From NCBI RefSeq assembly GCF_009931115.1, contig NZ_CP047491.1:3175501-3239500 (forward strand): DNA of 64,000 nucleotides, read 5' to 3'. Below the pieces are notes generated by a model. It saw only the letters and a list, made by a program, of their open reading frames with translations. It was not told the DNA's origin and searched no databases. The stretch is from Microbulbifer hydrolyticus. GTDB taxonomy: Bacteria; Pseudomonadota; Gammaproteobacteria; Pseudomonadales; Cellvibrionaceae. Within the stretch, counting starts at the first letter, position 1; each line of letters opens with the position of its first letter. Positions 1 to 64,000 of this stretch are shown here, in pieces. A program made the position numbers and the translations under genes.

Positions 1-583
1 TCGGACCCAGGCCCATGGATACGGTGGGGAACTGCCAGTATTCCGGCATCAGCCACGGGTGCGGGTAAGAGGAAAGACCGTTGCCGTTCACTTCGCGGCG
101 GAAGTTGTCCAGCTGCTCTTCATCGAAGCGGCCCTCCAGGTAAGAACGGGCGTAGATGCCCGGCGCGCTGTGGCCCTGGAAGAAAATCAGGTCCCCACGT
201 TCTTCGCCTTCGTTACCGCGGAAGAAATAGTTAAAAGCAACGTCGTACAGCGTGGCTGCAGAGGAGAAGCTCGCAATGTGGCCACCCAGGCTGTCGCTGT
301 TGGAGTTGGCGCGAACAACCATCGCCAGCGCGTTCCAGCGGATCAGGGAGCGGATTCGGCGCTCCATGAACAGGTCCCCGGGCATACGCTTTTCCGCTTC
401 CGCCGGAATGGTATTGCGGTACGGGGTAGTGATGGCCGCCGGCAACTGAACGCCGGTGTTGGTGGCGCGGTCAGACAGCTGCTTGATCAGAAACGCTGCG
501 CGTTCCTTGCCGCTGTGACGGATGACCGCCTGCAGCGCATCAAGCCATTCCTGCGTTTCCTGAATGTCGGTTTCTTCGTGCAT
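1..583 (-). CDS. aceE: Pyruvate dehydrogenase E1 component, N-terminal part (runs off left edge)
   Basis: Homodimeric-type E1 subunit of the pyruvate dehydrogenase complex, which decarboxylates pyruvate with thiamine diphosphate and passes the acetyl group to AceF. Only the first 194 residues are in the window; the E. coli protein is close to 890 residues. The translation carries characteristic AceE stretches: RRIRS.IRWNA, LGGHIASFSSAATLYDV, YFQGH and NGLSSYPHP. The ATG at 583 follows a good ribosome site (GAGGAG, about 6 bases upstream). aceF is expected beyond the left edge. The upstream 728 bases have no gene, so the promoter must lie there. Identity is near certain from the motifs. Confidence 0.95.
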   Translation of the reverse strand, partial: MHEETDIQETQEWLDALQAVIRHSGKERAAFLIKQLSDRATNTGVQLPAAITTPYRNTIPAEAEKRMPGDLFMERRIRSLIRWNALAMVVRANSNSDSLGGHIASFSSAATLYDVAFNYFFRGNEGEERGDLIFFQGHSAPGIYARSYLEGRFDEEQLDNFRREVNGNGLSSYPHPWLMPEYWQFPTVSMGLGP

Positions 584-1311
584 CAAGTGCTCCTCGGCGA
601 ATATACGACGTCGAGTCGGTGTTTTTTATGGACAGAATTTTTTGCTGCGCAACAGTACCCCAAACCCCAGGATTTCCCCCGGTTATGCGCCCATGTTCGC
701 CAGATCACCACCTGAAATGGCGGAAAAGCAACGAACATTGGCCAACGTTTCCGCAGCACTACCTACAATAGCTGGCTGAAACACGGAGGGACTGTGCGAC
801 CTGAATACCGCCGGCCATAAGGAACCTGATTCACGGCTCGTTAATACCGGCTCGACTTTGAATTCGGCGTTGAATTCTCGGCCCGTCAACTGTAGGGCGG
901 GCACCTAACGGCGCACAGGGATGCCCTCAATTAACCGGCTGCAAGTGCTCAAGCGGGGGCGATTGTAGTATTACTACAAACGTTTTTCCAGATAGGACGA
1001 TTAGTAACAAATAAAACCAATTTGTAAAACAATTATTTGCCAATTAGCGGTTTTGCCGAAACATATCGCGGAGAAAGCGGTAATTTTTATTACAAAATCG
1101 AGTCCGAAAAATCGATTCTGGTCACGCTTGAAGCCCCGTCCGGCGGTGGGGAATACTTCGAGGAGAACAGGCGTACCACGCACGAATAGGACCCGAACAG
1201 GACTTGGGAGTGCATCCCTGTGGACAAATCCTGCCGCCGAGGTGCCCGGGTCACCAACACGCGGGCGGGAAAATCGGCCTCAGGGACAGGGTCCGGTGAG
1301 ACAACCGAGCG
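584..1311. other. Intergenic region upstream of aceE
   Basis: A 728-base stretch between the sortase gene end and aceE (both minus strand). I see no credible gene; the short open frames here lack ribosome sites and family features. It becomes AT-rich at about 960-1100, where a perfect 17-base palindrome lies, and probably contains the aceE promoter with a long leader. I could not assign -35/-10 boxes with confidence. Confidence 0.6.
963..979. promoter_or_regulatory. Perfect palindrome, possible GntR-family operator of aceE
   Basis: TTGTAGTATTACTACAA reads the same on both strands around a central T. Its GT..TAC core and length resemble operators of the FadR/PdhR branch of GntR regulators (PdhR sites have the form TTGGT-N3-ACCAA), but the half-sites differ from the E. 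coli PdhR sequence. It lies about 380 bases upstream of the aceE start in an AT-rich stretch. No regulator gene is nearby. Assignment as an operator is inference. Confidence 0.3.
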
Positions 1312-1914
1312 CTACAACTGCACCGTCGCCACCTCGTCGATATAGTCCGCGTACACCAGGTATCGCAGTGGCCCCCCTGCATCCAGGGCATCAAACGGGT
1401 AGCAGGTAACCAGCAGCAGGCCCGGTGCAGCCGCTACCGGGAGGCGCTCGGTTTCACTGTTGACCACTTTTGCCCCCCTTACACGGTAGGAGTGCCAGCG
1501 TCCGCGCCGATCCTGCAGCTGAATCACAGCCCCCGGCTTCAGCCTATCCAGGTTACGGAAGTGTGTATCCCGGTGAGCAGCAATCACAGTGGTGCGCGGC
1601 TCGGCCAGGTTGCCGGGCTCACCGGAGCCCGCCATCAGGCCGGGGCCGAATGCCAGAGCCTGGCCACTGGTTCCCTGCAACACCACCAATGACTTTTTCT
1701 CCCCCAGCTTGAGTTGTGCGACAGGCCAGGTATCTGCCCAGGGCCAGGGCTTGTAAGGCTCGCCGCTGGCGAGCTGGCGCTGCCAGGAATCGCTGATCAG
1801 ATACTGCGCTAGCTCCGCCTTTACCAGCAGCCAGGCGCCGCCACCCAGCTGCCAGAGCCCCGCGGTAAGCAAAAATGCCGACAGCCAGGGCGCGAGCCGG
1901 GCCGCGCGGCTCAC
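1312..1914 (-). CDS. Class GN sortase (Gram-negative sortase)
   Basis: Cysteine transpeptidase of the proteobacterial (GN) sortase family, expected in the inner membrane with its catalytic domain in the periplasm. It is 200 residues from a GTG start at 1914, which overlaps the stop of the upstream substrate gene (GTGA overlap). The open frame continues further upstream, but coupling makes this GTG the likely start. Residues 8-30 form the membrane anchor. The sortase triad is visible: His114 (AAHRDTHF), Cys171 (LLVTCYPF) and Arg184 (GPLRYLVYA). The adjoining gene encodes its predicted single substrate. The usual partners PdsO and PdsR/S are not in the window. Family assignment is strong; the biological role of these sortases is not established. 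Confidence 0.9.
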   Translation of the reverse strand: MSRAARLAPWLSAFLLTAGLWQLGGGAWLLVKAELAQYLISDSWQRQLASGEPYKPWPWADTWPVAQLKLGEKKSLVVLQGTSGQALAFGPGLMAGSGEPGNLAEPRTTVIAAHRDTHFRNLDRLKPGAVIQLQDRRGRWHSYRVRGAKVVNSETERLPVAAAPGLLLVTCYPFDALDAGGPLRYLVYADYIDEVATVQL

Positions 1915-4301
1915 AGTGACATCCCCGAACGGGCAGCGTGGCTGCGACGGCGCATATCCGGAATGACCCCGCGCAACCAGCGGCGCAGCGCACGCTCTGC
2001 AGCCGCTTTCCACCGGCGCAACGGCCGCCGGCAACGCACCATTTTTACCGCGCTTTTCGGTCCGCGCTGAGCGAATCGCATCAAGCCACCCAGTGCCAGC
2101 AATACCGCGGCGAGAATCATCTGTGCGTAAGCACCCGTTGCCGTGGATGGGTAAGTGAATGACTGCATGACCTGCCCCTTGGCCACGGCATTGGGGACCG
2201 GGCTCGACTTGAGCGATTCCGATTGCGGGCGCACCGGAGTTTCCTCCACCGCGACGAAACTCGTGTAAGGACTGGCCAGTTGATAGCCCAGCGCCAGGCC
2301 GAGAATGTTTTCGCGCAGTGGATCACCCATTTCGGGATCACTGAGCGGGCCCCGTTCGCGCTGTTGGTCGCGCAACGCGGCAATCTTTTCCCGCGCCCAC
2401 AGACTGCCGATCCCCTTGCCGGACTCATCCACCACGAGCTGGCTCAGGGACAGGCTGCGGGTAAATCGCTTGCCCGCGAGGCGACCGCTGACGACCAAAT
2501 CACCGCTGGCACTGTTACCCAGTGCATTGCCATCCACCCGCGCCACCAGCCGCACCGGCTCACCGCGATAAAGGTCCGGCAACCGCTTCGGGTAAGACTC
2601 CACTTTTATACCCTGCGGCCACTGCACTTGCAGATCGGTGACCAGCGGGCTTTCCAGCTTTTCGAACAGCGCGCCCATTTTCGACTGCACTTCCGCCAGA
2701 TCCCCAATCTGCACAAAACTACCGCGCCCGTATTGCGCGGCCTTGGTCATAAAGAAACTGTTGGGCGCAGAGCCAATTCCCACGGTAAACAGGCGCGTTT
2801 CCCCAAGGCGCTGACGGATGATCTCAAACAGGGCGCGCTCGTTTCCCACCGAGCCATCCGTAATAAACACCACCTGACGCACAAGCTCACCGACCTGTTG
2901 ATCCAGTTGCTGGGAAAGTGCCTCCTTTAGGGCCGGGGCCATTTCAGTCCCGCCCCGGGCCTGTAAAGATTCCACCCAGCTGCGCGCGCGCTGGATATTG
3001 TCCGGCGTCGCCGCCGCCGGGCGAGGAAAGAAGCTGCGGTGATTGCTGTTGAACTCGATAATGTTGAAGCGATCCATTTGCGTCAGACGCGAGAGCGCCA
3101 GCAACAGGCTTTCCTTGGCCTGGCGAATGGAGTTGCCGCCCATGGAACCGGACGTATCCACCACATACACGACTTCCCGGGGCAGTTTGCGCGCGGTCAG
3201 GTTTTCCTGCGGTGGTAACAGCAGCAGCTGTACATACTGCGCTCCGGGTTCCGCCGGCATTGCGGTTTGCTCGGCAAACAGGGCCGCGGACGGCATGGAG
3301 GAAGCTTGCGGGCGCCAGAACAGCGCGAAGTCGCGGTCCATGGGTACCGAGCCGTTTTTCAGGCCAATCCGGTAGTGATTATTTTCTTCGCGGCGAAAGC
3401 GCACCTCGTGATACGGGCTGTGTATATCCGCAAGTGGCAGCCCCATCCCCAGATCGATTCGAATCTCCATTTGGTGACTGCCCTGATGACTGGCCAGCTC
3501 GGCGTGCGGCATCATCACTGGCGAGATGAGGTCCGCATCCGGCACCTGATCCGTGGGCAGTGACCAGCCGTGGCTGTTCAGCGCAACGCTTTGCGTAGAT
3601 GCCACCGGTGCCCCGGGCATATAGCGCGGAGTGAGTGTACTGGGCAGGCGCAGGCTGAACTGTCCACTGTCGAAGCGCAGGGTCTGCAGGTATCGAACTT
3701 CCACCGAGATTTCCTCACCGGGTGCGATATTGGCGACGCGACTGGTAAACAGGTTCGGGCGCTGCTGCTCCAGCAGTGCTGCGCGCTTGCCCTCTTGCAG
3801 CGCTTTTTTATACACCGCTCTCGCCTCTTCACGCTCGCGCACCTTGCCGACGATGCGGCGCTCGCCGATCACAATCTCCATGCCATTGACCGCAGCATTC
3901 TCCGGCAGCGGCAGTACATACACCGCCTCCTGCCAGTCGTTGCTGGTATTGCGGAACCGCTGCGCGAGATTGACCTCCGCAACCAGCCCGCGCACCCGGA
4001 TATCCGCCTCGGTGCCGAGGTGAATGGCCGGAATATAACGGCCAGGTTCGCTGCCCCGGAACAGCAGGTCGCCGCTACCGGCCTCGTCCATGCCGACGCT
4101 TTCGGCCAGTGCTGCGCCTTGAGCGTCCGGCGTTTGGGCCCGCGCACCAACCGCTGCGACCAGTACCGCAAATACCGTTACGACCAACAGCAGCCAGCTG
4201 CCCGTGCGACTTTTGCGGTAGCGGCGACGGTAATACTCGTCGTTCGGCAGGATCAACAATTCGCGCGGAATGCGCGGTGGGTGGAAAAAGGGACGGTTCA
4301 C
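1911..4301 (-). CDS. Marine proteobacterial sortase target protein (VIT and VWA domains)
   Basis: Predicted surface or periplasm-anchored substrate of the adjacent sortase. From the GTG at 4301 it has 796 residues. It carries an N-terminal hydrophobic segment at about 36-55 ending in GARAQ, a VIT domain at about 95-230, and a von Willebrand A domain from about 375 with a MIDAS motif DTSGSMGG and a following ITDGSVGNE. Near residue 717 is a sorting-like motif YPSTATG followed by a hydrophobic helix. The GTG has a strong ribosome site (GGAGG, 5 bases away). An ATG at 4334 gives 11 more residues but has none. After the membrane helix the protein continues with about 50 residues rich in arginine, longer than the short basic tail typical of sorting signals. 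It overlaps the sortase gene by 4 bases. Confidence 0.88.
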   Translation of the reverse strand: MNRPFFHPPRIPRELLILPNDEYYRRRYRKSRTGSWLLLVVTVFAVLVAAVGARAQTPDAQGAALAESVGMDEAGSGDLLFRGSEPGRYIPAIHLGTEADIRVRGLVAEVNLAQRFRNTSNDWQEAVYVLPLPENAAVNGMEIVIGERRIVGKVREREEARAVYKKALQEGKRAALLEQQRPNLFTSRVANIAPGEEISVEVRYLQTLRFDSGQFSLRLPSTLTPRYMPGAPVASTQSVALNSHGWSLPTDQVPDADLISPVMMPHAELASHQGSHQMEIRIDLGMGLPLADIHSPYHEVRFRREENNHYRIGLKNGSVPMDRDFALFWRPQASSMPSAALFAEQTAMPAEPGAQYVQLLLLPPQENLTARKLPREVVYVVDTSGSMGGNSIRQAKESLLLALSRLTQMDRFNIIEFNSNHRSFFPRPAAATPDNIQRARSWVESLQARGGTEMAPALKEALSQQLDQQVGELVRQVVFITDGSVGNERALFEIIRQRLGETRLFTVGIGSAPNSFFMTKAAQYGRGSFVQIGDLAEVQSKMGALFEKLESPLVTDLQVQWPQGIKVESYPKRLPDLYRGEPVRLVARVDGNALGNSASGDLVVSGRLAGKRFTRSLSLSQLVVDESGKGIGSLWAREKIAALRDQQRERGPLSDPEMGDPLRENILGLALGYQLASPYTSFVAVEETPVRPQSESLKSSPVPNAVAKGQVMQSFTYPSTATGAYAQMILAAVLLALGGLMRFAQRGPKSAVKMVRCRRPLRRWKAAAERALRRWLRGVIPDMRRRSHAARSGMSL

Positions 4302-4305
4302 AGAA

Positions 4306-4332
4306 GCCTCCAGACCATTAAGTTCTGGAGGC
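4306..4332 (-). promoter_or_regulatory. Hairpin that masks the ribosome site of the sortase target gene
   Basis: Positions 4306-4314 and 4324-4332 are perfect 9-base inverted repeats around a 9-base loop. In the minus-strand transcript the 3' arm contains the GGAGG that serves the GTG start at 4301. If the transcript begins upstream, the stem would hide this site. The repeat is seen directly; a role in translational control is inference. Confidence 0.4.
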
Positions 4333-4440
4333 ATTAAAAGAAAGTAAGCTGGCGAGGTGTGGGCCGAAATCCGGCCCTCTAAAGATCAAATCGGGCGAAT
4401 TGTGGCAGCGCCCTTTTCCGAGAGGGTTAGCCGGAGAGGG

Positions 4441-5457
4441 CTAGACCTGGTTGCGCCGTGTCTGCCAGGTGATCGGTCGCGCGTACTGGTCGACCTTGTC
4501 TTCGACACCGAGCAGCATCGCAAACAGCGCCATCCGCACCAGCAGGCCGTTATCCGTCTGGCGGAAAATGGCCAGGCTGGGGTGTTCGTTCAGGTCCGAA
4601 TCCAGCTCGTTGGCCTCGGCGCGGGAGTCCCGCGGCAGCGGATGCATGATCACCGTGTTGGGTTCCGCATGGCGGGTGAAGATATCCCGGTTCAGACGGA
4701 AGCGGCCGCGGTAGCGGTCGGCTTCTTCCTGGGATTCGAAACGCTCTTCTTGAATGCGGGTGGAATAGACGATATCCACAGCCTTGATGGATTGCTCGAG
4801 CTGATCGGATACCGTCACCCGGTGGCCCGCCTCGCGCAGTTTCTCGATCACCACGTCCGGCATCGCAAGCTCTTCCGGCGACACAAATACCAGCTGCACA
4901 TTCTTGAACAGGCACAGGAGCTTGCACAGGGAGTGCACGGTGCGGCCGTATTTCAGATCGCCGATCATGGCGATACGGAAGTTGTCCAGGGTGCCGCCCT
5001 TGCCTTCCAGCTCCTTGCGGATGGTATACAGGTCAAGCAGTGCCTGGGTGGGGTGCTCATTGGCGCCGTCGCCGCCATTGACTACCGGTACCCGGCTGGC
5101 CGCGGCAAACTCCGCCACCGAGCCTGCCTGCGGGTGGCGCATGCAGATGATGTCGGAGTAACCGGAAAGTACCCGCGCGGTATCGTAGAGGGATTCGCCC
5201 TTGGCCAGCGCGCTGGCAGAGATGCCCACCGTTTCGCGCACGGTACCGCCAAGCAGGTTGAAAGCACAGCCAAAGCTCACCCGGGTGCGGGTGCTGGGTT
5301 CCAGGAACATATTGCCGAGAATTGCACCCTCGAGTACCCGGGTGACTTTTTCCCGGCGGGCGTAGGGAACCATGGTGTCGGCCACGGCAAAAATTCGGTC
5401 GATGTCACCCCGTTCGAACTGGCTGACGGAAAGGATATTGGCACCGATAAAGTCCAT
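4441..5457 (-). CDS. pyrB: Aspartate carbamoyltransferase catalytic chain
   Basis: Carbamoylates aspartate in the second step of de novo pyrimidine synthesis, in the cytosol. It has 338 residues from the ATG at 5457, preceded by GGAGAAACA. Carbamoyl-phosphate-binding motifs are present: FLEPSTRTRVSF near the N-terminus, HPTQALLDL in the middle and MHPLPR near the C-terminus. The open frame extends upstream of 5457 but without a better start. It is somewhat longer than the E. coli catalytic chain (about 310). No pyrI regulatory chain gene and no other pyrimidine gene is adjacent. The neighbour upstream is sbcB on the same strand, about 117 bases away. Confidence 0.95.
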   Translation of the reverse strand: MDFIGANILSVSQFERGDIDRIFAVADTMVPYARREKVTRVLEGAILGNMFLEPSTRTRVSFGCAFNLLGGTVRETVGISASALAKGESLYDTARVLSGYSDIICMRHPQAGSVAEFAAASRVPVVNGGDGANEHPTQALLDLYTIRKELEGKGGTLDNFRIAMIGDLKYGRTVHSLCKLLCLFKNVQLVFVSPEELAMPDVVIEKLREAGHRVTVSDQLEQSIKAVDIVYSTRIQEERFESQEEADRYRGRFRLNRDIFTRHAEPNTVIMHPLPRDSRAEANELDSDLNEHPSLAIFRQTDNGLLVRMALFAMLLGVEDKVDQYARPITWQTRRNQV

Positions 5458-5574
5458 TGTTTCTCCACTGTTTGCGCCGGGATCGCCGGCTGCTTTACCG
5501 GGCGCGTATTCTACGCGGGAGGCCGCGCCCGGAACAGAGAGACTTTGCGTGACGCGCCACACCCGCCAGGGCGA

Positions 5575-7014
5575 TCACCCCAACAGCGCATCGCCCCAGG
5601 CCTCAAGCTGGTCCAGCAGCGCCGCACGATCGGGATACTCCTCCCGCAGGCGGGCAATCTCCTCGAAGTAGGATTCCATGGTAATACTGCCCCCAAGGGC
5701 TGGGTCCGTCAGGCGCTGATAGCGCCACTCTTCCCAGCGCTCCGCCTCTTCTTCATTCAGCGTTTCCGGGAAGTTGCGCGCCCTCAGGCGAAAGAGTAGC
5801 TCGGGCAACCGCGCATCGGTAAACGGCACCAGCCCCGCCAGCGCCTGCGGGCCGCGACTGCCCAGGGCACTGTGCAACTGGCGGCACAGGTCACGATCGG
5901 CGTCGTTCATAAAGCCATCGTAGAGCCGCGCTTCCACATCTTTTGCCGGAAATTCCCCGTCCAGGAACACCTTGTGCAGCTTCTCGGTCAGGTCCAGCCC
6001 CTGTAGCGCCTGCCAGTTGGCCTCGCAGGCGGCTTTGTCGATCTGCAGGTCGGCGGCGCGCTGATCAGAGAGCATGTTCGCCGGCGCCAGCACCGGGCAG
6101 CGGTTCATATGAATCAGCTTCAGGCCCGCCGGCAGCTCGCCCTCACCCAGTTTGTCGCGGGCGGTGTACAGGCGCTCGCGCAGGGCATCGGCGTCCAGGT
6201 CGAGGATCGGCTGAGGGTCCATGGCCAGGTTGGCGCAGATGACCGCATTGCGGTTCACCGGATGCATGGCCAGTGGCAGCACATAAGTCAGATGCCCGTG
6301 GGTTGCCGGCACCTTGCCGGAGATGTGCAGCAGTGGCTTGCGGTCGCGCGGGTTGAGGATTTTCGCCACTTCCTGCTTGCGGCGCAGGTTGTACACATAG
6401 TCGTACAGCTTGGGCTGCCGCTCGCGGATCAGCCGCGCCATATCGATGGTTGCGCGCACATCGGACAGCGCATCGTGGGCACCCTCGTGGCTGATGCCAT
6501 TGGCCGCGGTGAGCTCTTCCAGGCGGAACGAGGGCACGGTTTCACCCGCGGCCGTTTCCCGCTGCGGCCACTCAATCCCCTCCGGGCGAAGCGCATAGGT
6601 AAGGCGCACCATATCGATGATGTCCCAGCGGCTGTTACCGGACTTCCATTCGCGCTCATAGGGGTCGAGCAGGTTGCGGTACAGGGTGTGGCGGGTGACC
6701 TCATCGTCAAACCGCAGACTGTTGTAGCCCACGCCACAGGTTCCCGGCGCACCCAACTCTTCGAGGATGCGCTTGATGAATTCAATTTCCGGCAGGCCCT
6801 CGGCCAGCGCCTTCTGCGGCGCCAGCCCGGTCACCAGCGCGGCCATCGGCTGCGGCAGGCAATCGCTGGCGGGCTTGGCGTAGATCATCAGCGGTTCGCC
6901 GACGACGTTGAGGTCTTCATCGGTACGGATACCGGCGAACTGGGAGGGCTTGTCTGCGCCCGGGTTCACTCCCCAGGTTTCGTAATCGTGCCAGTAAAGC
7001 GTGGTACCAGACAT
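5575..7014 (-). CDS. sbcB: Exodeoxyribonuclease I
   Basis: Processive 3'-to-5' single-strand DNA exonuclease acting in recombination and mismatch repair. It has 479 residues, matching E. coli ExoI. The N-terminus has the DEDD exonuclease motif I (YWHDYETWG), later [11 protein letters not shown], then [20 protein letters not shown] and [12 protein letters not shown] for the remaining acidic and histidine active-site residues. The C-terminal part matches the ExoI SH3-like and helical domains ([14 protein letters not shown]). The ATG at 7014 has a GGGGAGGAAACC ribosome site. It is divergent from argS, with about 140 bases between the starts. Confidence 0.96.
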
Positions 7015-7157
7015 GGTTTCCTCCCCTATTCTTTTCACAGCGGGCCATGTTAACCCAGTGGGCAGATAGCGCGCAGGTTGCAATGCCCCCACTGCCCATT
7101 AAAATCCCGCCTTCTCCTATATTGTCCAAGAATCCCAATTCGGATCAGCAACCCCCT

Positions 7158-8894
7158 ATGAATATTCGCCAGCAGCTCAACGACATCTTCCAGGCCGCCA
7201 TGACTGCCGCCGGCATCCCCGCCGACTGCAGCCCCGCCGTCGCCCCGGCCAAGAAAGCCGGCTTTGGTGACTACCAGGCCAACGGTGCCATGGCCGCCGC
7301 CAAGAAAGTGGGCAGCAACCCCCGCGAGCTGGCAGCAAAGATCGTGGACAACCTGGGCGACCAGCCCATGATCGAGAAGGTCGAGATCGCCGGCCCCGGC
7401 TTTATCAACATCCACCTGAGCGAAGCCTGGCTGGCAGACACCCTCGCCGCCGCCCGCGCCGACGAGCGTCTGAACATCGCCAGGGTGGACCAGCCCCAGA
7501 CCGCGGTACTGGACTACTCCCACCCCAACCTCGCCAAAGAGATGCACGTGGGTCACCTGCGCACCACCATCATCGGTGACGCGCTCGCCCGCCTGCTGGA
7601 ATTCCAGGGCCACAAGGTGATCCGCCAGAACCATATGGGCGACTGGGGTACCCAGTTCGGCATGCTGCTGGCACACCTGGCCGACAAGATGGAAGACCAG
7701 GACGCCGAAGTGGCGCTCAAGGATCTGGAAGTCTTCTACCGCGAAGCCAAAGTCCGCTTCGACGAAGAGGAAGGGTTCGCCGACCGCGCCCGCGAATACG
7801 TGGTGAAACTGCAGGGTGGCGATGCCGACTGCCTGAAATTGTGGCAACGCTTTATCGATATCTCCATCAGCCACGCCGAGGAGATCTATGACAAGCTGGG
7901 CGTCACCCTGCAGCGGGAAGACGTGTACGCCGAGAGCCAGTACAACGACGACCTGCCGGTACTGGTAAAAGACCTGATCGATCGCGGTATCGCGGTGGAA
8001 GACCAGGGTGCCATCGTCGCCTTCCTGCCGGAAATGGCCGACAAGGAGGGCAACCCCAGCGTGGTGATCATCCAGAAAAGAGGCGGTGGCTACCTCTACG
8101 CCACCACTGACCTGGCGGCCATCCGCTACCGCGCCAATGTACTCAAAGCGGATCGCATCCTTTACGTGGTCGACGCGCGCCAGTCCCTGCACCTGCAGCA
8201 GGCGTTTACCGTAGCGCGCAAGGCGGGTTACATCGCCGACGACCAGACCCTGGAGCACTGCGCCTTCGGCACCATGATGGGCGACGACGGCAAGCCGTTC
8301 AAAACCCGCACCGGCGGCACCGTAAAGCTGGCCGAACTGCTGGACGAAGCAGTGGAGCGCGCCACTGCGCTGGTGGCGGGGAAGAATCCTGACCTGAGCG
8401 CGGAAGAACAGGCCGAGATCGGCCGCGTTGTGGGGATTGGCGCGGTGAAATACGCCGACCTCAGCAAAACCCGCACCAATGATTACGTGTTCAACTGGAA
8501 CTCCATGCTGGCGTTCGAGGGCAACACCGCCCCCTACCTGCAATACGCCTACACCCGTGTGCGCAGCATCTTCCGCCGCGCCGGCGTGGCCCCGTCAGAG
8601 TTGCAGGGTGACATTATCCTCGGCACCGATGCTGAACGCGCGCTCGCGATCAAGCTGAATCAGTTTGGTGAGGTACTGGACCAGGTAGCCAAAGACACCT
8701 TCCCGCACGTGCTGTGTACATACCTGTACGAACTGGCGAGTGCCTACATGGGCTTTTATGAAGCTTGTCCGGTATTGAAAGAAGGGGTGAGCGAAGAAGA
8801 TAAGCAGAGCCGCTTGCAGCTGTGCGACCTGGTTGCACGTACGCTGTCTACCGGGCTCGGCCTGCTGGGCATCGAAACCCTGGAACAAATGTAA
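7158..8894 (+). CDS. argS: Arginyl-tRNA synthetase
   Basis: Class I aminoacyl-tRNA synthetase that charges tRNA-Arg. It has 578 residues, the usual length. The N-terminal Add-1 domain begins [11 protein letters not shown] and holds the [11 protein letters not shown] stretch. The HIGH signature appears as [14 protein letters not shown], and the KMSK region is the non-canonical [10 protein letters not shown] loop typical of ArgRS. The C-terminal DALR-type anticodon-binding domain includes [16 protein letters not shown]. The open frame extends to 7047, but the ATG at 7158 matches the family N-terminus. Confidence 0.97.
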
Positions 8895-8920
8895 CGAGCG
8901 TCGGAAGTAACGGCAGAAAT

Positions 8921-9172
8921 TCAGGCGCTTTCTCTGGAGAGCGCCTGTTGCAAAACCTGCTGGGCGCTGGCGAGATCTGCATCGTGGATCAGCCAGAGCT
9001 CGGAATACCAGTCCAGGGTTCCATGGACGCTTTGTATACCTGCCTGGGACACACTTTGCGCTGGTTCCACCCGGGTTTTCTGGGTCAGTACCGAATAGCC
9101 GGCAGACTCCAGTAAATTGCGCAGATAACTACCAAGAAGCTGATCGTTGGTGGTGTAAATTTTGCTCGCCAT
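8921..9172 (-). CDS. DUF2007-type putative signal-transducing protein
   Basis: Small cytosolic protein of 83 residues that looks like the DUF2007 family: an alpha/beta fold with YTTNDQLLGSYLRNLLESAGY at the N-terminus and a conserved ELWLIHDADLASAQQVLQQ segment near the end. Function is unknown; such proteins are thought to share a ferredoxin-like or GlnB-like fold. It stands alone and is convergent with argS (26 bases between the stops). The ribosome site is weak. I am fairly sure it is a real gene and less sure of the family. Confidence 0.75.
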   Translation of the reverse strand: MASKIYTTNDQLLGSYLRNLLESAGYSVLTQKTRVEPAQSVSQAGIQSVHGTLDWYSELWLIHDADLASAQQVLQQALSRESA

Positions 9173-9453
9173 TGTGCGACTGGTTAACCTTTCTACTACC
9201 GGGCTTTTGACCCGGCCTGCTGAACACTGTTGATATAACAGCGACTTCTTCTTCCTTTCGACATTTCCGCGCCCGAGGGTATATCGGTGCGAAATTTGTG
9301 TGCAGGATCAATTTAAAGATAGACCAGAGACGCAGTGCACGCCGCTAAAATCGGGAACACGTTCCATCAACTGGCGCGCGCAGCACCACACGATGGTCGA
9401 GTGGAAAGCAGGAGTGTGTCGATCAGAACAAGGGAAGCCCGGCCGTGCTGGTA

Positions 9454-11211
9454 CTACCGCGGTTTTGAGGTAACCAGCTCCAGCGGCGTCAAAGCCCCCT
9501 TGTCAGGGATTGAATGCTTGGCCGAGGCCTTTACCTGCTCTGACAGAGTCGGCAAGTCCGGCGTGTACAACTGATATTTGTTTTTGCCGTGGCGCTTGGC
9601 GTGGTACATCGCCATATCGGCTTTCTGCAGAATAGCTTCCAGGGTCTCCCCCGTTTCATCAACCGCCACCACCCCGACACTCATGGTTACCGTAACCAGG
9701 CTACCCTCGATCTTGACTGGCTGCGCGACGGTATTCAGCAGTTTTTCCGCGAGTGTCCGATATGCCTCCGGCTCCTTGATATTCCGCACAAAAACACAGA
9801 ACTCATCCCCCCCAAGCCGCGCGACAATATCACCACAGCGCATAACACTCAGCAGCCTTCGCGCAATGACACCCAGCAATTCATCGCCGCCCTGGTGCCC
9901 CAGGGTGTCATTGACCTGTTTAAAATCATCCAGGTCGATAAAGAAGAGATACCCGCGCTCCGGAACCGACAAGGGCTGGTGCCGAGCGAGTTCCAGATAA
10001 AACTCCAGCTGCTCCAGCAGGCTGTATCGATTATCCAGGCCGGTGAGGCTGTCGTGCATCGCGATCTGTTCCAACTGCGCGGTCTTGCGACTCACCATAT
10101 CGTTCATGTCTTCAAGCTGGTCACAGACCATCAAGCCGGTGTTGTCCAACACATCCAGTTCGTCGAATTTGTCCAGTGACTTGCGCACCGGCCGAATCAG
10201 CCGGCGGGCGTCGTCAAAGCGACCATTTGTCAGGAGAGGCAACGCTTCCGCCAGACGACGCAATCGTACGATCGGGCGCCACAGGGTACCGGCAACCGCG
10301 GCGCTGAAAATCAGTGCGCCGAGTATGGAGAACAGCAGCAGCAGCTTCACCGATTCGTCAATGTGTTCGACCTGGCCCGACACATCCTCGATGAAGACAA
10401 ACTGTGCACCCTGCTCATCCACGTCCATGCTCATGGTTCGAATATCGAACTGACGGTTGTCGAGCTCATAAACCTTGGTGCGCCGCAGCCCCGATAGCCC
10501 GGAAACCTCGCCCGAAACCCGCTTGAGCAGCGGCAGAACCCGCTCCCGCGACGTCAGGGAAAGCACTTCCCGCCGCCAGCCGTCCAGGTATTTACCGCCC
10601 GCCTTCTCCGGGGCCTGCTTTCGCACCGCCGAGAGGATACCGATATCCGAACCCGTCATTTCCCGGAAGCGCCGCAACTGGTTCACCAGCGGGCGATCCA
10701 CCTGCAGCACATAGTCGCCGCCGCGCGCGCGCATCGGCACAGACAGGCTCTGTACACAGGAGTGTTCACAGTGCACCAGCTCCAGTGGCTGGCCGCGCAA
10801 AAGTACCTGGCTCACCTGTTCCGGGCTCAGCGTGCTGTGCGGCGACCCCCAGCTCAGAACAGGTTTGTTGGCGGCGTCGTACACCTTGAGCGAATGCAGG
10901 TCCCAACTTTGCTGTAGAAGCTCCCATTGCCGGTCCATGGCTTTGCGCAGCTCGTCCCGGGAGGAGATCCGCCCGCGCGGGCTGAGCGCAATCAGTTCCG
11001 CCAGGCGCGCCATTTCCTGTCGCGACTGCTGCAACAGTCCAGATACCTGAAACTGGAAGTTGAGGTGGCGGTGTTCGCGATTTTTGGCGAGAAGGGACTG
11101 AAGACTGCCGTTGCCCAGCAGAATAAAGAACAGGCACATCGCCACAACCAGCAGCAGCGAAAATAGGCAGGCCTTAAAGCGCAGGGTGTTGAGTCTGGCG
11201 GTTTGCAACAC
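9454..11211 (-). CDS. Membrane-bound diguanylate cyclase (GGDEF)
   Basis: Makes cyclic di-GMP from GTP. It has 585 residues from a GTG start at 11211. Membrane helices at about 11-32 and 288-312 flank a periplasmic sensor region of about 255 residues that contains a close cysteine pair (CEHSC). A HAMP-like linker follows, then the cyclase domain from about 390 (DSLTGLDNR). The active-site motif GGDEF is at 467-471, and RCGD five residues upstream is an intact inhibitory (I) site, so product feedback is expected. There is no EAL domain. It is divergent from gcvP across a 519-base gap. The sensed signal is unknown. Confidence 0.92.
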   Translation of the reverse strand: MLQTARLNTLRFKACLFSLLLVVAMCLFFILLGNGSLQSLLAKNREHRHLNFQFQVSGLLQQSRQEMARLAELIALSPRGRISSRDELRKAMDRQWELLQQSWDLHSLKVYDAANKPVLSWGSPHSTLSPEQVSQVLLRGQPLELVHCEHSCVQSLSVPMRARGGDYVLQVDRPLVNQLRRFREMTGSDIGILSAVRKQAPEKAGGKYLDGWRREVLSLTSRERVLPLLKRVSGEVSGLSGLRRTKVYELDNRQFDIRTMSMDVDEQGAQFVFIEDVSGQVEHIDESVKLLLLFSILGALIFSAAVAGTLWRPIVRLRRLAEALPLLTNGRFDDARRLIRPVRKSLDKFDELDVLDNTGLMVCDQLEDMNDMVSRKTAQLEQIAMHDSLTGLDNRYSLLEQLEFYLELARHQPLSVPERGYLFFIDLDDFKQVNDTLGHQGGDELLGVIARRLLSVMRCGDIVARLGGDEFCVFVRNIKEPEAYRTLAEKLLNTVAQPVKIEGSLVTVTMSVGVVAVDETGETLEAILQKADMAMYHAKRHGKNKYQLYTPDLPTLSEQVKASAKHSIPDKGALTPLELVTSKPR

Positions 11212-11730
11212 GTTGAAGCCCCGAAGTCCTTGGGATTTGATGTAGTCACTGAGGTGATACGCACGCTGGCGCGACGGAGATCCTTCCCGCTACATTTCTT
11301 ATTCCGTCAGTATGACGCACAGCTATTTTTTCGCCGCTGACTCTCCCGCCTCGCAGAATAAAATAACGCCAAGGGACTCAAAACAGGATATATGTCACAT
11401 ATTTGCTTCGTATCCAGCACAGATTTGACCCCGTTGGACATGAATTGCCCGTAATCTCGACCGTTGCTAAGATGCGCGCCGGCCGGAACCCGCAGGTATC
11501 CCGGGTCACATACAGGCCAACGATACCGGGCCAGGTACACCGACTGGGCAAGCAGACTCTGCCACACCAGTATTACCGGATGCCGATTGTCAGGGCTTCC
11601 GGCCGCGGCACCGCGGGTTCGCCCCAGATTGGCGCCCTCTATTCGGCCCACTTTGCTATTTTTTACCGGTACTTTGCCTCCACAGCAGCACACCGGCAGC
11701 ACACTCAGTGTTTACAGGAATCCATCCACC
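11212..11730. other. Intergenic region between diguanylate cyclase and gcvP
   Basis: A 519-base divergent region that must hold both promoters. The gcvP open frame extends back to 11464, but the family N-terminus starts at 11731. I looked for the paired aptamers of a glycine riboswitch and did not find the conserved cores. A TTGACC at about 11416 could be a -35 box for gcvP, without a convincing -10. No gene or repeat is recognised. Confidence 0.5.
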
Positions 11731-14622
<2,892 letters not shown>

Positions 14623-14643
14623 TCGTCCGGGACTTTCGTCCGC

Positions 14644-14680
14644 AACAAAAAAGCCGGGGCATTGCCCCGGCTTTTTTGTT
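14644..14680. terminator. Bidirectional rho-independent terminator
   Basis: Perfect inverted repeat with a GC-rich core (GCCGGGGCA / TGCCCCGGC) flanked by an A-run and a T-run, so it works in both directions. It sits between the convergent gcvP (+) and the persulfide dioxygenase gene (-). Confidence 0.92.
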
Positions 14681-14702
14681 GTTGTGTATCAGTACCGCGT
14701 CG

Positions 14703-16079
14703 TCAGGACGGCTTCACCACCTCGCCTCCGGCAGCGCACCACGCACCCATGGAGCCAAGGAACACGCCCACATTGGCAAAGCCCGCGCGCAGCAGCACAG
14801 ACGCGGCGATGGTCGCGCGGGCGCCGCTGGCACACATCACCGTGTAGTGGCGGTCTTTGGCAAGGCCATCCAGCTTCTCCTGCAGCTTGCCCACATAAAT
14901 CGTTTCAGCGCCGGCAACGATGCCATCGCTGACTTCACCCCGGTCGCGCACGTCCAGCAGAGTCCAGCCCTCCGGTTGCTCACTGACCCGCTCTCGCACT
15001 TCCCCGGCATCAATGACCGGCACCGACAGAAACGCCTTGCCGGCGGCGGCCCAGCCGGGCATGGCGGTATTCAGGTAGCCATGTATATCGTCATAACCAA
15101 TCCGCGCCAGGTTGCGCGCGGCAGCCTCCGCCTGCGTAACACCGTCAGCAATCAGCACCAGCGCATCGTCTTCTTGCAGGTACCAGCCGGCAAACGCCGC
15201 AATCATATCCACTGGCAGCGCCAGACTGCCCGGGATATGGGCCCCCAGAAATGCGGCGATGCCGCGGACATCCACCAGAACGGCCTTATCCGCAACCGCC
15301 TCGAACTCTGGCACATCCAGCGCCGGCGGGACCATCGATGGAGAGACTGGAGATGCCCCCTCCAGATTGAGGCGCTCCATCACGCGGAAATACGGCGGCT
15401 GGTTGTGGTGTTCATCCAGCTTTGCCTGCACGAACTTCTCGCGCTGGTCGATCTGCAGCATGGGGTTGTTGCGGCGCTCGTAACCGAGGGTGGAAAAGTC
15501 CCGGTCTGCCATCTTGTCGCCACACACGGATCCGGCGCCATGAGCCGGGTAGAGATTGGCCTGATCGCCGAGTGCGATAATTTTCTGCAGGCTGTCGAAC
15601 AACTTGCCGGCCACCTCCTCCGCGCGCTCGGGATAGAAATCCGTGCGCCCCACGTCCCCCACAAACAGTGCATCACCGGAGAACACCCCCACCGCCTCAT
15701 CACCGTAATTGTCGTCGTAGATCGCAAATGACAGGCTGTCGTCGGTATGCCCCGGGGTTTCCAGCACCTTCAGGCGCAAATTGCCAAAACTGAAGCTGTC
15801 ACCCTCACCGACGATATCCGCATAGGCCACCTCGCCCGCGGCATGTGGCCCATGGTGCACGGCAGCGCCGGTCATCGCCGCCAGAATCGGCGCGCCGGAG
15901 ATGAGGTCTTCGTTGCGGTGGGTTTCAAAGATATGGGTAATGCGGCAGCCGCGCTCCCTTGCCTTCCTTGCGTAGATTTCGCAGTCTCGTCGGGGATCAA
16001 TTACCGCCGCTTCACTGCCGTCGCCTATCAGGTAAGAAAGCTGAGCCAGCCCCTCTGTCTTGATGCGCTCGACGAACAT
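14703..16079 (-). CDS. MBL-fold persulfide dioxygenase-like protein fused to two rhodanese domains
   Basis: Probably oxidises persulfide and moves sulfane sulfur in the cytosol. An N-terminal metallo-beta-lactamase domain (about 1-240) is followed by two rhodanese domains. The usual HxHxDH motif is replaced by THRNED, but the three residues that bind the single iron in ETHE1-type persulfide dioxygenases are kept: the first His of that motif, the His of ETPGHTDDS and the Asp of FSGDALFVGD. The first rhodanese domain lacks the catalytic Cys (LIADGVTQ); the second has it (VMCASGARA). The ATG at 16079 is preferred because MFVERIKTEG matches family N-termini and AGGA lies 10 bases upstream; an ATG at 16112 is also open. 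The physiological substrate is not proven. Confidence 0.85.
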   Translation of the reverse strand: MFVERIKTEGLAQLSYLIGDGSEAAVIDPRRDCEIYARKARERGCRITHIFETHRNEDLISGAPILAAMTGAAVHHGPHAAGEVAYADIVGEGDSFSFGNLRLKVLETPGHTDDSLSFAIYDDNYGDEAVGVFSGDALFVGDVGRTDFYPERAEEVAGKLFDSLQKIIALGDQANLYPAHGAGSVCGDKMADRDFSTLGYERRNNPMLQIDQREKFVQAKLDEHHNQPPYFRVMERLNLEGASPVSPSMVPPALDVPEFEAVADKAVLVDVRGIAAFLGAHIPGSLALPVDMIAAFAGWYLQEDDALVLIADGVTQAEAAARNLARIGYDDIHGYLNTAMPGWAAAGKAFLSVPVIDAGEVRERVSEQPEGWTLLDVRDRGEVSDGIVAGAETIYVGKLQEKLDGLAKDRHYTVMCASGARATIAASVLLRAGFANVGVFLGSMGAWCAAGGEVVKPS

Positions 16080-16257
16080 TGCGTGCTTTTCCTGTCTGCT
16101 GGTTTCCGTCATAGCGGGCGAACACGCCCGATTTAGTAAACCTTAGCAGTTGACGCATGTGGCAAGAAAATAGAGGAGCCGGGCATCCATTCATATTTCA
16201 GAAAAAGCAGGAATACCCCGTGAGGCGTCGGATTTTCTCTTCCGCGGCAAAGCCGAT

Positions 16258-16992
16258 TCATACCGGCACTGGCGTTCGATTGCGGTACCAGTGATTGACC
16301 CGCAGGGCCATGACAATGATCCCGATGCTAATCACGACGGTTACGCCCCCGAGATGATCACCACTCAGCGCTCCGGCAAAGCCCGGTTCCGGAGTAGTTC
16401 CGGTGTGCTGGTAGCTGGCCGCGGCCATGCCGGTGTAGTGCATACCACACACAGCAACGCCCATGATCAACGCGCTTCCAAGTTTCTGCCCTACGCCGTG
16501 CAGGTGGAACGCCATCCACAATGCGGCGAAGGCAGCCACTACTGCGATCACGATGGAAATAATCAGGATATTGAGGTTGTACTCGATACTGGCGGGCATC
16601 AGCATCGCCTCCATGCCCATGTAGTGCATCCCGGCAACACCGGTGCCCATAAGGATGGAAGTGGGCAGAAGCTTGTCGATGGTGAAACGTCCGGTCCCGA
16701 CGATAGCCAGGCCGCCGGTACATGCGGCTACCGCAAAGACTACGGAAAGCAGTGTTTTAATCACATCGTAAGACATCGGCATGTGCGACTTCAGCGCCAT
16801 CATGCCGACAAAATGCATTGACCAGATAGCACCGCCTCCCATCGCCAGACCGGCAAACAGGATGGCACGACGACGATCCGCCTTTACCACCGCCTCCGTA
16901 ATACCAGTGACGAGCTGCAGGGCTGCAAATGAGCCGACTACCGAAATGATGTAGGAAAGCGCTACCAGCGGCAGGCTGTATTGATCAAGCAT
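16258..16992 (-). CDS. MHYT-domain integral membrane sensor protein
   Basis: A 244-residue protein made almost only of an MHYT domain. About seven membrane helices carry three signature motifs: SMHFVGM (about 57-64), GMHYMGM (about 119-126) and GMHYTGM (about 182-189). The conserved Met and His residues are proposed in this family to bind copper and sense a gas such as O2, CO or NO. Most relatives are fused to GGDEF/EAL or kinase domains; here there is no output domain, so it may act with a separate partner. No partner is obvious next to it, although an unlinked diguanylate cyclase lies 5 kb away. Confidence 0.88.
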   Translation of the reverse strand: MLDQYSLPLVALSYIISVVGSFAALQLVTGITEAVVKADRRRAILFAGLAMGGGAIWSMHFVGMMALKSHMPMSYDVIKTLLSVVFAVAACTGGLAIVGTGRFTIDKLLPTSILMGTGVAGMHYMGMEAMLMPASIEYNLNILIISIVIAVVAAFAALWMAFHLHGVGQKLGSALIMGVAVCGMHYTGMAAASYQHTGTTPEPGFAGALSGDHLGGVTVVISIGIIVMALRVNHWYRNRTPVPV

Positions 16993-17088
16993 TGAGAATT
17001 CCCCCAGCGATTGTCTGCAATTGCAGAAAACTGGGGGTTGTACGGGCGGGAATCCGAGACGGATCAGTTCTGCTGGAAGATTTCCGGG

Positions 17089-17496
17089 CTATCGAGTCGC
17101 CGGGTCACGACACTCCCCGCGCACTTCGCCGCCGAGCTGGGATACGACCCGATCAATCACAAAATAGCCATCGCGGCAGAAGCCGGTCTCTTTCAGCTTC
17201 AGCTCCAGGGCGTATTCGAACTCTCGTTCGGTACCGCGACTTCCGCGATTACTTCGTGCCAGATCCTGCTGCCGTACCATTCCGCCGCGGGCGGTCGGGT
17301 CCTGGGTGTAGGGGCCACGAATCTGAGGTGCGGCCATTTCCAGCGAGTAGGTAAAACGCTTGGAGCCGTTGGCAGATATCTCGGTATGGAAGGACTCTTT
17401 CAGGCCCGGGTTGGGAGCCCTCGGTTCACTGGCGCAGCCGGCAATCAATAAAACCGCAGAAAGCATGAGGCATTTCACTTGCAAGCAGCTGGACAT
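17089..17496 (-). CDS. Putative lipoprotein of unknown function
   Basis: A 135-residue protein from the ATG at 17496, next to a GGGGGGAG ribosome site. It has a lipoprotein signal peptide with lipobox LIAGC, so it should be lipidated and anchored in an outer or inner membrane. The mature part is polar, with no family I recognise; two cysteines (GFCRDG and GECRDP) near the C-terminus could form a disulfide. It lies just downstream of purU on the same strand (18 bases between purU's stop and this start) and may be co-transcribed. Confidence 0.75.
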   Translation of the reverse strand: MSSCLQVKCLMLSAVLLIAGCASEPRAPNPGLKESFHTEISANGSKRFTYSLEMAAPQIRGPYTQDPTARGGMVRQQDLARSNRGSRGTEREFEYALELKLKETGFCRDGYFVIDRVVSQLGGEVRGECRDPATR

Positions 17497-17514
17497 CTCT
17501 CCCCCCAATACAAT

Positions 17515-18351
17515 TTATTTGAACACCACGGTGCGATTGCCGTGGATAAATACGCGCTCTTCCAACACTAGTTGCAGCGCGCGGCTCAGCACCTGCTTTT
17601 CCACATCGCGCCCGGCACTGGCCATGGACTCGGCAGAATAACCGTGATCCACATGAATCACATCCTGCTCGATGATCGGGCCTTCGTCGAGGTCATCGGT
17701 GACAAAGTGCGCAGTGGCACCGATGATTTTCACTCCGCGCTCGAACGCCTGCTGATAGGGCTTGGCACCGATAAAAGCGGGCAGGAAGGAGTGATGGATA
17801 TTGATGATGCGCTTTTTGTAGTGTGCGACAAACTGCGGCGTGAGCACGCGCATGTACTTGGCGAGGATCAGATAGTCCGGCTCATAGCCGTCGACGAGCT
17901 GCATTACCTGCTCTTCGTGTTGCGCCCGCTCCAGGCCCTCCGCCGGTAGCCAGTGGAACGGAATATCAAACTTCTCCACTAGCGGCTGCAGGTCTTTATG
18001 GTTACCGACCACCGCAGCGATCTCGACATCCAGGGCGCCAGAGTAGCACTTCATCAGGATATCACCGAGGCAATGGGCCTCCCGGGTTACCATCAGCACC
18101 AGGCGTTTGCGGCCACTGGCCACCAGCTTGCGCGCGGCACCCTCGGGCAGTGCCAGATCCAGGTCTTCCAGCAGGGTGGCATCATTGAAATTGCCTTCCA
18201 GGGCTGTGCGCATAAAAAAGCGGCCCTGGGCGCGGTCGACGAACTCGTCATTCTTGGTGATGTTTAGCTGGTGCTTGTAACAGATGTTAGTGATCTTCGC
18301 GATCAACCCTTTGGCGTCGGGGCAGTCCGTCAGCAGTATCTTCTTTTCCAT
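17515..18351 (-). CDS. purU: Formyltetrahydrofolate deformylase
   Basis: Hydrolyses 10-formyl-THF to THF and formate, balancing one-carbon pools. It has 278 residues with an N-terminal ACT domain (about 1-80, LLTDCPDAKGLIAKIT) and a formyltransferase-type hydrolase domain. The catalytic region contains NIHHSFLPAFIGAKPY and GATAHFVTDDLDEGPII, which give the Asn-His-Asp active site. The length matches E. coli PurU. It is functionally related to gcvP in the same window, but the genes are not an operon. The ribosome site is weak. Confidence 0.95.
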   Translation of the reverse strand: MEKKILLTDCPDAKGLIAKITNICYKHQLNITKNDEFVDRAQGRFFMRTALEGNFNDATLLEDLDLALPEGAARKLVASGRKRLVLMVTREAHCLGDILMKCYSGALDVEIAAVVGNHKDLQPLVEKFDIPFHWLPAEGLERAQHEEQVMQLVDGYEPDYLILAKYMRVLTPQFVAHYKKRIINIHHSFLPAFIGAKPYQQAFERGVKIIGATAHFVTDDLDEGPIIEQDVIHVDHGYSAESMASAGRDVEKQVLSRALQLVLEERVFIHGNRTVVFK

Positions 18352-18463
18352 GGCCCAAAATCAGACTAACTATTCAGAAAGCTGACTATACACTATGTGC
18401 ATTCGTGCACCTGCCACGCAGGTTGATATTTGACCAAATTTTCTCGTGAATTCTAGGGGCGTT

Positions 18464-19774
18464 ATGGACAAGCAACTCTTCAGTGAACACCTGGCCACCC
18501 TGCGCAAGCGCTACGACGACATCCTTGAACAGTGCGGTTTCGAGACCCTCAACGTATTCAGCGGCGCGCCATCGGTGCAGTTTCTGGATGACAACTATTA
18601 CCCGTTTCGGGTGAATCCCCAGTTCAAGGCACTGGTACCGGTCACCGACAACCCCCACAGCTGGGTGATCTACCGCCGCGGCCAGAAGCCCAAGCTGCTG
18701 TTCTACCGCCCGGTGGACTTCTGGCACTATGTGCCGCCCGCCCCCCAGACCTTCTGGAGCGACGAGTACGATATCGAACTGCTGGCCAAGCCGGATGAAG
18801 CCAAGGACTTCCTCAGTGGAGAAAACGCGGCGTTTATCGGCGAGACCGGCAAACTCGAAGGCTGGGACATTGGCCAGCGCAACCCGCAGCACTTGGTCGA
18901 CCGCCTGCACTGGGAACGGGCCTACAAAACCCCGTACGAGTTTGCCTGCCTGCGGGAAGCCAACCGCATCGCGGTGCGTGCGCACAAGGCTGCGGAAGAC
19001 GCCTTCCGCGCGGGCGCGAGCGAATTCGAGATCAATCTCGCCTATATGAACGCCGCCGGCCAGGGCGAAAACCAGATGCCCTACGGCAATATCGTCGGTC
19101 TCAACGAGCACGGCGCCATCTTGCACTACACCCACCTGTCCACGGAGCAACTGCCGGAGAGCGAGCGCCGTAGTTTCCTGATCGACGCCGGTGCCGACTG
19201 CAACGGTTACTGCGCGGATATTACCCGCAGCTATGCGTACCGCGATGGTGAGTTTGCAGAGCTGGTGGCGGCAATGCACGAAAAGGAACAGGAACTGGTA
19301 GCCGGTCTCAGACCCGGCGCCTCTTATGTGGACCTGCACCGCGAGTGCCACAACAAGATCGGCCAGCTGCTGCAGCAATTTGGCGTTATCAAAACCTCAC
19401 CGGAAAGTGCGGTGGAATCCGGTCTCACTGGCACCTTCATGCCTCACGGCCTCGGTCACTTCCTCGGCCTGCAGGTACACGACGTGGGCGGACACCAGAG
19501 CGGGCCGGAAGGCGGTACCACCCCGCCGCCCACGGAGTATCCGTTCCTGCGCACCACACGCACCATCGAGGAAAACCAGGTATTCACCATCGAGCCCGGT
19601 CTGTACTTTATCGACAGCCTGCTGGCGGACCTGAAAGAGTCCCAGCTCGCCGATGAGGTGAACTGGGACAAAGTGGAAAAACTGCGTCCGTTTGGCGGTG
19701 TGCGCATCGAAGATAATGTCATCGTGCACGCAGACCGGGTGGAAAACATGACGCGGGATTGTTACGCCGATTAA
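18464..19774 (+). CDS. pepQ: Xaa-Pro dipeptidase
   Basis: Dinuclear-metal prolidase of the M24 family that cleaves dipeptides with C-terminal proline. It has 436 residues. The metal ligands are visible in the order Asp-Asp-His-Glu-Glu: LIDAGADCNGYCADITRS, HGLGHFLGLQVHDVGG, TIEPGLYF and GGVRIEDNV. The ATG at 18464 follows GGGGCGTT; the open frame starts a few codons earlier, but without a ribosome site. It is divergent from purU and convergent with metE. Confidence 0.95.
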   Translation: MDKQLFSEHLATLRKRYDDILEQCGFETLNVFSGAPSVQFLDDNYYPFRVNPQFKALVPVTDNPHSWVIYRRGQKPKLLFYRPVDFWHYVPPAPQTFWSDEYDIELLAKPDEAKDFLSGENAAFIGETGKLEGWDIGQRNPQHLVDRLHWERAYKTPYEFACLREANRIAVRAHKAAEDAFRAGASEFEINLAYMNAAGQGENQMPYGNIVGLNEHGAILHYTHLSTEQLPESERRSFLIDAGADCNGYCADITRSYAYRDGEFAELVAAMHEKEQELVAGLRPGASYVDLHRECHNKIGQLLQQFGVIKTSPESAVESGLTGTFMPHGLGHFLGLQVHDVGGHQSGPEGGTTPPPTEYPFLRTTRTIEENQVFTIEPGLYFIDSLLADLKESQLADEVNWDKVEKLRPFGGVRIEDNVIVHADRVENMTRDCYAD

Positions 19775-19781
19775 TGTCTTT

Positions 19782-19807
19782 GCAGGGGCCTGCCGGCAGG
19801 CCCCTGC
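19782..19807. terminator. Perfect GC-rich palindrome between convergent pepQ and metE
   Basis: A 26-base perfect palindrome starts 8 bases after the pepQ stop and ends 10 bases before the metE stop. It would form a very stable hairpin in either transcript. It lacks the T-run of a textbook terminator, so its strength is uncertain. Confidence 0.6.
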
Positions 19808-19817
19808 CCCTGCATCT

Positions 19818-22067
19818 TCAAGCTACTTCGGCGCGCACCGTGCGCGCCGCTTCCACCATATTCAGCAGCGCCGCCCCCACCTCTGCCCAGCCTCGGGTTT
19901 TCAGGCCGCAGTCCGGGTTGATCCAGAGCTTCTCTTTCGGAATCACTTTCAGCAATTCGCGGGTGCGTTCAACCAGCTCCGCGCGCTCGGGTACGTTGGG
20001 CGAGTGGATATCGTAGATACCGGGGCCTATCTCATTCGGATAACCGCCCTCCTCGCCGGCCCTCTCCCCTTCCGAAAAGGCCTGCAACAGGCGCAGGTCG
20101 GAGCGGGCGGATTCAATGGTGATCACGTCCGCATCCAGTGCCACGATCGCATCCATGATGCTGTTGAAGTTGGAATAACACATGTGGGTGTGGATCTGGG
20201 TTTCTGCGTTTACTTCACTGCAGGTGTAACGGAAACAGCCCACCGCCCAGGCGAAGTAGTCGTTGTGGCCGGAGACGCGCAGTGGCACCCCCTCACGCAG
20301 GGCCGGCTCGTCGATCTGGATAATACCGATGCCGGCGGCTTCCAGGTCCAGCACTTCTTGCCGCAGCGCTTTGGCGATCTGCAGGCAACTCACCGCGCGG
20401 GGAATATCCTCGCGCGGGAAGGACCAGTTGAGGATCGTCACCGGGCCGGTCAGCATGCCTTTAACCGGCTTCTTGCTCAGGCTCTGGGCGTACTCACTCC
20501 ACTGTACGGTCATCGGATTCCGGCGGGAAATATCGCCTGCGATGATCGGCGGTTTTACACAGCGCGATCCGTAGCTCTGTACCCAGCCGTTGCCGGTGTG
20601 AATAAAACCGGCCAGCTGCTCACCAAAGTATTCCACCATGTCGTTGCGCTCGGCCTCGCCGTGCACCAGTACATCCAGGCCAAGGATTTCCTGGCGGCGG
20701 ATGGCTTCGGCGATTTCCGCACGCAGATGCTCGTGGTAGTCCTGCGGGGTAATTTCCTGGTTGCGAAACTGCTTGCGCACCTGCCGCAACACGTCGGTCT
20801 GCGGGAAAGAACCGATGGTGGTGGTGGGCAGTAGCGGCAACTGCCAGCGCTTCCGTTGCACTTCCGCGCGCTCGGGATATTTTTGTGTACGCCAGGTATT
20901 GTCCAGTTCCGCACGCACGTCTGCTTCGCTGCGACTCACGGTTTTTTCGGTGACGGGCAGCGCAGCGGCACCGGGTTTCAGAGCCTGTTGCAGGGTGTTC
21001 AGCTCATCCAGCTTCTGGCGGCTGTAGGCCAGTTTCTGCCTGTCGGATTCCGCCAGTGTGGTTTCCGTATCCAGGTCTACCGGGGTGTGCAGCAGGGAGC
21101 AGCTGGCAGAAAGCCACAAGCGCTCGCCAAGTTGTTCAGACAGTGGCTGCAGTTCACGCTGCCACCGCGCAAGATCTGTGCGCCAGACGTTGCGGCCATT
21201 GACCACACCGACAGAGAGCACCTGATCACCCCTCAGCGCCGCTACCGCGGACTGTAATTCTTCTGGCGCGCGTACCGCGTCGATGTGTACACCGTCTACC
21301 GGGAGATCAAACACCAGCTCAAGGTTTTCCTGCAGCTGGGAGAAGTAACTCGCGAGCAACAGCTTGCTGCCGCTGGCGTTTGCCAGCGCCTCACAGGTGG
21401 GCGCGAACGCCCTGCGCCACTCAATCGGCAGGTCGAGGCCCAGAATTGGCTCGTCGATCTGCACCCACTGTGCGGCGGCACTGGCGAGCTTCTGCAGCAG
21501 TTCGATGTAACAGGGCAGAAGTTGCGGCAGCAGGTCCAGCGCGTTGTCGACACCGCGGCCCAGCCACAGGTAAGTTAGCGGACCGATCACCACCGGTTTT
21601 ACGTTGTGGCCGAGATTCTGGGCTTCCCGCACTTCGGCCAGCAGCCATTCCACATCCAGGCTGAACGCCTGATCGGCAGTGAATTCCGGTACCAGGTAGT
21701 GGTAGTTGGTATCAAACCATTTTGTCATGGCACTGGCGGCCACCGGCGCACCGGACGGGGCGCGGCCACGGGCAAGGCGGAAGTACTGGTCCAGCTTGTT
21801 GTCCGCCGCGCCGGTGGCAAACCGCTGGGGCACCACGCCAAACATCAGCGAGTGGTTCAGTACCTGGTCGTACCAGGCAAAGTCGCCCACGGTCGTGAGC
21901 GCCAGGCCGGCGGCCTGCTGCGCCTGCCAGTTCTTGCTGCGCACCTGCGAGCCCGCTGCCAGCAGGGCCTGCTGATCAATCTCCCCTTTCCAGTAGGCTT
22001 CCTGTGCGCGTTTCAATTCACGCTGCGCGCCGATGCGCGGATAGCCGAGAATATGTGTTTGAGCCAT
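19818..22067 (-). CDS. metE: Cobalamin-independent methionine synthase
   Basis: Transfers the methyl group of 5-methyl-THF-polyglutamate to homocysteine. It has 749 residues from the ATG at 22067, preceded by GGGGAAGGAC; the longer open frame is not needed. The N-terminus begins MAQTHILGYPRIGAQREL. The zinc site is visible in the C-terminal half: QIHTHMCYSNF (His and Cys), a downstream Glu (TIESARS) and NPDCGLKTRGW (Cys). It is divergently transcribed from its regulator metR with 129 bases between the starts, the classical arrangement. I see no cobalamin riboswitch. Confidence 0.97.
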   Translation of the reverse strand: MAQTHILGYPRIGAQRELKRAQEAYWKGEIDQQALLAAGSQVRSKNWQAQQAAGLALTTVGDFAWYDQVLNHSLMFGVVPQRFATGAADNKLDQYFRLARGRAPSGAPVAASAMTKWFDTNYHYLVPEFTADQAFSLDVEWLLAEVREAQNLGHNVKPVVIGPLTYLWLGRGVDNALDLLPQLLPCYIELLQKLASAAAQWVQIDEPILGLDLPIEWRRAFAPTCEALANASGSKLLLASYFSQLQENLELVFDLPVDGVHIDAVRAPEELQSAVAALRGDQVLSVGVVNGRNVWRTDLARWQRELQPLSEQLGERLWLSASCSLLHTPVDLDTETTLAESDRQKLAYSRQKLDELNTLQQALKPGAAALPVTEKTVSRSEADVRAELDNTWRTQKYPERAEVQRKRWQLPLLPTTTIGSFPQTDVLRQVRKQFRNQEITPQDYHEHLRAEIAEAIRRQEILGLDVLVHGEAERNDMVEYFGEQLAGFIHTGNGWVQSYGSRCVKPPIIAGDISRRNPMTVQWSEYAQSLSKKPVKGMLTGPVTILNWSFPREDIPRAVSCLQIAKALRQEVLDLEAAGIGIIQIDEPALREGVPLRVSGHNDYFAWAVGCFRYTCSEVNAETQIHTHMCYSNFNSIMDAIVALDADVITIESARSDLRLLQAFSEGERAGEEGGYPNEIGPGIYDIHSPNVPERAELVERTRELLKVIPKEKLWINPDCGLKTRGWAEVGAALLNMVEAARTVRAEVA

Positions 22068-22150
22068 GTCCTTCCCCAAATGGTTTACCGCCCGGCGCCA
22101 TCCGCGCCAGGCCATGAATTTCGGGGTTGATTCTGAAGGCGCAGTGATAT

Positions 22151-22163
22151 TCAATCAATTTCA
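22151..22163. promoter_or_regulatory. Candidate MetR binding site
   Basis: TCAATCAATTTCA matches the MetR consensus TGAA-N5-TTCA at 7 of 8 defined bases and lies in the metE-metR divergent region, 84 bases before metE and 34 before metR. The match is short and is supported mainly by its location. Confidence 0.4.
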
Positions 22164-22196
22164 TACTTTTCACGAAAAACATGAATTTAACTAAAG

Positions 22197-23117
22197 ATGA
22201 TTGAATTACGGCACCTGCGCGCCATGACGATACTGCGGGAAACCGGGAGCATGGTGCGCGCCGCCGAGCGGCTGCACCTGACCCAGTCCGCCCTCTCCCA
22301 CTTGTTCCGGGAGATGGAAGACCGGCACGAGCAGGCCCTGTTCGTGCGCAAATCCCGCCCGCTGCGTTTTACCAGTGCCGGCCTGCGGCTGCTGCAGCTG
22401 GCCGATGACGTTCTGCCCAGAGTCGCGGTGGCACAGCGGGATATCGCACGGCTGGCCTCGGGGCAGGCAGGCCGCCTGAATATCGCCATCGAATGCCACA
22501 GCTGCTATCAATGGCTGATGCCCACGCTCGATGCCTATCGGGACGACTGGCCTGAAGTGGAACTGGACCTCTCCAGTGGCTTTCACTTTGCGCCGCTGCC
22601 CGCACTGGTGCGCGGCGATCTGGACCTGGTGGTTACCAGCAACCCGGATGAGTCACTGAAAGGCGTGCATTACGAACCGCTATTCAGTTTTGAAATGTGT
22701 CTGGCGATGAGCCGCAAGCACGCGCTGGCGGACAAAAAGTGGATTACCCCTGAAGACCTTGCCGACGAAGTACAGATCACCTACCCGGTCGAGCGCGAGC
22801 GGCTGGATATCTTCCAGCACTTTCTCGATCCCGCCGGTGTGGAGCCGGCCTCCATACGCACCGCCGAACTGACGGTGATGATGGTGCAGCTGGTGGTGAG
22901 CGGACGCGGTGTGTGTGCACTCCCTAACTGGGCACTGCACGAATACCTGCAGAAAGGCTTTGTCCGCCAGCTGCGGCTCGGCAAGGAAGGGTTGTGGAGT
23001 ACGCTGTATGCCGCCGTGCGCGAGGAAATGCTGGAGCAGGCGTTCCTGCAGGACTTTTTCGAAACGGCACGCAACACCTGCTTCGGCAACCTTAATGGCA
23101 TCCGCGCGGCGGGCTAA
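22197..23117 (+). CDS. metR: LysR-family regulator of methionine biosynthesis MetR
   Basis: Homocysteine-responsive transcription activator of metE. It has 306 residues. The N-terminal winged helix-turn-helix includes ETGSMVRAAERLHLTQSALSHLFREME, typical of MetR, followed by the LysR effector domain (IAIECHSCYQWLMPTLD). The divergent position next to metE supports the name strongly. Autoregulation from the shared intergenic region is expected. Confidence 0.95.
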   Translation: MIELRHLRAMTILRETGSMVRAAERLHLTQSALSHLFREMEDRHEQALFVRKSRPLRFTSAGLRLLQLADDVLPRVAVAQRDIARLASGQAGRLNIAIECHSCYQWLMPTLDAYRDDWPEVELDLSSGFHFAPLPALVRGDLDLVVTSNPDESLKGVHYEPLFSFEMCLAMSRKHALADKKWITPEDLADEVQITYPVERERLDIFQHFLDPAGVEPASIRTAELTVMMVQLVVSGRGVCALPNWALHEYLQKGFVRQLRLGKEGLWSTLYAAVREEMLEQAFLQDFFETARNTCFGNLNGIRAAG

Positions 23118-23127
23118 TAAGGAACCC

Positions 23128-23805
23128 TCAGGGTTCCGACCAGCGCCGCAACAGATTGTGATAAACCCCGGTCTGGGCCACGATGGCATCGTGATCGCCA
23201 ACCTCCTGGCGCAAGCGGTTGATCGACATATCCAGATCAAACAGCAGGGTGCGCTGGCCGTCGTCGCGCACCAGGCTCTGGATCCAGAAGAACGACGAAA
23301 CACGGCTGCCGCGGGTCACCGGCGTCACCCGGTGCAGGCTGGTGGACGGGTACAACACCATCGAACCCGCCGGCAATTTTACCGAGTGGGCACCATAGGT
23401 ATCGTCGATCAACAGCTCGCCACCGTCGTATTCCTCCGGCTCGGAAAGAAACACCGTGCAGGACAGATCCGTGCGGATCTGCCCACCCGTAGGCAAACGC
23501 CGGATGGCGTTGTCCACGTGGTTGTTGAAATGCTCCCCGCCCTCATAGCGATTGAACAGCGGCGGGAATACCCGCTGCGGCAACGCCGCCGACATAAACA
23601 GTCCATTGGCCGGTAACGCCTTCAGGATCATGTCGCCAAGCTCGCGCGCTACCGGCGAATTTTCCGGTAGCTGACGATTCTGCTTGGCCTGCGCAGACTG
23701 GTGTCCGGCGGTTACCCGGCCATCCACCCACTCCGCCTGCAACAGCGCCGCCTTCATGTCGGCGGCCTGCTGCGGGCTGAGGATTTCGGGGATTTCCAAC
23801 AGCAC
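23128..23805 (-). CDS. Fe(II)/2-oxoglutarate PKHD-type hydroxylase (PiuC/YbiX family)
   Basis: A 225-residue oxygenase of the prolyl-4-hydroxylase superfamily found beside catecholate siderophore receptors (PiuC in Pseudomonas, YbiX in E. coli). The iron ligands appear as HVDN (His and Asp) and [11 protein letters not shown] (His, with the Arg that holds 2-oxoglutarate). Start is GTG at 23805, preceded by AAGGG. It lies 35 bases downstream of the TonB receptor on the same strand, so it is probably in the same Fur-regulated operon. The hydroxylated substrate is unknown; modification of the siderophore or the receptor has been suggested for the family. Confidence 0.9.
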
Positions 23806-23840
23806 GTTTCGTTTCCCTTTTTAAGAACTGGTGTTAACAA

Positions 23841-26078
23841 TCAGTAATTGAAATTGACGGACAACAGCGCCGTGCGACCGAGGCCCGGAATAAAGTGGCC
23901 ACCGCCCACGTAGTCGATGTACTCCTCATCCGTCAGGTTCTGCAGGTTCAACTGCGCACTGAGTGTTTCGCTGAAGGCGTAAACCCCGGAGGCTTCATAG
24001 ACCCAGTAATCAGGCGCCGAAATCAGATTGCTGGTGTTGTTGAAACGATCATCCACATACTGCGCGCCGACACCAAGCTGCAGTTTTTCCGTGACGATGT
24101 AATTGCCCCACAGGTTAAAGGAATGCTCCGGGGAATTCGCCAGCGCATTGCCCATTTCCGCGCTGTCCTTGCTATCCAGCACTTCGGTATCGAGATACAC
24201 ATAACCGGCGTTCAGGCTCAGGCGCTCAGTCAGGGAGCCCGCCATGCCCAGCTCCACACCCTGCACCCGTTGCTCGCCTTCGAGTACCAGCACATCGTTG
24301 GGATCGTCCGGGTCCTGGGTGCGCGCGTTCACTTTGTCGGTGCGGAACACTGCCGCACTCAGCAACAGGTTGCCGTCGGCTACCTGCCATTTGGTTCCGA
24401 GTTCGATACTGCGGTTCTCTTCCGGGTCCAGATCGGCAATACCCGGCTGGCGGCTGCTGGTGGAAATGGACAGCGCTTCTGCCGTCGGGTTAAAGGAGGT
24501 GCCGTAACCCAGGTAGAAAGTGCCCTGCTCCACCGGCTTGAGTACCACACCGGCGCGGTAGCTCAGCATGGAATCGGTGCGCTCCATCAGCGGACTGCCA
24601 TCCGGGGTGTATTCCAGATCGAAACGGTCGTAACGCAGGCCACCGTTCAACTGCCACTGCTCGTTGATTTTCACCGAGTCCGACAGGAAGGCGGCAACGG
24701 TGGTGGAATCTGCGGTGCTGAAGGTACCGGTGCGGCGGTAGTCTTCCAGGCTCGGATCATTCGGGTTCGGGTTGAACAGGTCGGTCGTCCCGGAATCGCC
24801 ACCGACATTTTCCTGGGTGTAGCGTTTTTCCCCTTCGAGGCTCAGCTCCGCGCCGACCAGAACCTTGTGCTCCCAGCTGCTGCCCGGGTTGATGGTCAGC
24901 GACAGGTCCGTCATGTTGCTGATGATGTCATCTTTCTGGTCGCGATATTTCCGATCGGTGCGGCGAATGAGCGCTTCGGTGGTGTCCCTCTCAAAACGCG
25001 GCGCCGTGATAAAGGAATCGCGGTAGGTGGTGCCGACGCGGGTCACGTTGCGCAGGCTGGCATTGTCACCCAGCTTCTGCTCAACCTGTACGGTACCCAG
25101 AGTGGTTTCGGTTTCTTCGAAGTCCCGCGACTTGAGGCCATACCAGTTTTCAAAGTCCACCGGCGGCGCCTGATTGATGTAATCCTCCAGGCCGTCGCGG
25201 GTATCGCGCACCCAGGGAATACCGTAATCCGGCACATTGTCCTGCTCCATATGGAACAGGCTCAGGGTTACTTCGGTATCGGTATTCAGGCCAAACGCCA
25301 GAGAAGGCGCCACACCCCAGCGGGAGTTGCTCACGCCCTTGCGGCCGGCCACGTCCTGGTCGTGGGTCATCACGTTGACGCGGAACGCGGCATTATCGAC
25401 GCCATCCAGCGTGCGGTTTACATCCAGGGTCGCACGGCCGTAGCTGTCGGTGCCGGCAAGAATGTTGGCATTGGTGCTGTCTTCCAGGCGCGGCGCCTTG
25501 CTCACCAGGTTGACGGAGCCACCGGTAGAGCCGCGGCCGGAATAATCGGAAGACGGCCCCTTCACCACTTCCACCTGCTCGAGGTTGAACGGGTCGCGGG
25601 TGTAACCACCAAAGTCGCGCACGTTATCCACAAAAATATCGGTGCGCGCGTTGTAGCCGCGAATCGCAAACTGATCGCCCGCGGGGGTACCGCCCTCACC
25701 GGCCTGCATGCTGATGCCGGACACATTGCGCAGTACGTCTCGCAGGGTCGTGGCCGCGCGCTGCTGTATCAAGTCTTCGGAAATGACATTGATGGTCTGA
25801 GTAGTATCCAGCAACGGGCGCGGGAACTTGACCGAGCTGGCCGAGCGCTCCTCCAGCCGGTCCGTGACCTCCATAGTCTCCAGCATAGTCTCCAGGGCCC
25901 GGGATTCTTCGGCCGGTGCTTCCTCTGCATGCGCCACGCCCATCAGGCCACCGGCGACAGCGGCCGCCAGAGACAACTGGGAAAATCGGGAAAAATATCC
26001 GGCAAGAGGCTTGCGCCGGAATGCATCCGTGGTGGCAGGTATAGCGAGTTGGTCCGTTGTACTCGGCAGATCGGTCAT
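23841..26078 (-). CDS. TonB-dependent catecholate siderophore receptor (Fiu/PiuA type)
   Basis: Outer-membrane beta-barrel receptor of 745 residues for ferric siderophores. It has a long N-terminal signal region (hydrophobic core at about 35-50, ending GVAHAEE), a plug domain from about 75 (NVISEDLIQQRAATTLRDVLRNVSGI, then GYNARTDIFVDNVRDFG and VEVVKGPSS), and a barrel ending in LLSVNFNY with the expected C-terminal aromatic residue. The adjacent PiuC-type hydroxylase and the Fur box upstream point to ferric catecholate uptake. The exact ligand cannot be read from sequence. A TonB-box-like ETMEVTD lies near residue 67. Confidence 0.93.
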   Translation of the reverse strand: MTDLPSTTDQLAIPATTDAFRRKPLAGYFSRFSQLSLAAAVAGGLMGVAHAEEAPAEESRALETMLETMEVTDRLEERSASSVKFPRPLLDTTQTINVISEDLIQQRAATTLRDVLRNVSGISMQAGEGGTPAGDQFAIRGYNARTDIFVDNVRDFGGYTRDPFNLEQVEVVKGPSSDYSGRGSTGGSVNLVSKAPRLEDSTNANILAGTDSYGRATLDVNRTLDGVDNAAFRVNVMTHDQDVAGRKGVSNSRWGVAPSLAFGLNTDTEVTLSLFHMEQDNVPDYGIPWVRDTRDGLEDYINQAPPVDFENWYGLKSRDFEETETTLGTVQVEQKLGDNASLRNVTRVGTTYRDSFITAPRFERDTTEALIRRTDRKYRDQKDDIISNMTDLSLTINPGSSWEHKVLVGAELSLEGEKRYTQENVGGDSGTTDLFNPNPNDPSLEDYRRTGTFSTADSTTVAAFLSDSVKINEQWQLNGGLRYDRFDLEYTPDGSPLMERTDSMLSYRAGVVLKPVEQGTFYLGYGTSFNPTAEALSISTSSRQPGIADLDPEENRSIELGTKWQVADGNLLLSAAVFRTDKVNARTQDPDDPNDVLVLEGEQRVQGVELGMAGSLTERLSLNAGYVYLDTEVLDSKDSAEMGNALANSPEHSFNLWGNYIVTEKLQLGVGAQYVDDRFNNTSNLISAPDYWVYEASGVYAFSETLSAQLNLQNLTDEEYIDYVGGGHFIPGLGRTALLSVNFNY

Positions 26079-26136
26079 GAAGGTACCCCAAGGCAGGTTA
26101 TCGATTAAATAAGGAATATCAGGCTCCCCACTCCTG

Positions 26137-26156
26137 AATGCGAACCATTATTATTT
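26137..26156. promoter_or_regulatory. Fur box upstream of the siderophore receptor
   Basis: AATGCGAACCATTATTATTT is close to known Fur sites of the form AATGAGAATCATTATCATTT, with three mismatches by eye. It lies about 60 bases upstream of the receptor start, a suitable place to block its promoter when iron is sufficient. Confidence 0.75.
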
Positions 26157-26268
26157 AGATGCGCGAAAACAGCAACCCACCACTGGCACTCAGGCGCTTA
26201 AAACAACACAAAGTGGTAACACCCGTCAGAAAATTGCCCGCACAACAGCGGCAGCAGGCGACAAAACC

Positions 26269-26282
26269 GGGTAAGCTTACCC
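26269..26282. promoter_or_regulatory. 14-base perfect palindrome before cytochrome b561 gene
   Basis: GGGTAAGCTTACCC is a perfect palindrome 23 bases upstream of the cytochrome b561 ATG. It could be an operator. No regulator is known for it here. Confidence 0.25.
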
Positions 26283-26305
26283 ACAAAAAATGAAGGGGAA
26301 TTTTT

Positions 26306-26854
26306 ATGTCGAACAACGCCAACAGCTGGAGCTCAGCACTCAAAACCCTGCACTGGGTGATCGCATTTTTTATTCTGTTCGCCTGGGGCTCGGTTGAGCT
26401 GCACGAGTTCTATGAGAAAAGTGACCCGATGCGCGGCTGGTGGATGGTGATGCACTACTCCCTCGGGTTTTCCATATTGCTGCTCGGTCTGTTTCGCCTT
26501 TACTGGCGCGCCACCCACGGCCGCCCAAAACTCTACGGCAGCCGCTTCCAGAAGCCGGTCTCCCTGCTGGTCGAGAGCCTGATGTACATCATCATGATTG
26601 GTATGCCGGTGACCGGCCTGCTGATGCGCCAGTTTGCCGGGCGCGACATCACGCTGTTCTGGCTGATCGATGTGCCCGCCTTCGTGACAAAAAACATCGA
26701 CATAGCCAAGCAGATTGCGTTTATCCACAAGGAGTTTTTGTGGAATGCATTGCTGGTACTGCTGGTACTGCATATTGGTGGTGCGCTGTGGCATCACCTG
26801 ATCACCAAGGACAATACATTGCGGCAGATGTTGCCTTTTGGGAAAACCAAATAA
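26306..26854 (+). CDS. Cytochrome b561 family protein
   Basis: Inner-membrane di-haem b-type electron carrier of 182 residues, YodB/CybB-like. Four membrane helices carry the haem histidines: KTLHWVIAF in helix 1, MVMHYSLGF in helix 2, and LVLHIGGALWHH in helix 4. Such proteins pass electrons from ubiquinol, and some remove superoxide. The ATG follows AAGGGGAATTTTT. It is divergent from the siderophore receptor and shares its upstream region, so iron-linked control is possible. Confidence 0.93.
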   Translation: MSNNANSWSSALKTLHWVIAFFILFAWGSVELHEFYEKSDPMRGWWMVMHYSLGFSILLLGLFRLYWRATHGRPKLYGSRFQKPVSLLVESLMYIIMIGMPVTGLLMRQFAGRDITLFWLIDVPAFVTKNIDIAKQIAFIHKEFLWNALLVLLVLHIGGALWHHLITKDNTLRQMLPFGKTK

Positions 26855-26878
26855 CAGCAAACGAAATTCGCAGACACA

Positions 26879-26908
26879 AAAAAAGGGCACCAATTGGTGC
26901 CCTTTTTT
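26879..26908. terminator. Bidirectional rho-independent terminator
   Basis: Perfect inverted repeat with core GGGCACC / GGTGCCC, preceded by an A-run and followed by a T-run. It separates the convergent cytochrome b561 (+) and deaD (-) genes. Confidence 0.92.
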
Positions 26909-26933
26909 ATTTCACTTGCCGCTCAGTCACGCG

Positions 26934-28709
26934 TTAGTCGCGCGGCTTTTTCGGCTTGCGCTTTTTCGCAGTGAACGGCTTGTCGCCCTTGCCGCTTCCG
27001 CCCTCATCGGCGAACTTGGCAATGTTCATCGGCCGGCCATTTACCCGCACTTTCTTCAGGTGATTGAAGATTTCCTTGGGCATGCCTTCCGGCAGGTCCA
27101 CGGTAGTGTATTCCGGGTAGATCTCGATACGGCCAATGTAGGAGCTGTCCAGGTCTACCTCATTGGCGATGGCGCCAACAACGCTACCCGGGCGTACGCC
27201 GTGCTCGCGACCGACTTCAATGCGGAAGCGCTCTTTACCTTCATCGGGCGGCCCAACGTGCTTTTCTTTGTCAAAACTCTTCTTGCCGCGCTTGCGGTCA
27301 TCGCGATCGCCACGTTCACGGCGGTCACTGCGGCCGTCGCGGTCGCTGAAGTCTCTCTGCTTCGGCTCGCGCTCGTCCAGCAGCAGCGGGCTGTCGCCCT
27401 GGGCCATGGCGGCCAGCGCGGCGGCCACGTTCAGCGGGTCGATGTCGTTGTCTGCCAGGTAGCCTTCGATCAGATCGCGGTACGGCGCCAGATCCTGACG
27501 GCCCGCCAGGGTATAGGTGATGCGCTGGCGGAATTTTTCCATACGCGATGCGTTTACAGCCTTGGCGGTGGGCAGTTCCAGGCGCTCGATGGGCTTCTTG
27601 GTGGCCTTCTCGATCACGCGCAGCATACGGCGCTCACGGGGGGCCACAAACAGGATGGCATCGCCTTCGCGCCCGGCGCGGCCGGTACGGCCAATACGGT
27701 GAATATAGGCTTCGGCATCGTAGGGAATGTCGTAGTTGATCACGTGGCTGATGCGTTTCACATCCAGGCCGCGCGCCGCCACATCGGTGGCCACTACGAT
27801 ATCCAGCTTGCCGCTCTTCAGCTTGTCGATCACCTGCTCGCGCAGGTTCTGCGCCATATCGCCGTTCAGGGCGGCGCTGGCAAAGCCGCGCGCGGCGAGC
27901 TTGTCGGCGATCTCGACAGTAGCGTTCTTGGTGCGCACAAAGATGATGGTGCCGTCCACCGGCTCCGCTTCCATAATGCGGGTCAGCGCATCCATCTTGT
28001 GCAGCCCGCCCACCGGCCAGTAGCGCTGGCGGATGGTTTCAGCGGTCTCGGTTTTCACCTTGATCTTCACGTCCACCGGGTCGCGCAGGTGGTCGCGGGC
28101 AATTTTGGCGATCTCGCGGGGCATGGTGGCGGAGAACAGCGCAATCTGGCGCTCTTTCGGGATCTGCTCCAGCACCCATTCAACGTCGTCAATAAAGCCC
28201 ATGCGCAGCATTTCGTCGGCTTCGTCGAGGACCAGGGTCTTCAGGCCGGACAGGTCGAGGGTGCCCTTGCGCATGTGATCCATCACACGGCCGGGGGTAC
28301 CCACCACCAGTTGCACGCCGCGCTTCAGCTGCTGGATCTGGCCGCGGTAATCCGCGCCGCCGTAGATCGGTGCAACGTGAAAGCCCTTGAGGTTGGCCGC
28401 ATAGGACTGGCAGGCCTCGGCCACCTGGATGGCCAGTTCGCGGGTCGGCGCCAGCACCAGTGCCTGGGGGCGCTTGCTTTTCAGGTCCAGGCCCGCCAGC
28501 AGGGGCAGTGCAAAGGCCGCGGTTTTACCGGTGCCGGTCTGTGCCTGGCCCAGCACGTCGCGCCCTTCCAGCAGTGACGGAATCGTCTTTGCCTGGATGG
28601 GGGACGGGGTTTCATAGCCAAGTTTGGTAACGGCGTTGAGAATTTCAGACGGCAGGCCGAGCTGGTCAAAGCCCAGTTGCGTAGGGGTATCGGTCATGTT
28701 GGAGTTCAC
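26934..28709 (-). CDS. deaD: DEAD-box ATP-dependent RNA helicase DeaD/CsdA
   Basis: RNA helicase that helps ribosome assembly and mRNA unwinding, especially in the cold. It has 591 residues. The core has motif I AQTGTGKT (56-63), PTRELA, TPGR, DEAD (162-165), SAT (194-196) and HRIGRTGRAGR. A charged linker (about 455-490) leads to a DbpA-type RNA-binding domain (RFRIEVGREHGVRPGSVVGAIAN...) and a basic tail. The start is GTG at 28709 or ATG at 28697; neither has a clear ribosome site. The 276 bases upstream, before kpsS, have no gene and may include a long leader, as in E. coli deaD. Confidence 0.94.
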   Translation of the reverse strand: MNSNMTDTPTQLGFDQLGLPSEILNAVTKLGYETPSPIQAKTIPSLLEGRDVLGQAQTGTGKTAAFALPLLAGLDLKSKRPQALVLAPTRELAIQVAEACQSYAANLKGFHVAPIYGGADYRGQIQQLKRGVQLVVGTPGRVMDHMRKGTLDLSGLKTLVLDEADEMLRMGFIDDVEWVLEQIPKERQIALFSATMPREIAKIARDHLRDPVDVKIKVKTETAETIRQRYWPVGGLHKMDALTRIMEAEPVDGTIIFVRTKNATVEIADKLAARGFASAALNGDMAQNLREQVIDKLKSGKLDIVVATDVAARGLDVKRISHVINYDIPYDAEAYIHRIGRTGRAGREGDAILFVAPRERRMLRVIEKATKKPIERLELPTAKAVNASRMEKFRQRITYTLAGRQDLAPYRDLIEGYLADNDIDPLNVAAALAAMAQGDSPLLLDEREPKQRDFSDRDGRSDRRERGDRDDRKRGKKSFDKEKHVGPPDEGKERFRIEVGREHGVRPGSVVGAIANEVDLDSSYIGRIEIYPEYTTVDLPEGMPKEIFNHLKKVRVNGRPMNIAKFADEGGSGKGDKPFTAKKRKPKKPRD

Positions 28710-28985
28710 TTGAATTTACATAGGGGGCCAAGCCGGGCGATGTACCCTCTGGGGTAACCATAGCGCACGGCTGAGGATTGCTGGGCAAGGCGAAGAAGCC
28801 CATTAATAGCACCGCTATTTCAAGCTCATTCAACTCTGAGACAGGGGCCTGTGGCGAGGAGGTCTGTTACCCAATACTACTAGTGTCCCGCTCGGGGCCG
28901 CACACTGGCGGGGGGACAAGAGGCTGCGCAGTCTACCAGTTTGGCGGCAGACTGCCAGTATATTTTTTAACCAACGGCAATAATA

Positions 28986-30236
28986 TCAGGCCGCGAGGTA
29001 GTCTTTCTCGTCTTCCAGCTGTGGAACCGGGCGTTCGATACCAGAGACCAGGACCGGCGCCATACGCAACCAGGACAGCGCGACCGCATGGTCCATGTCC
29101 TTGAAGAAGCTCCCATCCAGCTGGGTGCGTTCGTAGAGGTAAGTACGGAAAGCCCGGAAGAACTCCGGGTCAACCGGCTGCGGGGATTGCCAGAATTCGC
29201 TGAGAGTACCCTGGTGCGTCAATCCCGGCTGATCGTAGAGCGCCCGGCCAAGGGTGATTGTGGGCACCTTGTGCAACAGCGCCGAGATACCGACGGTGCT
29301 GTTGATCGTAACCAGCCCCCGGGCATGCTTCAGCAATGTGGGCAGGTGCAGGTCGTGACAATACACCACCCGCCCGCGGACCTTGTGCTCGCGCGCCAGG
29401 CGGTTGATCAATTTGCCGTAGTGGCAAAAACCGCGATCCATCGGGTGGTGCTTGATCACCAGCAGCTCATGCTCGGCAGCACCTTGCGCAAACGAGCGGA
29501 CTACCTCACCAATGGAGTCTTCGATGTCATCGAAATCCGAGTGCTCGCGCAGCTGGAAATCGTCCTGTGTCTGCAGCGCGTACAGGTAGTACTCACCGCT
29601 GTGACGCTCGACCAGGGATGCGGTGTATTTGCGCTGGGTAAACTTGTACAGCCCCTTGCGGTAGAGGCTTTTCAGCCAGCAAAGCGCCTCCTGCACACAA
29701 TTGCGCGGGCGATGATGTCGGTAACCGGAAAATTCACGGCGGGAAAAGCAGGAAGTTATGTAATAGGCAATCGCAAACCAGGCGCGCTGCCAGAAGGTCT
29801 GCCCGATACGTATCGTGTTGCTGCGGTTGTGCGGGGTGTAGTTGTGTACCGCTTCCGGGCTCCAGTCGGTACCGGAAAACCCATTGACGCCACCCTGTTC
29901 CAGGGTGACAAAATCCGGGCGCAGATAGCCCTCTTCATACGCCCAGAAGGAAACACCCTGCGCTTCACATACGGCGCGGGCTTCCCGGTGGTAATAGCGG
30001 CAATCGCCATAGACAACGACGGCGCGGATATCGTGCTGGCGCAGATAGCCAGCAAAGTATTCCGGCCAGCCAGCCGGGCCACCGCGATAGTCCACCAGAT
30101 GGTCCGCCCAGCCAAACAGACGGTCACCACCATTGAAATTGATCTTGTGTGTTTGCAGACCGCGCTCGGAAAAATACCGGGCGCAACGCGCAAAGAAAGG
30201 ACCGAGTGGCCCCTGCAAGAATACGACCCCTGACAT
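28986..30236 (-). CDS. kpsS: Capsule polysaccharide beta-Kdo transferase KpsS
   Basis: With KpsC, builds the beta-Kdo linker on lysophosphatidylglycerol to which group 2 capsules are attached; acts at the cytoplasmic side of the inner membrane. It has 416 residues. Family stretches include VVFLQGPLGPFFARCARYF at the N-terminus, KINFNGGD, the WAYEEGYLRPDFVTLE region, VIKHHPMDRG and LVTINSTVGISALLH. It is the last gene of the capsule locus. The 213 bases upstream, up to the PhyH-like gene, are AT-rich and have no gene, so kpsS may also have its own promoter. Confidence 0.93.
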   Translation of the reverse strand: MSGVVFLQGPLGPFFARCARYFSERGLQTHKINFNGGDRLFGWADHLVDYRGGPAGWPEYFAGYLRQHDIRAVVVYGDCRYYHREARAVCEAQGVSFWAYEEGYLRPDFVTLEQGGVNGFSGTDWSPEAVHNYTPHNRSNTIRIGQTFWQRAWFAIAYYITSCFSRREFSGYRHHRPRNCVQEALCWLKSLYRKGLYKFTQRKYTASLVERHSGEYYLYALQTQDDFQLREHSDFDDIEDSIGEVVRSFAQGAAEHELLVIKHHPMDRGFCHYGKLINRLAREHKVRGRVVYCHDLHLPTLLKHARGLVTINSTVGISALLHKVPTITLGRALYDQPGLTHQGTLSEFWQSPQPVDPEFFRAFRTYLYERTQLDGSFFKDMDHAVALSWLRMAPVLVSGIERPVPQLEDEKDYLAA

Positions 30237-30449
30237 TTATCCCCACTTAGCCCCACGGCAAAACTGCCGCCCCCCGGGGCACAACAAGTGTGCAGGTAGC
30301 CCCTGCACCCCCAAAAAACACAAATCGGTCAAAAACGACCCAAAATAAAGCAAAAAGCACTACGAAATGTGAACAACAACACACATTTGGCGCGAGACTA
30401 TACAGAAACTCGTGGCAGTTGTCTTGTGCTAACGACCGGCAAACCTGGG

Positions 30450-31481
30450 TTATCGGGTGAATTTCCCGCCAAAATTGCGTTGTTCACCACTGGCCAGCTT
30501 GGCCTTGTCGAGCTTGCCCAGCACTTTCGACCAACCCCACTCAAATGCCCGTGCGGTCGGCTCCGGCCACAAGGTGAACAGCGGGTTGAACGGGTTGTCT
30601 CGCGCCTGCATCCACACCGTCAGCCGATGGGACTTTTCCGCCGCCTCCCCGCGGCGGTGGAAGCCATATACATTGGCGACCACCAGGGTATTTGCCGGCA
30701 CACGGAAGACCTTGGGCTGGAATCCCATCGCCTCTAGATCTTCTGCGCTGACACGGAACGACCCGTCCCAGTAGCGGCCCGGGTCGCGTTGCTCGCCGCG
30801 CTTGCAAGCCTCCAGGCTCTGCCGGTACTCCCATTTCAAACGGCGCCAGCTCAGGCAATGGGAACCGGGCACATACACAAACGGCCCATTGCGCTCATCC
30901 ACATCGTCCATATACAACCAACCCTTCACACAGGGGTGGAAGGTATCCGCGTGCATGTCACGCTGCGGGTCCGGCCGCGGTGCTACATTGGCCTGGTTGC
31001 ACAGGTTTTCCACGTAAAAGAGCGGGCGCCGGTTTTTCGACGAGCAATAGCGCATCAGGCGGTCGAGCCGCGGGCTTTCAATCAGCGCGCGCATTTCTGG
31101 CAGCCGTGCGCGCTCGGCGCCGGTGATAAACACCCGCTGGGTCAGAGTGGTGCCCTCCACAAACTCCCGCACATCGCCCTCATAGTTCTGCAATTCACGC
31201 GCCAATTTGTCGAAGTCGGCGTCAGGCAAAAAGTTGTGTTTGAGGATAAAGCCGTGTTTGCGGAAGTGACGGCGGTCTTCCGCGGGCACCAGTGGCGACA
31301 GCAGCAGCAGACGGAAACGGAACAGTCCGTGGGCAAGCACGATACGCGCAACATGCAGTCCACAGCGGTTCAGCCAGTAATTGCCAATAATCGGATTGTT
31401 CTTGAAGCTCTTGCCCCACGAAAGCAGCTCCAGCAGCCACTTCGGCAGTAGATAGATTTTCTTGAAGAAATTCGTGTTCAC
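30450..31481 (-). CDS. Phytanoyl-CoA dioxygenase-like (PhyH) protein in capsule locus
   Basis: Likely Fe(II)/2-oxoglutarate oxygenase of 343 residues. The iron motif is seen as MHADTFHP (His-x-Asp) and FHRRGEA (distal His), with the R of KSHRLTVWMQ a candidate 2-oxoglutarate contact. It starts at a GTG (31481), 56 bases after kpsC, and lies between kpsC and kpsS, so it belongs to the capsule operon by position. PhyH-family members hydroxylate small molecules or sugar-linked groups; the substrate here is unknown. It could modify the capsule or its lipid-Kdo anchor. Confidence 0.82.
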   Translation of the reverse strand: MNTNFFKKIYLLPKWLLELLSWGKSFKNNPIIGNYWLNRCGLHVARIVLAHGLFRFRLLLLSPLVPAEDRRHFRKHGFILKHNFLPDADFDKLARELQNYEGDVREFVEGTTLTQRVFITGAERARLPEMRALIESPRLDRLMRYCSSKNRRPLFYVENLCNQANVAPRPDPQRDMHADTFHPCVKGWLYMDDVDERNGPFVYVPGSHCLSWRRLKWEYRQSLEACKRGEQRDPGRYWDGSFRVSAEDLEAMGFQPKVFRVPANTLVVANVYGFHRRGEAAEKSHRLTVWMQARDNPFNPLFTLWPEPTARAFEWGWSKVLGKLDKAKLASGEQRNFGGKFTR

Positions 31482-31537
31482 GTAATGCTCGACCGTGATT
31501 ATTCGTATTTACAGCACCCGCGCGGGCGACCAGCAGT

Positions 31538-33607
31538 TTATCTGCGGAAAAAGCGATTACGCACCCGGCGGTACAGCCACTGCCACAGCCCGCCGGCCAA
31601 CGGTTTTTCCCGCTGCGCCTGCAGGATCTCTACCGCTGACTCCACCTCAACCATATCGCCACTTTTGGGGTCCACGTAGGTGGGGTACAGAATCAGTGTC
31701 GCCGCCACCAACTCATCCAGCGTCCGTTTGCGGCCGCGGGCTCTCTGACAACGGCGCACCGCAGATAGTTCACCGAGCGCCTCCGGTGCGCCATCCGCCC
31801 CGCCACTCAGCAGCCGATCCTCACTGAGGCCCCAGCCCGCATAAAATGGCAGGCCGTAGGTCACCACCTTTAAGCCCCGCAGCAATGCTTCAAACCCGCT
31901 CAGTGAACTCAGGGTGTGCAACTCGTCCACCTGTGCGAGCAGTGCCGGCATCGGCGAATCCGTTACCAGGTGGTCATACAGCGCGCCGCCATCGTCCTCC
32001 AGCGCACCGATACGACCACCGGCCACAACATCCGGGTGCGGCTTATAAATGATGTAGGCCTTCGGGTTGGCCCGGCGCACCTGTTCCAGCAACTGGCGAT
32101 TGGTCTTGAGCCAGGGGGACCCGTGGGCAATGGATGCATCGCTCTCCACCTGCCCCGGCACCAGGATAACGGTGCGCCCCTCTGGCAAAATCAGTGATGG
32201 CACCCGCTCACCCACGTTGTACTTGCTCAGCTGCCGTGTAACCAACAGTTCGCGCAGCGCCGCCGCGCGGGTACACAGGTCTGAATCGAATTCCGTCTCG
32301 TGCAGGATGGATTCAAGATCGGACGGCTGCGAGGCATCGTAGTAAATCCCCTGACGGTCCAGCACCAGCGAGAGCGGGCGCACCAGGTCCGATCCCAGCC
32401 CGACCGAGCGCAGGAAACCATCCTCAAGACGCCAGAGCGGCAGTCGCGCTTTTTTACAGGCAGTCACCATGGAATTCGGCAAGCTGCTGGCCCAGGCCAC
32501 AACCTGCGCTCCCTCTTCCGCATTGGCGAGCTCCACAGGCTCAATCCCGGCGAATTGCATTCGCTGTGGGCGCCCGAGAAAGTCGGGCACAAAGCTCCGC
32601 TTCCAGGGAGAAAAGCCCAGCCCCAGCCACGGCCCCGCAAGCTTCTGGTGCCGCTGCTTCTGCTCGGCAATCAGGCGAATGGTGTCTTCCAATTCACAGC
32701 GCTTGCCCGTATAGGGGTTGATGTAGCGGCAGTAACGCAGGTAGGCGGCGGCAAATACCTGCTCGAGTGACCGGTTTTGCCCGCGTCGCGCACACGCCTG
32801 TTCATCTTCGGTCAGCCCCCATCCCGCAAAGAACGGCAGGCCAAAGCAGTGCACCGGTTTACCCGCCAGCAATGCATCAAATCCGAACTGGCTGGTAGCC
32901 ACGTATACCCTGTCGACCGCATCCAACAGTGCCCAGGGCGAAATATCCTGCGACCACAAGCGGCAGCCGTGCTCACGCGCCGCGTCGAGAAGGTAACCAC
33001 GCTTTTTGCCGGCGATCACATCCGGGTGGACCTTCACCACAACTTCCGCATCCGGGTTATCGGCAATGGCCGACTCCAGCATTCGGGTGAAAGTCGATGC
33101 ATCGGCGCCACCATAGGTAATCGCCGCATCGCCAAAGGTCTGGTCCACCACCAGCACTCTGGGACGCTCGTCAGGCCAGGTAATGGGAAAGTCAGGGGCA
33201 GAATTGTATTTCGACAGGCGGTGCCGGCGCAGCAGCGCGATACCGGCCCGTGCGCGGGCGAGCTCTGCATCCATGAATTCGGCGGAGAGGATCAGCTGCT
33301 CCAGATCACTCGGTGCCGTCGCATCGTAATAAATACCGGAATAGTCCACCACCAGGCTGTGCAGCCGCGCGCCCGCCACGCCCAGCCCGTAGGAGCGCAG
33401 AAAACCATCCTCCAGGCTGACAAATGGCAGGCCGGCCTCCGCCGCAACCTTGCGCGCGCGCGCCGCGGTGGGCTTGCGCCCCCAGCCGGCAATATGCGTC
33501 GTACCCTGTGCCGGGCGCAGCGCAAACCAGTAGCTGTGCGCCTCAAGCAGTGCATCCAGGTAAGGGAGCCGCTTCAACCCGCGAACACAATAACCAATCA
33601 CAGACAC
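31538..33607 (-). CDS. kpsC: Capsule polysaccharide beta-Kdo transferase KpsC
   Basis: Dual-domain enzyme (689 residues) that adds alternating beta-2,4 and beta-2,7 Kdo residues to the KpsS-primed lipid. Two tandem homologous halves are obvious. Each contains a LEDGFLRS motif (about 65-72 and 394-401), a D.SGIYYDA or DRQGIYYDA motif, RLSKYN or QLSKYN, and a VKVHPDV or YKPHPDV motif followed by GLPFFAGWGL or GLPFYAGWGL. The length fits KpsC. The GTG start overlaps the end of the upstream glycosyltransferase gene by 10 bases, indicating translational coupling. Confidence 0.95.
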   Translation of the reverse strand: MSVIGYCVRGLKRLPYLDALLEAHSYWFALRPAQGTTHIAGWGRKPTAARARKVAAEAGLPFVSLEDGFLRSYGLGVAGARLHSLVVDYSGIYYDATAPSDLEQLILSAEFMDAELARARAGIALLRRHRLSKYNSAPDFPITWPDERPRVLVVDQTFGDAAITYGGADASTFTRMLESAIADNPDAEVVVKVHPDVIAGKKRGYLLDAAREHGCRLWSQDISPWALLDAVDRVYVATSQFGFDALLAGKPVHCFGLPFFAGWGLTEDEQACARRGQNRSLEQVFAAAYLRYCRYINPYTGKRCELEDTIRLIAEQKQRHQKLAGPWLGLGFSPWKRSFVPDFLGRPQRMQFAGIEPVELANAEEGAQVVAWASSLPNSMVTACKKARLPLWRLEDGFLRSVGLGSDLVRPLSLVLDRQGIYYDASQPSDLESILHETEFDSDLCTRAAALRELLVTRQLSKYNVGERVPSLILPEGRTVILVPGQVESDASIAHGSPWLKTNRQLLEQVRRANPKAYIIYKPHPDVVAGGRIGALEDDGGALYDHLVTDSPMPALLAQVDELHTLSSLSGFEALLRGLKVVTYGLPFYAGWGLSEDRLLSGGADGAPEALGELSAVRRCQRARGRKRTLDELVAATLILYPTYVDPKSGDMVEVESAVEILQAQREKPLAGGLWQWLYRRVRNRFFRR

Positions 33608-34572
33608 GCGCGGGCCTCACTCAACATCTCTCCCCGGCGGGATTCATCCGCAGCCAGCTGCAAAATGCCATCCACCCAGGCGTTCTGATCCATCGGCAGC
33701 AACAGGCCATTTTCCCGATGGCGCACCACCTCTCCGTACACCGGCCCGGCCGCATAAATGCCCACCGCACCGGCCATGGTGATATCCAGAAACTTGGTAT
33801 GGGCGCGGGCGCGGTTAAAGGGGGAATCCAGCAGGGGCGCCAATCCAATGGAGCGCCCCGGGCGCCGGATCAGCGCCTGGTAGGCCGGCCACTTCATCGG
33901 ATGCAGAACATGCACCCTGGGCAAACCGCGGAACAGCCGGTTCACGGCCGCATTGCCGATCACCTCAAACACCATGCGCTCGTCCGCCGCCAGTACCTTC
34001 TCGATTACCGGGCGCAGCCATTTGAGATCCGCACCGTGGGAGGCGGAGCCGTGGTAGAAAACGGTAATCGGGGCAGACTCTGAACTTACATTTTCGGCTC
34101 GCGCCATCAACGGCAGCAGTGCCGCCGGCACCTGCGGTGCCAGTAACTGCGGCTGCCACTCGGAATAACGCTGCTGAAGATACGGGGTAGACACCAGCAA
34201 CTTCGCACCCATCGCCCGCAACCAGGACTGATGTCGCCAGCTCAGGCGCAGCAGTTTCCACTGGTAGCGCAGGGGCATACGGGCGAAGGCCGGCCAGCTG
34301 AACAGGTCGTCATCCATAAAGAAGTGCAGGCCCGCGACCTTATCGCGGTTAGCCGCAATCAGGCGGCGCCAGGCACTGGGGATATAGCGGACGAACAGCA
34401 CATGGGCGCCGCGAAGCTGATCTGACGTGGGGATATCGGCAAACCGGCGGCGCTCTGTCTGGTGGCCCTGAGCCTGTAGGAAAGGCAGTACGAAGTAGTC
34501 GGAAGAGGGGTTAGCGCTCTCTTCCACCACTATCCACCGCCCCTCGGATGGGGAATGATCTGCAGCTATCAA
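33598..34572 (-). CDS. GT-B-type glycosyltransferase of capsule locus
   Basis: A 324-residue cytosolic protein resembling family 1/4 glycosyltransferases: HFFMDDDLF in the N-terminal half, VFYHGSASHGADLKWLRPVI marking the start of the C-terminal Rossmann domain, and a nucleotide-sugar-binding region SPFNRARAHTKFLDITMAGAVGIYA. The donor and acceptor cannot be told. The longest frame starts at TTG 34572; a GTG at 34530 behind GAGGGG is an equally good start. It is coupled to kpsC by overlap. Confidence 0.75.
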   Translation of the reverse strand: MIAADHSPSEGRWIVVEESANPSSDYFVLPFLQAQGHQTERRRFADIPTSDQLRGAHVLFVRYIPSAWRRLIAANRDKVAGLHFFMDDDLFSWPAFARMPLRYQWKLLRLSWRHQSWLRAMGAKLLVSTPYLQQRYSEWQPQLLAPQVPAALLPLMARAENVSSESAPITVFYHGSASHGADLKWLRPVIEKVLAADERMVFEVIGNAAVNRLFRGLPRVHVLHPMKWPAYQALIRRPGRSIGLAPLLDSPFNRARAHTKFLDITMAGAVGIYAAGPVYGEVVRHRENGLLLPMDQNAWVDGILQLAADESRRGEMLSEARACL

Positions 34573-34652
34573 AGTTTTTTCAGTGTGTGTCAGATTGATC
34601 GGTTCAGGCTGTAAAGCAACCCGGGTCCAGCGCGCCCCGCCGAATGTGTTGC

Positions 34653-36953
34653 CTAGCGGTAGAGCGGTATATCCCGTTTTTCATTCAGCCCCAGGGAGAA
34701 GTCCTCCCCTACATGCGTCAAAAAGGGGCTGTAATAGGGATCCCGGCCCGGATTATCGAGGAATTCTGGCCAGGCCGCACGCAAGTATCTGGACTCGCGC
34801 TCGAACCGAGCACGCTTCTCGCGTGTATTGTCGATGCCGCGGCTAACGGACTCATGGTGGTATAGCTTTGCATGGGGTGTCCAGATATTGCGATAACCGG
34901 CCTTCTGGACTTTGAGGCACAGGTCAACATCATTAAACGCCACCTGCAGATCCCGCTCATTAAGACCACCAACGGTCTCGAAAACGGATTTGCGCACCAG
35001 AAGACAGGCGGCGGTCACCGCTGAAAATGCCTGCGTGGCCTGCAGCCGATTCATATACCCGGGCGCGTCTGCAGGCAGAAACTTGTGCACATGCCCGGCC
35101 AGGCCACCGAGGCCAACCACCACGCCCGCATGCTGGATTCGACCATCGCCGTAAAACAGCTTGGCACCAACGCAGCCTACAGTTTCACGCCGCACATGCC
35201 CCACCATCTCACCCAGCCATTCCGGATTGATGACTTCGATGTCGTTGTTGACCAGGCCGATGATGTCACCGCGCGCATGGCGTACGCCGAAGTTATTGAT
35301 CGCCGAGTAATTGAACGGCGCATCGTAGCGCAGGATGCGGATGTTTGGCCGCTGTTCCAGCTCCGCGAAGTAGGCCAGGGTTCCAGGCTCCACGCTCTGG
35401 TTATCGAGAATCAGGATCTCGTAATTGCGGTAGGTAGTCTTCTCCAGAATGCTGTCTACACAGAGCTTCAGTACCGGCAGCATATCCCGGGTAGGGATCA
35501 ACAGGCTCACCAGAGGAGGCTTTTCTCCCACAGGCCAATGCACAGAACGCAGGCCACTTACCTTGTGGGAGTCGACGGCAACCCCTTCCCGACCTGAGGC
35601 CGTAAAATGCGCCTCCAGCACTTCGCGCTCGCGCTCCGGTGAAGTGCCAGCTCCACGCCCTATGTCGAAGAAGCGGTGACGTAACACCCGAGGGATATGC
35701 AAAATGGACCCTTCGCGCCCATTGGCCAGCCGCTCCACTCGCAATAGAAGATCAAGGTTCCACGCCGGACTGGAAAAGTCCACAGCCCCCAACTCAGAAA
35801 CACAGCGGGAAGTCAGCAGAAAAAAATCACCGATATAGTTTCCGGAATACAGCAGATCCGGGTTCCACCCCGACTTGAACTGCGGCGCGGCGCGGCGCCC
35901 GGCGGCACTGATGGAATCCTCATCGGAATAGATGAGCCGCGCATCCGGCATCTGCGGCAGCACCTCTGCAAAACATCCCAGAGCCGCGGAAGCCAGAACA
36001 CCACTTGGCGGGCAAATAACGGCGTGTGCACCCGCTGGCAGCAAAGCGGCAAGACTAACCTTGGCAGATAGTTCACCCACAGCAGCACGAGGATACTGCG
36101 CGACGAGCGCAGTGACTGCCGCTCGAAAATCCTCACTCACGCCACGGTCCAGCAGTATCTGCGCCGAACAGAGATCTTTCTTGATCCGCTTCTGGGCAAA
36201 CACAGATTCGAGAGTCCGCGACAGCCCGGAGATTTCGCTCTGCCCCTCACACAACGGGACCACAACGACAAACTGAACCCCATCGGCAGCAATACTTTGC
36301 TCCGGCCACAGCGCCGGCTCAATACGGCGCATCCACTCACCGTAGGAAACGCGAGCGCCATTCGGGTGGAAGGTGAGATCGTAGGCGACCCAGCGGTTTA
36401 CCAGGCGGGAAGGCACGGGGAGGTAGCGACGGGAAAGGCGAGCCCCCATGCGATTGAGCGCAAAAGGCAGCGAGACACGGACCAGGGAAAGCTTGCGTAT
36501 GGTGACGGCCCCGTCACAGCACATGGGCACAAAGCGCAGCTGCTCATCACGATGACGCAGCCAGATCAGGCGCTTAGCCAGACGACCGCTGCGCAATGGC
36601 AAACGGAAAGTGCGCGAGCGGCCAGTCGTAGTGCGCGCAAGCTCAAACGCACCGTCCATAAAGCTCTGGTCAGACTCGACTTCAACCTCGAGCATATACC
36701 AGCCGCGGGCCAAGCTTTTACCGGGAATCTCAAATTCCGGGCGATCAGTCTTTCGGTTCTTAAACCCCACGCTACCGTCGGGCCCATAAACCAATGTATC
36801 CGACGCAGAACAGCTCCTGATTACCGGGCGCAGGTCGACACGGGAAATATGGGGAACCCCCCTACCCAATCGTTTCACCTGCCTCAAAAGCCTTACCTCG
36901 TCGCTATTGAAAGTTATTTTGTTCTGTTCGGAAAATAGCCGGCGATTGTACAA
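34653..36953 (-). CDS. Two-domain family 2 glycosyltransferase
   Basis: A 766-residue protein with an N-terminal region of about 220 residues of unknown type, a degenerate GT2-like domain (about 225-480, with RLIYSDEDSI and FKSGWNPDLLYSGNYIGDFF) and a canonical GT2 domain from about 490 (PLVSLLIPTRDMLPVLKLCVDSIL, then LVNNDIEVI as the DxD-type motif, and AFNDVDLCLKV). This architecture is common in O-antigen and rhamnan-type synthesis proteins. It probably adds one or two sugars to the capsule repeat or a side chain. The start is uncertain: the 36953 TTG has no ribosome site, while TTG 36887 and GTG 36878 lie just after GAGG sequences. Confidence 0.83.
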   Translation of the reverse strand: MYNRRLFSEQNKITFNSDEVRLLRQVKRLGRGVPHISRVDLRPVIRSCSASDTLVYGPDGSVGFKNRKTDRPEFEIPGKSLARGWYMLEVEVESDQSFMDGAFELARTTTGRSRTFRLPLRSGRLAKRLIWLRHRDEQLRFVPMCCDGAVTIRKLSLVRVSLPFALNRMGARLSRRYLPVPSRLVNRWVAYDLTFHPNGARVSYGEWMRRIEPALWPEQSIAADGVQFVVVVPLCEGQSEISGLSRTLESVFAQKRIKKDLCSAQILLDRGVSEDFRAAVTALVAQYPRAAVGELSAKVSLAALLPAGAHAVICPPSGVLASAALGCFAEVLPQMPDARLIYSDEDSISAAGRRAAPQFKSGWNPDLLYSGNYIGDFFLLTSRCVSELGAVDFSSPAWNLDLLLRVERLANGREGSILHIPRVLRHRFFDIGRGAGTSPEREREVLEAHFTASGREGVAVDSHKVSGLRSVHWPVGEKPPLVSLLIPTRDMLPVLKLCVDSILEKTTYRNYEILILDNQSVEPGTLAYFAELEQRPNIRILRYDAPFNYSAINNFGVRHARGDIIGLVNNDIEVINPEWLGEMVGHVRRETVGCVGAKLFYGDGRIQHAGVVVGLGGLAGHVHKFLPADAPGYMNRLQATQAFSAVTAACLLVRKSVFETVGGLNERDLQVAFNDVDLCLKVQKAGYRNIWTPHAKLYHHESVSRGIDNTREKRARFERESRYLRAAWPEFLDNPGRDPYYSPFLTHVGEDFSLGLNEKRDIPLYR

Positions 36954-37084
36954 AAAGTTACGAAACTTTACGATTCAATTGTGTGACCACAAAAACGTCC
37001 CCCTGTCAGCGCTAAACTGAGGTGAAAGAGGAAATTGGCCGCGGGCAATGGCAGGATCGCAAAATATTTCCTAACCCTCAGCGA

Positions 37085-38416
37085 TCACGCCACAAATGGC
37101 AGCATCCTGTGAAAGTGACTTAACGTAGAGTCTGCGCCACCCTCCCGGAATGAATACTTTTCAGTCACTCTGGATCGGGAGGCGCTATCGAGCCGCTCCC
37201 ACTTATCCGCAATTTCCCCAGCCAGACTGTACTCGGTACTTGGGGGGCGCACCACGAAGCGCCCATTGGTCTGCGCGATCAGATAATCCGGCTTCTCCGC
37301 CGCTACGACGTCAAAGTCGATACTACCCGCGGAATGGATAAAAATGACTTCAGAAAAAACCCGGGAAATATAGTCAAAAAAGCTGTATGAGGAAGACGAA
37401 CCGAAAATCATGCATTTGGCCGGATACGGCGCCCCGGTATTTCTGATGACAATTACCCGACCCATATTCGGCAGAAAATTGTCGTACTCCACCCACTTTC
37501 GGTAATGCGCGCCGGTGAGCACCAGCTCTTTGGCCGACTGGCTCGGAAACACCTTACTTCCAAGGTCCCCAGAGTGCATGGTTTCCTTGTATTTGTCGGC
37601 CTCAAACACGGCTGCTGCTTCCACCGGATCCAGCCCCAGCTCCCGGAGTACCGCTAGCAGACCAAGCATTGCGCCTTTCGAGGTCCAATGAGTATCGCAC
37701 ATCCGGAAGGTGCGGAACTCACTGCTCTCGAGTTCAGCCACCGGGTGGACCACATGGTGCTCGGGCCGGGTCAATGCCAACACCTGCTCTACCGGTGAGG
37801 TCTTGCCTTTTTTGTGAGGATAAAAATCGGATAGCACCATCTCTTTCGCCGGCGCAATCAACAGGGCATGGCGAAGTGAAAGCGCCTGGGCATTTTTACG
37901 CAGGTTATCCAGATAGGTCGACCACTCACGTAGCTCCAGCTTGCCGAGCAGCAAGTTACCCTTGTACTGATCCACGCTCTGGTTGGAATCATTGTCCAGA
38001 AAAAGCCAGCCTTCGCGACCTTCAATAATCCGGAGGCTTCCGAGAACTTCGACTTTTACGACATCTATCCTGGCACCGTCTACTTCAAACCCAAAAAAGC
38101 CACAGGAGCTATTGACCGGAATATTTTCCTGAAAACCGCATCGCACTTTGGGGTTATTCTCAACAGGCTCTTTGAGAACACGCTCTATAACATCTGTGCG
38201 GGTCGCCTCCAGTGGAAGGTACCTGGTATGTGCACCCAAACGGAAATAGGGCTTGGCTTCACACCCCTCTTGCGGAAGAACCCAACCCTGGAAGTTCAGG
38301 CCTTTTTCCAGCAACTCAGGCTCTTCAAAGGCCTGCCCGGTTTTTGGGAAATCCAGGCACCAGCGGTATACGCCCGGAATCTTGACCGGCAATGCCGTGA
38401 CAGAAATCTGATACAC
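37085..38416 (-). CDS. AlgX/AlgJ-like SGNH acyltransferase-type protein
   Basis: A 443-residue protein. The C-terminal two thirds resemble the SGNH-like domain of AlgX/AlgJ, which O-acetylate alginate: GREGWLFLDNDSN at about 133-145, then APAKEMVLSDFYP, the DTHWTSKGA motif (Asp-x-His pair) and FGSSSSYSFFDYI holding the likely nucleophilic Ser. No signal peptide is evident, unlike periplasmic AlgX, so it may act in the cytosol. The GTG start at 38416 is preceded by GGGGAG. An O-acyl decoration of the capsule is the simplest reading, but the acyl donor and the partner O-acyltransferase are not visible here. Confidence 0.68.
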   Translation of the reverse strand: MYQISVTALPVKIPGVYRWCLDFPKTGQAFEEPELLEKGLNFQGWVLPQEGCEAKPYFRLGAHTRYLPLEATRTDVIERVLKEPVENNPKVRCGFQENIPVNSSCGFFGFEVDGARIDVVKVEVLGSLRIIEGREGWLFLDNDSNQSVDQYKGNLLLGKLELREWSTYLDNLRKNAQALSLRHALLIAPAKEMVLSDFYPHKKGKTSPVEQVLALTRPEHHVVHPVAELESSEFRTFRMCDTHWTSKGAMLGLLAVLRELGLDPVEAAAVFEADKYKETMHSGDLGSKVFPSQSAKELVLTGAHYRKWVEYDNFLPNMGRVIVIRNTGAPYPAKCMIFGSSSSYSFFDYISRVFSEVIFIHSAGSIDFDVVAAEKPDYLIAQTNGRFVVRPPSTEYSLAGEIADKWERLDSASRSRVTEKYSFREGGADSTLSHFHRMLPFVA

Positions 38417-38457
38417 GAGGCTTTACTCCCCAGCCATACAATAAGTGTTAATCGCTA

Positions 38458-40329
38458 TCACGGCTTGCAATCCTTCTCACGGTGGGACTCAACCCGTTGG
38501 AGCACAAGTGATAACTGTGCTGACAACGCCTTGTGGCCGTAGCGCTGAAGCGCAACCCGGTATCCTGCACTACCCATAGCCTGACGCAGTTCTCCGCTTT
38601 GGGACAGGTCCAAAACTCGATCTACCGCGGCATCAACATCGCCGAACGGCACCAAATACCCAGTCTTGCCATCCTCAACCAACTCGGAGAGCGCACCCCA
38701 GTCATAGGCAACCACCGGTTTCGCCGCAGCCATGGCCTCGAGCACCGTGCGCCCAAACGATTCCTGAAAATGCGACAGGTTCACCACGATATCAGACTGC
38801 TCCAGCGCGACTTCCGGTGACGCGGCGTATCCGGCCAGTCGGATATTTCCCGCGATATTTCCTGCCGCAATCTCGCCTTGCAACGCCTCGATATGGGCGT
38901 TGTTTGGACCGAAAATCACACACTGGACATTGGCGTTGTTCTCGCTCAATTTCTCTGCAAGCAGCAGGAAATCGGCAAGTCCCTTCTTGGGCAGGTTGCT
39001 GCTGATCAGAGCAACATTTACACACCCTCCAGCGCTTTGTCGCGCAGCGCGAGCGCTCTCGAGCACGGAGGGGTCTACCACGTTCGGCAGGACAATAACA
39101 TCATCCCGTCCCATAGCGCTCGCTGCCGTCGCGGAGTTGGCGACCAGGATATCGGCCGATGCCCGAATTCGCTTTAGCCACTCTGCGGAATCCGTATGCA
39201 GGACCTGACAAAGCGCATCATCCCATTGCGGTAGCTCCCGCACATGGACAACCGTGGGGATGCCTTCCTCCCTGGCAGCGGTCAGGGGTTCGTCCAGTAC
39301 GGAGGTGTTGGCGTATAGCGCTCGTGCATTACTTTCGCGCAGCAGCTTCCGGAACGTATTGACGGTATCCGCACAGCTATCGAGGCCGGACTTCCACCAG
39401 AAGTACGGCAATATTGCCAGTGTCTGTGCCCTGGCGGCCACCGCCTGGACATACGGTAAATTTTCCGCACTCGGTAATGTGACAATGACATTCACCCCAA
39501 CCTGCTGGAAACCTTCCAGGAGATCGAGCAAACTCCGCTCCGCCCCATACAAGTGCGATCCCGCCTGGTGAGCACACACCATAATGGTCACGGCTTCCGG
39601 ATGCACCGGTAAATCGCCAGCAACTGTGTCCAATGGGCTGTACCCTTTGCTGGCTCCTTCTCGCAGAAAGTGCGCCAATGCCGACTCGTCACTTTGTACT
39701 TCGGGATAGCGGTAACGATAACCGGTAGTACTGAAGCCGGGACCGGGGTCGCGCCCTTCTGCATCACCAGTCACCCGGAAATGCTGCAATGGATCCATAG
39801 TGCCATACAGCACATCGGGGTTGTGGGTGAGATACCAGTTGCAGTCAAATAGCCGGCTTTTGATCAGCTCCCGTTGAGATAGAGCAAAACAGTCCGACTC
39901 ATCGCAGTCTGGCTCACCCCCGGGTATCTGCGCGTTTTGTGCGATGCCTTCGCTACCTTTGCGATCGCGCCACCACTCCAATGCCCGGGCCGCCCTGGCA
40001 CGCTCCTCCCGACTTACCAGCTCACCGCGGCTATCTCGCCCTTCACTAAGCGCCTGCAATTCCGAAAGTACCGGCTGTTCCAGCCCACTCCAGAGTCGAT
40101 AATGCAGGACCGCCGCCTTATTGCCGCAGGGTAACCGGCCTTCAGCCAGCCCGCGGGTCGTAAAGTGCAACCAGGGGTCCATCCCGGCATCAGCAATGTC
40201 CGGGTAAGCTTGCAGATACCAGGCAGCGTCAAAATCCGCTTCAAAGAACCGGGCGGGAGAGCAAACAGGGGGTTGAGGCTTGCGCCGGGTGCTGAGCCCG
40301 GCCAGCCACCGCTTGAGACCGGAGACCAT
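38458..40329 (-). CDS. Family 4 glycosyltransferase with N-terminal WYL-PDV repeat modules
   Basis: A 623-residue protein. The C-terminal GT-B glycosyltransferase has ALISSNLPKKGLADFLLLAEKL and the nucleotide-binding ESFGRTVLEAMAAAKPVVAYD segment (E-x7-E). In front are three copies of a 35-residue module (about 33-67, 161-195 and a poorer one at 200-232) of the pattern WYLxxxPDVxxxxxDPLxHFxxxGxxEGR. The same module occurs in two other proteins of the locus. It may bind glycans or help gather the assembly enzymes. Donor and acceptor are unknown. Confidence 0.83.
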   Translation of the reverse strand: MVSGLKRWLAGLSTRRKPQPPVCSPARFFEADFDAAWYLQAYPDIADAGMDPWLHFTTRGLAEGRLPCGNKAAVLHYRLWSGLEQPVLSELQALSEGRDSRGELVSREERARAARALEWWRDRKGSEGIAQNAQIPGGEPDCDESDCFALSQRELIKSRLFDCNWYLTHNPDVLYGTMDPLQHFRVTGDAEGRDPGPGFSTTGYRYRYPEVQSDESALAHFLREGASKGYSPLDTVAGDLPVHPEAVTIMVCAHQAGSHLYGAERSLLDLLEGFQQVGVNVIVTLPSAENLPYVQAVAARAQTLAILPYFWWKSGLDSCADTVNTFRKLLRESNARALYANTSVLDEPLTAAREEGIPTVVHVRELPQWDDALCQVLHTDSAEWLKRIRASADILVANSATAASAMGRDDVIVLPNVVDPSVLESARAARQSAGGCVNVALISSNLPKKGLADFLLLAEKLSENNANVQCVIFGPNNAHIEALQGEIAAGNIAGNIRLAGYAASPEVALEQSDIVVNLSHFQESFGRTVLEAMAAAKPVVAYDWGALSELVEDGKTGYLVPFGDVDAAVDRVLDLSQSGELRQAMGSAGYRVALQRYGHKALSAQLSLVLQRVESHREKDCKP

Positions 40330-40393
40330 AAATAGTGTCTCTAGCGCTCAAAGCGGCGGGAAGACGGGAAAACAGGATACGAAAGCGGCCGAA

Positions 40394-41953
40394 TCATTCG
40401 ACATCAAACTCCAGCAACTCCGGCTTGAAGTGCGCGATAGCACTCTTGAATGCCTTGCGCTGCAGCCGCTCTGCAATCGGCAAGCCCAGGAATGCATTGT
40501 ACAGCCGGCGAGAGTTGTAGCCGGCAAAGGTGCGCGCGGTGAGATCGGTCTCGGCAATTGCCAACGCACCCCAGCCACTCATGCGGTGCTCCCAATAGAA
40601 CACATCGTTGACATCCACTCCGTGGAGATTGGAGAAGTCGGAGCTGTCGATAAAGTGCTGGAAGCTGGCACGAACAAACGACGAACCCTGCATAACATCG
40701 TAGGCACGGGAAAAGGCATCCGCCGTAGGGGATTGAATCTCATGCGAGCGCCCCTGATAGAAGCCACGCAGGATTTCGCCACCAAAACCGCGGGAATAAC
40801 TCAGGGACTCCCCGGGGAACCGCCCCCGGAAATGTGACATAAGCTGCGCGTTGGAAAACGCACTGTTCAGCCGCGCAAACCCGGTATTCTGGCGGATTAT
40901 CTGGATCGGTGCGGTAAAGTACTCGGGGTTCAAGCGGGTGAAATCAACCTTGAGCGTTTCGTGCTCCAGCCCCAATGACGAAGCAAGGTCCCGCGCCAGA
41001 GCGATATCGGTTGCACTGCCACCGTTCTGGTCCCCCCGATACAGGGTAAATGTATGCATCGGCATCTTTTTGGCCGCCAGAGCAGCCAGCAGCGTGCGGC
41101 TATCCAGCCCACCGGTAAGGCCGAACAATTCGCGGTCGTACCGGCTGCGAATATAGTCACCGTAACCATCCAGATATTGGATCAGCTCGCCATCAGGTGT
41201 ATTGGAGCCCACGCAGCCCTCGCGCGGCCAGTAGCGCTGGGCGCGGTTGCGGAAAATGTTCAGCCGATGGTTGGCCGGGCAATAAAAAATATTCTCGTAA
41301 ACCGTTCGGCAGCCCGGGAGGTACTTTACATCGCGTTTGCGGTAGGCCTCGCTGATGGTGAAGGACATCACATTGAAGTCCACAGGCTCAGCCGTCACTT
41401 CGGCCATCAATCCCGCATGGGAAGCAATTACGCCGGGGAGCTGCGCGTTGTAGTACACCGAACGGGATGAGAAGGCATCGTGATATACAAACCATTCCCG
41501 GCCGTGCCGGGCAAGGACAACAAACCGTCCGGAGAGCGCATCCAGCCGATCAAGAAACAAAGGCTCATTGGCTGAGAGTTCACACAGGGAATCGGCAATT
41601 GCCTGCGCATCAAACTCTTTGGAAAAAGGATCGAACACCTCACCAATGATCGCCAGCTGGCAGCCAGAGGACTCTGCACACACCAGCGAGGTATCCGGAT
41701 GGTGCGCCACCACCCAGTCGGACCAGGCGCGTGCCGGCCAGCCATTGATGGTCTTGAGCCGCCCGAGATTGGGCTCCGCGGTGCCATTGATACAAGCAAC
41801 GAACCCGTATTTGTAGAGATCCGATGACACATCCGCGCCGCTAAAAAAAGCCTCATTATCATCGGGTGAATACAGGGGCACCGGATCCACTTCAAAGCGC
41901 GTGTCTACGGGCGAAACCGGCTTGCGCACCCGCCCCTGCATCCAATCAAACAT
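40394..41953 (-). CDS. Asparagine synthase-like amidotransferase of capsule locus
   Basis: A 519-residue AsnB-type protein. The ATP-pyrophosphatase motif is FGLTGGLDSRTLLAAL (T280-GGLDS), in a domain with TLYRGDQNGG and SRGFGGEILRG. The N-terminal half resembles an asparagine-synthetase glutaminase fold, but the catalytic Cys at position 2 is missing (MFDWM...), so glutamine hydrolysis is not expected. The start overlaps the upstream GT2 stop (TAATG). In polysaccharide loci such proteins may form amides, for example on uronic acids; that is inference here. Confidence 0.8.
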   Translation of the reverse strand: MFDWMQGRVRKPVSPVDTRFEVDPVPLYSPDDNEAFFSGADVSSDLYKYGFVACINGTAEPNLGRLKTINGWPARAWSDWVVAHHPDTSLVCAESSGCQLAIIGEVFDPFSKEFDAQAIADSLCELSANEPLFLDRLDALSGRFVVLARHGREWFVYHDAFSSRSVYYNAQLPGVIASHAGLMAEVTAEPVDFNVMSFTISEAYRKRDVKYLPGCRTVYENIFYCPANHRLNIFRNRAQRYWPREGCVGSNTPDGELIQYLDGYGDYIRSRYDRELFGLTGGLDSRTLLAALAAKKMPMHTFTLYRGDQNGGSATDIALARDLASSLGLEHETLKVDFTRLNPEYFTAPIQIIRQNTGFARLNSAFSNAQLMSHFRGRFPGESLSYSRGFGGEILRGFYQGRSHEIQSPTADAFSRAYDVMQGSSFVRASFQHFIDSSDFSNLHGVDVNDVFYWEHRMSGWGALAIAETDLTARTFAGYNSRRLYNAFLGLPIAERLQRKAFKSAIAHFKPELLEFDVE

Positions 41954-44109
41954 TAAACCACCTGATCAAAAGCGGGGACATCGTCCCCACCATTACTGAA
42001 ATACACTTTCAGCGCTCCCTGCTGCTCGAAAGTTGATCCATCGCGATTATGTACTTGCTCGAGGCCATCCACCTGCACCACCTGGCTGGGGGGATGCGCC
42101 CACAACGCCTCGTCCAGCATCACGACCAGTGGCGCCGTAATCGCAAGGCCAACATGGGCGAACCCGATGCCATGCTGCTGACAAAGCGCGAAAACCTCGT
42201 CGGCAATAGTGGCGCCATGCCAGCCGTTATAGTCCGGCCAGTGGAACAGGCAAATCCGCTGCCCACCTGTGACGCGGGACGCAATCGCGCTGAGAGTGTA
42301 ATCAAGCTTTTCGCCACTTACTGCGAAGTCTGCCACTAAAACGCAATCAAATTCCCGGGGTGTACCGCGGCAAATGCCCAGGGGAATCGGGAATGGACGC
42401 GCATCATCCTCCGGCATTACCGGCTTGTTGTCGTTCTGGCGGTGCCACCAGCGCGCGGCCTCACGATAAATTCGGCGCAGACCATAATGGATGGTTTTGA
42501 CGTGAGTGGCCTTGGTACGGGTAAGCGTTGTATCGTCCGACAGTGCAAAAGACAGCGGCGTACCCGGTAACACATGCACGATGGCCTGGTGGCCGTAGTG
42601 GTGCTCCAGCCGCCACAGGAATTCAGTATCCGCGGCAACATTCACACTGTCCCACAGGCCGATAACGTCCAGCGCAGAGCGGCGCACGAGGGCGGAGGAA
42701 TGGTTCTTTTCTATAAAGGTTTCATTCAACAGCCAGGGCCCCACAAACGTGAGGTCATCCAGCACTCGCACCCAGCTGCTGAACGAAGCGACTTTGCTCT
42801 CATCCTTCAGCAGCGGCTGCAACTGGCGCTCAAGCTTCTGCGGGTGAGACCAGTCATCACTATCGTGAACCGTGACAAATCTACCGCGGGCCGCCTTCAT
42901 ACCGTTGTTGCGCGTAGGGTAAGCCCCCATATTGACGTCATTCAGCATGTAGCGGACGCGGGGATCCCGCTCCGCGTAGTCACGCGCCACATCCGCCGTA
43001 TTGTCGGTACTGCCATCGTCCACAACGATGACCTCCAGAGACCGAAGAGACTGCTCCAGCAAACCGTCCAGAGCAATCTGCAACGTCTCGCCAGCGTTGA
43101 ATACGGGAATGACCACGCTGACCAGCGGATGCTCCGCCAGCGCCGCCCGGCCTTCAGCAGTGTACTGCTCACCGGAACTCAGGTTATCCAGAGCCAGAGG
43201 TGTCGAATCGCACTTGCGCACAACATCCGCGAGCCCAGCGCGGTAGAAAATTTCATTGATAGATGCGAGCCGCTTGGCGTCGTCACCGCGCCAGGCGTTC
43301 GCTTGCAGGTAAGGCAGAGTCGCGCCGAGGCGCTGGGCATTTTGCGGATCAGAGAGTAGAGAGTGGAGCGCCCCGTACTCACCGAGCACTGAATAGCACT
43401 TACCAAGTCCAACCAGGGCCCTGCGCGAAGCGCCATCGGGAGAATGCGCAATGGACTGGCTCACACGCCCTTGCGCGGCCTCCACGTCGCCGTGCGCAAA
43501 AAGCCAGGCTGCAAGGTTCCAGGAAGCGCGACCGTCAAACAGTTGATCGGCCCGTCGCTCAAGTGCAGCCCAGGCAACGTGCATAAAGCCATTCCAGAGC
43601 CTGCTGTTGTAACCAGCTGTGGTCTGGGGAGTATGACGCTCCTCGACAGCTTGCGCCCCATGCTTTGGAAGCCGCCCCTCATCCTTACCGTGGCGAATAT
43701 AGTGCAGAAGCGGGTTAACACCACTAGCTCTTACATCGGGATTAGTATCCAGATACCAGTCAGAATCGAAGCTTGCGCTCGGATCCAGCCCAACTCGTCC
43801 CCCTATCCTTAGATAATGCCCTATTGGATCCGTCTCCAAATCCATTCCTTGGTCACTGATAGAGCATTTTTGACTTGAATAAAACTTATAATCGAATAAA
43901 CCGCTGTCAACAATCTCCTGAACTTCCGCCCGCCCCTCGCAAGAAGCTTTAGCGCGACCCAAAACGCCAAATAAATTACGCCAGGATAATCGACGACGAT
44001 GACTACTCAACAGCTTTAGCTGCTGGGCTTGCTGGGTGAGCTTCAAATTTTGCGCTTCGATGATCTCCAACGCTTCATCGAGAGAGCCCGGACTGCCGAT
44101 TCTTGTCAT
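41953..44109 (-). CDS. Family 2 glycosyltransferase with N-terminal coiled coil and repeat modules
   Basis: A 718-residue protein: a short coiled coil (about 10-40), two WYL-PDV modules (71-110 and 114-148), a helical region, a GT2 catalytic domain from about 330 (PLVSVVIPVFNAGETLQIALDGLL, VVDDGSTDNTADVA, HDSDDWSHPQKLE), then about 200 residues of unassigned C-terminal domain. DDGS and DSDD give the nucleotide- and metal-binding residues. It is translationally coupled to the asparagine-synthase-like gene. The sugar it transfers is unknown. Confidence 0.85.
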   Translation of the reverse strand: MTRIGSPGSLDEALEIIEAQNLKLTQQAQQLKLLSSHRRRLSWRNLFGVLGRAKASCEGRAEVQEIVDSGLFDYKFYSSQKCSISDQGMDLETDPIGHYLRIGGRVGLDPSASFDSDWYLDTNPDVRASGVNPLLHYIRHGKDEGRLPKHGAQAVEERHTPQTTAGYNSRLWNGFMHVAWAALERRADQLFDGRASWNLAAWLFAHGDVEAAQGRVSQSIAHSPDGASRRALVGLGKCYSVLGEYGALHSLLSDPQNAQRLGATLPYLQANAWRGDDAKRLASINEIFYRAGLADVVRKCDSTPLALDNLSSGEQYTAEGRAALAEHPLVSVVIPVFNAGETLQIALDGLLEQSLRSLEVIVVDDGSTDNTADVARDYAERDPRVRYMLNDVNMGAYPTRNNGMKAARGRFVTVHDSDDWSHPQKLERQLQPLLKDESKVASFSSWVRVLDDLTFVGPWLLNETFIEKNHSSALVRRSALDVIGLWDSVNVAADTEFLWRLEHHYGHQAIVHVLPGTPLSFALSDDTTLTRTKATHVKTIHYGLRRIYREAARWWHRQNDNKPVMPEDDARPFPIPLGICRGTPREFDCVLVADFAVSGEKLDYTLSAIASRVTGGQRICLFHWPDYNGWHGATIADEVFALCQQHGIGFAHVGLAITAPLVVMLDEALWAHPPSQVVQVDGLEQVHNRDGSTFEQQGALKVYFSNGGDDVPAFDQVV

Positions 44110-44121
44110 GTCTCAGTAAAC

Positions 44122-44850
44122 TCAAGATTCGATAAAATCGTAATATTCCTGAGGAACACCACAAAAAATAACACTCTCGGAGGGTACGACACTGTACTTA
44201 ACACACCGGCCCTGAGAAATTGCCAAATTATACATTGGCGCAATATAAAGCTCTTGCAACTGCGCATCGGAACCAAAGCCTTCTTGAAACAGTTCAAAGT
44301 AGCGCATGTAGGATGCTATAGAGCGCCAATAATACAACCCTGTACAGCAAAACTCAGAAAGCTCTTGCTTTTCACCAGTGAGGGCGACTGTTTGGCTATC
44401 CTTATTTTCCGGGACAACATTACTCCAATTTTTTCCGGATCCAACAAACGTTTCTAAATATCCTTCCACACCATCATCTAAAAAATCAGGGAATCGAAAC
44501 CCCGGACGAAAAGTATCTATATTAAAAATCGTCAGGGACTCATCACTATTAAAAGAGCTCGCCTTAAGCCCCTGATACACAGTATCAGCCTGACCTTTTG
44601 TAGGTGAATCCAATATCACAACCTCAAAATTATCGAGCCCCAGCTTTTGGCATTTCTCGGCAACGAAATCCTTGATACCTGGCTGATCCAACGTAACAAA
44701 GAGAAACGCCTGAGAGTTGAAATAGTATGAAAACCCCTTGACGCTATGCTCAAACAACGTCTCGCCTTTTGCTTCCAGCATATATTTCGGTTTATCGAAC
44801 CCAGCCTTGGCGAAACGACTGGAAAGGCCAGCCATAGGAAAAACAATCAT
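44122..44850 (-). CDS. Nucleotidyltransferase of capsule modification cassette
   Basis: A 242-residue sugar-nucleotidyltransferase-like protein. The N-terminus FPMAGLSSRFAKAGFDKPKYML is the LxGxG..R..KP signature of the family in a variant form, and FNIDTF is the metal-binding Asp region. It probably couples CTP or another NTP to a phosphorylated sugar, polyol or small alcohol. It begins 1 base after the stop of the kinase-fusion gene, which suggests that the two products act in the same route. Codon use is AT-rich compared with the kps genes. Confidence 0.78.
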   Translation of the reverse strand: MIVFPMAGLSSRFAKAGFDKPKYMLEAKGETLFEHSVKGFSYYFNSQAFLFVTLDQPGIKDFVAEKCQKLGLDNFEVVILDSPTKGQADTVYQGLKASSFNSDESLTIFNIDTFRPGFRFPDFLDDGVEGYLETFVGSGKNWSNVVPENKDSQTVALTGEKQELSEFCCTGLYYWRSIASYMRYFELFQEGFGSDAQLQELYIAPMYNLAISQGRCVKYSVVPSESVIFCGVPQEYYDFIES

Positions 44851-44851
44851 G

Positions 44852-46459
44852 TTAACTAACCCGATTACGTATCTGAATTTCTAGCTTCCGGTACAAACGA
44901 AGCGCATTCGCCAGCATCGCTTTCTGACGATCAGGTCTGTCATAATGCAGAGGCAACATTGAGAGGAATAGATGCACGTTAATCGCAAGGATCTCAACCT
45001 CATCAAATCGTCCAGAAGAAAAAAATTCATTTCTAAAGTATTTTTCTATATCAATCAATTCACACTGTGTGGAAAAATCTATCTTCCAAACACCGAGATC
45101 CCGATCGACATTGAGCGAGTATCTTCCGGCGACAATAAAGTCGTAAAGGCCGACGACAGAATGATAGAATTTTGAAACATCGTACCTGGAGTCTCCAAAA
45201 ATGGAAAAATTCCCATCGTAATCGATCCCTCGTGGATCAATAACCTTAATCGCTTGGGTGCGGCTATCGAACAAAAGGTTGCTAAAGCAAAAATCCCCAT
45301 GAGATATGACCACATGTGAATCATTCGCCTCTGATATAAGTTCAGCAGATCGCTCAGCCATTTGCCTAAGGGAAACACCAGACTCGCCCACCTCTGCGCG
45401 GAACTCCTGATCTATCGAAATATTGGATGAATCGCAAAACTGCCTCAATCGCTCAAGGGTCTTTGTCAGATATAGCTTATTAAGGGATTCAAGATTAGGG
45501 GCATCGGGACGGTAGTTTGAAAAATCGTCTAGTATCGTTCTTGCCGCCCTGAAAATAGATATCCACGACCGGCCACCCAGGGCGCCAAATACAAACAGAT
45601 CATTCAGCGGCATCCAGTATTGATACTCAAGACTGTAGCCGTCATCATCAGAAACTCCATGCGATGGGCTAAGCAAATTGGGACAATGAATACGCAAACG
45701 TGAAGGCAGGTACTCAAACCAATTCTTCTCTGCAAGGATTTTTTTATTATTACTACTCTTCTTTACTACCGATCTCGAGCAAATACTAAGCTCATTAAAT
45801 GCACGCTCCGTAGTTAACTTACTTCTTGCTCTAAAGTAGCTGTTAATGTGTCCAAAATCCAACCACTCACCTTCGCAAGATATAGTCATTTCGCAATTCG
45901 ATGAGTAATATTTCAGAGCCTCTGTAAAATTTCCGGAGTTCTCGATAATACCTTTCATTAAGACATGGGGGGAAGAAAAGGAGAAATACCCGGAAAGTAC
46001 ATCTTCTGATTCACCTGCCCAGACATCACTGAGAATAGGAACACCTTCAACGTAACTAAAAGTCGCGCGCTGGTAGAAACCCGAATTTTTATGCACAGAA
46101 AGGGCGTCACCTGTAGGGTAGGCCAAATCACGAAACAAAGTATCCCCATGAAGAACAGCAAGAGACTTGTATTGCTTCCCAGTCAGATTCCAACAGTACA
46201 GTATCGATTCACCGAGTGAAATACCTTCTGGTACGCGAAGAATAGAGATGCCCGCGCTTTCCAGCCAAGCCTCATCCACAGGATCGATCTTGAAAGAGCT
46301 TGGCAACGACAGGTATTTATCACCCTCCAAGCTGGAAATAGATTCAATCTGGTACGAATATAGTCGGCGATTACCAACGGGGAGAAAAGCTGGAGGCAAC
46401 CGACCAACCTCTGATGCGAAGTCCTGATCAATATAGGAACCTGAAGTGATCAGTATCAT
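44852..46459 (-). CDS. Nucleotidyltransferase-kinase (APH/choline-kinase-like) fusion
   Basis: A 535-residue two-domain protein. The N-terminal 230 residues resemble an NTP transferase (LPVGNRRLYSYQ at about 26-37, LHGDTLF at 104-110, EWLDFGHINSYFRARS near 200), although the glycine-rich signature is altered. The C-terminal part resembles aminoglycoside phosphotransferase or choline kinase (ISHGDFCFSNLLF at about 387-399, and VIDPRG at 407-412 for the metal Asp). The ATG at 46459 overlaps the HAD stop (TGATG). It may phosphorylate and activate a small alcohol for transfer to the capsule; the substrate is unknown. Confidence 0.75.
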   Translation of the reverse strand: MILITSGSYIDQDFASEVGRLPPAFLPVGNRRLYSYQIESISSLEGDKYLSLPSSFKIDPVDEAWLESAGISILRVPEGISLGESILYCWNLTGKQYKSLAVLHGDTLFRDLAYPTGDALSVHKNSGFYQRATFSYVEGVPILSDVWAGESEDVLSGYFSFSSPHVLMKGIIENSGNFTEALKYYSSNCEMTISCEGEWLDFGHINSYFRARSKLTTERAFNELSICSRSVVKKSSNNKKILAEKNWFEYLPSRLRIHCPNLLSPSHGVSDDDGYSLEYQYWMPLNDLFVFGALGGRSWISIFRAARTILDDFSNYRPDAPNLESLNKLYLTKTLERLRQFCDSSNISIDQEFRAEVGESGVSLRQMAERSAELISEANDSHVVISHGDFCFSNLLFDSRTQAIKVIDPRGIDYDGNFSIFGDSRYDVSKFYHSVVGLYDFIVAGRYSLNVDRDLGVWKIDFSTQCELIDIEKYFRNEFFSSGRFDEVEILAINVHLFLSMLPLHYDRPDRQKAMLANALRLYRKLEIQIRNRVS

Positions 46460-46848
46460 CACACTAACTCCACGGCATCTTTCTCTTTGGCCAGGAGCTC
46501 TGAAACCTCTTCTCTCGACATATTGAAAAACTCTGATGGTCGAATCGCCCGATCATCCACATAAAAACCCTCATGCCCGCACCAAGGTTTTCCCACATAG
46601 ATTTCATCAAAGGGGATATCGTGCTCCTTGAGCCAATCGACAATTATGGGAAGAGTGTTAGCCGCTATCTTCCCCACGTTACCCTGATATGTCCGTACGT
46701 TTCGACTTGTATTAATGACGATATCGAACCCAAGCGCCTTGTACTCTTTAATTCGACTAACCACACCCTCTACCGGTCTAGCGTTCCGATAGTCCCCGTC
46801 AGTGGTTACTGAAATCGTATGGTCCAAATCGATAATCAATCTTTTCAC
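46459..46848 (-). CDS. Small HAD-superfamily phosphatase of capsule locus
   Basis: A 129-residue HAD hydrolase with motif I IIDLDHTIS (D7 and D9), motif II NTSRN and motif IV VDDRAIRP; it has no large cap domain. Similar small phosphatases occur in capsule loci beside nucleotidyltransferases. Start is GTG 46848 after GGTAGGTTTTT. It overlaps the next gene by one base. It may remove phosphate from an intermediate made by the neighbouring kinase fusion or from its precursor. Confidence 0.8.
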   Translation of the reverse strand: MKRLIIDLDHTISVTTDGDYRNARPVEGVVSRIKEYKALGFDIVINTSRNVRTYQGNVGKIAANTLPIIVDWLKEHDIPFDEIYVGKPWCGHEGFYVDDRAIRPSEFFNMSREEVSELLAKEKDAVELV

Positions 46849-46860
46849 AAAAACCTACCT

Positions 46861-47727
46861 TCAATCGAAACGCGAACATGGAAGCCTATAACCAAATTTA
46901 TTGGCTATATAAGATCGAGCACTCTCTGAGAATTCCCTGGGAATCCGCTTGATTGCATATTTATCTTTTCCCACACTACAATCATCTATAAAAACATCAA
47001 TCTCTGAACGATCCCACTCCAACGATCTATCCCAAGGTAAATAAGTCACTGTATTACCCAGAACGAACCCTGGAGCATTCCTAGAGACTATTTTAATAGC
47101 CAATTGGTACCAAACCTCCTCGGTCGGGTATAAGGGGGGATCGGAACTTAAGCTACAGTATTCGTCCAATTCACCAACAGCATGAAACACGTCATCGACA
47201 AATTTTTCGCTAAAAAATGCGCCTTCATGACACCCTTTCATTACACCATCTGTGCGGATATCAAACTCCTCTCCCAAAGCTAAAGCCCCAAAGGACTCCA
47301 GCGACCTATGCCGTAAAATTGATTCCCGCCAAAAACCAGCTACCTTCCCTTTTCCTATCCCGGCATCAAATCGCTTGATATAGTCTTCCACACCATACCG
47401 AACAAACAGAGAGTTACTTGCCTCAAGCATAAAGTAATCAAATCCTACTCCACTATCTCTAAGCGCCCTTAAATTACTCCCATGAGCCTTATGCAAGCTA
47501 AAGGAATCCTTCCCCGTAGAAAATCTATCTGCGGTTATATGTATTCTCGATGCCACATCCGGTCGCAAATTCCCCACCCAAAAGATCAGCTCTTGATACA
47601 CTGATTCGCTATCTTTATTAACATGCATAACGATAAGAGGATCTGCCAAAAAATTTAAAATATTAAGGCATTGATCGATTATCACCGCAGGCTCTTCATG
47701 CGCTGTAATACTAACTGCAACTCTCAT
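46861..47727 (-). CDS. Free-standing homologue of the Pasteurella GAG synthase C-terminal domain
   Basis: A 288-residue protein directly downstream of the GAG synthase gene (132 bases apart). Several of its motifs appear, in the same order, in the C-terminal third of Pasteurella PmHAS/PmCS as I recall those sequences: MHVNKD (34-39), NSLFV (105-109), MKGCHEGAFF (163-172), TEEVWYQLA (202-210) and TYLPWDRSLEW (228-238). In Pasteurella this tail is fused to the polymerase and is linked to membrane or partner association; E. coli KfoC lacks it. A distant relation to branching glycosyltransferases is an alternative. The gene is AT-rich and has a weak ribosome site. Confidence 0.7.
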   Translation of the reverse strand: MRVAVSITAHEEPAVIIDQCLNILNFLADPLIVMHVNKDSESVYQELIFWVGNLRPDVASRIHITADRFSTGKDSFSLHKAHGSNLRALRDSGVGFDYFMLEASNSLFVRYGVEDYIKRFDAGIGKGKVAGFWRESILRHRSLESFGALALGEEFDIRTDGVMKGCHEGAFFSEKFVDDVFHAVGELDEYCSLSSDPPLYPTEEVWYQLAIKIVSRNAPGFVLGNTVTYLPWDRSLEWDRSEIDVFIDDCSVGKDKYAIKRIPREFSESARSYIANKFGYRLPCSRFD

Positions 47728-47859
47728 AAAACCAACCTAAAAATGTCGGATACATCGCCAAAATGCAGCGACGGCACATCTTAAAATCTAAAAACGCTCT
47801 TTTTCAAAACGACCGAGTCTTTCATTTAAAAACCGACAACTCACTTCACTAAGACAATT

Positions 47860-49899
47860 CTAAAATTTGGAAACTTCGAATACATACTTTCTCGATGAAT
47901 CATCACCTAGATCTTTGGGGATATAACGAAAATCACGAACCCCTTGACGACTTAAATACTCATTCACCACGCGAAAATGGTTTTCCTTTTGCTCGCCAAG
48001 CTGTTTTATCGAAGTGTTATCTCCATGCAAAACGCGGTTGTAGCAAATCTTATTGACATGCTTAAACGGGCCAACCTCGGAGAGCTTGAGGTACATATCG
48101 TAGTCGACCGCATTTACGATTTTCTCATCAAAACCTTCCGTCAAATTCCAGGCTCTCGCGGTAAACATACGGAAATGATGGCAAATCATCGCCGTGGTCA
48201 ATTTTTCTCGGGAATATTGAGGCCAGTTATACCCATTGGAAATCAACTTGCCTTCGGCATCCACGTTCCTATTCGTGGTATACACACAAGCGAGCTTCTT
48301 GTCCGCAAAGAACTCACGCAAGCATACTTCAACCGCATCGGGCTCGAGATAATCATCGGAATCCAACTGTCCGATATAAAAACCACGGGTCAACTTAACC
48401 GCAGTATTCGACGCCGCGCCAATACCACCATTTTCTCTGGACACGAACCGTACACGCGGGTGACCGCTGTATAGAGATCGCAGCAACTCTCCAGTGCCGT
48501 CGGTCGAACCGTCATCACAGATGCACACTTCGAGATCTGATACGGTCTGATTCAACGCACTGTTGACACAGCGCTCAATTGTTTCCTTGCAGTTGTACGC
48601 TGGAATATAAATTGATACCAGAGGTACCTTTTTCATGACCGATTGCTTCAGGTCTTCTATCTTGCGATAGAAATAAGGCACCTTCTGCTGAACTATCTTA
48701 ATTGTGATCTGCTTACCTGCTGCACGATCGGTTTCGTTTTCTTTTCCAGGCGGCTCTTGGTGGTAAGCCATACCACCATCCACAGCGCGGAAGTAACAGC
48801 CAGCACGGTACAGGCGATAGCCGAACTCGTTGTCTTCTCCTCCCCAGTGGGTAAACTCCTCATCAAACCAGCCGGCTTTATCCAGCCATTTTCGTGCAAA
48901 CGCGACATTGCCACCGCTAAAATAGCGAAACGGGGAATCGCACAGGCGAAGATTGTCGGTCTTAGCGAAATGCTCCAGGCGCCAGTCCACTGAAACGGTA
49001 TCTTTGACCGTATTGCCGACGGTGCTATTGGTTCTCACCTCCGGCAGCGAGGCTAGTAAATCAGGATTTTTTTCGATGTCATCCGCAGTCAGCTCTTCGG
49101 TGTCGATATACTTCCTGGGGCCAATCAAAGCCACGTCGTCATTGGAGAGCAACAGCTCCATGTATGACTGGACCCAAATTCTGCCAGGCGCCATGTCGCA
49201 ATCAAGAATGGAAACATAGTCATATTTCGCAGTCCGAAGACCAAGATTTCGCACTGCACAGAGCTGATAGCCATAATCACGTTGGCGAACGAGCTTTATA
49301 TCCAGCCGGTCTTCGTATTTACGAACAACCTTGGCAAGATCCTCCTTGCTACCGTCATCGGCCACTATCACTTCGTATGGAAAATCTGTAATCTGGGCTG
49401 CCAGGCAAGACAACGTGATGTCAAGTATTCGGGACCGATTGAACGTCGGAACCACAATACTCAAGCCCACATTTTCTGCTCCTTTGGACTCCCGGACAGT
49501 TACTCTCTCGTCTGCCCAGGAAAAGTCATTTGTCCCCTCCGGCAGTGGGGCCAGCGTCAATCCCTTCGGCCAGTCTGAAGGGATCGGATTAACGGCTTTA
49601 TCCCCAAGGTCTTCGGATTTCCGCTTTTTCTGCTGCTCGCAAAACTTATGAATCGATGAAACTTCCGTTTCATCCAACACAATTTCACCGGCGTTATGCA
49701 GCATCAATTTCGTTACCGGATCCAATACTGCAGCAGCAACACCTTGGTCACTATTGGCCGCAATCGCTTTCTCACATAGCTCGATATTGAACTTTACAAC
49801 ACAGTCTCCATAGACCTTAGAAGCTTTTTTATACAACCCCAAGGCTTCTCCAAATTTTCCTTTGGAAAAAAGATCGTTTGCAGTTTTTATAAGTCTCAT
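47860..49899 (-). CDS. Dual-domain glycosaminoglycan synthase (KfoC/PmCS/PmHAS family)
   Basis: Predicted polymerase of the capsule backbone, alternating a hexosamine and glucuronate. It has 679 residues, close to E. coli K4 KfoC. It contains an N-terminal TPR-like region; an A1 domain with DDGS (181-184), DCD (233-235) and WGGED (352-356); and an A2 domain with DDGS (462-465) and DSD (513-515). Long stretches such as YHQEPPGKENETDR and SIYIPAYNC are hallmarks of this family. GYQLCAVRNLGLR and MICHHFRMFTARAWNLTEGF look more like chondroitin synthases than hyaluronan synthase, as far as I recall them. ugd in the same operon supplies UDP-GlcA. No UDP-GalNAc epimerase gene is in the window. Confidence 0.9.
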   Translation of the reverse strand: MRLIKTANDLFSKGKFGEALGLYKKASKVYGDCVVKFNIELCEKAIAANSDQGVAAAVLDPVTKLMLHNAGEIVLDETEVSSIHKFCEQQKKRKSEDLGDKAVNPIPSDWPKGLTLAPLPEGTNDFSWADERVTVRESKGAENVGLSIVVPTFNRSRILDITLSCLAAQITDFPYEVIVADDGSKEDLAKVVRKYEDRLDIKLVRQRDYGYQLCAVRNLGLRTAKYDYVSILDCDMAPGRIWVQSYMELLLSNDDVALIGPRKYIDTEELTADDIEKNPDLLASLPEVRTNSTVGNTVKDTVSVDWRLEHFAKTDNLRLCDSPFRYFSGGNVAFARKWLDKAGWFDEEFTHWGGEDNEFGYRLYRAGCYFRAVDGGMAYHQEPPGKENETDRAAGKQITIKIVQQKVPYFYRKIEDLKQSVMKKVPLVSIYIPAYNCKETIERCVNSALNQTVSDLEVCICDDGSTDGTGELLRSLYSGHPRVRFVSRENGGIGAASNTAVKLTRGFYIGQLDSDDYLEPDAVEVCLREFFADKKLACVYTTNRNVDAEGKLISNGYNWPQYSREKLTTAMICHHFRMFTARAWNLTEGFDEKIVNAVDYDMYLKLSEVGPFKHVNKICYNRVLHGDNTSIKQLGEQKENHFRVVNEYLSRQGVRDFRYIPKDLGDDSSRKYVFEVSKF

Positions 49900-49934
49900 A
49901 CAATTACACTTAAAACAAAGTCAGGTTTTATAAA

Positions 49935-50840
49935 TTAATTGATTTTTAGTAGGGCGGCGCCCTTCTCGAAGGGTAGGCGCTGGAATGAATATGGAATCTC
50001 GCGCTTATCCAGGAGCGCCTTCCACTTTTCAACAATCTCATGCTCTTCAGGACGATCATAGTCATCAAGGATCACGAATATTTCGTGTCCTGCCATATAA
50101 TCCAGCAACACAGGAAGCGCTGGATAACGCGCATTATCACAAGTTGCTCCTGGGGGACCGTCTATAAGCACCACCACCTTTTGCTTAATACCTTTATCAA
50201 GCGCTGCCATCTCGAAAAGCTTTTGAGAACAGTCGTAAAAGATATAGCTCTCCGAATCCACGGTCTGCTCAACCAATGGCGCGTGAACCAGATCCACAAA
50301 CGCTTGCACGCCATGACTTGCCAAAATATCAGCGGTCTTCTTCAAATAGTCGTCATGATGTTCAAAAGTTATTACTTTTGGGGAGCATTCTTTCTGATTT
50401 TCGCCTGCGCCACGATTCCGACTATCCGCTAGCGCCTTCATCGCCTTGGCAAATAGGACGGTGGAAGTTCCACTCCCGAACTCAAGCACCAAGTCGGGGC
50501 GTTCTGTACTTACCACTTCCACCAAGTACTGTGCAACGTCACTACTGATCGGCCAACCGTGGAAATTCAGCGCTGGCTCACCGGTCTGGAAGAAGTCCTG
50601 AATGCCGATAAAAGCTTCAATTTGCTTTACGCTATTCGCAACAGACCTCTGAATCGCACTCTCAATGGAATGCTTGAAAGCTTTAGCATCTTGCCTCTGC
50701 GCATCCAGGCTCTCACTAAACAATCTGGTTATTTTGCATTCCAAATCTTTACGCTCAGTTCTTTCCTGCTCGATTTGCGCTTTTAGCTGAATAATCAAAT
50801 TTTTCAGCTCTTCATTACCGTCTTTAACTTCCATTCTCAT
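49935..50840 (-). CDS. SAM-dependent methyltransferase-like protein with N-terminal coiled coil
   Basis: A 301-residue protein. Residues 8-75 are a charged coiled coil. From about 95 a class I methyltransferase-type Rossmann domain is suggested by LVLEFGSGTSTVLFAKA (SAM-binding glycine motif) and a later VVLIDGPPGATCDNARYPALP. It could methylate a capsule sugar or terminate chain growth, as methyltransferases do in some ABC-dependent O-antigens. The substrate is not deducible. It lies 35 bases upstream of the GAG synthase, in the same operon. Confidence 0.72.
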   Translation of the reverse strand: MRMEVKDGNEELKNLIIQLKAQIEQERTERKDLECKITRLFSESLDAQRQDAKAFKHSIESAIQRSVANSVKQIEAFIGIQDFFQTGEPALNFHGWPISSDVAQYLVEVVSTERPDLVLEFGSGTSTVLFAKAMKALADSRNRGAGENQKECSPKVITFEHHDDYLKKTADILASHGVQAFVDLVHAPLVEQTVDSESYIFYDCSQKLFEMAALDKGIKQKVVVLIDGPPGATCDNARYPALPVLLDYMAGHEIFVILDDYDRPEEHEIVEKWKALLDKREIPYSFQRLPFEKGAALLKIN

Positions 50841-50929
50841 GCTTTCCGTATTGATATTATCAAGAGGTGAGTCATAGCGTGATTACCCTCAAGCAGCCTG
50901 TTACCTAGGACATGGTCTAGCGAAATCAA

Positions 50930-51844
50930 TCACATCGAACTAAGCTTCCGCCCCTCGGACTTTCCTGCGATCAGATAGTGCAATAGAGGGTTGATCTTTT
51001 CTTGCGCAACGTCCGGGTAGGTATTCAGGTACCATTCCGTCGAAAAATGCGGACTTGGATCTCTTCGGTCTTCCGCGCCATAGAGGAAATAGTGCAATGC
51101 GGGGTCAATTCCACTTTCCGCAACGTCCTTGTTTTTTTCCAGGTACCAGACTTCATCAAAAAGTGAACATGACTTTATTAATGACAATTCTTTCGAATAT
51201 AGATCCACTTTCTGAGATCTCTTTAATAGAGCCTTCCCCAGAATATTGAAAGAACGGGATCGCTCCCCCTGAGAATCAGGTTTAACTTCAGTCACAGCAC
51301 GAAGCTCCTCGATCTCCACCTCAAGGGCCTGAGCTCTTTCCACGGCCTCTCTCTTTCTCTGACTGAGTTTCTGCAGCTTTTTGTTTTTAGACCTTATCTT
51401 CTCTTCCTGGTCCTCGATGGTCTTAGCCTGCTCCTGTGACTTAAGGAAGCAAGACTCGAATTGCTCCTGCACCCCATGTAGCTGAGTGAGCAATCTTTCG
51501 TTCATACTGGCAACAGTAGTGGCATCCTTTTCCGCCCGAGCCTTCTGCTCCATCAAGAGTTTGATAGCAGACAGCGGGCCATCCTGAGCATCACAAACGG
51601 AAGCACTAGCACCTAGCTCTCGCGTGAGATAGTCGACAATCTCGTTATAGACGGGACGAACTTCATTCAATTCAGATACTGCGGAATCCAACTTCTCTTT
51701 CAATGAAGCATTGGCAGCTTCACTCTCTGCAATTCTTTTATACTTCTCGCCCGACTCTATATAAAGTTCTTCCAGACGCTCTTGAACATCGTGAAGCTGA
51801 GCTATCAACAGGTCTCGCTCTTTCTCGATTTCTTTCTTCTTCAC
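50930..51844 (-). CDS. Coiled-coil protein ending in two WYL-PDV repeat modules
   Basis: A 304-residue protein with no enzyme domain that I recognise. Residues 1-190 are almost continuous coiled coil (heptads rich in Glu, Lys and Leu). Residues 227-304 are two copies of the module found in two glycosyltransferases of this locus (FDEVWYLEKNKDVAESGIDP and STEWYLNTYPDV...PLLHYLIAGKSEGR). Start is GTG 51844 with AGGAAATTGAA upstream. It may be a scaffold or a chain-length ruler for the assembly complex; that is inference. Confidence 0.72.
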   Translation of the reverse strand: MKKKEIEKERDLLIAQLHDVQERLEELYIESGEKYKRIAESEAANASLKEKLDSAVSELNEVRPVYNEIVDYLTRELGASASVCDAQDGPLSAIKLLMEQKARAEKDATTVASMNERLLTQLHGVQEQFESCFLKSQEQAKTIEDQEEKIRSKNKKLQKLSQRKREAVERAQALEVEIEELRAVTEVKPDSQGERSRSFNILGKALLKRSQKVDLYSKELSLIKSCSLFDEVWYLEKNKDVAESGIDPALHYFLYGAEDRRDPSPHFSTEWYLNTYPDVAQEKINPLLHYLIAGKSEGRKLSSM

Positions 51845-51934
51845 TTCAATTTCCTGCTTATTTCCCCAAAGACCAAATTAAAAATTTGCGCCCCAAATCC
51901 AACACGGACAGAGCCTTGCCTTAAATAAAATTCC

Positions 51935-53101
51935 CTAGTCGGTACCGAAAATATCTCGGGTATAGACTTTATCTTGCACATCATAAATTTCGGAGGTAAG
52001 TCGGTTTGCAAGGATCACATCACATTCTGTCTTGAACGCTCCAAGGTCTTTAATAACCCGTGAATGATAAAATTCATCTTCCTCCAGCACCGGCTCATAT
52101 ACGACAACTTCGATTCCTTTCGCCTTGATCCGCTTCATCACGCCCTGCATGGCGCTAGCGCGGAAGTTGTCCGAACCGGACTTCATGATCAGGCGGTAAA
52201 CACCCACCACTTTGGGGTTGCGTTTGATCACGCTTTCGGCAACAAAGTCCTTGCGAGTGGTATTCGCTTCCACAATGGCCTGAATCAGGTTATTGGGCAC
52301 ATCTTCATAGTTTGCCAGCAGCTGTTTTGTGTCCTTCGGCAGACAGTAGCCACCGTAACCGAAGGACGGGTTGTGGTAGTGCTGGCCAATGCGCGGATCC
52401 AGGCCTACGCCGTCAATGATCTGACGCGTGTTCAGGCCGTGGGTTTCCGCGTAGGTATCCAGCTCGTTGAAGTAGGCAACGCGCATGGCCAGATAGGTGT
52501 TGGAGAACAGCTTGATCGCCTCGGCTTCGGTGCTGTCGGTAAACAGCACTGGTACATCCTGCTCCATTGCGCCCTGCTTCAGCAGTTCAGCGAAGGTTTC
52601 TGCACGGGCGGACTGCTCTCCGACGACGATGCGGGACGGGTGCAGGTTGTCGTACAGTGCGCGCCCTTCGCGCAGGAACTCCGGTGAGAACAGGATGTTT
52701 TCTGTGCGGAACGCTTCGCGTACTTTCTTTGTGTAGCCCACCGGTACAGTGGACTTGATTACCATGACCGCACCCGGGTTTATCGCCATTACATCGTCGA
52801 TCACGGCTTCGACGCTGCTGGTATTGAAGTAGTTGCTATCCGGGTCGTAATCCGTCGGCGTTGCGATGATGACGAAGTCAGCACCCGCGTAGGCTATTTT
52901 CTTGTCTAGGGTCGCACGAAAATTGAGTGCGTCATTCTGCAGAAAGCACTCGATCTCGGTGTCTTCAATGGGGGACTGCTTCTGGTTAATCCGCTCGACT
53001 TTGGATTCGTCGATATCCAGTGCAACCACTTCATTGTGCTGCGCGAGAAGTAAAGCGTTTGACAGGCCTACATAGCCCGTTCCTGCAACTGCAATTTTCA
53101 T
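51935..53101 (-). CDS. ugd: UDP-glucose 6-dehydrogenase
   Basis: Oxidises UDP-glucose to UDP-glucuronate with two NAD+. It has 388 residues of the short form used in capsule loci (KfiD, KfoF, HasB). The N-terminal Rossmann motif is [18 protein letters not shown]; the middle has [13 protein letters not shown]; the catalytic Cys is in [17 protein letters not shown]; and the C-terminal UDP-binding part has [11 protein letters not shown]. It provides one of the two precursors of the GAG synthase two genes further down. The 214 bases between kpsD and ugd have no gene and may hold an internal promoter. Confidence 0.96.
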
Positions 53102-53315
53102 TTTAACTGTGTACTTTCTTGCTTTAAATTAATTTCAATAACGTTGTTACGACTGCGACTCACCGGTTCCGTGATGGAGATCGCCTTTTTAACGAGACGG
53201 GTCGCGTAGAATCCTTCATCGTGACCAGCATCTGACTTCGAGTTTTGCGGTTTTGAAAAGGTGGATACCGGAGCACGACTTTGCGCCCCGGCAGCTGGCT
53301 GTCACCTACCGGCCA

Positions 53316-55019
53316 TTAGAATGACAGTACGGCCGCAGTCCCCACGGCTATACGGTAAAGAATCTCGGTGATGTCTTTGGTCACCTGCAGCTCTCCCGCC
53401 TGGATCTTGGGCATAATCATTATTTCATCACCCGCGCGCAGCGTGCCGCGTAAACGGTTGTTGAACTTTCGCTCTTTGATGCGGCTGATGGTGCCGTCCA
53501 GATGCAGGACGACCAGCTCTTCAGTGTCCGCGTTATTAGAGAAGCCACCGGCCATCTCTATGTAGTCTTCGAGGGTGTTCGCCTCGTCAAATACCAGTGA
53601 CGTCGGGAAGACCACTTCGCCTACCACGGAAACCGTCGACGCTCTCAGTGGCACCACCAGTTCATCGCCATCTTCGAGAAGCATTTCGCCAGCGCGATCA
53701 TTATTCGCGAGCACCACCTGACCGCGAGGCTGCGCCTTGCGGGCTTTACTGATGAACTTCTGAATCATGGCCGCACTGTCTTTCAGGGAAGACTTGTCGG
53801 ACGAGGTAACCGGTTGGCGGGTGAGCGCCTCCATTTCCAGCGCGTCAAGGGAACGGTTCAGGGCAACCTTCTGCTGCTCGGCCACACTCTTCCGGTACAG
53901 CTGGATCGCGAACGGGTCCGCATTGTCGCGGTAGCGGATGCGGTCGATCAGGTCGGCAAGCGTTGCGCCGTATGGCAGTACATAGGCTGCGGGGCCTTCC
54001 ACTTCGCCTTTTACCCGTACGGAGATGGAGCTGATGTCGCTGTCGCTGACCAGTTCAATATGTGCCCCCGGGTACAGGGTGGCCTGCACTGCCTGATCCA
54101 GTGGCAGGTAGCTGGCCTGCTGCTGATCATCAATAATCTGGGTAATGCGGGCGTAGTTGGCGCGCGGCTTGGGTTTTGCCACCATGAGCATTTCACTCAG
54201 GCTGGTGGACTGGCCAAGAAATTCTATTTGCGCACTCTGCTGCACATCACCCTCAATCGTGATGTGCCCCTGACGCGCGCCGACCACAATGGAATCGCCG
54301 TTGCGCAACTGCAATGCGGGCATCTTGCCCGTCACCAGGAACTGGTACAGATCGACGCGCTGCAGCATTTCTCCCTGGCGCAGAACCCGGATATCAATGT
54401 AGCTACCGCTTTCACGCTCGATACCGCCGGCGCTGTCCAGGTAGTACAGCACCGAGTCCGAGGAATAGCCGTTATAGAGTCCCGGGCGCACCACGTTGCC
54501 GGTAACAAACACCTTGACCGGCTGGCTGGCCTCCAGGTTGGCATAGGCACTGACGTTGCTCTTGAATACGCGCTTTACGTGGCGCAGTACAAATTCGTTG
54601 AGTGCGCCGTTCTCCACGCCCGCCACATGCACCGGCCCGACTTCGGGGATGAAGATATTCCCCTGTGGGTCCACCGGCAGGCTCGCACTGAAGCTGTAGG
54701 CACCCCAAAGCTGCAGGTTGATCTTGTCACCAATGGTGATGCGGTAGCTCGGATTGAAGCCGCTGAATGGTTGATCGCGGAAGGCACCCTGGAACAGGGA
54801 CTCACCAAATACCGGGATCCCACCGTCGCTGCGACGCTGCGGACCCGGTAAGGCCGGAGATGTTTCGCCGGCAATGCCCGCGGCGGCAAGCCGCTGTTCG
54901 GTGAGTTTATCGATCTGCTGTGTTTCCAGCGCCTGTACCTGCAACCCAAGGCACAGCATGCTCAAGGCGCTGACGCGATAAAGCCAGTTGATCATTTTTC
55001 TCGATGTTTTTCTGTTCAT
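53316..55019 (-). CDS. kpsD: Capsule export outer-membrane-associated protein KpsD
   Basis: Polysaccharide export protein of the Wza/KpsD (OPX) family that carries capsule through the periplasm and outer membrane. It has 567 residues from the ATG at 55019; ATG 54995 is also possible. A signal peptide (NWLYRVSALSMLCLGLQVQA) precedes the mature protein. The PES domain has YRITIGDKINLQLWG and PVDPQGNIFIPEVGPV, followed by several SLBB-type repeats (VFVTGNVVRPGLYNGYSSDS, then VSVVGEVVFPTSLVFDEANTLEDYI). It has no lipobox. It is flanked by kpsE and ugd in one operon. Confidence 0.93.
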   Translation of the reverse strand: MNRKTSRKMINWLYRVSALSMLCLGLQVQALETQQIDKLTEQRLAAAGIAGETSPALPGPQRRSDGGIPVFGESLFQGAFRDQPFSGFNPSYRITIGDKINLQLWGAYSFSASLPVDPQGNIFIPEVGPVHVAGVENGALNEFVLRHVKRVFKSNVSAYANLEASQPVKVFVTGNVVRPGLYNGYSSDSVLYYLDSAGGIERESGSYIDIRVLRQGEMLQRVDLYQFLVTGKMPALQLRNGDSIVVGARQGHITIEGDVQQSAQIEFLGQSTSLSEMLMVAKPKPRANYARITQIIDDQQQASYLPLDQAVQATLYPGAHIELVSDSDISSISVRVKGEVEGPAAYVLPYGATLADLIDRIRYRDNADPFAIQLYRKSVAEQQKVALNRSLDALEMEALTRQPVTSSDKSSLKDSAAMIQKFISKARKAQPRGQVVLANNDRAGEMLLEDGDELVVPLRASTVSVVGEVVFPTSLVFDEANTLEDYIEMAGGFSNNADTEELVVLHLDGTISRIKERKFNNRLRGTLRAGDEIMIMPKIQAGELQVTKDITEILYRIAVGTAAVLSF

Positions 55020-55070
55020 GCAAATACGGGAACTCAAAAGTGAACTGCAGGTTATCCGGTGGCTGCGGTA

Positions 55071-56291
55071 TCAGATCCGGTGATCTTTGATACTCGCGAT
55101 CATCATGCGAATAACGCCATAGATCAGTAGCAGCACGACTGCCAGGCTGATCAGGTTGTATATTTTCCTTGGGAACCTGGCTTCTTCCGCCATGGACGGG
55201 CGGGATACCACTATCAGGTGCTTTAATCGGCTGGATGCCTCCATACGCGCAGTTTCCAGTGCTTTCAGCGCTGCCTGATACGCGTCCATGGCAAACTGGA
55301 GGTCCAGCTGCAGGTTCTGGAAGTTGGCACTCAAACTGTTGAGACGCACCCCTGTGTGGTCACCGGAAACACCGACGATACGCGCTTTTTCCTGCTCGAT
55401 TTGATTTTCCAGGGCGGCAATTTCTGTCTCGATCGAGACGATTTGCGAAGAGCCCGCATTGAGGTAGGTTTTCGAGGCCGAGAGCTTGGCTTTCTGTTCA
55501 GACAGGCGGGCCTCCAGCCCCTGGATAATACTGCTGATACCGCGGGTCAATTCTTCCGGGCTGACCACCTCATTTTGATTCTGGAAGTCCAATATTTCCT
55601 GCTTGGCCGCGCGCAACTTTTCCTGTGCTCGATCCAGCTCGGTACGCACGAAGTTCACCTGCTTTTCGGCAAGCTCGTTGCTGACTGCATTGACAAAATC
55701 TTCGGATTTTCTGGTGATGGTCTGGATCAGTTTGCGGGCAAATTCCGGCTCGAAGGCCTGGACTTCTATACTGACAATGCCCGTGACCTCATCGAAGGAG
55801 ACTCCGATGTGTTCGCGGTAGTAATCCAGGTAGTCCTCACGGGAAGCGTCCGTCTCCAGGCGCGAGAAATAATCGTACCGATCGCTTTTATAGTAGGAGG
55901 CAAGCTCCAGCTCTTCATCCAGGTAAAGCGCCATATCCAGCGACTGGATATAGTTCACCACCAAGTGCGCGTCCTGACTACTTCCGGAAATGCCCGGCAT
56001 CAGCATGCCGAGGGTGCCATCAACGCTCTGTTCCGCGCCATTTTCCTTTACGATCAGTTGTGTGGTACTGACGTAACGCTCAGATACCCAAAACATGTAG
56101 TAGGCCGTCATCAGCAGGAGAGGCAATACCACCACCAGGCCGACGCCAGCCACTGTGCTCATGCGGCCAACTCTGTCCGCAAGCTGGTAGCTTCGGGTTT
56201 TCAAACGGACACCGACATTTTTTACGGCTTTCAACACTGGGGGGTTACCACTTTTTACCGGCAAGTTTGATGCTTTCTGTTCACTGTTCAT
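55071..56291 (-). CDS. kpsE: Capsule export inner-membrane protein KpsE
   Basis: Polysaccharide co-polymerase type 3 (PCP-3) that links the KpsMT transporter to KpsD across the periplasm. It has 406 residues with two membrane helices, at about 47-68 and 377-397, and a long periplasmic coiled coil between them (about 205-345, ELAEKQVNFVRTELDRAQEKL). The N-terminal membrane-proximal sequence FWVSERYVSTTQLIVKE is typical of KpsE/BexC/CtrB. It begins 5 bases after the kpsT stop. Confidence 0.94.
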   Translation of the reverse strand: MNSEQKASNLPVKSGNPPVLKAVKNVGVRLKTRSYQLADRVGRMSTVAGVGLVVVLPLLLMTAYYMFWVSERYVSTTQLIVKENGAEQSVDGTLGMLMPGISGSSQDAHLVVNYIQSLDMALYLDEELELASYYKSDRYDYFSRLETDASREDYLDYYREHIGVSFDEVTGIVSIEVQAFEPEFARKLIQTITRKSEDFVNAVSNELAEKQVNFVRTELDRAQEKLRAAKQEILDFQNQNEVVSPEELTRGISSIIQGLEARLSEQKAKLSASKTYLNAGSSQIVSIETEIAALENQIEQEKARIVGVSGDHTGVRLNSLSANFQNLQLDLQFAMDAYQAALKALETARMEASSRLKHLIVVSRPSMAEEARFPRKIYNLISLAVVLLLIYGVIRMMIASIKDHRI

Positions 56292-56296
56292 TAGGC

Positions 56297-56998
56297 TTAT
56301 TGAATCACTGCTTGTGCACGCGCACTGGCTTTTGGCGCGGGCACGTTGTTCTGGTAAATATCAATTGCTGCCTGGACGGTATCGTGCAGCTGCATTCCTT
56401 CCGGCCCCAGGTAGATACCCACATCGCAGTTTTCCCGCAGTGTGGACATACTGTGGGCAACGATGATGAAGTTTGCGGTTTTACGCTTCTCGGCAATCAC
56501 TTCCCGGCACTTGTGCTTGAAGTGGGCATCGCCTACGGACATCACTTCATCCACCAGATACCAGTCAAAATCGACAGCAATACTCAGGCCAAAGGCGAGG
56601 CGCGAACGCATACCAGAGGAGTAGGATTTGACCGGCGCATCGAAATAATTGCCGATCTCGGCAAACTCCTGAACCCGGTCCAGTACACGTCGACGTCCGC
56701 TGCCCCAGATACCGTGGAGGCCGCAAATAAACGCGGCGTTTTCACGGCCGGTCATGCTGCCCTGGAAGCCGCCCGACAAGCCCATCGGCCAGGAAATGCG
56801 CTGATCGGTAATGACGCGACCGTGGTCGGGATAATCGATCCCCCCCATAATCCGCAGCAAGGTGGACTTGCCGGCGCCATTGCGCCCGAGAATGCCGATA
56901 TTCTTGCCTTCGGGAAACACGGCATTGACACCCCGGAACAGCGTTTTTCGCCCATGCGGGGTGCGGTAGGATTTGGTGAGGTTGCGCAGCTCAATCAT
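56297..56998 (-). CDS. kpsT: Capsule ABC transporter ATP-binding protein KpsT
   Basis: ATPase of the group 2 capsule exporter. It has 233 residues. Walker A is GRNGAGKST, the signature region is SYSSGMRSRLAFGLSIA, and Walker B is FDWYLVDEVMSVGD. The N-terminus MIELRNLTKSYRTPHGRKTLF matches KpsT/BexA. The start codon overlaps the kpsM stop by 4 bases. Confidence 0.96.
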   Translation of the reverse strand: MIELRNLTKSYRTPHGRKTLFRGVNAVFPEGKNIGILGRNGAGKSTLLRIMGGIDYPDHGRVITDQRISWPMGLSGGFQGSMTGRENAAFICGLHGIWGSGRRRVLDRVQEFAEIGNYFDAPVKSYSSGMRSRLAFGLSIAVDFDWYLVDEVMSVGDAHFKHKCREVIAEKRKTANFIIVAHSMSTLRENCDVGIYLGPEGMQLHDTVQAAIDIYQNNVPAPKASARAQAVIQ

Positions 56999-57786
56999 CG
57001 GCTACGCACCAGGTCTCGCCACTGGCCACGGTACACCAGCAACCCAAAGGCCAGCGTTACCAGGGCGCTCATCGCCAGGTACTGCAAATCGGCGAACTTG
57101 CCGTGGTAGTCCGCATAGAGCCCGCTGCGCGTCAGCTCGATCATGTGCAGCACAGGGTTCCAGGACAGATAGGGGTGGAACTTCTCCGGCAGCTGCTCCA
57201 GAGAGAAGAAGACCCCCGAGAGGAAGTACATCGGGCGCTGGATGACAGGGGCAAACTTGGCCGCCTCTGGGTAGCGCTCGCCGACCACACACAGTGTCAG
57301 CGCCAGCCCCAGGCCAAAGCCAAGAATTGCCAGGTTCGCGACCACCAACAGGAGGAAGCTGTTAAAGGGCGCGGAAATACCAAACCAGCGGAAGCCAAAC
57401 CAGAATATGGCAAGGCTGCCGATATAGATGGTGAACTCGAGTAGCACTCGGGAAATGACCGCATCAAACGGGCGCAATTGCCGGTAATTGAACAACCCGC
57501 GGTTGGCCGAGACCGCCGCCAGACCTTTGGAAAAGCAGTGACTGAAAAACAGGAATGGGGCGATTCCGGCCAGCATGAACAGTGCTGTCGGGATACCCGG
57601 ATAGAATTCACGGCCGATAAGACTGAATATGGCCACCAGAACGAGCATGTGCATGGCTGCTTCGAGCAACACCCACGCATAACCGAGACGCCACTTGCCA
57701 AAGCGGGTCTTCATCTCGCGGATCAGGAGTGCGCGGATCACGTCACGCTGGATCTGCCAGGGGCTGCGGTGGATGTTTGGATGCAT
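56995..57786 (-). CDS. kpsM: Capsule ABC transporter permease KpsM
   Basis: Membrane subunit of the capsule exporter, with about six helices. It has 263 residues from the ATG at 57786 (MHPNIHRSPWQIQRDVIRALLIREMKTRFG), matching KpsM/BexB. The open frame extends upstream, but this start fits the family. RPMYFLSGVFFSLEQLP and WNPVLHMIELTRSGLY are typical ABC-2 exporter stretches. It is the first gene of the capsule operon; the promoter should lie in 57787-58069. Confidence 0.95.
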   Translation of the reverse strand: MHPNIHRSPWQIQRDVIRALLIREMKTRFGKWRLGYAWVLLEAAMHMLVLVAIFSLIGREFYPGIPTALFMLAGIAPFLFFSHCFSKGLAAVSANRGLFNYRQLRPFDAVISRVLLEFTIYIGSLAIFWFGFRWFGISAPFNSFLLLVVANLAILGFGLGLALTLCVVGERYPEAAKFAPVIQRPMYFLSGVFFSLEQLPEKFHPYLSWNPVLHMIELTRSGLYADYHGKFADLQYLAMSALVTLAFGLLVYRGQWRDLVRSR

Positions 57787-57963
57787 GTTGAGCGTTCGGA
57801 TTCTTATTACTACTGACGTGCCGCCGATATACCCCAAGGCAGCCCCCCTAATTGGGGAAAATTTCTGTCAAGAGATCCTTCTCGACCACCCATCCACCTA
57901 AAATGTGACAGGGTTCCGTGCAACAAGCGCGGAATTGTACAAGAACAGGCGTCTAAAAACACC

Positions 57964-58016
57964 TGTAACTCGATTACATACCATTACAGACAGCATGGAC
58001 TTGTAACCGGGTGTAA
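57964..58016. promoter_or_regulatory. Helically phased TGTAA/TTACA repeats upstream of kpsM
   Basis: Five copies of a 5-base element lie at 57964 (TGTAA), 57974 (TTACA), 57984 (TTACA), 58002 (TGTAA) and 58012 (TGTAA). On the minus strand they form two direct-repeat pairs, GTTACA-N4-GTTACA and TGTAAT-N4-TGTAAT, each with 10-base spacing, plus a further GTTACA. Such phasing is typical of OmpR/PhoB-type activators. The array lies about 180-230 bases upstream of the kpsM start. The binding protein is unknown. Confidence 0.45.
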
Positions 58017-58069
58017 CAGGGAAAACAACGTCCCGCGGCCATTTTTTGACCAGGCCGCAGGAGTTCCCG

Positions 58070-59146
58070 TCACTCCTTGGAAGACTTTACCAACGGGCTC
58101 CACCAGGACTCGCCCTGCAGGTACCACTGGATGGTTTTTTCAATTCCGGAGGAAAAAGACTCCACCGGTTCGTAGCCGAGCTCACTTCGAGATTTGGACG
58201 GGTCGATGGCATAGCGGCGGTCGTGACCTGAGCGGTCGGTGACGTAGGTGATCAGATCTGCAGAGCGGCCCTCTTTGGCCCGGCTTGCGTGCGGGAACCG
58301 GTCAACCAGATCCGGCTTGCCGGCAAACTCTTTATCGACCAGCTCACAGATCAGTTTGACGATGTCGATATTGGCCCACTCGTTGATACCGCCAATGTTG
58401 TAGCACTCACCCAGGCGTCCCTTTTTAATCACCAGCTCAATACCGCGCGCATGGTCTTCCACATACAGCCAATCACGGATCTGCTGGCCGTCACCGTAAA
58501 TAGGTAGCGGCTTGTCATTCAGGATATTGGTGATGACCAGCGGGATCAGCTTCTCCGGGAAGTGGTAAGGCCCGTAGTTGTTGGAGCAGTTGCTGGTGGT
58601 GACATTCAGGCCATAGGTGTGGTGGTAGGCGCGCACCAGGTGGTCGGACGCGGCCTTGCTCGCGGAGTACGGGCTGTTGGGCGCGTATGGGGTGGTCTCG
58701 CTGAAGGCGGGATCATTGGGTTCGAGTGTGCCGTAGACCTCGTCGGTAGAGACGTGGTGGAAACGGTGACCCTCTTTATTCAGCCCCTCATCCAGCCAGA
58801 TTTTCTTTGCCGCTTTGAGCAGGCTGTGGGTGCCGATGATATTGGTTTCGATAAAGGCATCCGGACCAGTGATGGAGCGGTCCACGTGACTCTCCGCGGC
58901 AAAGTGCACCAGGGTGTCGATGTGGTGCTCTTTCAGCAGGGTCTCCACCAACGGGGTGTCGCAGATATCGCCGTGGCAGAACACGAAGTTCGGGTTATCC
59001 GCTACCGGATCCAGGCTGGCTTTGTTGCCCGCATAGGTGAGCGCATCCAGCACAACGACCTTGTCTTGCGGGTAGGTTTTCATCCAGTAGTGGACAAAGT
59101 TGGCGCCGATAAAGCCGGCACCGCCGGTGACCAGTAAGTTGCTCAT
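58070..59146 (-). CDS. rfbB: dTDP-glucose 4,6-dehydratase
   Basis: Second enzyme of dTDP-L-rhamnose synthesis. It has 358 residues of the extended SDR family: NAD motif TGGAGFIGANFV, FAAESHVDRSI, catalytic STDEVYG (Thr-Asp-Glu) and YSASKAASDHLV (Tyr-x3-Lys). Its ATG overlaps the rfbD stop by 4 bases. It is the last gene of the rfbACDB operon and lies just upstream of the capsule promoter region on the same strand. Confidence 0.96.
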   Translation of the reverse strand: MSNLLVTGGAGFIGANFVHYWMKTYPQDKVVVLDALTYAGNKASLDPVADNPNFVFCHGDICDTPLVETLLKEHHIDTLVHFAAESHVDRSITGPDAFIETNIIGTHSLLKAAKKIWLDEGLNKEGHRFHHVSTDEVYGTLEPNDPAFSETTPYAPNSPYSASKAASDHLVRAYHHTYGLNVTTSNCSNNYGPYHFPEKLIPLVITNILNDKPLPIYGDGQQIRDWLYVEDHARGIELVIKKGRLGECYNIGGINEWANIDIVKLICELVDKEFAGKPDLVDRFPHASRAKEGRSADLITYVTDRSGHDRRYAIDPSKSRSELGYEPVESFSSGIEKTIQWYLQGESWWSPLVKSSKE

Positions 59147-60018
59147 TTTTGCAGTTCCGTTGTGTTGAGGGCAGCCCGGAGTACCTGACGCCAGTGCTTC
59201 AGCTCGACGCCCGCCTCTTTTACCAGTCGACTTTTATCCAGCACGCTGTATGCGGGACGCGCGGCCGGGGTCGGGTAGTCGGCGGTGGCGATGGGGCCAA
59301 CCTTTACCTGTTTGTCTTGTGGCAACAGGCCAGCCGATTTGCCTTCTTCGAAGATGGCCACCGCGAAGTCGTACCAGCTGGCGGCACCGGCATCGGTGCA
59401 ATGGTATATGCCTTTGGCTTCGCTGTTCTCTGCCAGTGCATAGATACTTTGCGCCAGGGTGCCGGCCCAGGTCGGGGTACCGATCTGGTCGGCCACTACG
59501 CCGAGCTGATCCCGCTCATTCATCAGGCGCAACATGGTGGTTACGAAGTTGCCGCCCTCACGGTCGTACACCCAGGCCGTACGCACGATGATGGCTTCCG
59601 GCAGGATGGCCTCGATGGCCTCTTCACCGCGGGCCTTGCTCTCACCGTATACACCGAGAGGTTTACGGTAATCTTCTGGCTTGTATGGGTGGGACTGCTG
59701 GCCATCGAACACGAAATCCGTAGAAACGTGAATCAGGCGCGCCCCCAGCTCACGGCATGCGAGGGCCAGGTTTTCCGAGCCACGCGCATTGATCGCGTGC
59801 GCCTGTTCGATATCGGATTCCGCTTTGTCTACCGCGGTATAGGCAGCGGCATTGATGACAACGTCTGGCTTTGCCCCACCCAGAACAGAGAACACCTGCT
59901 CTTTATTGGCAACATCCACGGTGTCGCGACCGTGGGCGACCAGCGTTACGCCAGCAGGCACCTGTTTTTGAAGCTGCTTGCCCAGCTGACCGTTTTTACC
60001 GGTGATCAGGATTTTCAT
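59143..60018 (-). CDS. rfbD: dTDP-4-dehydrorhamnose reductase
   Basis: Last step of dTDP-L-rhamnose synthesis, NAD(P)H-dependent. It has 291 residues: ITGKNGQLGKQL (cofactor motif), NAAAYTAVDKAE, STDFVFDG, and YGESKARGEEAI (Tyr-x3-Lys). The ribosome site is GGGAGCG. It follows rfbC by about 21 bases and overlaps rfbB. Confidence 0.96.
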   Translation of the reverse strand: MKILITGKNGQLGKQLQKQVPAGVTLVAHGRDTVDVANKEQVFSVLGGAKPDVVINAAAYTAVDKAESDIEQAHAINARGSENLALACRELGARLIHVSTDFVFDGQQSHPYKPEDYRKPLGVYGESKARGEEAIEAILPEAIIVRTAWVYDREGGNFVTTMLRLMNERDQLGVVADQIGTPTWAGTLAQSIYALAENSEAKGIYHCTDAGAASWYDFAVAIFEEGKSAGLLPQDKQVKVGPIATADYPTPAARPAYSVLDKSRLVKEAGVELKHWRQVLRAALNTTELQK

Positions 60019-60039
60019 TTTTATCGCGCTCCCGATCCA

Positions 60040-60594
60040 TCAAAGATCATCAAAGACAACGGCATCTTTCAGCAGCTTGCCTTCGGCGTCTTTGGCGGAA
60101 AGCCTGGGTTGCTCACCATTGACCAGCGGCCATTCGATGCCGATTTCCGGGTCGTCCCAGCGCAGGGAGTGCTCGTGCTCGGGCGCGTAGTAGTCGGTAC
60201 ATTTGTATACAAACTCAGCGGACTCACTGGTGACGTAGAAACCATGGGCAAAGCCTTCCGGCACCCACAGCTGCCGCATATTGTCGCTGTTCAGCAAGAC
60301 GCCTACCCACTGGCCGAACGTGGCTGAGCTTTTGCGCAGATCTACCGCAACGTCGAACACTTCACCGGCGGTGACGCGCACCAGCTTGCCCTGGGTGCTC
60401 TGGGTCTGGTAGTGCAGGCCGCGCAGGATGCCCTGCCCGGATTTGCTGTGGTTATCCTGTACGAACGTGCGTTCGGCACACTCGCGGTTGAAGAAGTCCT
60501 GACGGAACGTTTCCAGGAAGAAACCGCGCTCGTCGCCAAAGATTTTGGGCTCGATGATTTTTACATCGGGGATTGTGGTATCGATTACTTTCAT
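60040..60594 (-). CDS. rfbC: dTDP-4-dehydrorhamnose 3,5-epimerase
   Basis: Cupin-fold epimerase of the dTDP-L-rhamnose route. It has 184 residues. Catalytic and binding stretches are DERGFFLETF, QDNHSKSGQGILRGLHYQ (His base), VDLRKSSATFGQWVGV and PEGFAHGFYVTSE. It starts 1 base after the rfbA stop, so it is translationally coupled. Confidence 0.96.
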   Translation of the reverse strand: MKVIDTTIPDVKIIEPKIFGDERGFFLETFRQDFFNRECAERTFVQDNHSKSGQGILRGLHYQTQSTQGKLVRVTAGEVFDVAVDLRKSSATFGQWVGVLLNSDNMRQLWVPEGFAHGFYVTSESAEFVYKCTDYYAPEHEHSLRWDDPEIGIEWPLVNGEQPRLSAKDAEGKLLKDAVVFDDL

Positions 60595-60595
60595 A

Positions 60596-61513
60596 TCAAC
60601 GTGTGAACCGGTGGTCGCGGCCGGACTCGGCGATCAACTGCATCAAATACTCTCCGTAACCACTTTTCATGAGTGGCTGCGCCTGCTTCTCAAGCATCTC
60701 TGCATCGATAAAGCCTTTACGGAAAGCCACCTCTTCCGGGCAGGCCACCTTCAGGCCCTGGCGGCGCTCAATGGTCTGCACAAACTGGGCGGCCTCCAGC
60801 AGGTTGTCATGGGTACCGGTATCCAGCCAGGCGGAACCGCGCCCCATCAACTCAACGTTCAGCTTGCCCTGCGCCAGATACATGCTGTTGAGATCCGTGA
60901 TCTCCAGCTCGCCGCGGTGACTGGGTTTGATTTCACGCGCCAGGTCACAGACCTGATTGTCGTAGAAGTAGAGACCGGTAACCGCATAATTGGACTTTGG
61001 CTGGGCCGGCTTTTCTTCGATACTGATGACTTTACCGGAACTGTCGAACTCGGCTACACCGTAGGCGCGCGGGTCGGCGACATGATAGCCAAACACGGTG
61101 GCGCCCTCTGTTCGCTGGTCGGCATTTTTCAGCACTTCGTTGAAACGTTCCGCGTAGTAGATGTTGTCGCCCAGCACCAGTGCACTGGGGTTGTTGCCCA
61201 CATGCTCACGGCCAATCAGGAAGGCCTGCGCCAGGCCATCCGGGGAGGGTTGTACTGCATAGGTAAGGTTAATACCCCACTGGCTTCCGTCATCCAGCAG
61301 CTTCTGAAAAAGCGACTGCTCTTCCGGCGTGGTGATAATCAGGATATCCCGGATGCCCGCCATCATCAGCGTGGTCAGCGGGTAGTAGATCATGGGCTTG
61401 TCGTACACTGCCATGAGCTGCTTGCTGACACCTTTGGTCAGTGGGTACAGCCGGGTGCCGGAGCCGCCCGCCAGTATGATTCCTTTTCGACTGGATGCAT
61501 TCCCTGTTTCCAT
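60596..61513 (-). CDS. rfbA: Glucose-1-phosphate thymidylyltransferase
   Basis: First enzyme of dTDP-sugar synthesis: glucose-1-phosphate + dTTP to dTDP-glucose. It has 305 residues. The signature [22 protein letters not shown] sits near the N-terminus, [13 protein letters not shown] gives the metal Asp, and [23 protein letters not shown] binds the sugar. A GGGGGAG ribosome site is close to the ATG at 61513. It heads rfbACDB. The leader upstream contains several hairpins. Confidence 0.96.
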
Positions 61514-61857
61514 CTACTCCCCCAATTGAGATTTTGAGTACTTATTGGTTGGATAATTTACAGTAATTTGAAGGCTACTTACCTCGACGTAATCACTGCT
61601 TTTACTTCCGTGTGTTACTCCCACCATTTAACCGGGAGTTCAATTCCCCCCGCAGTGGAATTCTTGTTCATTTGCGCGGGATGATTCGCAGGCTTTGCCT
61701 GCTCACCCCTTCGGGGTCGCTGGTGCGCCAGCCCTGCCGCCTACGGGCGCTCTGCGTCGCCTGCGGCTCCTTGTGAACCGGGAGCTTTACCTCGCTCCCG
61801 GGCAGTTCTGCCAAATTAAAAAAGGCCGCATCCTTTCGGATGCGGCCTTTTTTAATT
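61514..61857. other. Leader and hairpin-rich region between rfbA and tRNA-Ala
   Basis: A 344-base stretch with no gene. Nearest rfbA it is AT-rich (61540-61620), where a promoter may lie. Further away it holds an array of GC-rich hairpins (61688-61801) and then the tRNA terminator. The open frame that runs through 61695-61922 follows these repeats and the tRNA and is not a gene. Confidence 0.6.
61688..61801. repeat. Array of short GC-rich hairpins
   Basis: Four perfect small inverted repeats in about 115 bases: GCAGGC/GCCTGC (61688-61702), CCCC/GGGG (61706-61716), GCTGG/CCAGC (61719-61732) and CCGGGAGC/GCTCCCGG (61778-61801). This looks like a REP-like or other extragenic repeat element. Whether it recurs in the genome cannot be seen here. 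Confidence 0.45.
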
Positions 61858-61860
61858 TGG
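61811..61860. terminator. Strong terminator after tRNA-Ala
   Basis: Perfect 23-base arms (61811-61833 and 61838-61860) around a 4-base loop, with core GGCCGCATCC and flanking A- and T-runs, so it works in both directions. On the minus strand it starts at the encoded CCA end of the tRNA. Confidence 0.9.
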
Positions 61861-61933
61861 TGGAGCTAAGCGGGATCGAACCGCTGACCTCAACACTGCC
61901 AGTGTTGCGCTCTCCCAGCTGAGCTATAGCCCC
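61858..61933 (-). tRNA. tRNA-Ala (anticodon GGC)
   Basis: On the minus strand the 76-base cloverleaf folds cleanly: acceptor stem GGGGCTA/TAGCTCC (one G-U pair), D arm with AGCTCAGCTGGGAGAGC, anticodon loop CTGGCAG with anticodon GGC, T arm with GGTTCGATCC, discriminator A and an encoded CCA. It lies between galU and the rfb operon. Confidence 0.97.
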
Positions 61934-62116
61934 AAAGTTGCTTTCCTGTTTGGGTTTCCCCCGAAAGCGAGGCGCATTTTAACAGCGGCCCCTCGCGTGT
62001 CAACCAGAAAAAACAACTTTTTAATCAAATAGTTAGAGGCGTACAGGAGAAGTTCGCCTGCCGCTCTTTGTGGATGCAGGGTCAGCCGCTGGCCCCGCAC
62101 CCACCCTCAAAGCAGC

Positions 62117-63028
62117 TCAGGCCACGGCTTCTTCGCGCTGCTGCTGCCCTTCCAGGAACTCTCGGAGCCCAGCACCGATGTCCGCATGGTGCAGGCCGTA
62201 CTCGAACTGAGCCTTCATGTAGCCCAGCTTGTTACCACAATCGTGACTGTGACCAACAATCCGGTAGGCATCCACGCTCTGGATCTTCAACAGCTCGTCA
62301 ATCGCGTCGGTCAGCTGGATCTCACCACCGGCACCGGGCTGAGTTTGCTCCAGCAGGGCCCAGATTTCCGCGGGCAGCACGTAGCGGCCTACCACGGCCA
62401 TATTGGAGGGGGCCGCATCGACGCTGGGCTTCTCTACCATGCCGTCAATCTTGGCTACGCTGCCTACCTTCAGGTCGGCACCCAGGCAATCGACTACGCC
62501 GTATTTGCTGACCTCTTCCCAGTCGACCGACTCCACCATGATCTGGCTGGCACCGGTCTGCTCGAAGTTGCGCACCATGGCAGCCAGGTTGGTCTTGGTC
62601 AGGTCGGACGCATATTCATCCACCAGCACATCTGGCAGCAGCACCGCGAAGGGGTTGTCACCCACTACCGGGCGCGCGCAGGCGATGGCATGCCCAAGGC
62701 CTTTCGCCTCGGCCTGGCGCACAGAGATTACGGTTACGTCGCGCGGGATGATTGCACGTACTTCGTCCAGCAGCTGGCGCTTCAGCCGGTGTTCCAACTG
62801 GGCTTCCAGCTCGAAAGAAGTGTCAAAGTGGTTGGCGATGGCGTTTTTACTGGCGTGAGTAACCAGGACAATTTCCTTGATCCCGGCCTTGACCGCTTCA
62901 TTCACTACGTACTGGATGAGCGGCTTGTCGACAATCGGCAGCATCTCTTTCGGGATGGCCTTGGTGGCCGGCAACATACGAGTCCCCAACCCCGCAACTG
63001 GAATGACTGCTTTTTTCACATTAGTCAT
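62117..63028 (-). CDS. galU: UTP-glucose-1-phosphate uridylyltransferase
   Basis: Makes UDP-glucose, the substrate of Ugd in the capsule locus and of other glycan routes. It has 303 residues. The nucleotide-binding signature [24 protein letters not shown] is near the N-terminus, [10 protein letters not shown] gives the metal Asp, and [25 protein letters not shown] forms the sugar region. The ATG at 63028 has AAGGAAAAAAT upstream. It sits on the same strand as gltX upstream and the tRNA downstream. Confidence 0.96.
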
Positions 63029-63193
63029 ATTTTTTCCTTTTTCTTGAAATACTGCTCGGTTAATCCATTAATCCTAGATCTGGTGGAATTCTACCGGCGA
63101 AATGTGACAGTTGTCACACAAAATCCCCGGATTGCTACATTTTGTTGCATTTTTGTTCAATTGACCGCCGTTTGCGCATAAATATACACACGC

Positions 63194-63227
63194 AAAAAAA
63201 ATGCCACTCCGGGCAACCGGGTGGCAT
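63194..63227 (-). terminator. Terminator of gltX
   Basis: On the minus strand ATGCCAC...GTGGCAT, with an inner CCGG pairing, is followed by a run of T residues. It lies 45-78 bases beyond the gltX stop and upstream of galU. Confidence 0.85.
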
Positions 63228-63271
63228 GCGGCTGCCCGCACCTCCGATCGACACCAGAGGTGCGAGCAAGT

Positions 63272-64000
63272 TTAGGCCAGGCTTGCGTACTCTTTCTCCC
63301 AGCGCTTCAGCACCTTCTTGCCCGCGCCGCCGAGCACATCGATGGCCTGGCGCAGGCGCGCGCGGCTGAGATCGGGGCCGAGCAGATCCATGGCGTCCAT
63401 CACCGAGAAGCTGGCGGTGGTGCCGCTGATGGCCACAAACAGCGGCGCGTTAAAATCTTTCAGTTTGATATCCATCTGCGTGGACAGCTCCTTCACGGCG
63501 GCGAAGATGTTGTCCTTGCTCCAGCTGCGCAGGGCTTCGAGCCGCCACAGTGCGAACTGCAGCAATTTCTTCTGCTCATCCAGCTCCAGCTTGTTGCCGG
63601 CAAAGCTGTCTTCGGTCAGCGGCAGTTTGCCGGCGGCGAGGAAGCTCACCAGTGGCATAAAGTCACCGAAGGTCTCCATGCGGCCCTTGGCCTGGGGCAG
63701 CACCTTGAGCAGGTTGTCGCGGTTCAGCAGCCAGCTTTGCAGGCGGTCCGCCAGTTGCTCGTCTTCCAGCTCGCGGATCCACAGGCCATTCAGCCAGCTG
63801 AGTTTTTCCACATCGAATACCGGGCCACCGAGGGACACGCGCTGGATGTCGAAGTGCTTGAGCATTTCGTCCAGGGTGAACTTCTCGCTCTCGTCCGGCA
63901 TGGACCAGCCCATGCGGCCGAGGTAGTTCAGCAGGGCCTCGGGCATAAAGCCGGCGCGCTGGTAGTAAAGGATCGAGGTGGGGTTCTTGCGCTTGGACAG
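63272..64000 (-). CDS. gltX: Glutamyl-tRNA synthetase, C-terminal part (runs off right edge)
   Basis: Class I synthetase that charges tRNA-Glu. The window has the last 242 residues, beginning at the KMSK-type motif (LSKRKNPTSI) and continuing through YYQRAGFMPEALLNYLGRMGWSM into the helical anticodon-binding domain (FNAPLFVAISGTTASFSVMDAMDLLG). The N-terminal half with the HIGH motif lies outside. A terminator follows. Confidence 0.95.
   Translation of the reverse strand: MSKRKNPTSILYYQRAGFMPEALLNYLGRMGWSMPDESEKFTLDEMLKHFDIQRVSLGGPVFDVEKLSWLNGLWIRELEDEQLADRLQSWLLNRDNLLKVLPQAKGRMETFGDFMPLVSFLAAGKLPLTEDSFAGNKLELDEQKKLLQFALWRLEALRSWSKDNIFAAVKELSTQMDIKLKDFNAPLFVAISGTTASFSVMDAMDLLGPDLSRARLRQAIDVLGGAGKKVLKRWEKEYASLA

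Follow-up and report, generated by a model that had tools for sequence, protein, structure and literature searches.

A free homologue of the Pasteurellaceae synthase tail lies beside a KfoC-type polymerase gene in Microbulbifer hydrolyticus

Gene content of the capsule locus

The stretch of M. hydrolyticus DNA analysed here (64,000 nucleotides, hereafter the window) carries a gene at 47860..49899 (minus strand, as are all genes described below), which encodes a protein of 679 aa. Judged by its sequence, this protein is a KfoC-type bifunctional GT2 polymerase of the chondroitin/hyaluronan type. It matched K4 chondroitin synthase with 972.8 bits and PDB 2z86 over residues 58-675 (E 9.6e-292), and it possesses the two GT2 domains (two stretches assigned to Pfam PF00535), the DXD motifs (DCD at 233 and DSD at 513) and the WGGED motif (at 352) of this type. 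Identity in the alignment was 64-65% to two E. coli KfoC-type relatives and, for the catalytic part, 59-70% to four Pasteurellaceae relatives with a fused tail, one of which is partial. An earlier note on this DNA had proposed that the enzyme ends where KfoC ends, and the alignment with the E. coli KfoC-type proteins agrees to within ten residues either way.

Downstream of the polymerase gene, after a gap of 132 bp, a separate open reading frame (46861..47727) encodes a protein of 288 aa, which is described below as a free homologue of the C-terminal tail of the Pasteurella synthase with a predicted GT-A fold and a likeness to GT14. It is followed by a trio of genes. The first encodes a HAD phosphatase of the EcbF/BcbF capsule family (46459..46848; NCBIfam TIGR01689, 201.8 bits against a cut-off of 162), the next a protein of 536 aa that resembles APH/choline kinases and a nucleotidyltransferase profile only weakly, below the cut-off (44852..46462), and the last a MobA/IspD-like nucleotidyltransferase of 242 aa, below the Pfam cut-off (44122..44850).

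The surrounding genes are those of a capsule locus. A GT2 protein of 718 aa (41953..44109) aligned at 37% over 244 aa with the GT2 gene product of an E. coli KfoC-type locus (L005), where the matched gene lies downstream of a nucleotide sugar dehydrogenase. Upstream of the polymerase, a methyltransferase-like protein of 301 aa is encoded (49935..50840), the relatives of which are found directly upstream of the polymerase at L011, L013, L018, and L020. Beyond it lie genes for UDP-glucose 6-dehydrogenase, which would supply UDP-GlcA (51935..53101), a polysaccharide export protein in the KpsD position (53316..55037), an export protein of the KpsE/BexC/CtrB family (55071..56291), an ABC transporter ATPase in the KpsT position (56297..56998), and a KpsM-like ABC transporter permease (56995..57837). 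Two Capsule_synth proteins of the Kdo linker are also present, namely KpsC, assigned by size and repeats (31538..33607), and a KpsS-like protein (28986..30236). A promoter scan returned 8 sites, compared with 13.7 in shuffled sequences.

Homology of the 288-aa protein to the fused tails

Searches of the 288-aa protein against Pfam and NCBIfam returned no family, and a sequence search of the PDB gave one match at E 2, while the 12-row profile of its family gave none. Its relationship emerged from searches of one genome at a time, in which it matched the fused tails of Actinobacillus ureae (E 2.0e-31), Avibacterium paragallinarum (E 6.9e-29), and two further Pasteurellaceae genomes (E 4.8e-25 and 4.2e-23), with 23-28% identity to the tails of these four synthases, which stand in this comparison in place of PmHAS and PmCS of P. 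multocida themselves. At the profile level, hhalign aligned the four fused tails with ten free members at E 3.7e-14 (probability 98.2), and still at E 4.4e-9 (probability 96.0) when the window protein was left out; the lowest E values among 50 column-shuffled controls were 0.063 and 0.023, respectively. When the ten free members, with the window protein among them, were combined in a plain HMM, L017 (3.7e-15) was the one fused tail of the four that it detected. Joining the remaining free members to the fused tails therefore depends on profile-profile comparison, with the window protein as a bridge between the two groups.

The 288-aa protein is thus homologous to the C-terminal tail of the Pasteurellaceae synthases, with a similarity far above chance. 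The earlier note had likened the two on the strength of five motifs, all of which were located in the protein: MHVNKD (34-39), NSLFV (105-109), KGCHEGAFF (164-172), TEEVWYQLA (202-210), and TYLPWDRSLEW (228-238). The genome searches, hhalign and the tree described below bear the homology out: the match is significant, and no unrelated family came out far ahead of it. What the note had proposed, an unfused version of a fused architecture, also holds, the window protein having its own reading frame and its homologue being fused in four Pasteurellaceae synthases.

Distribution of the family and of the neighbouring trio

By profile comparison, the tail belongs to a wider family, of which the other members found are free. 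Pfam searches of 12 family members yielded nothing convincing, with three single matches at E 0.019-0.18 that were taken as chance. Two weak candidates from a class-wide search, G309 (E 0.0036) and G204 (E 0.0089), were rejected since they were absent from the matches of the 12-row profile at E 10, and a 49-residue match in the polymerase region of L020 (E 0.07) was also taken as chance. Free relatives also occur in polysaccharide loci without KfoC (L010 and L041-L043). A tail gene was not found in the stretches fetched around 11 other KfoC-type loci, nor as a partner of KfoC-type polymerases in any of eight whole genomes. The phage records gave no match, one scan of viral_contigs gave 25 pattern matches with none confirmed, and Foldseek against predicted viral proteins (best E 3.9e-7) returned, among the 50 matches listed, mostly uncharacterised proteins and glycosyltransferases, with nothing specific.

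In a draw across the phylum, the tail family was present in two of 354 genomes, the window's own and G792, and the trio adjoins the tail gene in both; for comparison, the trio marker was present in 14 of 398 genomes. The whole trio was found at seven of the ten loci with a free tail, including the window locus, while the stretches read at the remaining three held a nucleotidyltransferase homologue (L007 and L009) or nothing of it (L008). Conversely, the trio stands without the tail family at 19 of 27 loci examined (11 of 13 within the phylum draw), and its product therefore need not be the donor for the tail protein. At a Comamonas polymerase locus, the trio is present with a GT2 gene in the position of the tail, and in A. 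ureae the fused synthase is followed by a 140-aa remnant of the kinase-like protein of the trio. The trio would point to an unassigned activated-sugar pathway that occurs in many polysaccharide loci; NDP-fructose was considered as its product, and the literature consulted does not assign these genes.

Predicted fold and similarity to GT14

A fold model of the 288-aa protein, built on three sequences, adopts a GT-A fold (pLDDT 68.3, low at the C-terminus; pTM 0.72), and the assignment to this fold class comes from that predicted model. Its best Foldseek matches in the PDB were BoGT6a structures (E 1.2e-5, probability 1.00, rmsd 4.9-6.2; TM 0.52-0.61 by target and 0.44-0.52 by query), which belong to GT6, while GT14 structures were not among the 50 PDB matches listed. 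In profile comparison, the free members matched six bacterial GT14 proteins at E 1.1e-6 (probability 91.0) over 131 columns spanning the N-terminal half only, and at E 2.1e-6 without the window protein, whereas none of 50 shuffles scored below E 0.013 and six control families gave 0.066-0.35. The fused tails alone did not match the GT14 profile (E 0.19), and for none of the 12 members did Pfam Branch (PF02485) appear among the families listed at E up to 1. The tail family looks distantly similar to GT14 glycosyltransferases, with a predicted GT-A fold. A model of the whole fused synthase of A. ureae had pTM 0.34 and mean pLDDT 60.3; from its tail, just the succession of helices and strands was read, by eye.

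Conserved residues and phylogeny

In an unrooted tree of 14 sequences, the window protein and the four fused tails fall on one side of a branch with support 100/99, where the stem of the fused tails is long (1.88) compared with the end branch of the window protein (0.65). The window protein retains the residues conserved across the free members, most of which have disappeared from the fused tails. Eight free members, the window protein included, are identical in 22 columns; five of these are kept by all four fused tails, and 12 are missing from every one of them (H10, E11, Q19, T71, S104, N105, E168, K260, R261, R264, R271, and I274), although the fused tails had already ended at the last two columns. 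The fairer test defines the columns without the window protein; of the 31 columns in which the other seven free members are identical, the window protein keeps 22 and the fused tails 9-10. Other residues are conserved among the fused tails themselves (D..D and T[YH][ML]PW[DE]RKL.W), and so their function may have changed instead of being lost.

Proposed function and origin

Homology, tree grouping, predicted fold class, neighbourhood and residue loss were computed, and from them we infer catalysis, donor, site of action and order of events. The predicted GT-A-like fold, the resemblance to GT14 and the retention of family-conserved residues suggest that the 288-aa protein is most likely an active glycosyltransferase. 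We favour, as slightly better than an even bet, a model in which this free GT-A/GT14-like protein would act in trans, next to the KfoC-type polymerase, and attach either a side residue or the chain's first (transition) residue. The activated donor would come from the neighbouring phosphatase/kinase/nucleotidyltransferase trio, and the Kps-type ABC exporter would carry the finished chain out. In the lineage of the Pasteurellaceae, a fusion would have joined this protein to the polymerase, after which conserved residues and the C-terminal end disappeared, the fused tail now probably only associating with the membrane.

Three observations make a single fusion in Pasteurellaceae the simpler history: the other members found are free, the window protein shares its side of the unrooted tree with the fused tails, and the fused stem is long. 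The earlier note had spoken of a split synthase, and here the direction is probably reversed. It would be very improbable that a once fused gene was broken secondarily at this locus: the two reading frames do share the same frame, which chance alone would give one time in three, but the 132-bp gap contains stops in all three coding-strand frames and no linker-like sequence by eye, and the window protein starts where the other, unfused members start and keeps their conserved residues.

More plausible, yet still unlikely, is that the 288-aa protein is a non-catalytic adaptor that holds the polymerase at the membrane or the export complex in trans, a role that the fused tail would have in cis. 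The earlier note implied such a role with its idea of docking, which would be an incomplete account, as the family looks like GT-A glycosyltransferases. The available text of two reviews ascribes peripheral membrane association, not transferase activity, to PmHAS residues ~704-972 (the last ~269); the gene adjoins that of the polymerase, and motifs of the window and fused forms that are absent from the other free members are kept (for example, TYLPWDR.L.W). However, the residues that the window protein retains are those of free members from non-KfoC loci, which the supposedly anchoring fused tails lost, and KfoC-type polymerases elsewhere go without such a partner at the loci and genomes mentioned above. 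Capsule cassettes might also have been shuffled, leaving a glycosyltransferase that does not act on the polymerase product and is linked to the fused tails by ancestry only. The free relatives at non-KfoC loci fit this, as does the GC3 of the 288-aa gene (0.37), which is lower than that of the polymerase (0.515) and nearer to the trio (0.42-0.49), but the closest relatives of its branch are fused to KfoC-type synthases, so that association with a polymerase is found in two arrangements; we regard such shuffling as improbable.

With similarly little probability, the 288-aa protein could be specifically a GT14-like transition transferase that would insert the initial residue joining the Kdo linker to the GAG chain, using a trio-made donor, the Pasteurella tail being its fused relic. 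Animal GAG chains are begun by a GT14 xylosyltransferase, and if this version were true, bacterial GAG priming would parallel that of animal chains.

Under the favoured model of an active partner in trans, the free form appears to be a functional sugar-transferring enzyme, and by this reasoning the "membrane tail" of Pasteurella would be an enzyme put to a new use. The last ~269 residues of PmHAS are explained in the accessible text of the reviews only as a peripheral membrane anchor; through the free form they gain a family, a fold prediction and probable descent from an enzyme. As a natural two-gene system, it makes polymerase and tail separable for study, and the priming, decoration and exporter holding of GAG synthases become testable, which is relevant to capsule biology and to enzymatic GAG production.

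Comparison with known systems

The Pasteurellaceae class II GAG synthases (PmHAS, PmCS and allies) resemble this locus in their dual GT2 catalytic part and in having a homologous tail. Here, unlike in those synthases, the tail lies on a separate gene, keeps its family-conserved residues and is followed by the trio. With the K4-type KfoC of E. coli the locus has in common the length of the polymerase and the Kps-type exporter genes nearby, whereas a tail homologue is absent from the 25-kb stretches that were read at the two E. coli loci. The likeness of the tail family to GT14 (Core-2/I-branching enzymes and xylosyltransferase; Pfam Branch) is the profile similarity in the N-terminal half, which the Pfam Branch model did not register in the 12 members. 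Finally, should the tail protein attach the residue that comes first after the Kdo linker, it would be functionally like the transition transferases of group 2 capsules, such as CpsA/CpsC of A. pleuropneumoniae (PMC11666461, available text), which, according to the accessible part of a further report (PMC11924219), build glycerol-phosphate linkers.

Gene Order and Homology to the Pasteurellaceae Synthase Tail

The minus strand of the window carries a capsule cluster with several glycosyltransferases, a UDP-glucose dehydrogenase, two Capsule_synth genes (KpsS- and KpsC-like) and KpsD/E/T/M-like export genes. A PhyH-type dioxygenase gene (30450-31481) lies between the two Capsule_synth genes, and a module, FDxxWYLxxxPDV...P..H....G..EGR, was seen by eye in three otherwise unlike cluster proteins (38458-40329, 41953-44109 and 50930-51844), two of which were recovered by a pattern search. 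The 679-aa polymerase (47860-49899, minus strand) possesses two GT2 domains; over its residues 58-675 it matches PDB 2z86, the chondroitin synthase of E. coli K4, with an E-value of 9.6e-292, and it shares 64-65% identity with two E. coli relatives, the C-terminal ends lying within about 10 residues. Chondroitin, hyaluronan or another polymer are candidates for its product. After a gap of 132 bp, a 288-aa protein is encoded on the same strand (46861-47727), and 12 bp behind it begins a tightly packed trio (44122-46848, minus strand) of genes for a HAD phosphatase (TIGR01689; 46459-46848), a 536-aa nucleotidyltransferase/kinase-like protein (44852-46462) and a 242-aa nucleotidyltransferase-like protein (44122-44850).

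In tblastn searches of the fetched KfoC-family loci, the 288-aa protein matched the stretch beyond the paired GT2 domains, termed the tail, scoring 117 bits in Actinobacillus ureae and 110 bits in Avibacterium paragallinarum; the whole-genome E-values are 2.0e-31 and 6.9e-29, respectively. Two more Pasteurellaceae genomes, G417 and G480, matched at 4.8e-25 and 4.2e-23; their synthases are 958 and 964 aa long, and their genes, compared visually and by size, follow the phy-hya-hex order given for P. multocida in passages of PMC9045168, from which G417 departs by an extra 309-aa gene (DUF6492). These four genomes formed our sample of fused tails. A KfoC-type polymerase (E up to 1e-100) was found in five of 140 Pasteurellaceae genomes, four of them with the tail, while the fifth (G466) encodes a 645-aa protein without it. 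Judged from these alignments, the homology of the 288-aa protein to the Pasteurellaceae tail is real, and the earlier note's observation of a KfoC-length polymerase followed by an unfused, Pasteurella-type tail gene is borne out.

The pairing of a free tail with a KfoC-type polymerase is rare in what was searched. No tail gene was present in the fetched stretches of 11 other KfoC-type loci (L005, L006, L011-L015, L018-L021), including L013 with little upstream sequence and L020 with a shortened frame, and a seven-row tail profile (E up to 0.01) matched none of the whole genomes searched for eight of these 11 loci, an empty result that would need a positive control to carry weight. Within the window's own taxonomic order, one of 341 genomes, that of the window itself, gave a tail match. 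Nine of the 11 loci came from a scan of 84,980 species by two peptide patterns, and further cases may exist since the scan relied on these patterns. In L020 and in L017 (at about 9995-10160), the latter a locus with a fused tail, the retrieved sequence has a broken or shortened polymerase frame, which may be real or an assembly error.

Tail Family, Conserved Residues and Predicted Fold

Plasmids of Pseudorhizobium, Caballeronia and two Acetobacter also carry free members of the tail family. Others lie next to ABC-type export genes in three Pasteurellaceae genomes (L041-L043), and a further two (L075, L076) come from another genus of the phylum, one in each of two genomes. In the latter two, the free tail adjoins a protein of about 626 aa (L075 6470-8350, L076 7044-8942), which matches the free-tail profile weakly (E 1.3e-6 and 6e-7), starts with an F5/8 type C domain in L075, and possibly carries a tail-related domain. 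Pfam searches of 12 family members returned three single matches (E 0.019-0.18), which were taken as chance.

In an unrooted tree of 14 sequences, a branch with support 100/99 separates the window protein plus all four fused tails from the remaining members. On that side of the branch, the fused tails form a group (100/99) on a stem of 1.88, versus 0.65 for the window protein. Within the fused proteins, the tail is far more diverged (37-49% identity) than the catalytic part (65-75%). With free relatives elsewhere in the family and the fused tails on so long a stem, the proposal that the window holds a split synthase is not supported as such. The reading that the 288-aa protein docks the synthase to the export machinery is not supported as such.

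The conserved residues also differ between the two forms. In a 12-row alignment, 22 columns are invariant across eight free members, the window protein included; five of these are shared by every fused tail, and twelve are missing from all four (H10, E11, Q19, T71, S104, N105, E168, K260, R261, R264, R271 and I274), the fused tails having already ended at the positions of R271 and I274. A fairer count, because the window protein is itself among those eight, uses the 31 columns invariant in the seven other free members, of which the window protein keeps 22 and each fused tail 9-10. Other residues are conserved among the fused tails alone, suggesting that these tails are probably still under constraint, but of a different kind.

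The 288-aa protein was modelled with AlphaFold from three sequences (pTM 0.72, pLDDT 68.3, with a poorly modelled C-terminus), and Foldseek paired the model with GT-A enzymes. Among the matches listed, the best was bacterial BoGT6a (E 1.2e-5, prob 1.00; TM 0.52-0.61 by target, 0.44-0.52 by query), metal-independent according to its structure entry, and 2z86 was matched as well (E 1.5e-4). A profile of ten free members matched six bacterial GT14 proteins in its N-terminal half, with 131 columns aligned (E 1.1e-6, probability 91.0; E 2.1e-6 without the window protein), compared with a lowest E of 0.013 in 50 column shuffles and 0.066-0.35 for six control families (two KfoC GT2 domains and four neighbour families). 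We call the protein GT14-like, not GT14, because the fused tails alone did not match the GT14 proteins (E 0.19) and no GT14 structure was among the best 50 Foldseek matches listed.

The Adjoining Trio and a Possible Role

The trio is a block: all three genes occur together in 26 of 26 loci examined, with A. ureae (remnant only) left out of 27. Apart from the window, these loci had been selected because they hold the tail, the polymerase or, mostly, one of the trio genes. The block is also present in L086, an E. coli plasmid that carries capsule genes. A complete trio accompanies seven of ten free-tail loci (the window, L010, L041-L043 and the nearly identical L075 and L076), while L007 and L009 have the nucleotidyltransferase homologue alone and L008 has none. 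Among 140 Pasteurellaceae genomes, a trio marker was found in seven, including all three with a free tail (hypergeometric 7.8e-5, for loci that look related rather than independent); of the seven, one is A. ureae, where the marker hits the remnant, and in another the match falls at the end of a contig. In the reverse direction, the link from trio to tail is loose: the tail profile finds eight of 27 trio-survey loci, and two of the 13 among them that came from the phylum draw. Directly behind the fused synthase of A. ureae lies a 140-aa remnant of the trio kinase-like protein (L016 12922-13344), as if an arrangement like that of the window had decayed there. In L013, from Comamonas kerstersii, the place of the tail between KfoC-type polymerase and trio is occupied by a GT2 gene encoding 293 aa (3020-3901; PF00535, E 2.3e-14).

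A kinase, a phosphatase and a nucleotidyltransferase together suggest an activated-sugar pathway. Given this and its likeness to glycosyltransferases, the likeliest role of the 288-aa protein is that of a glycosyltransferase that would work with the polymerase, perhaps with the trio's activated sugar as donor.

Comparison with Known Systems

Among the open-licence matches listed (titles, abstract starts and passages), we found no report of an unfused tail or of a relation between tail and glycosyltransferases, and an earlier description is possible. In size and adjacency alone, the trio is like CJSA_1353-1355 of C. jejuni IA3902 (240, 507 and 132 aa), three capsule genes labelled 'Unknown' in the consulted part of PMC7901785. 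Two reviews (PMC10939387 and PMC12346304, passages) present residues ~704-972 of PmHAS, at its C-terminus, as a peripheral membrane anchor or as taking part in membrane association and dispensable for transferase activity.
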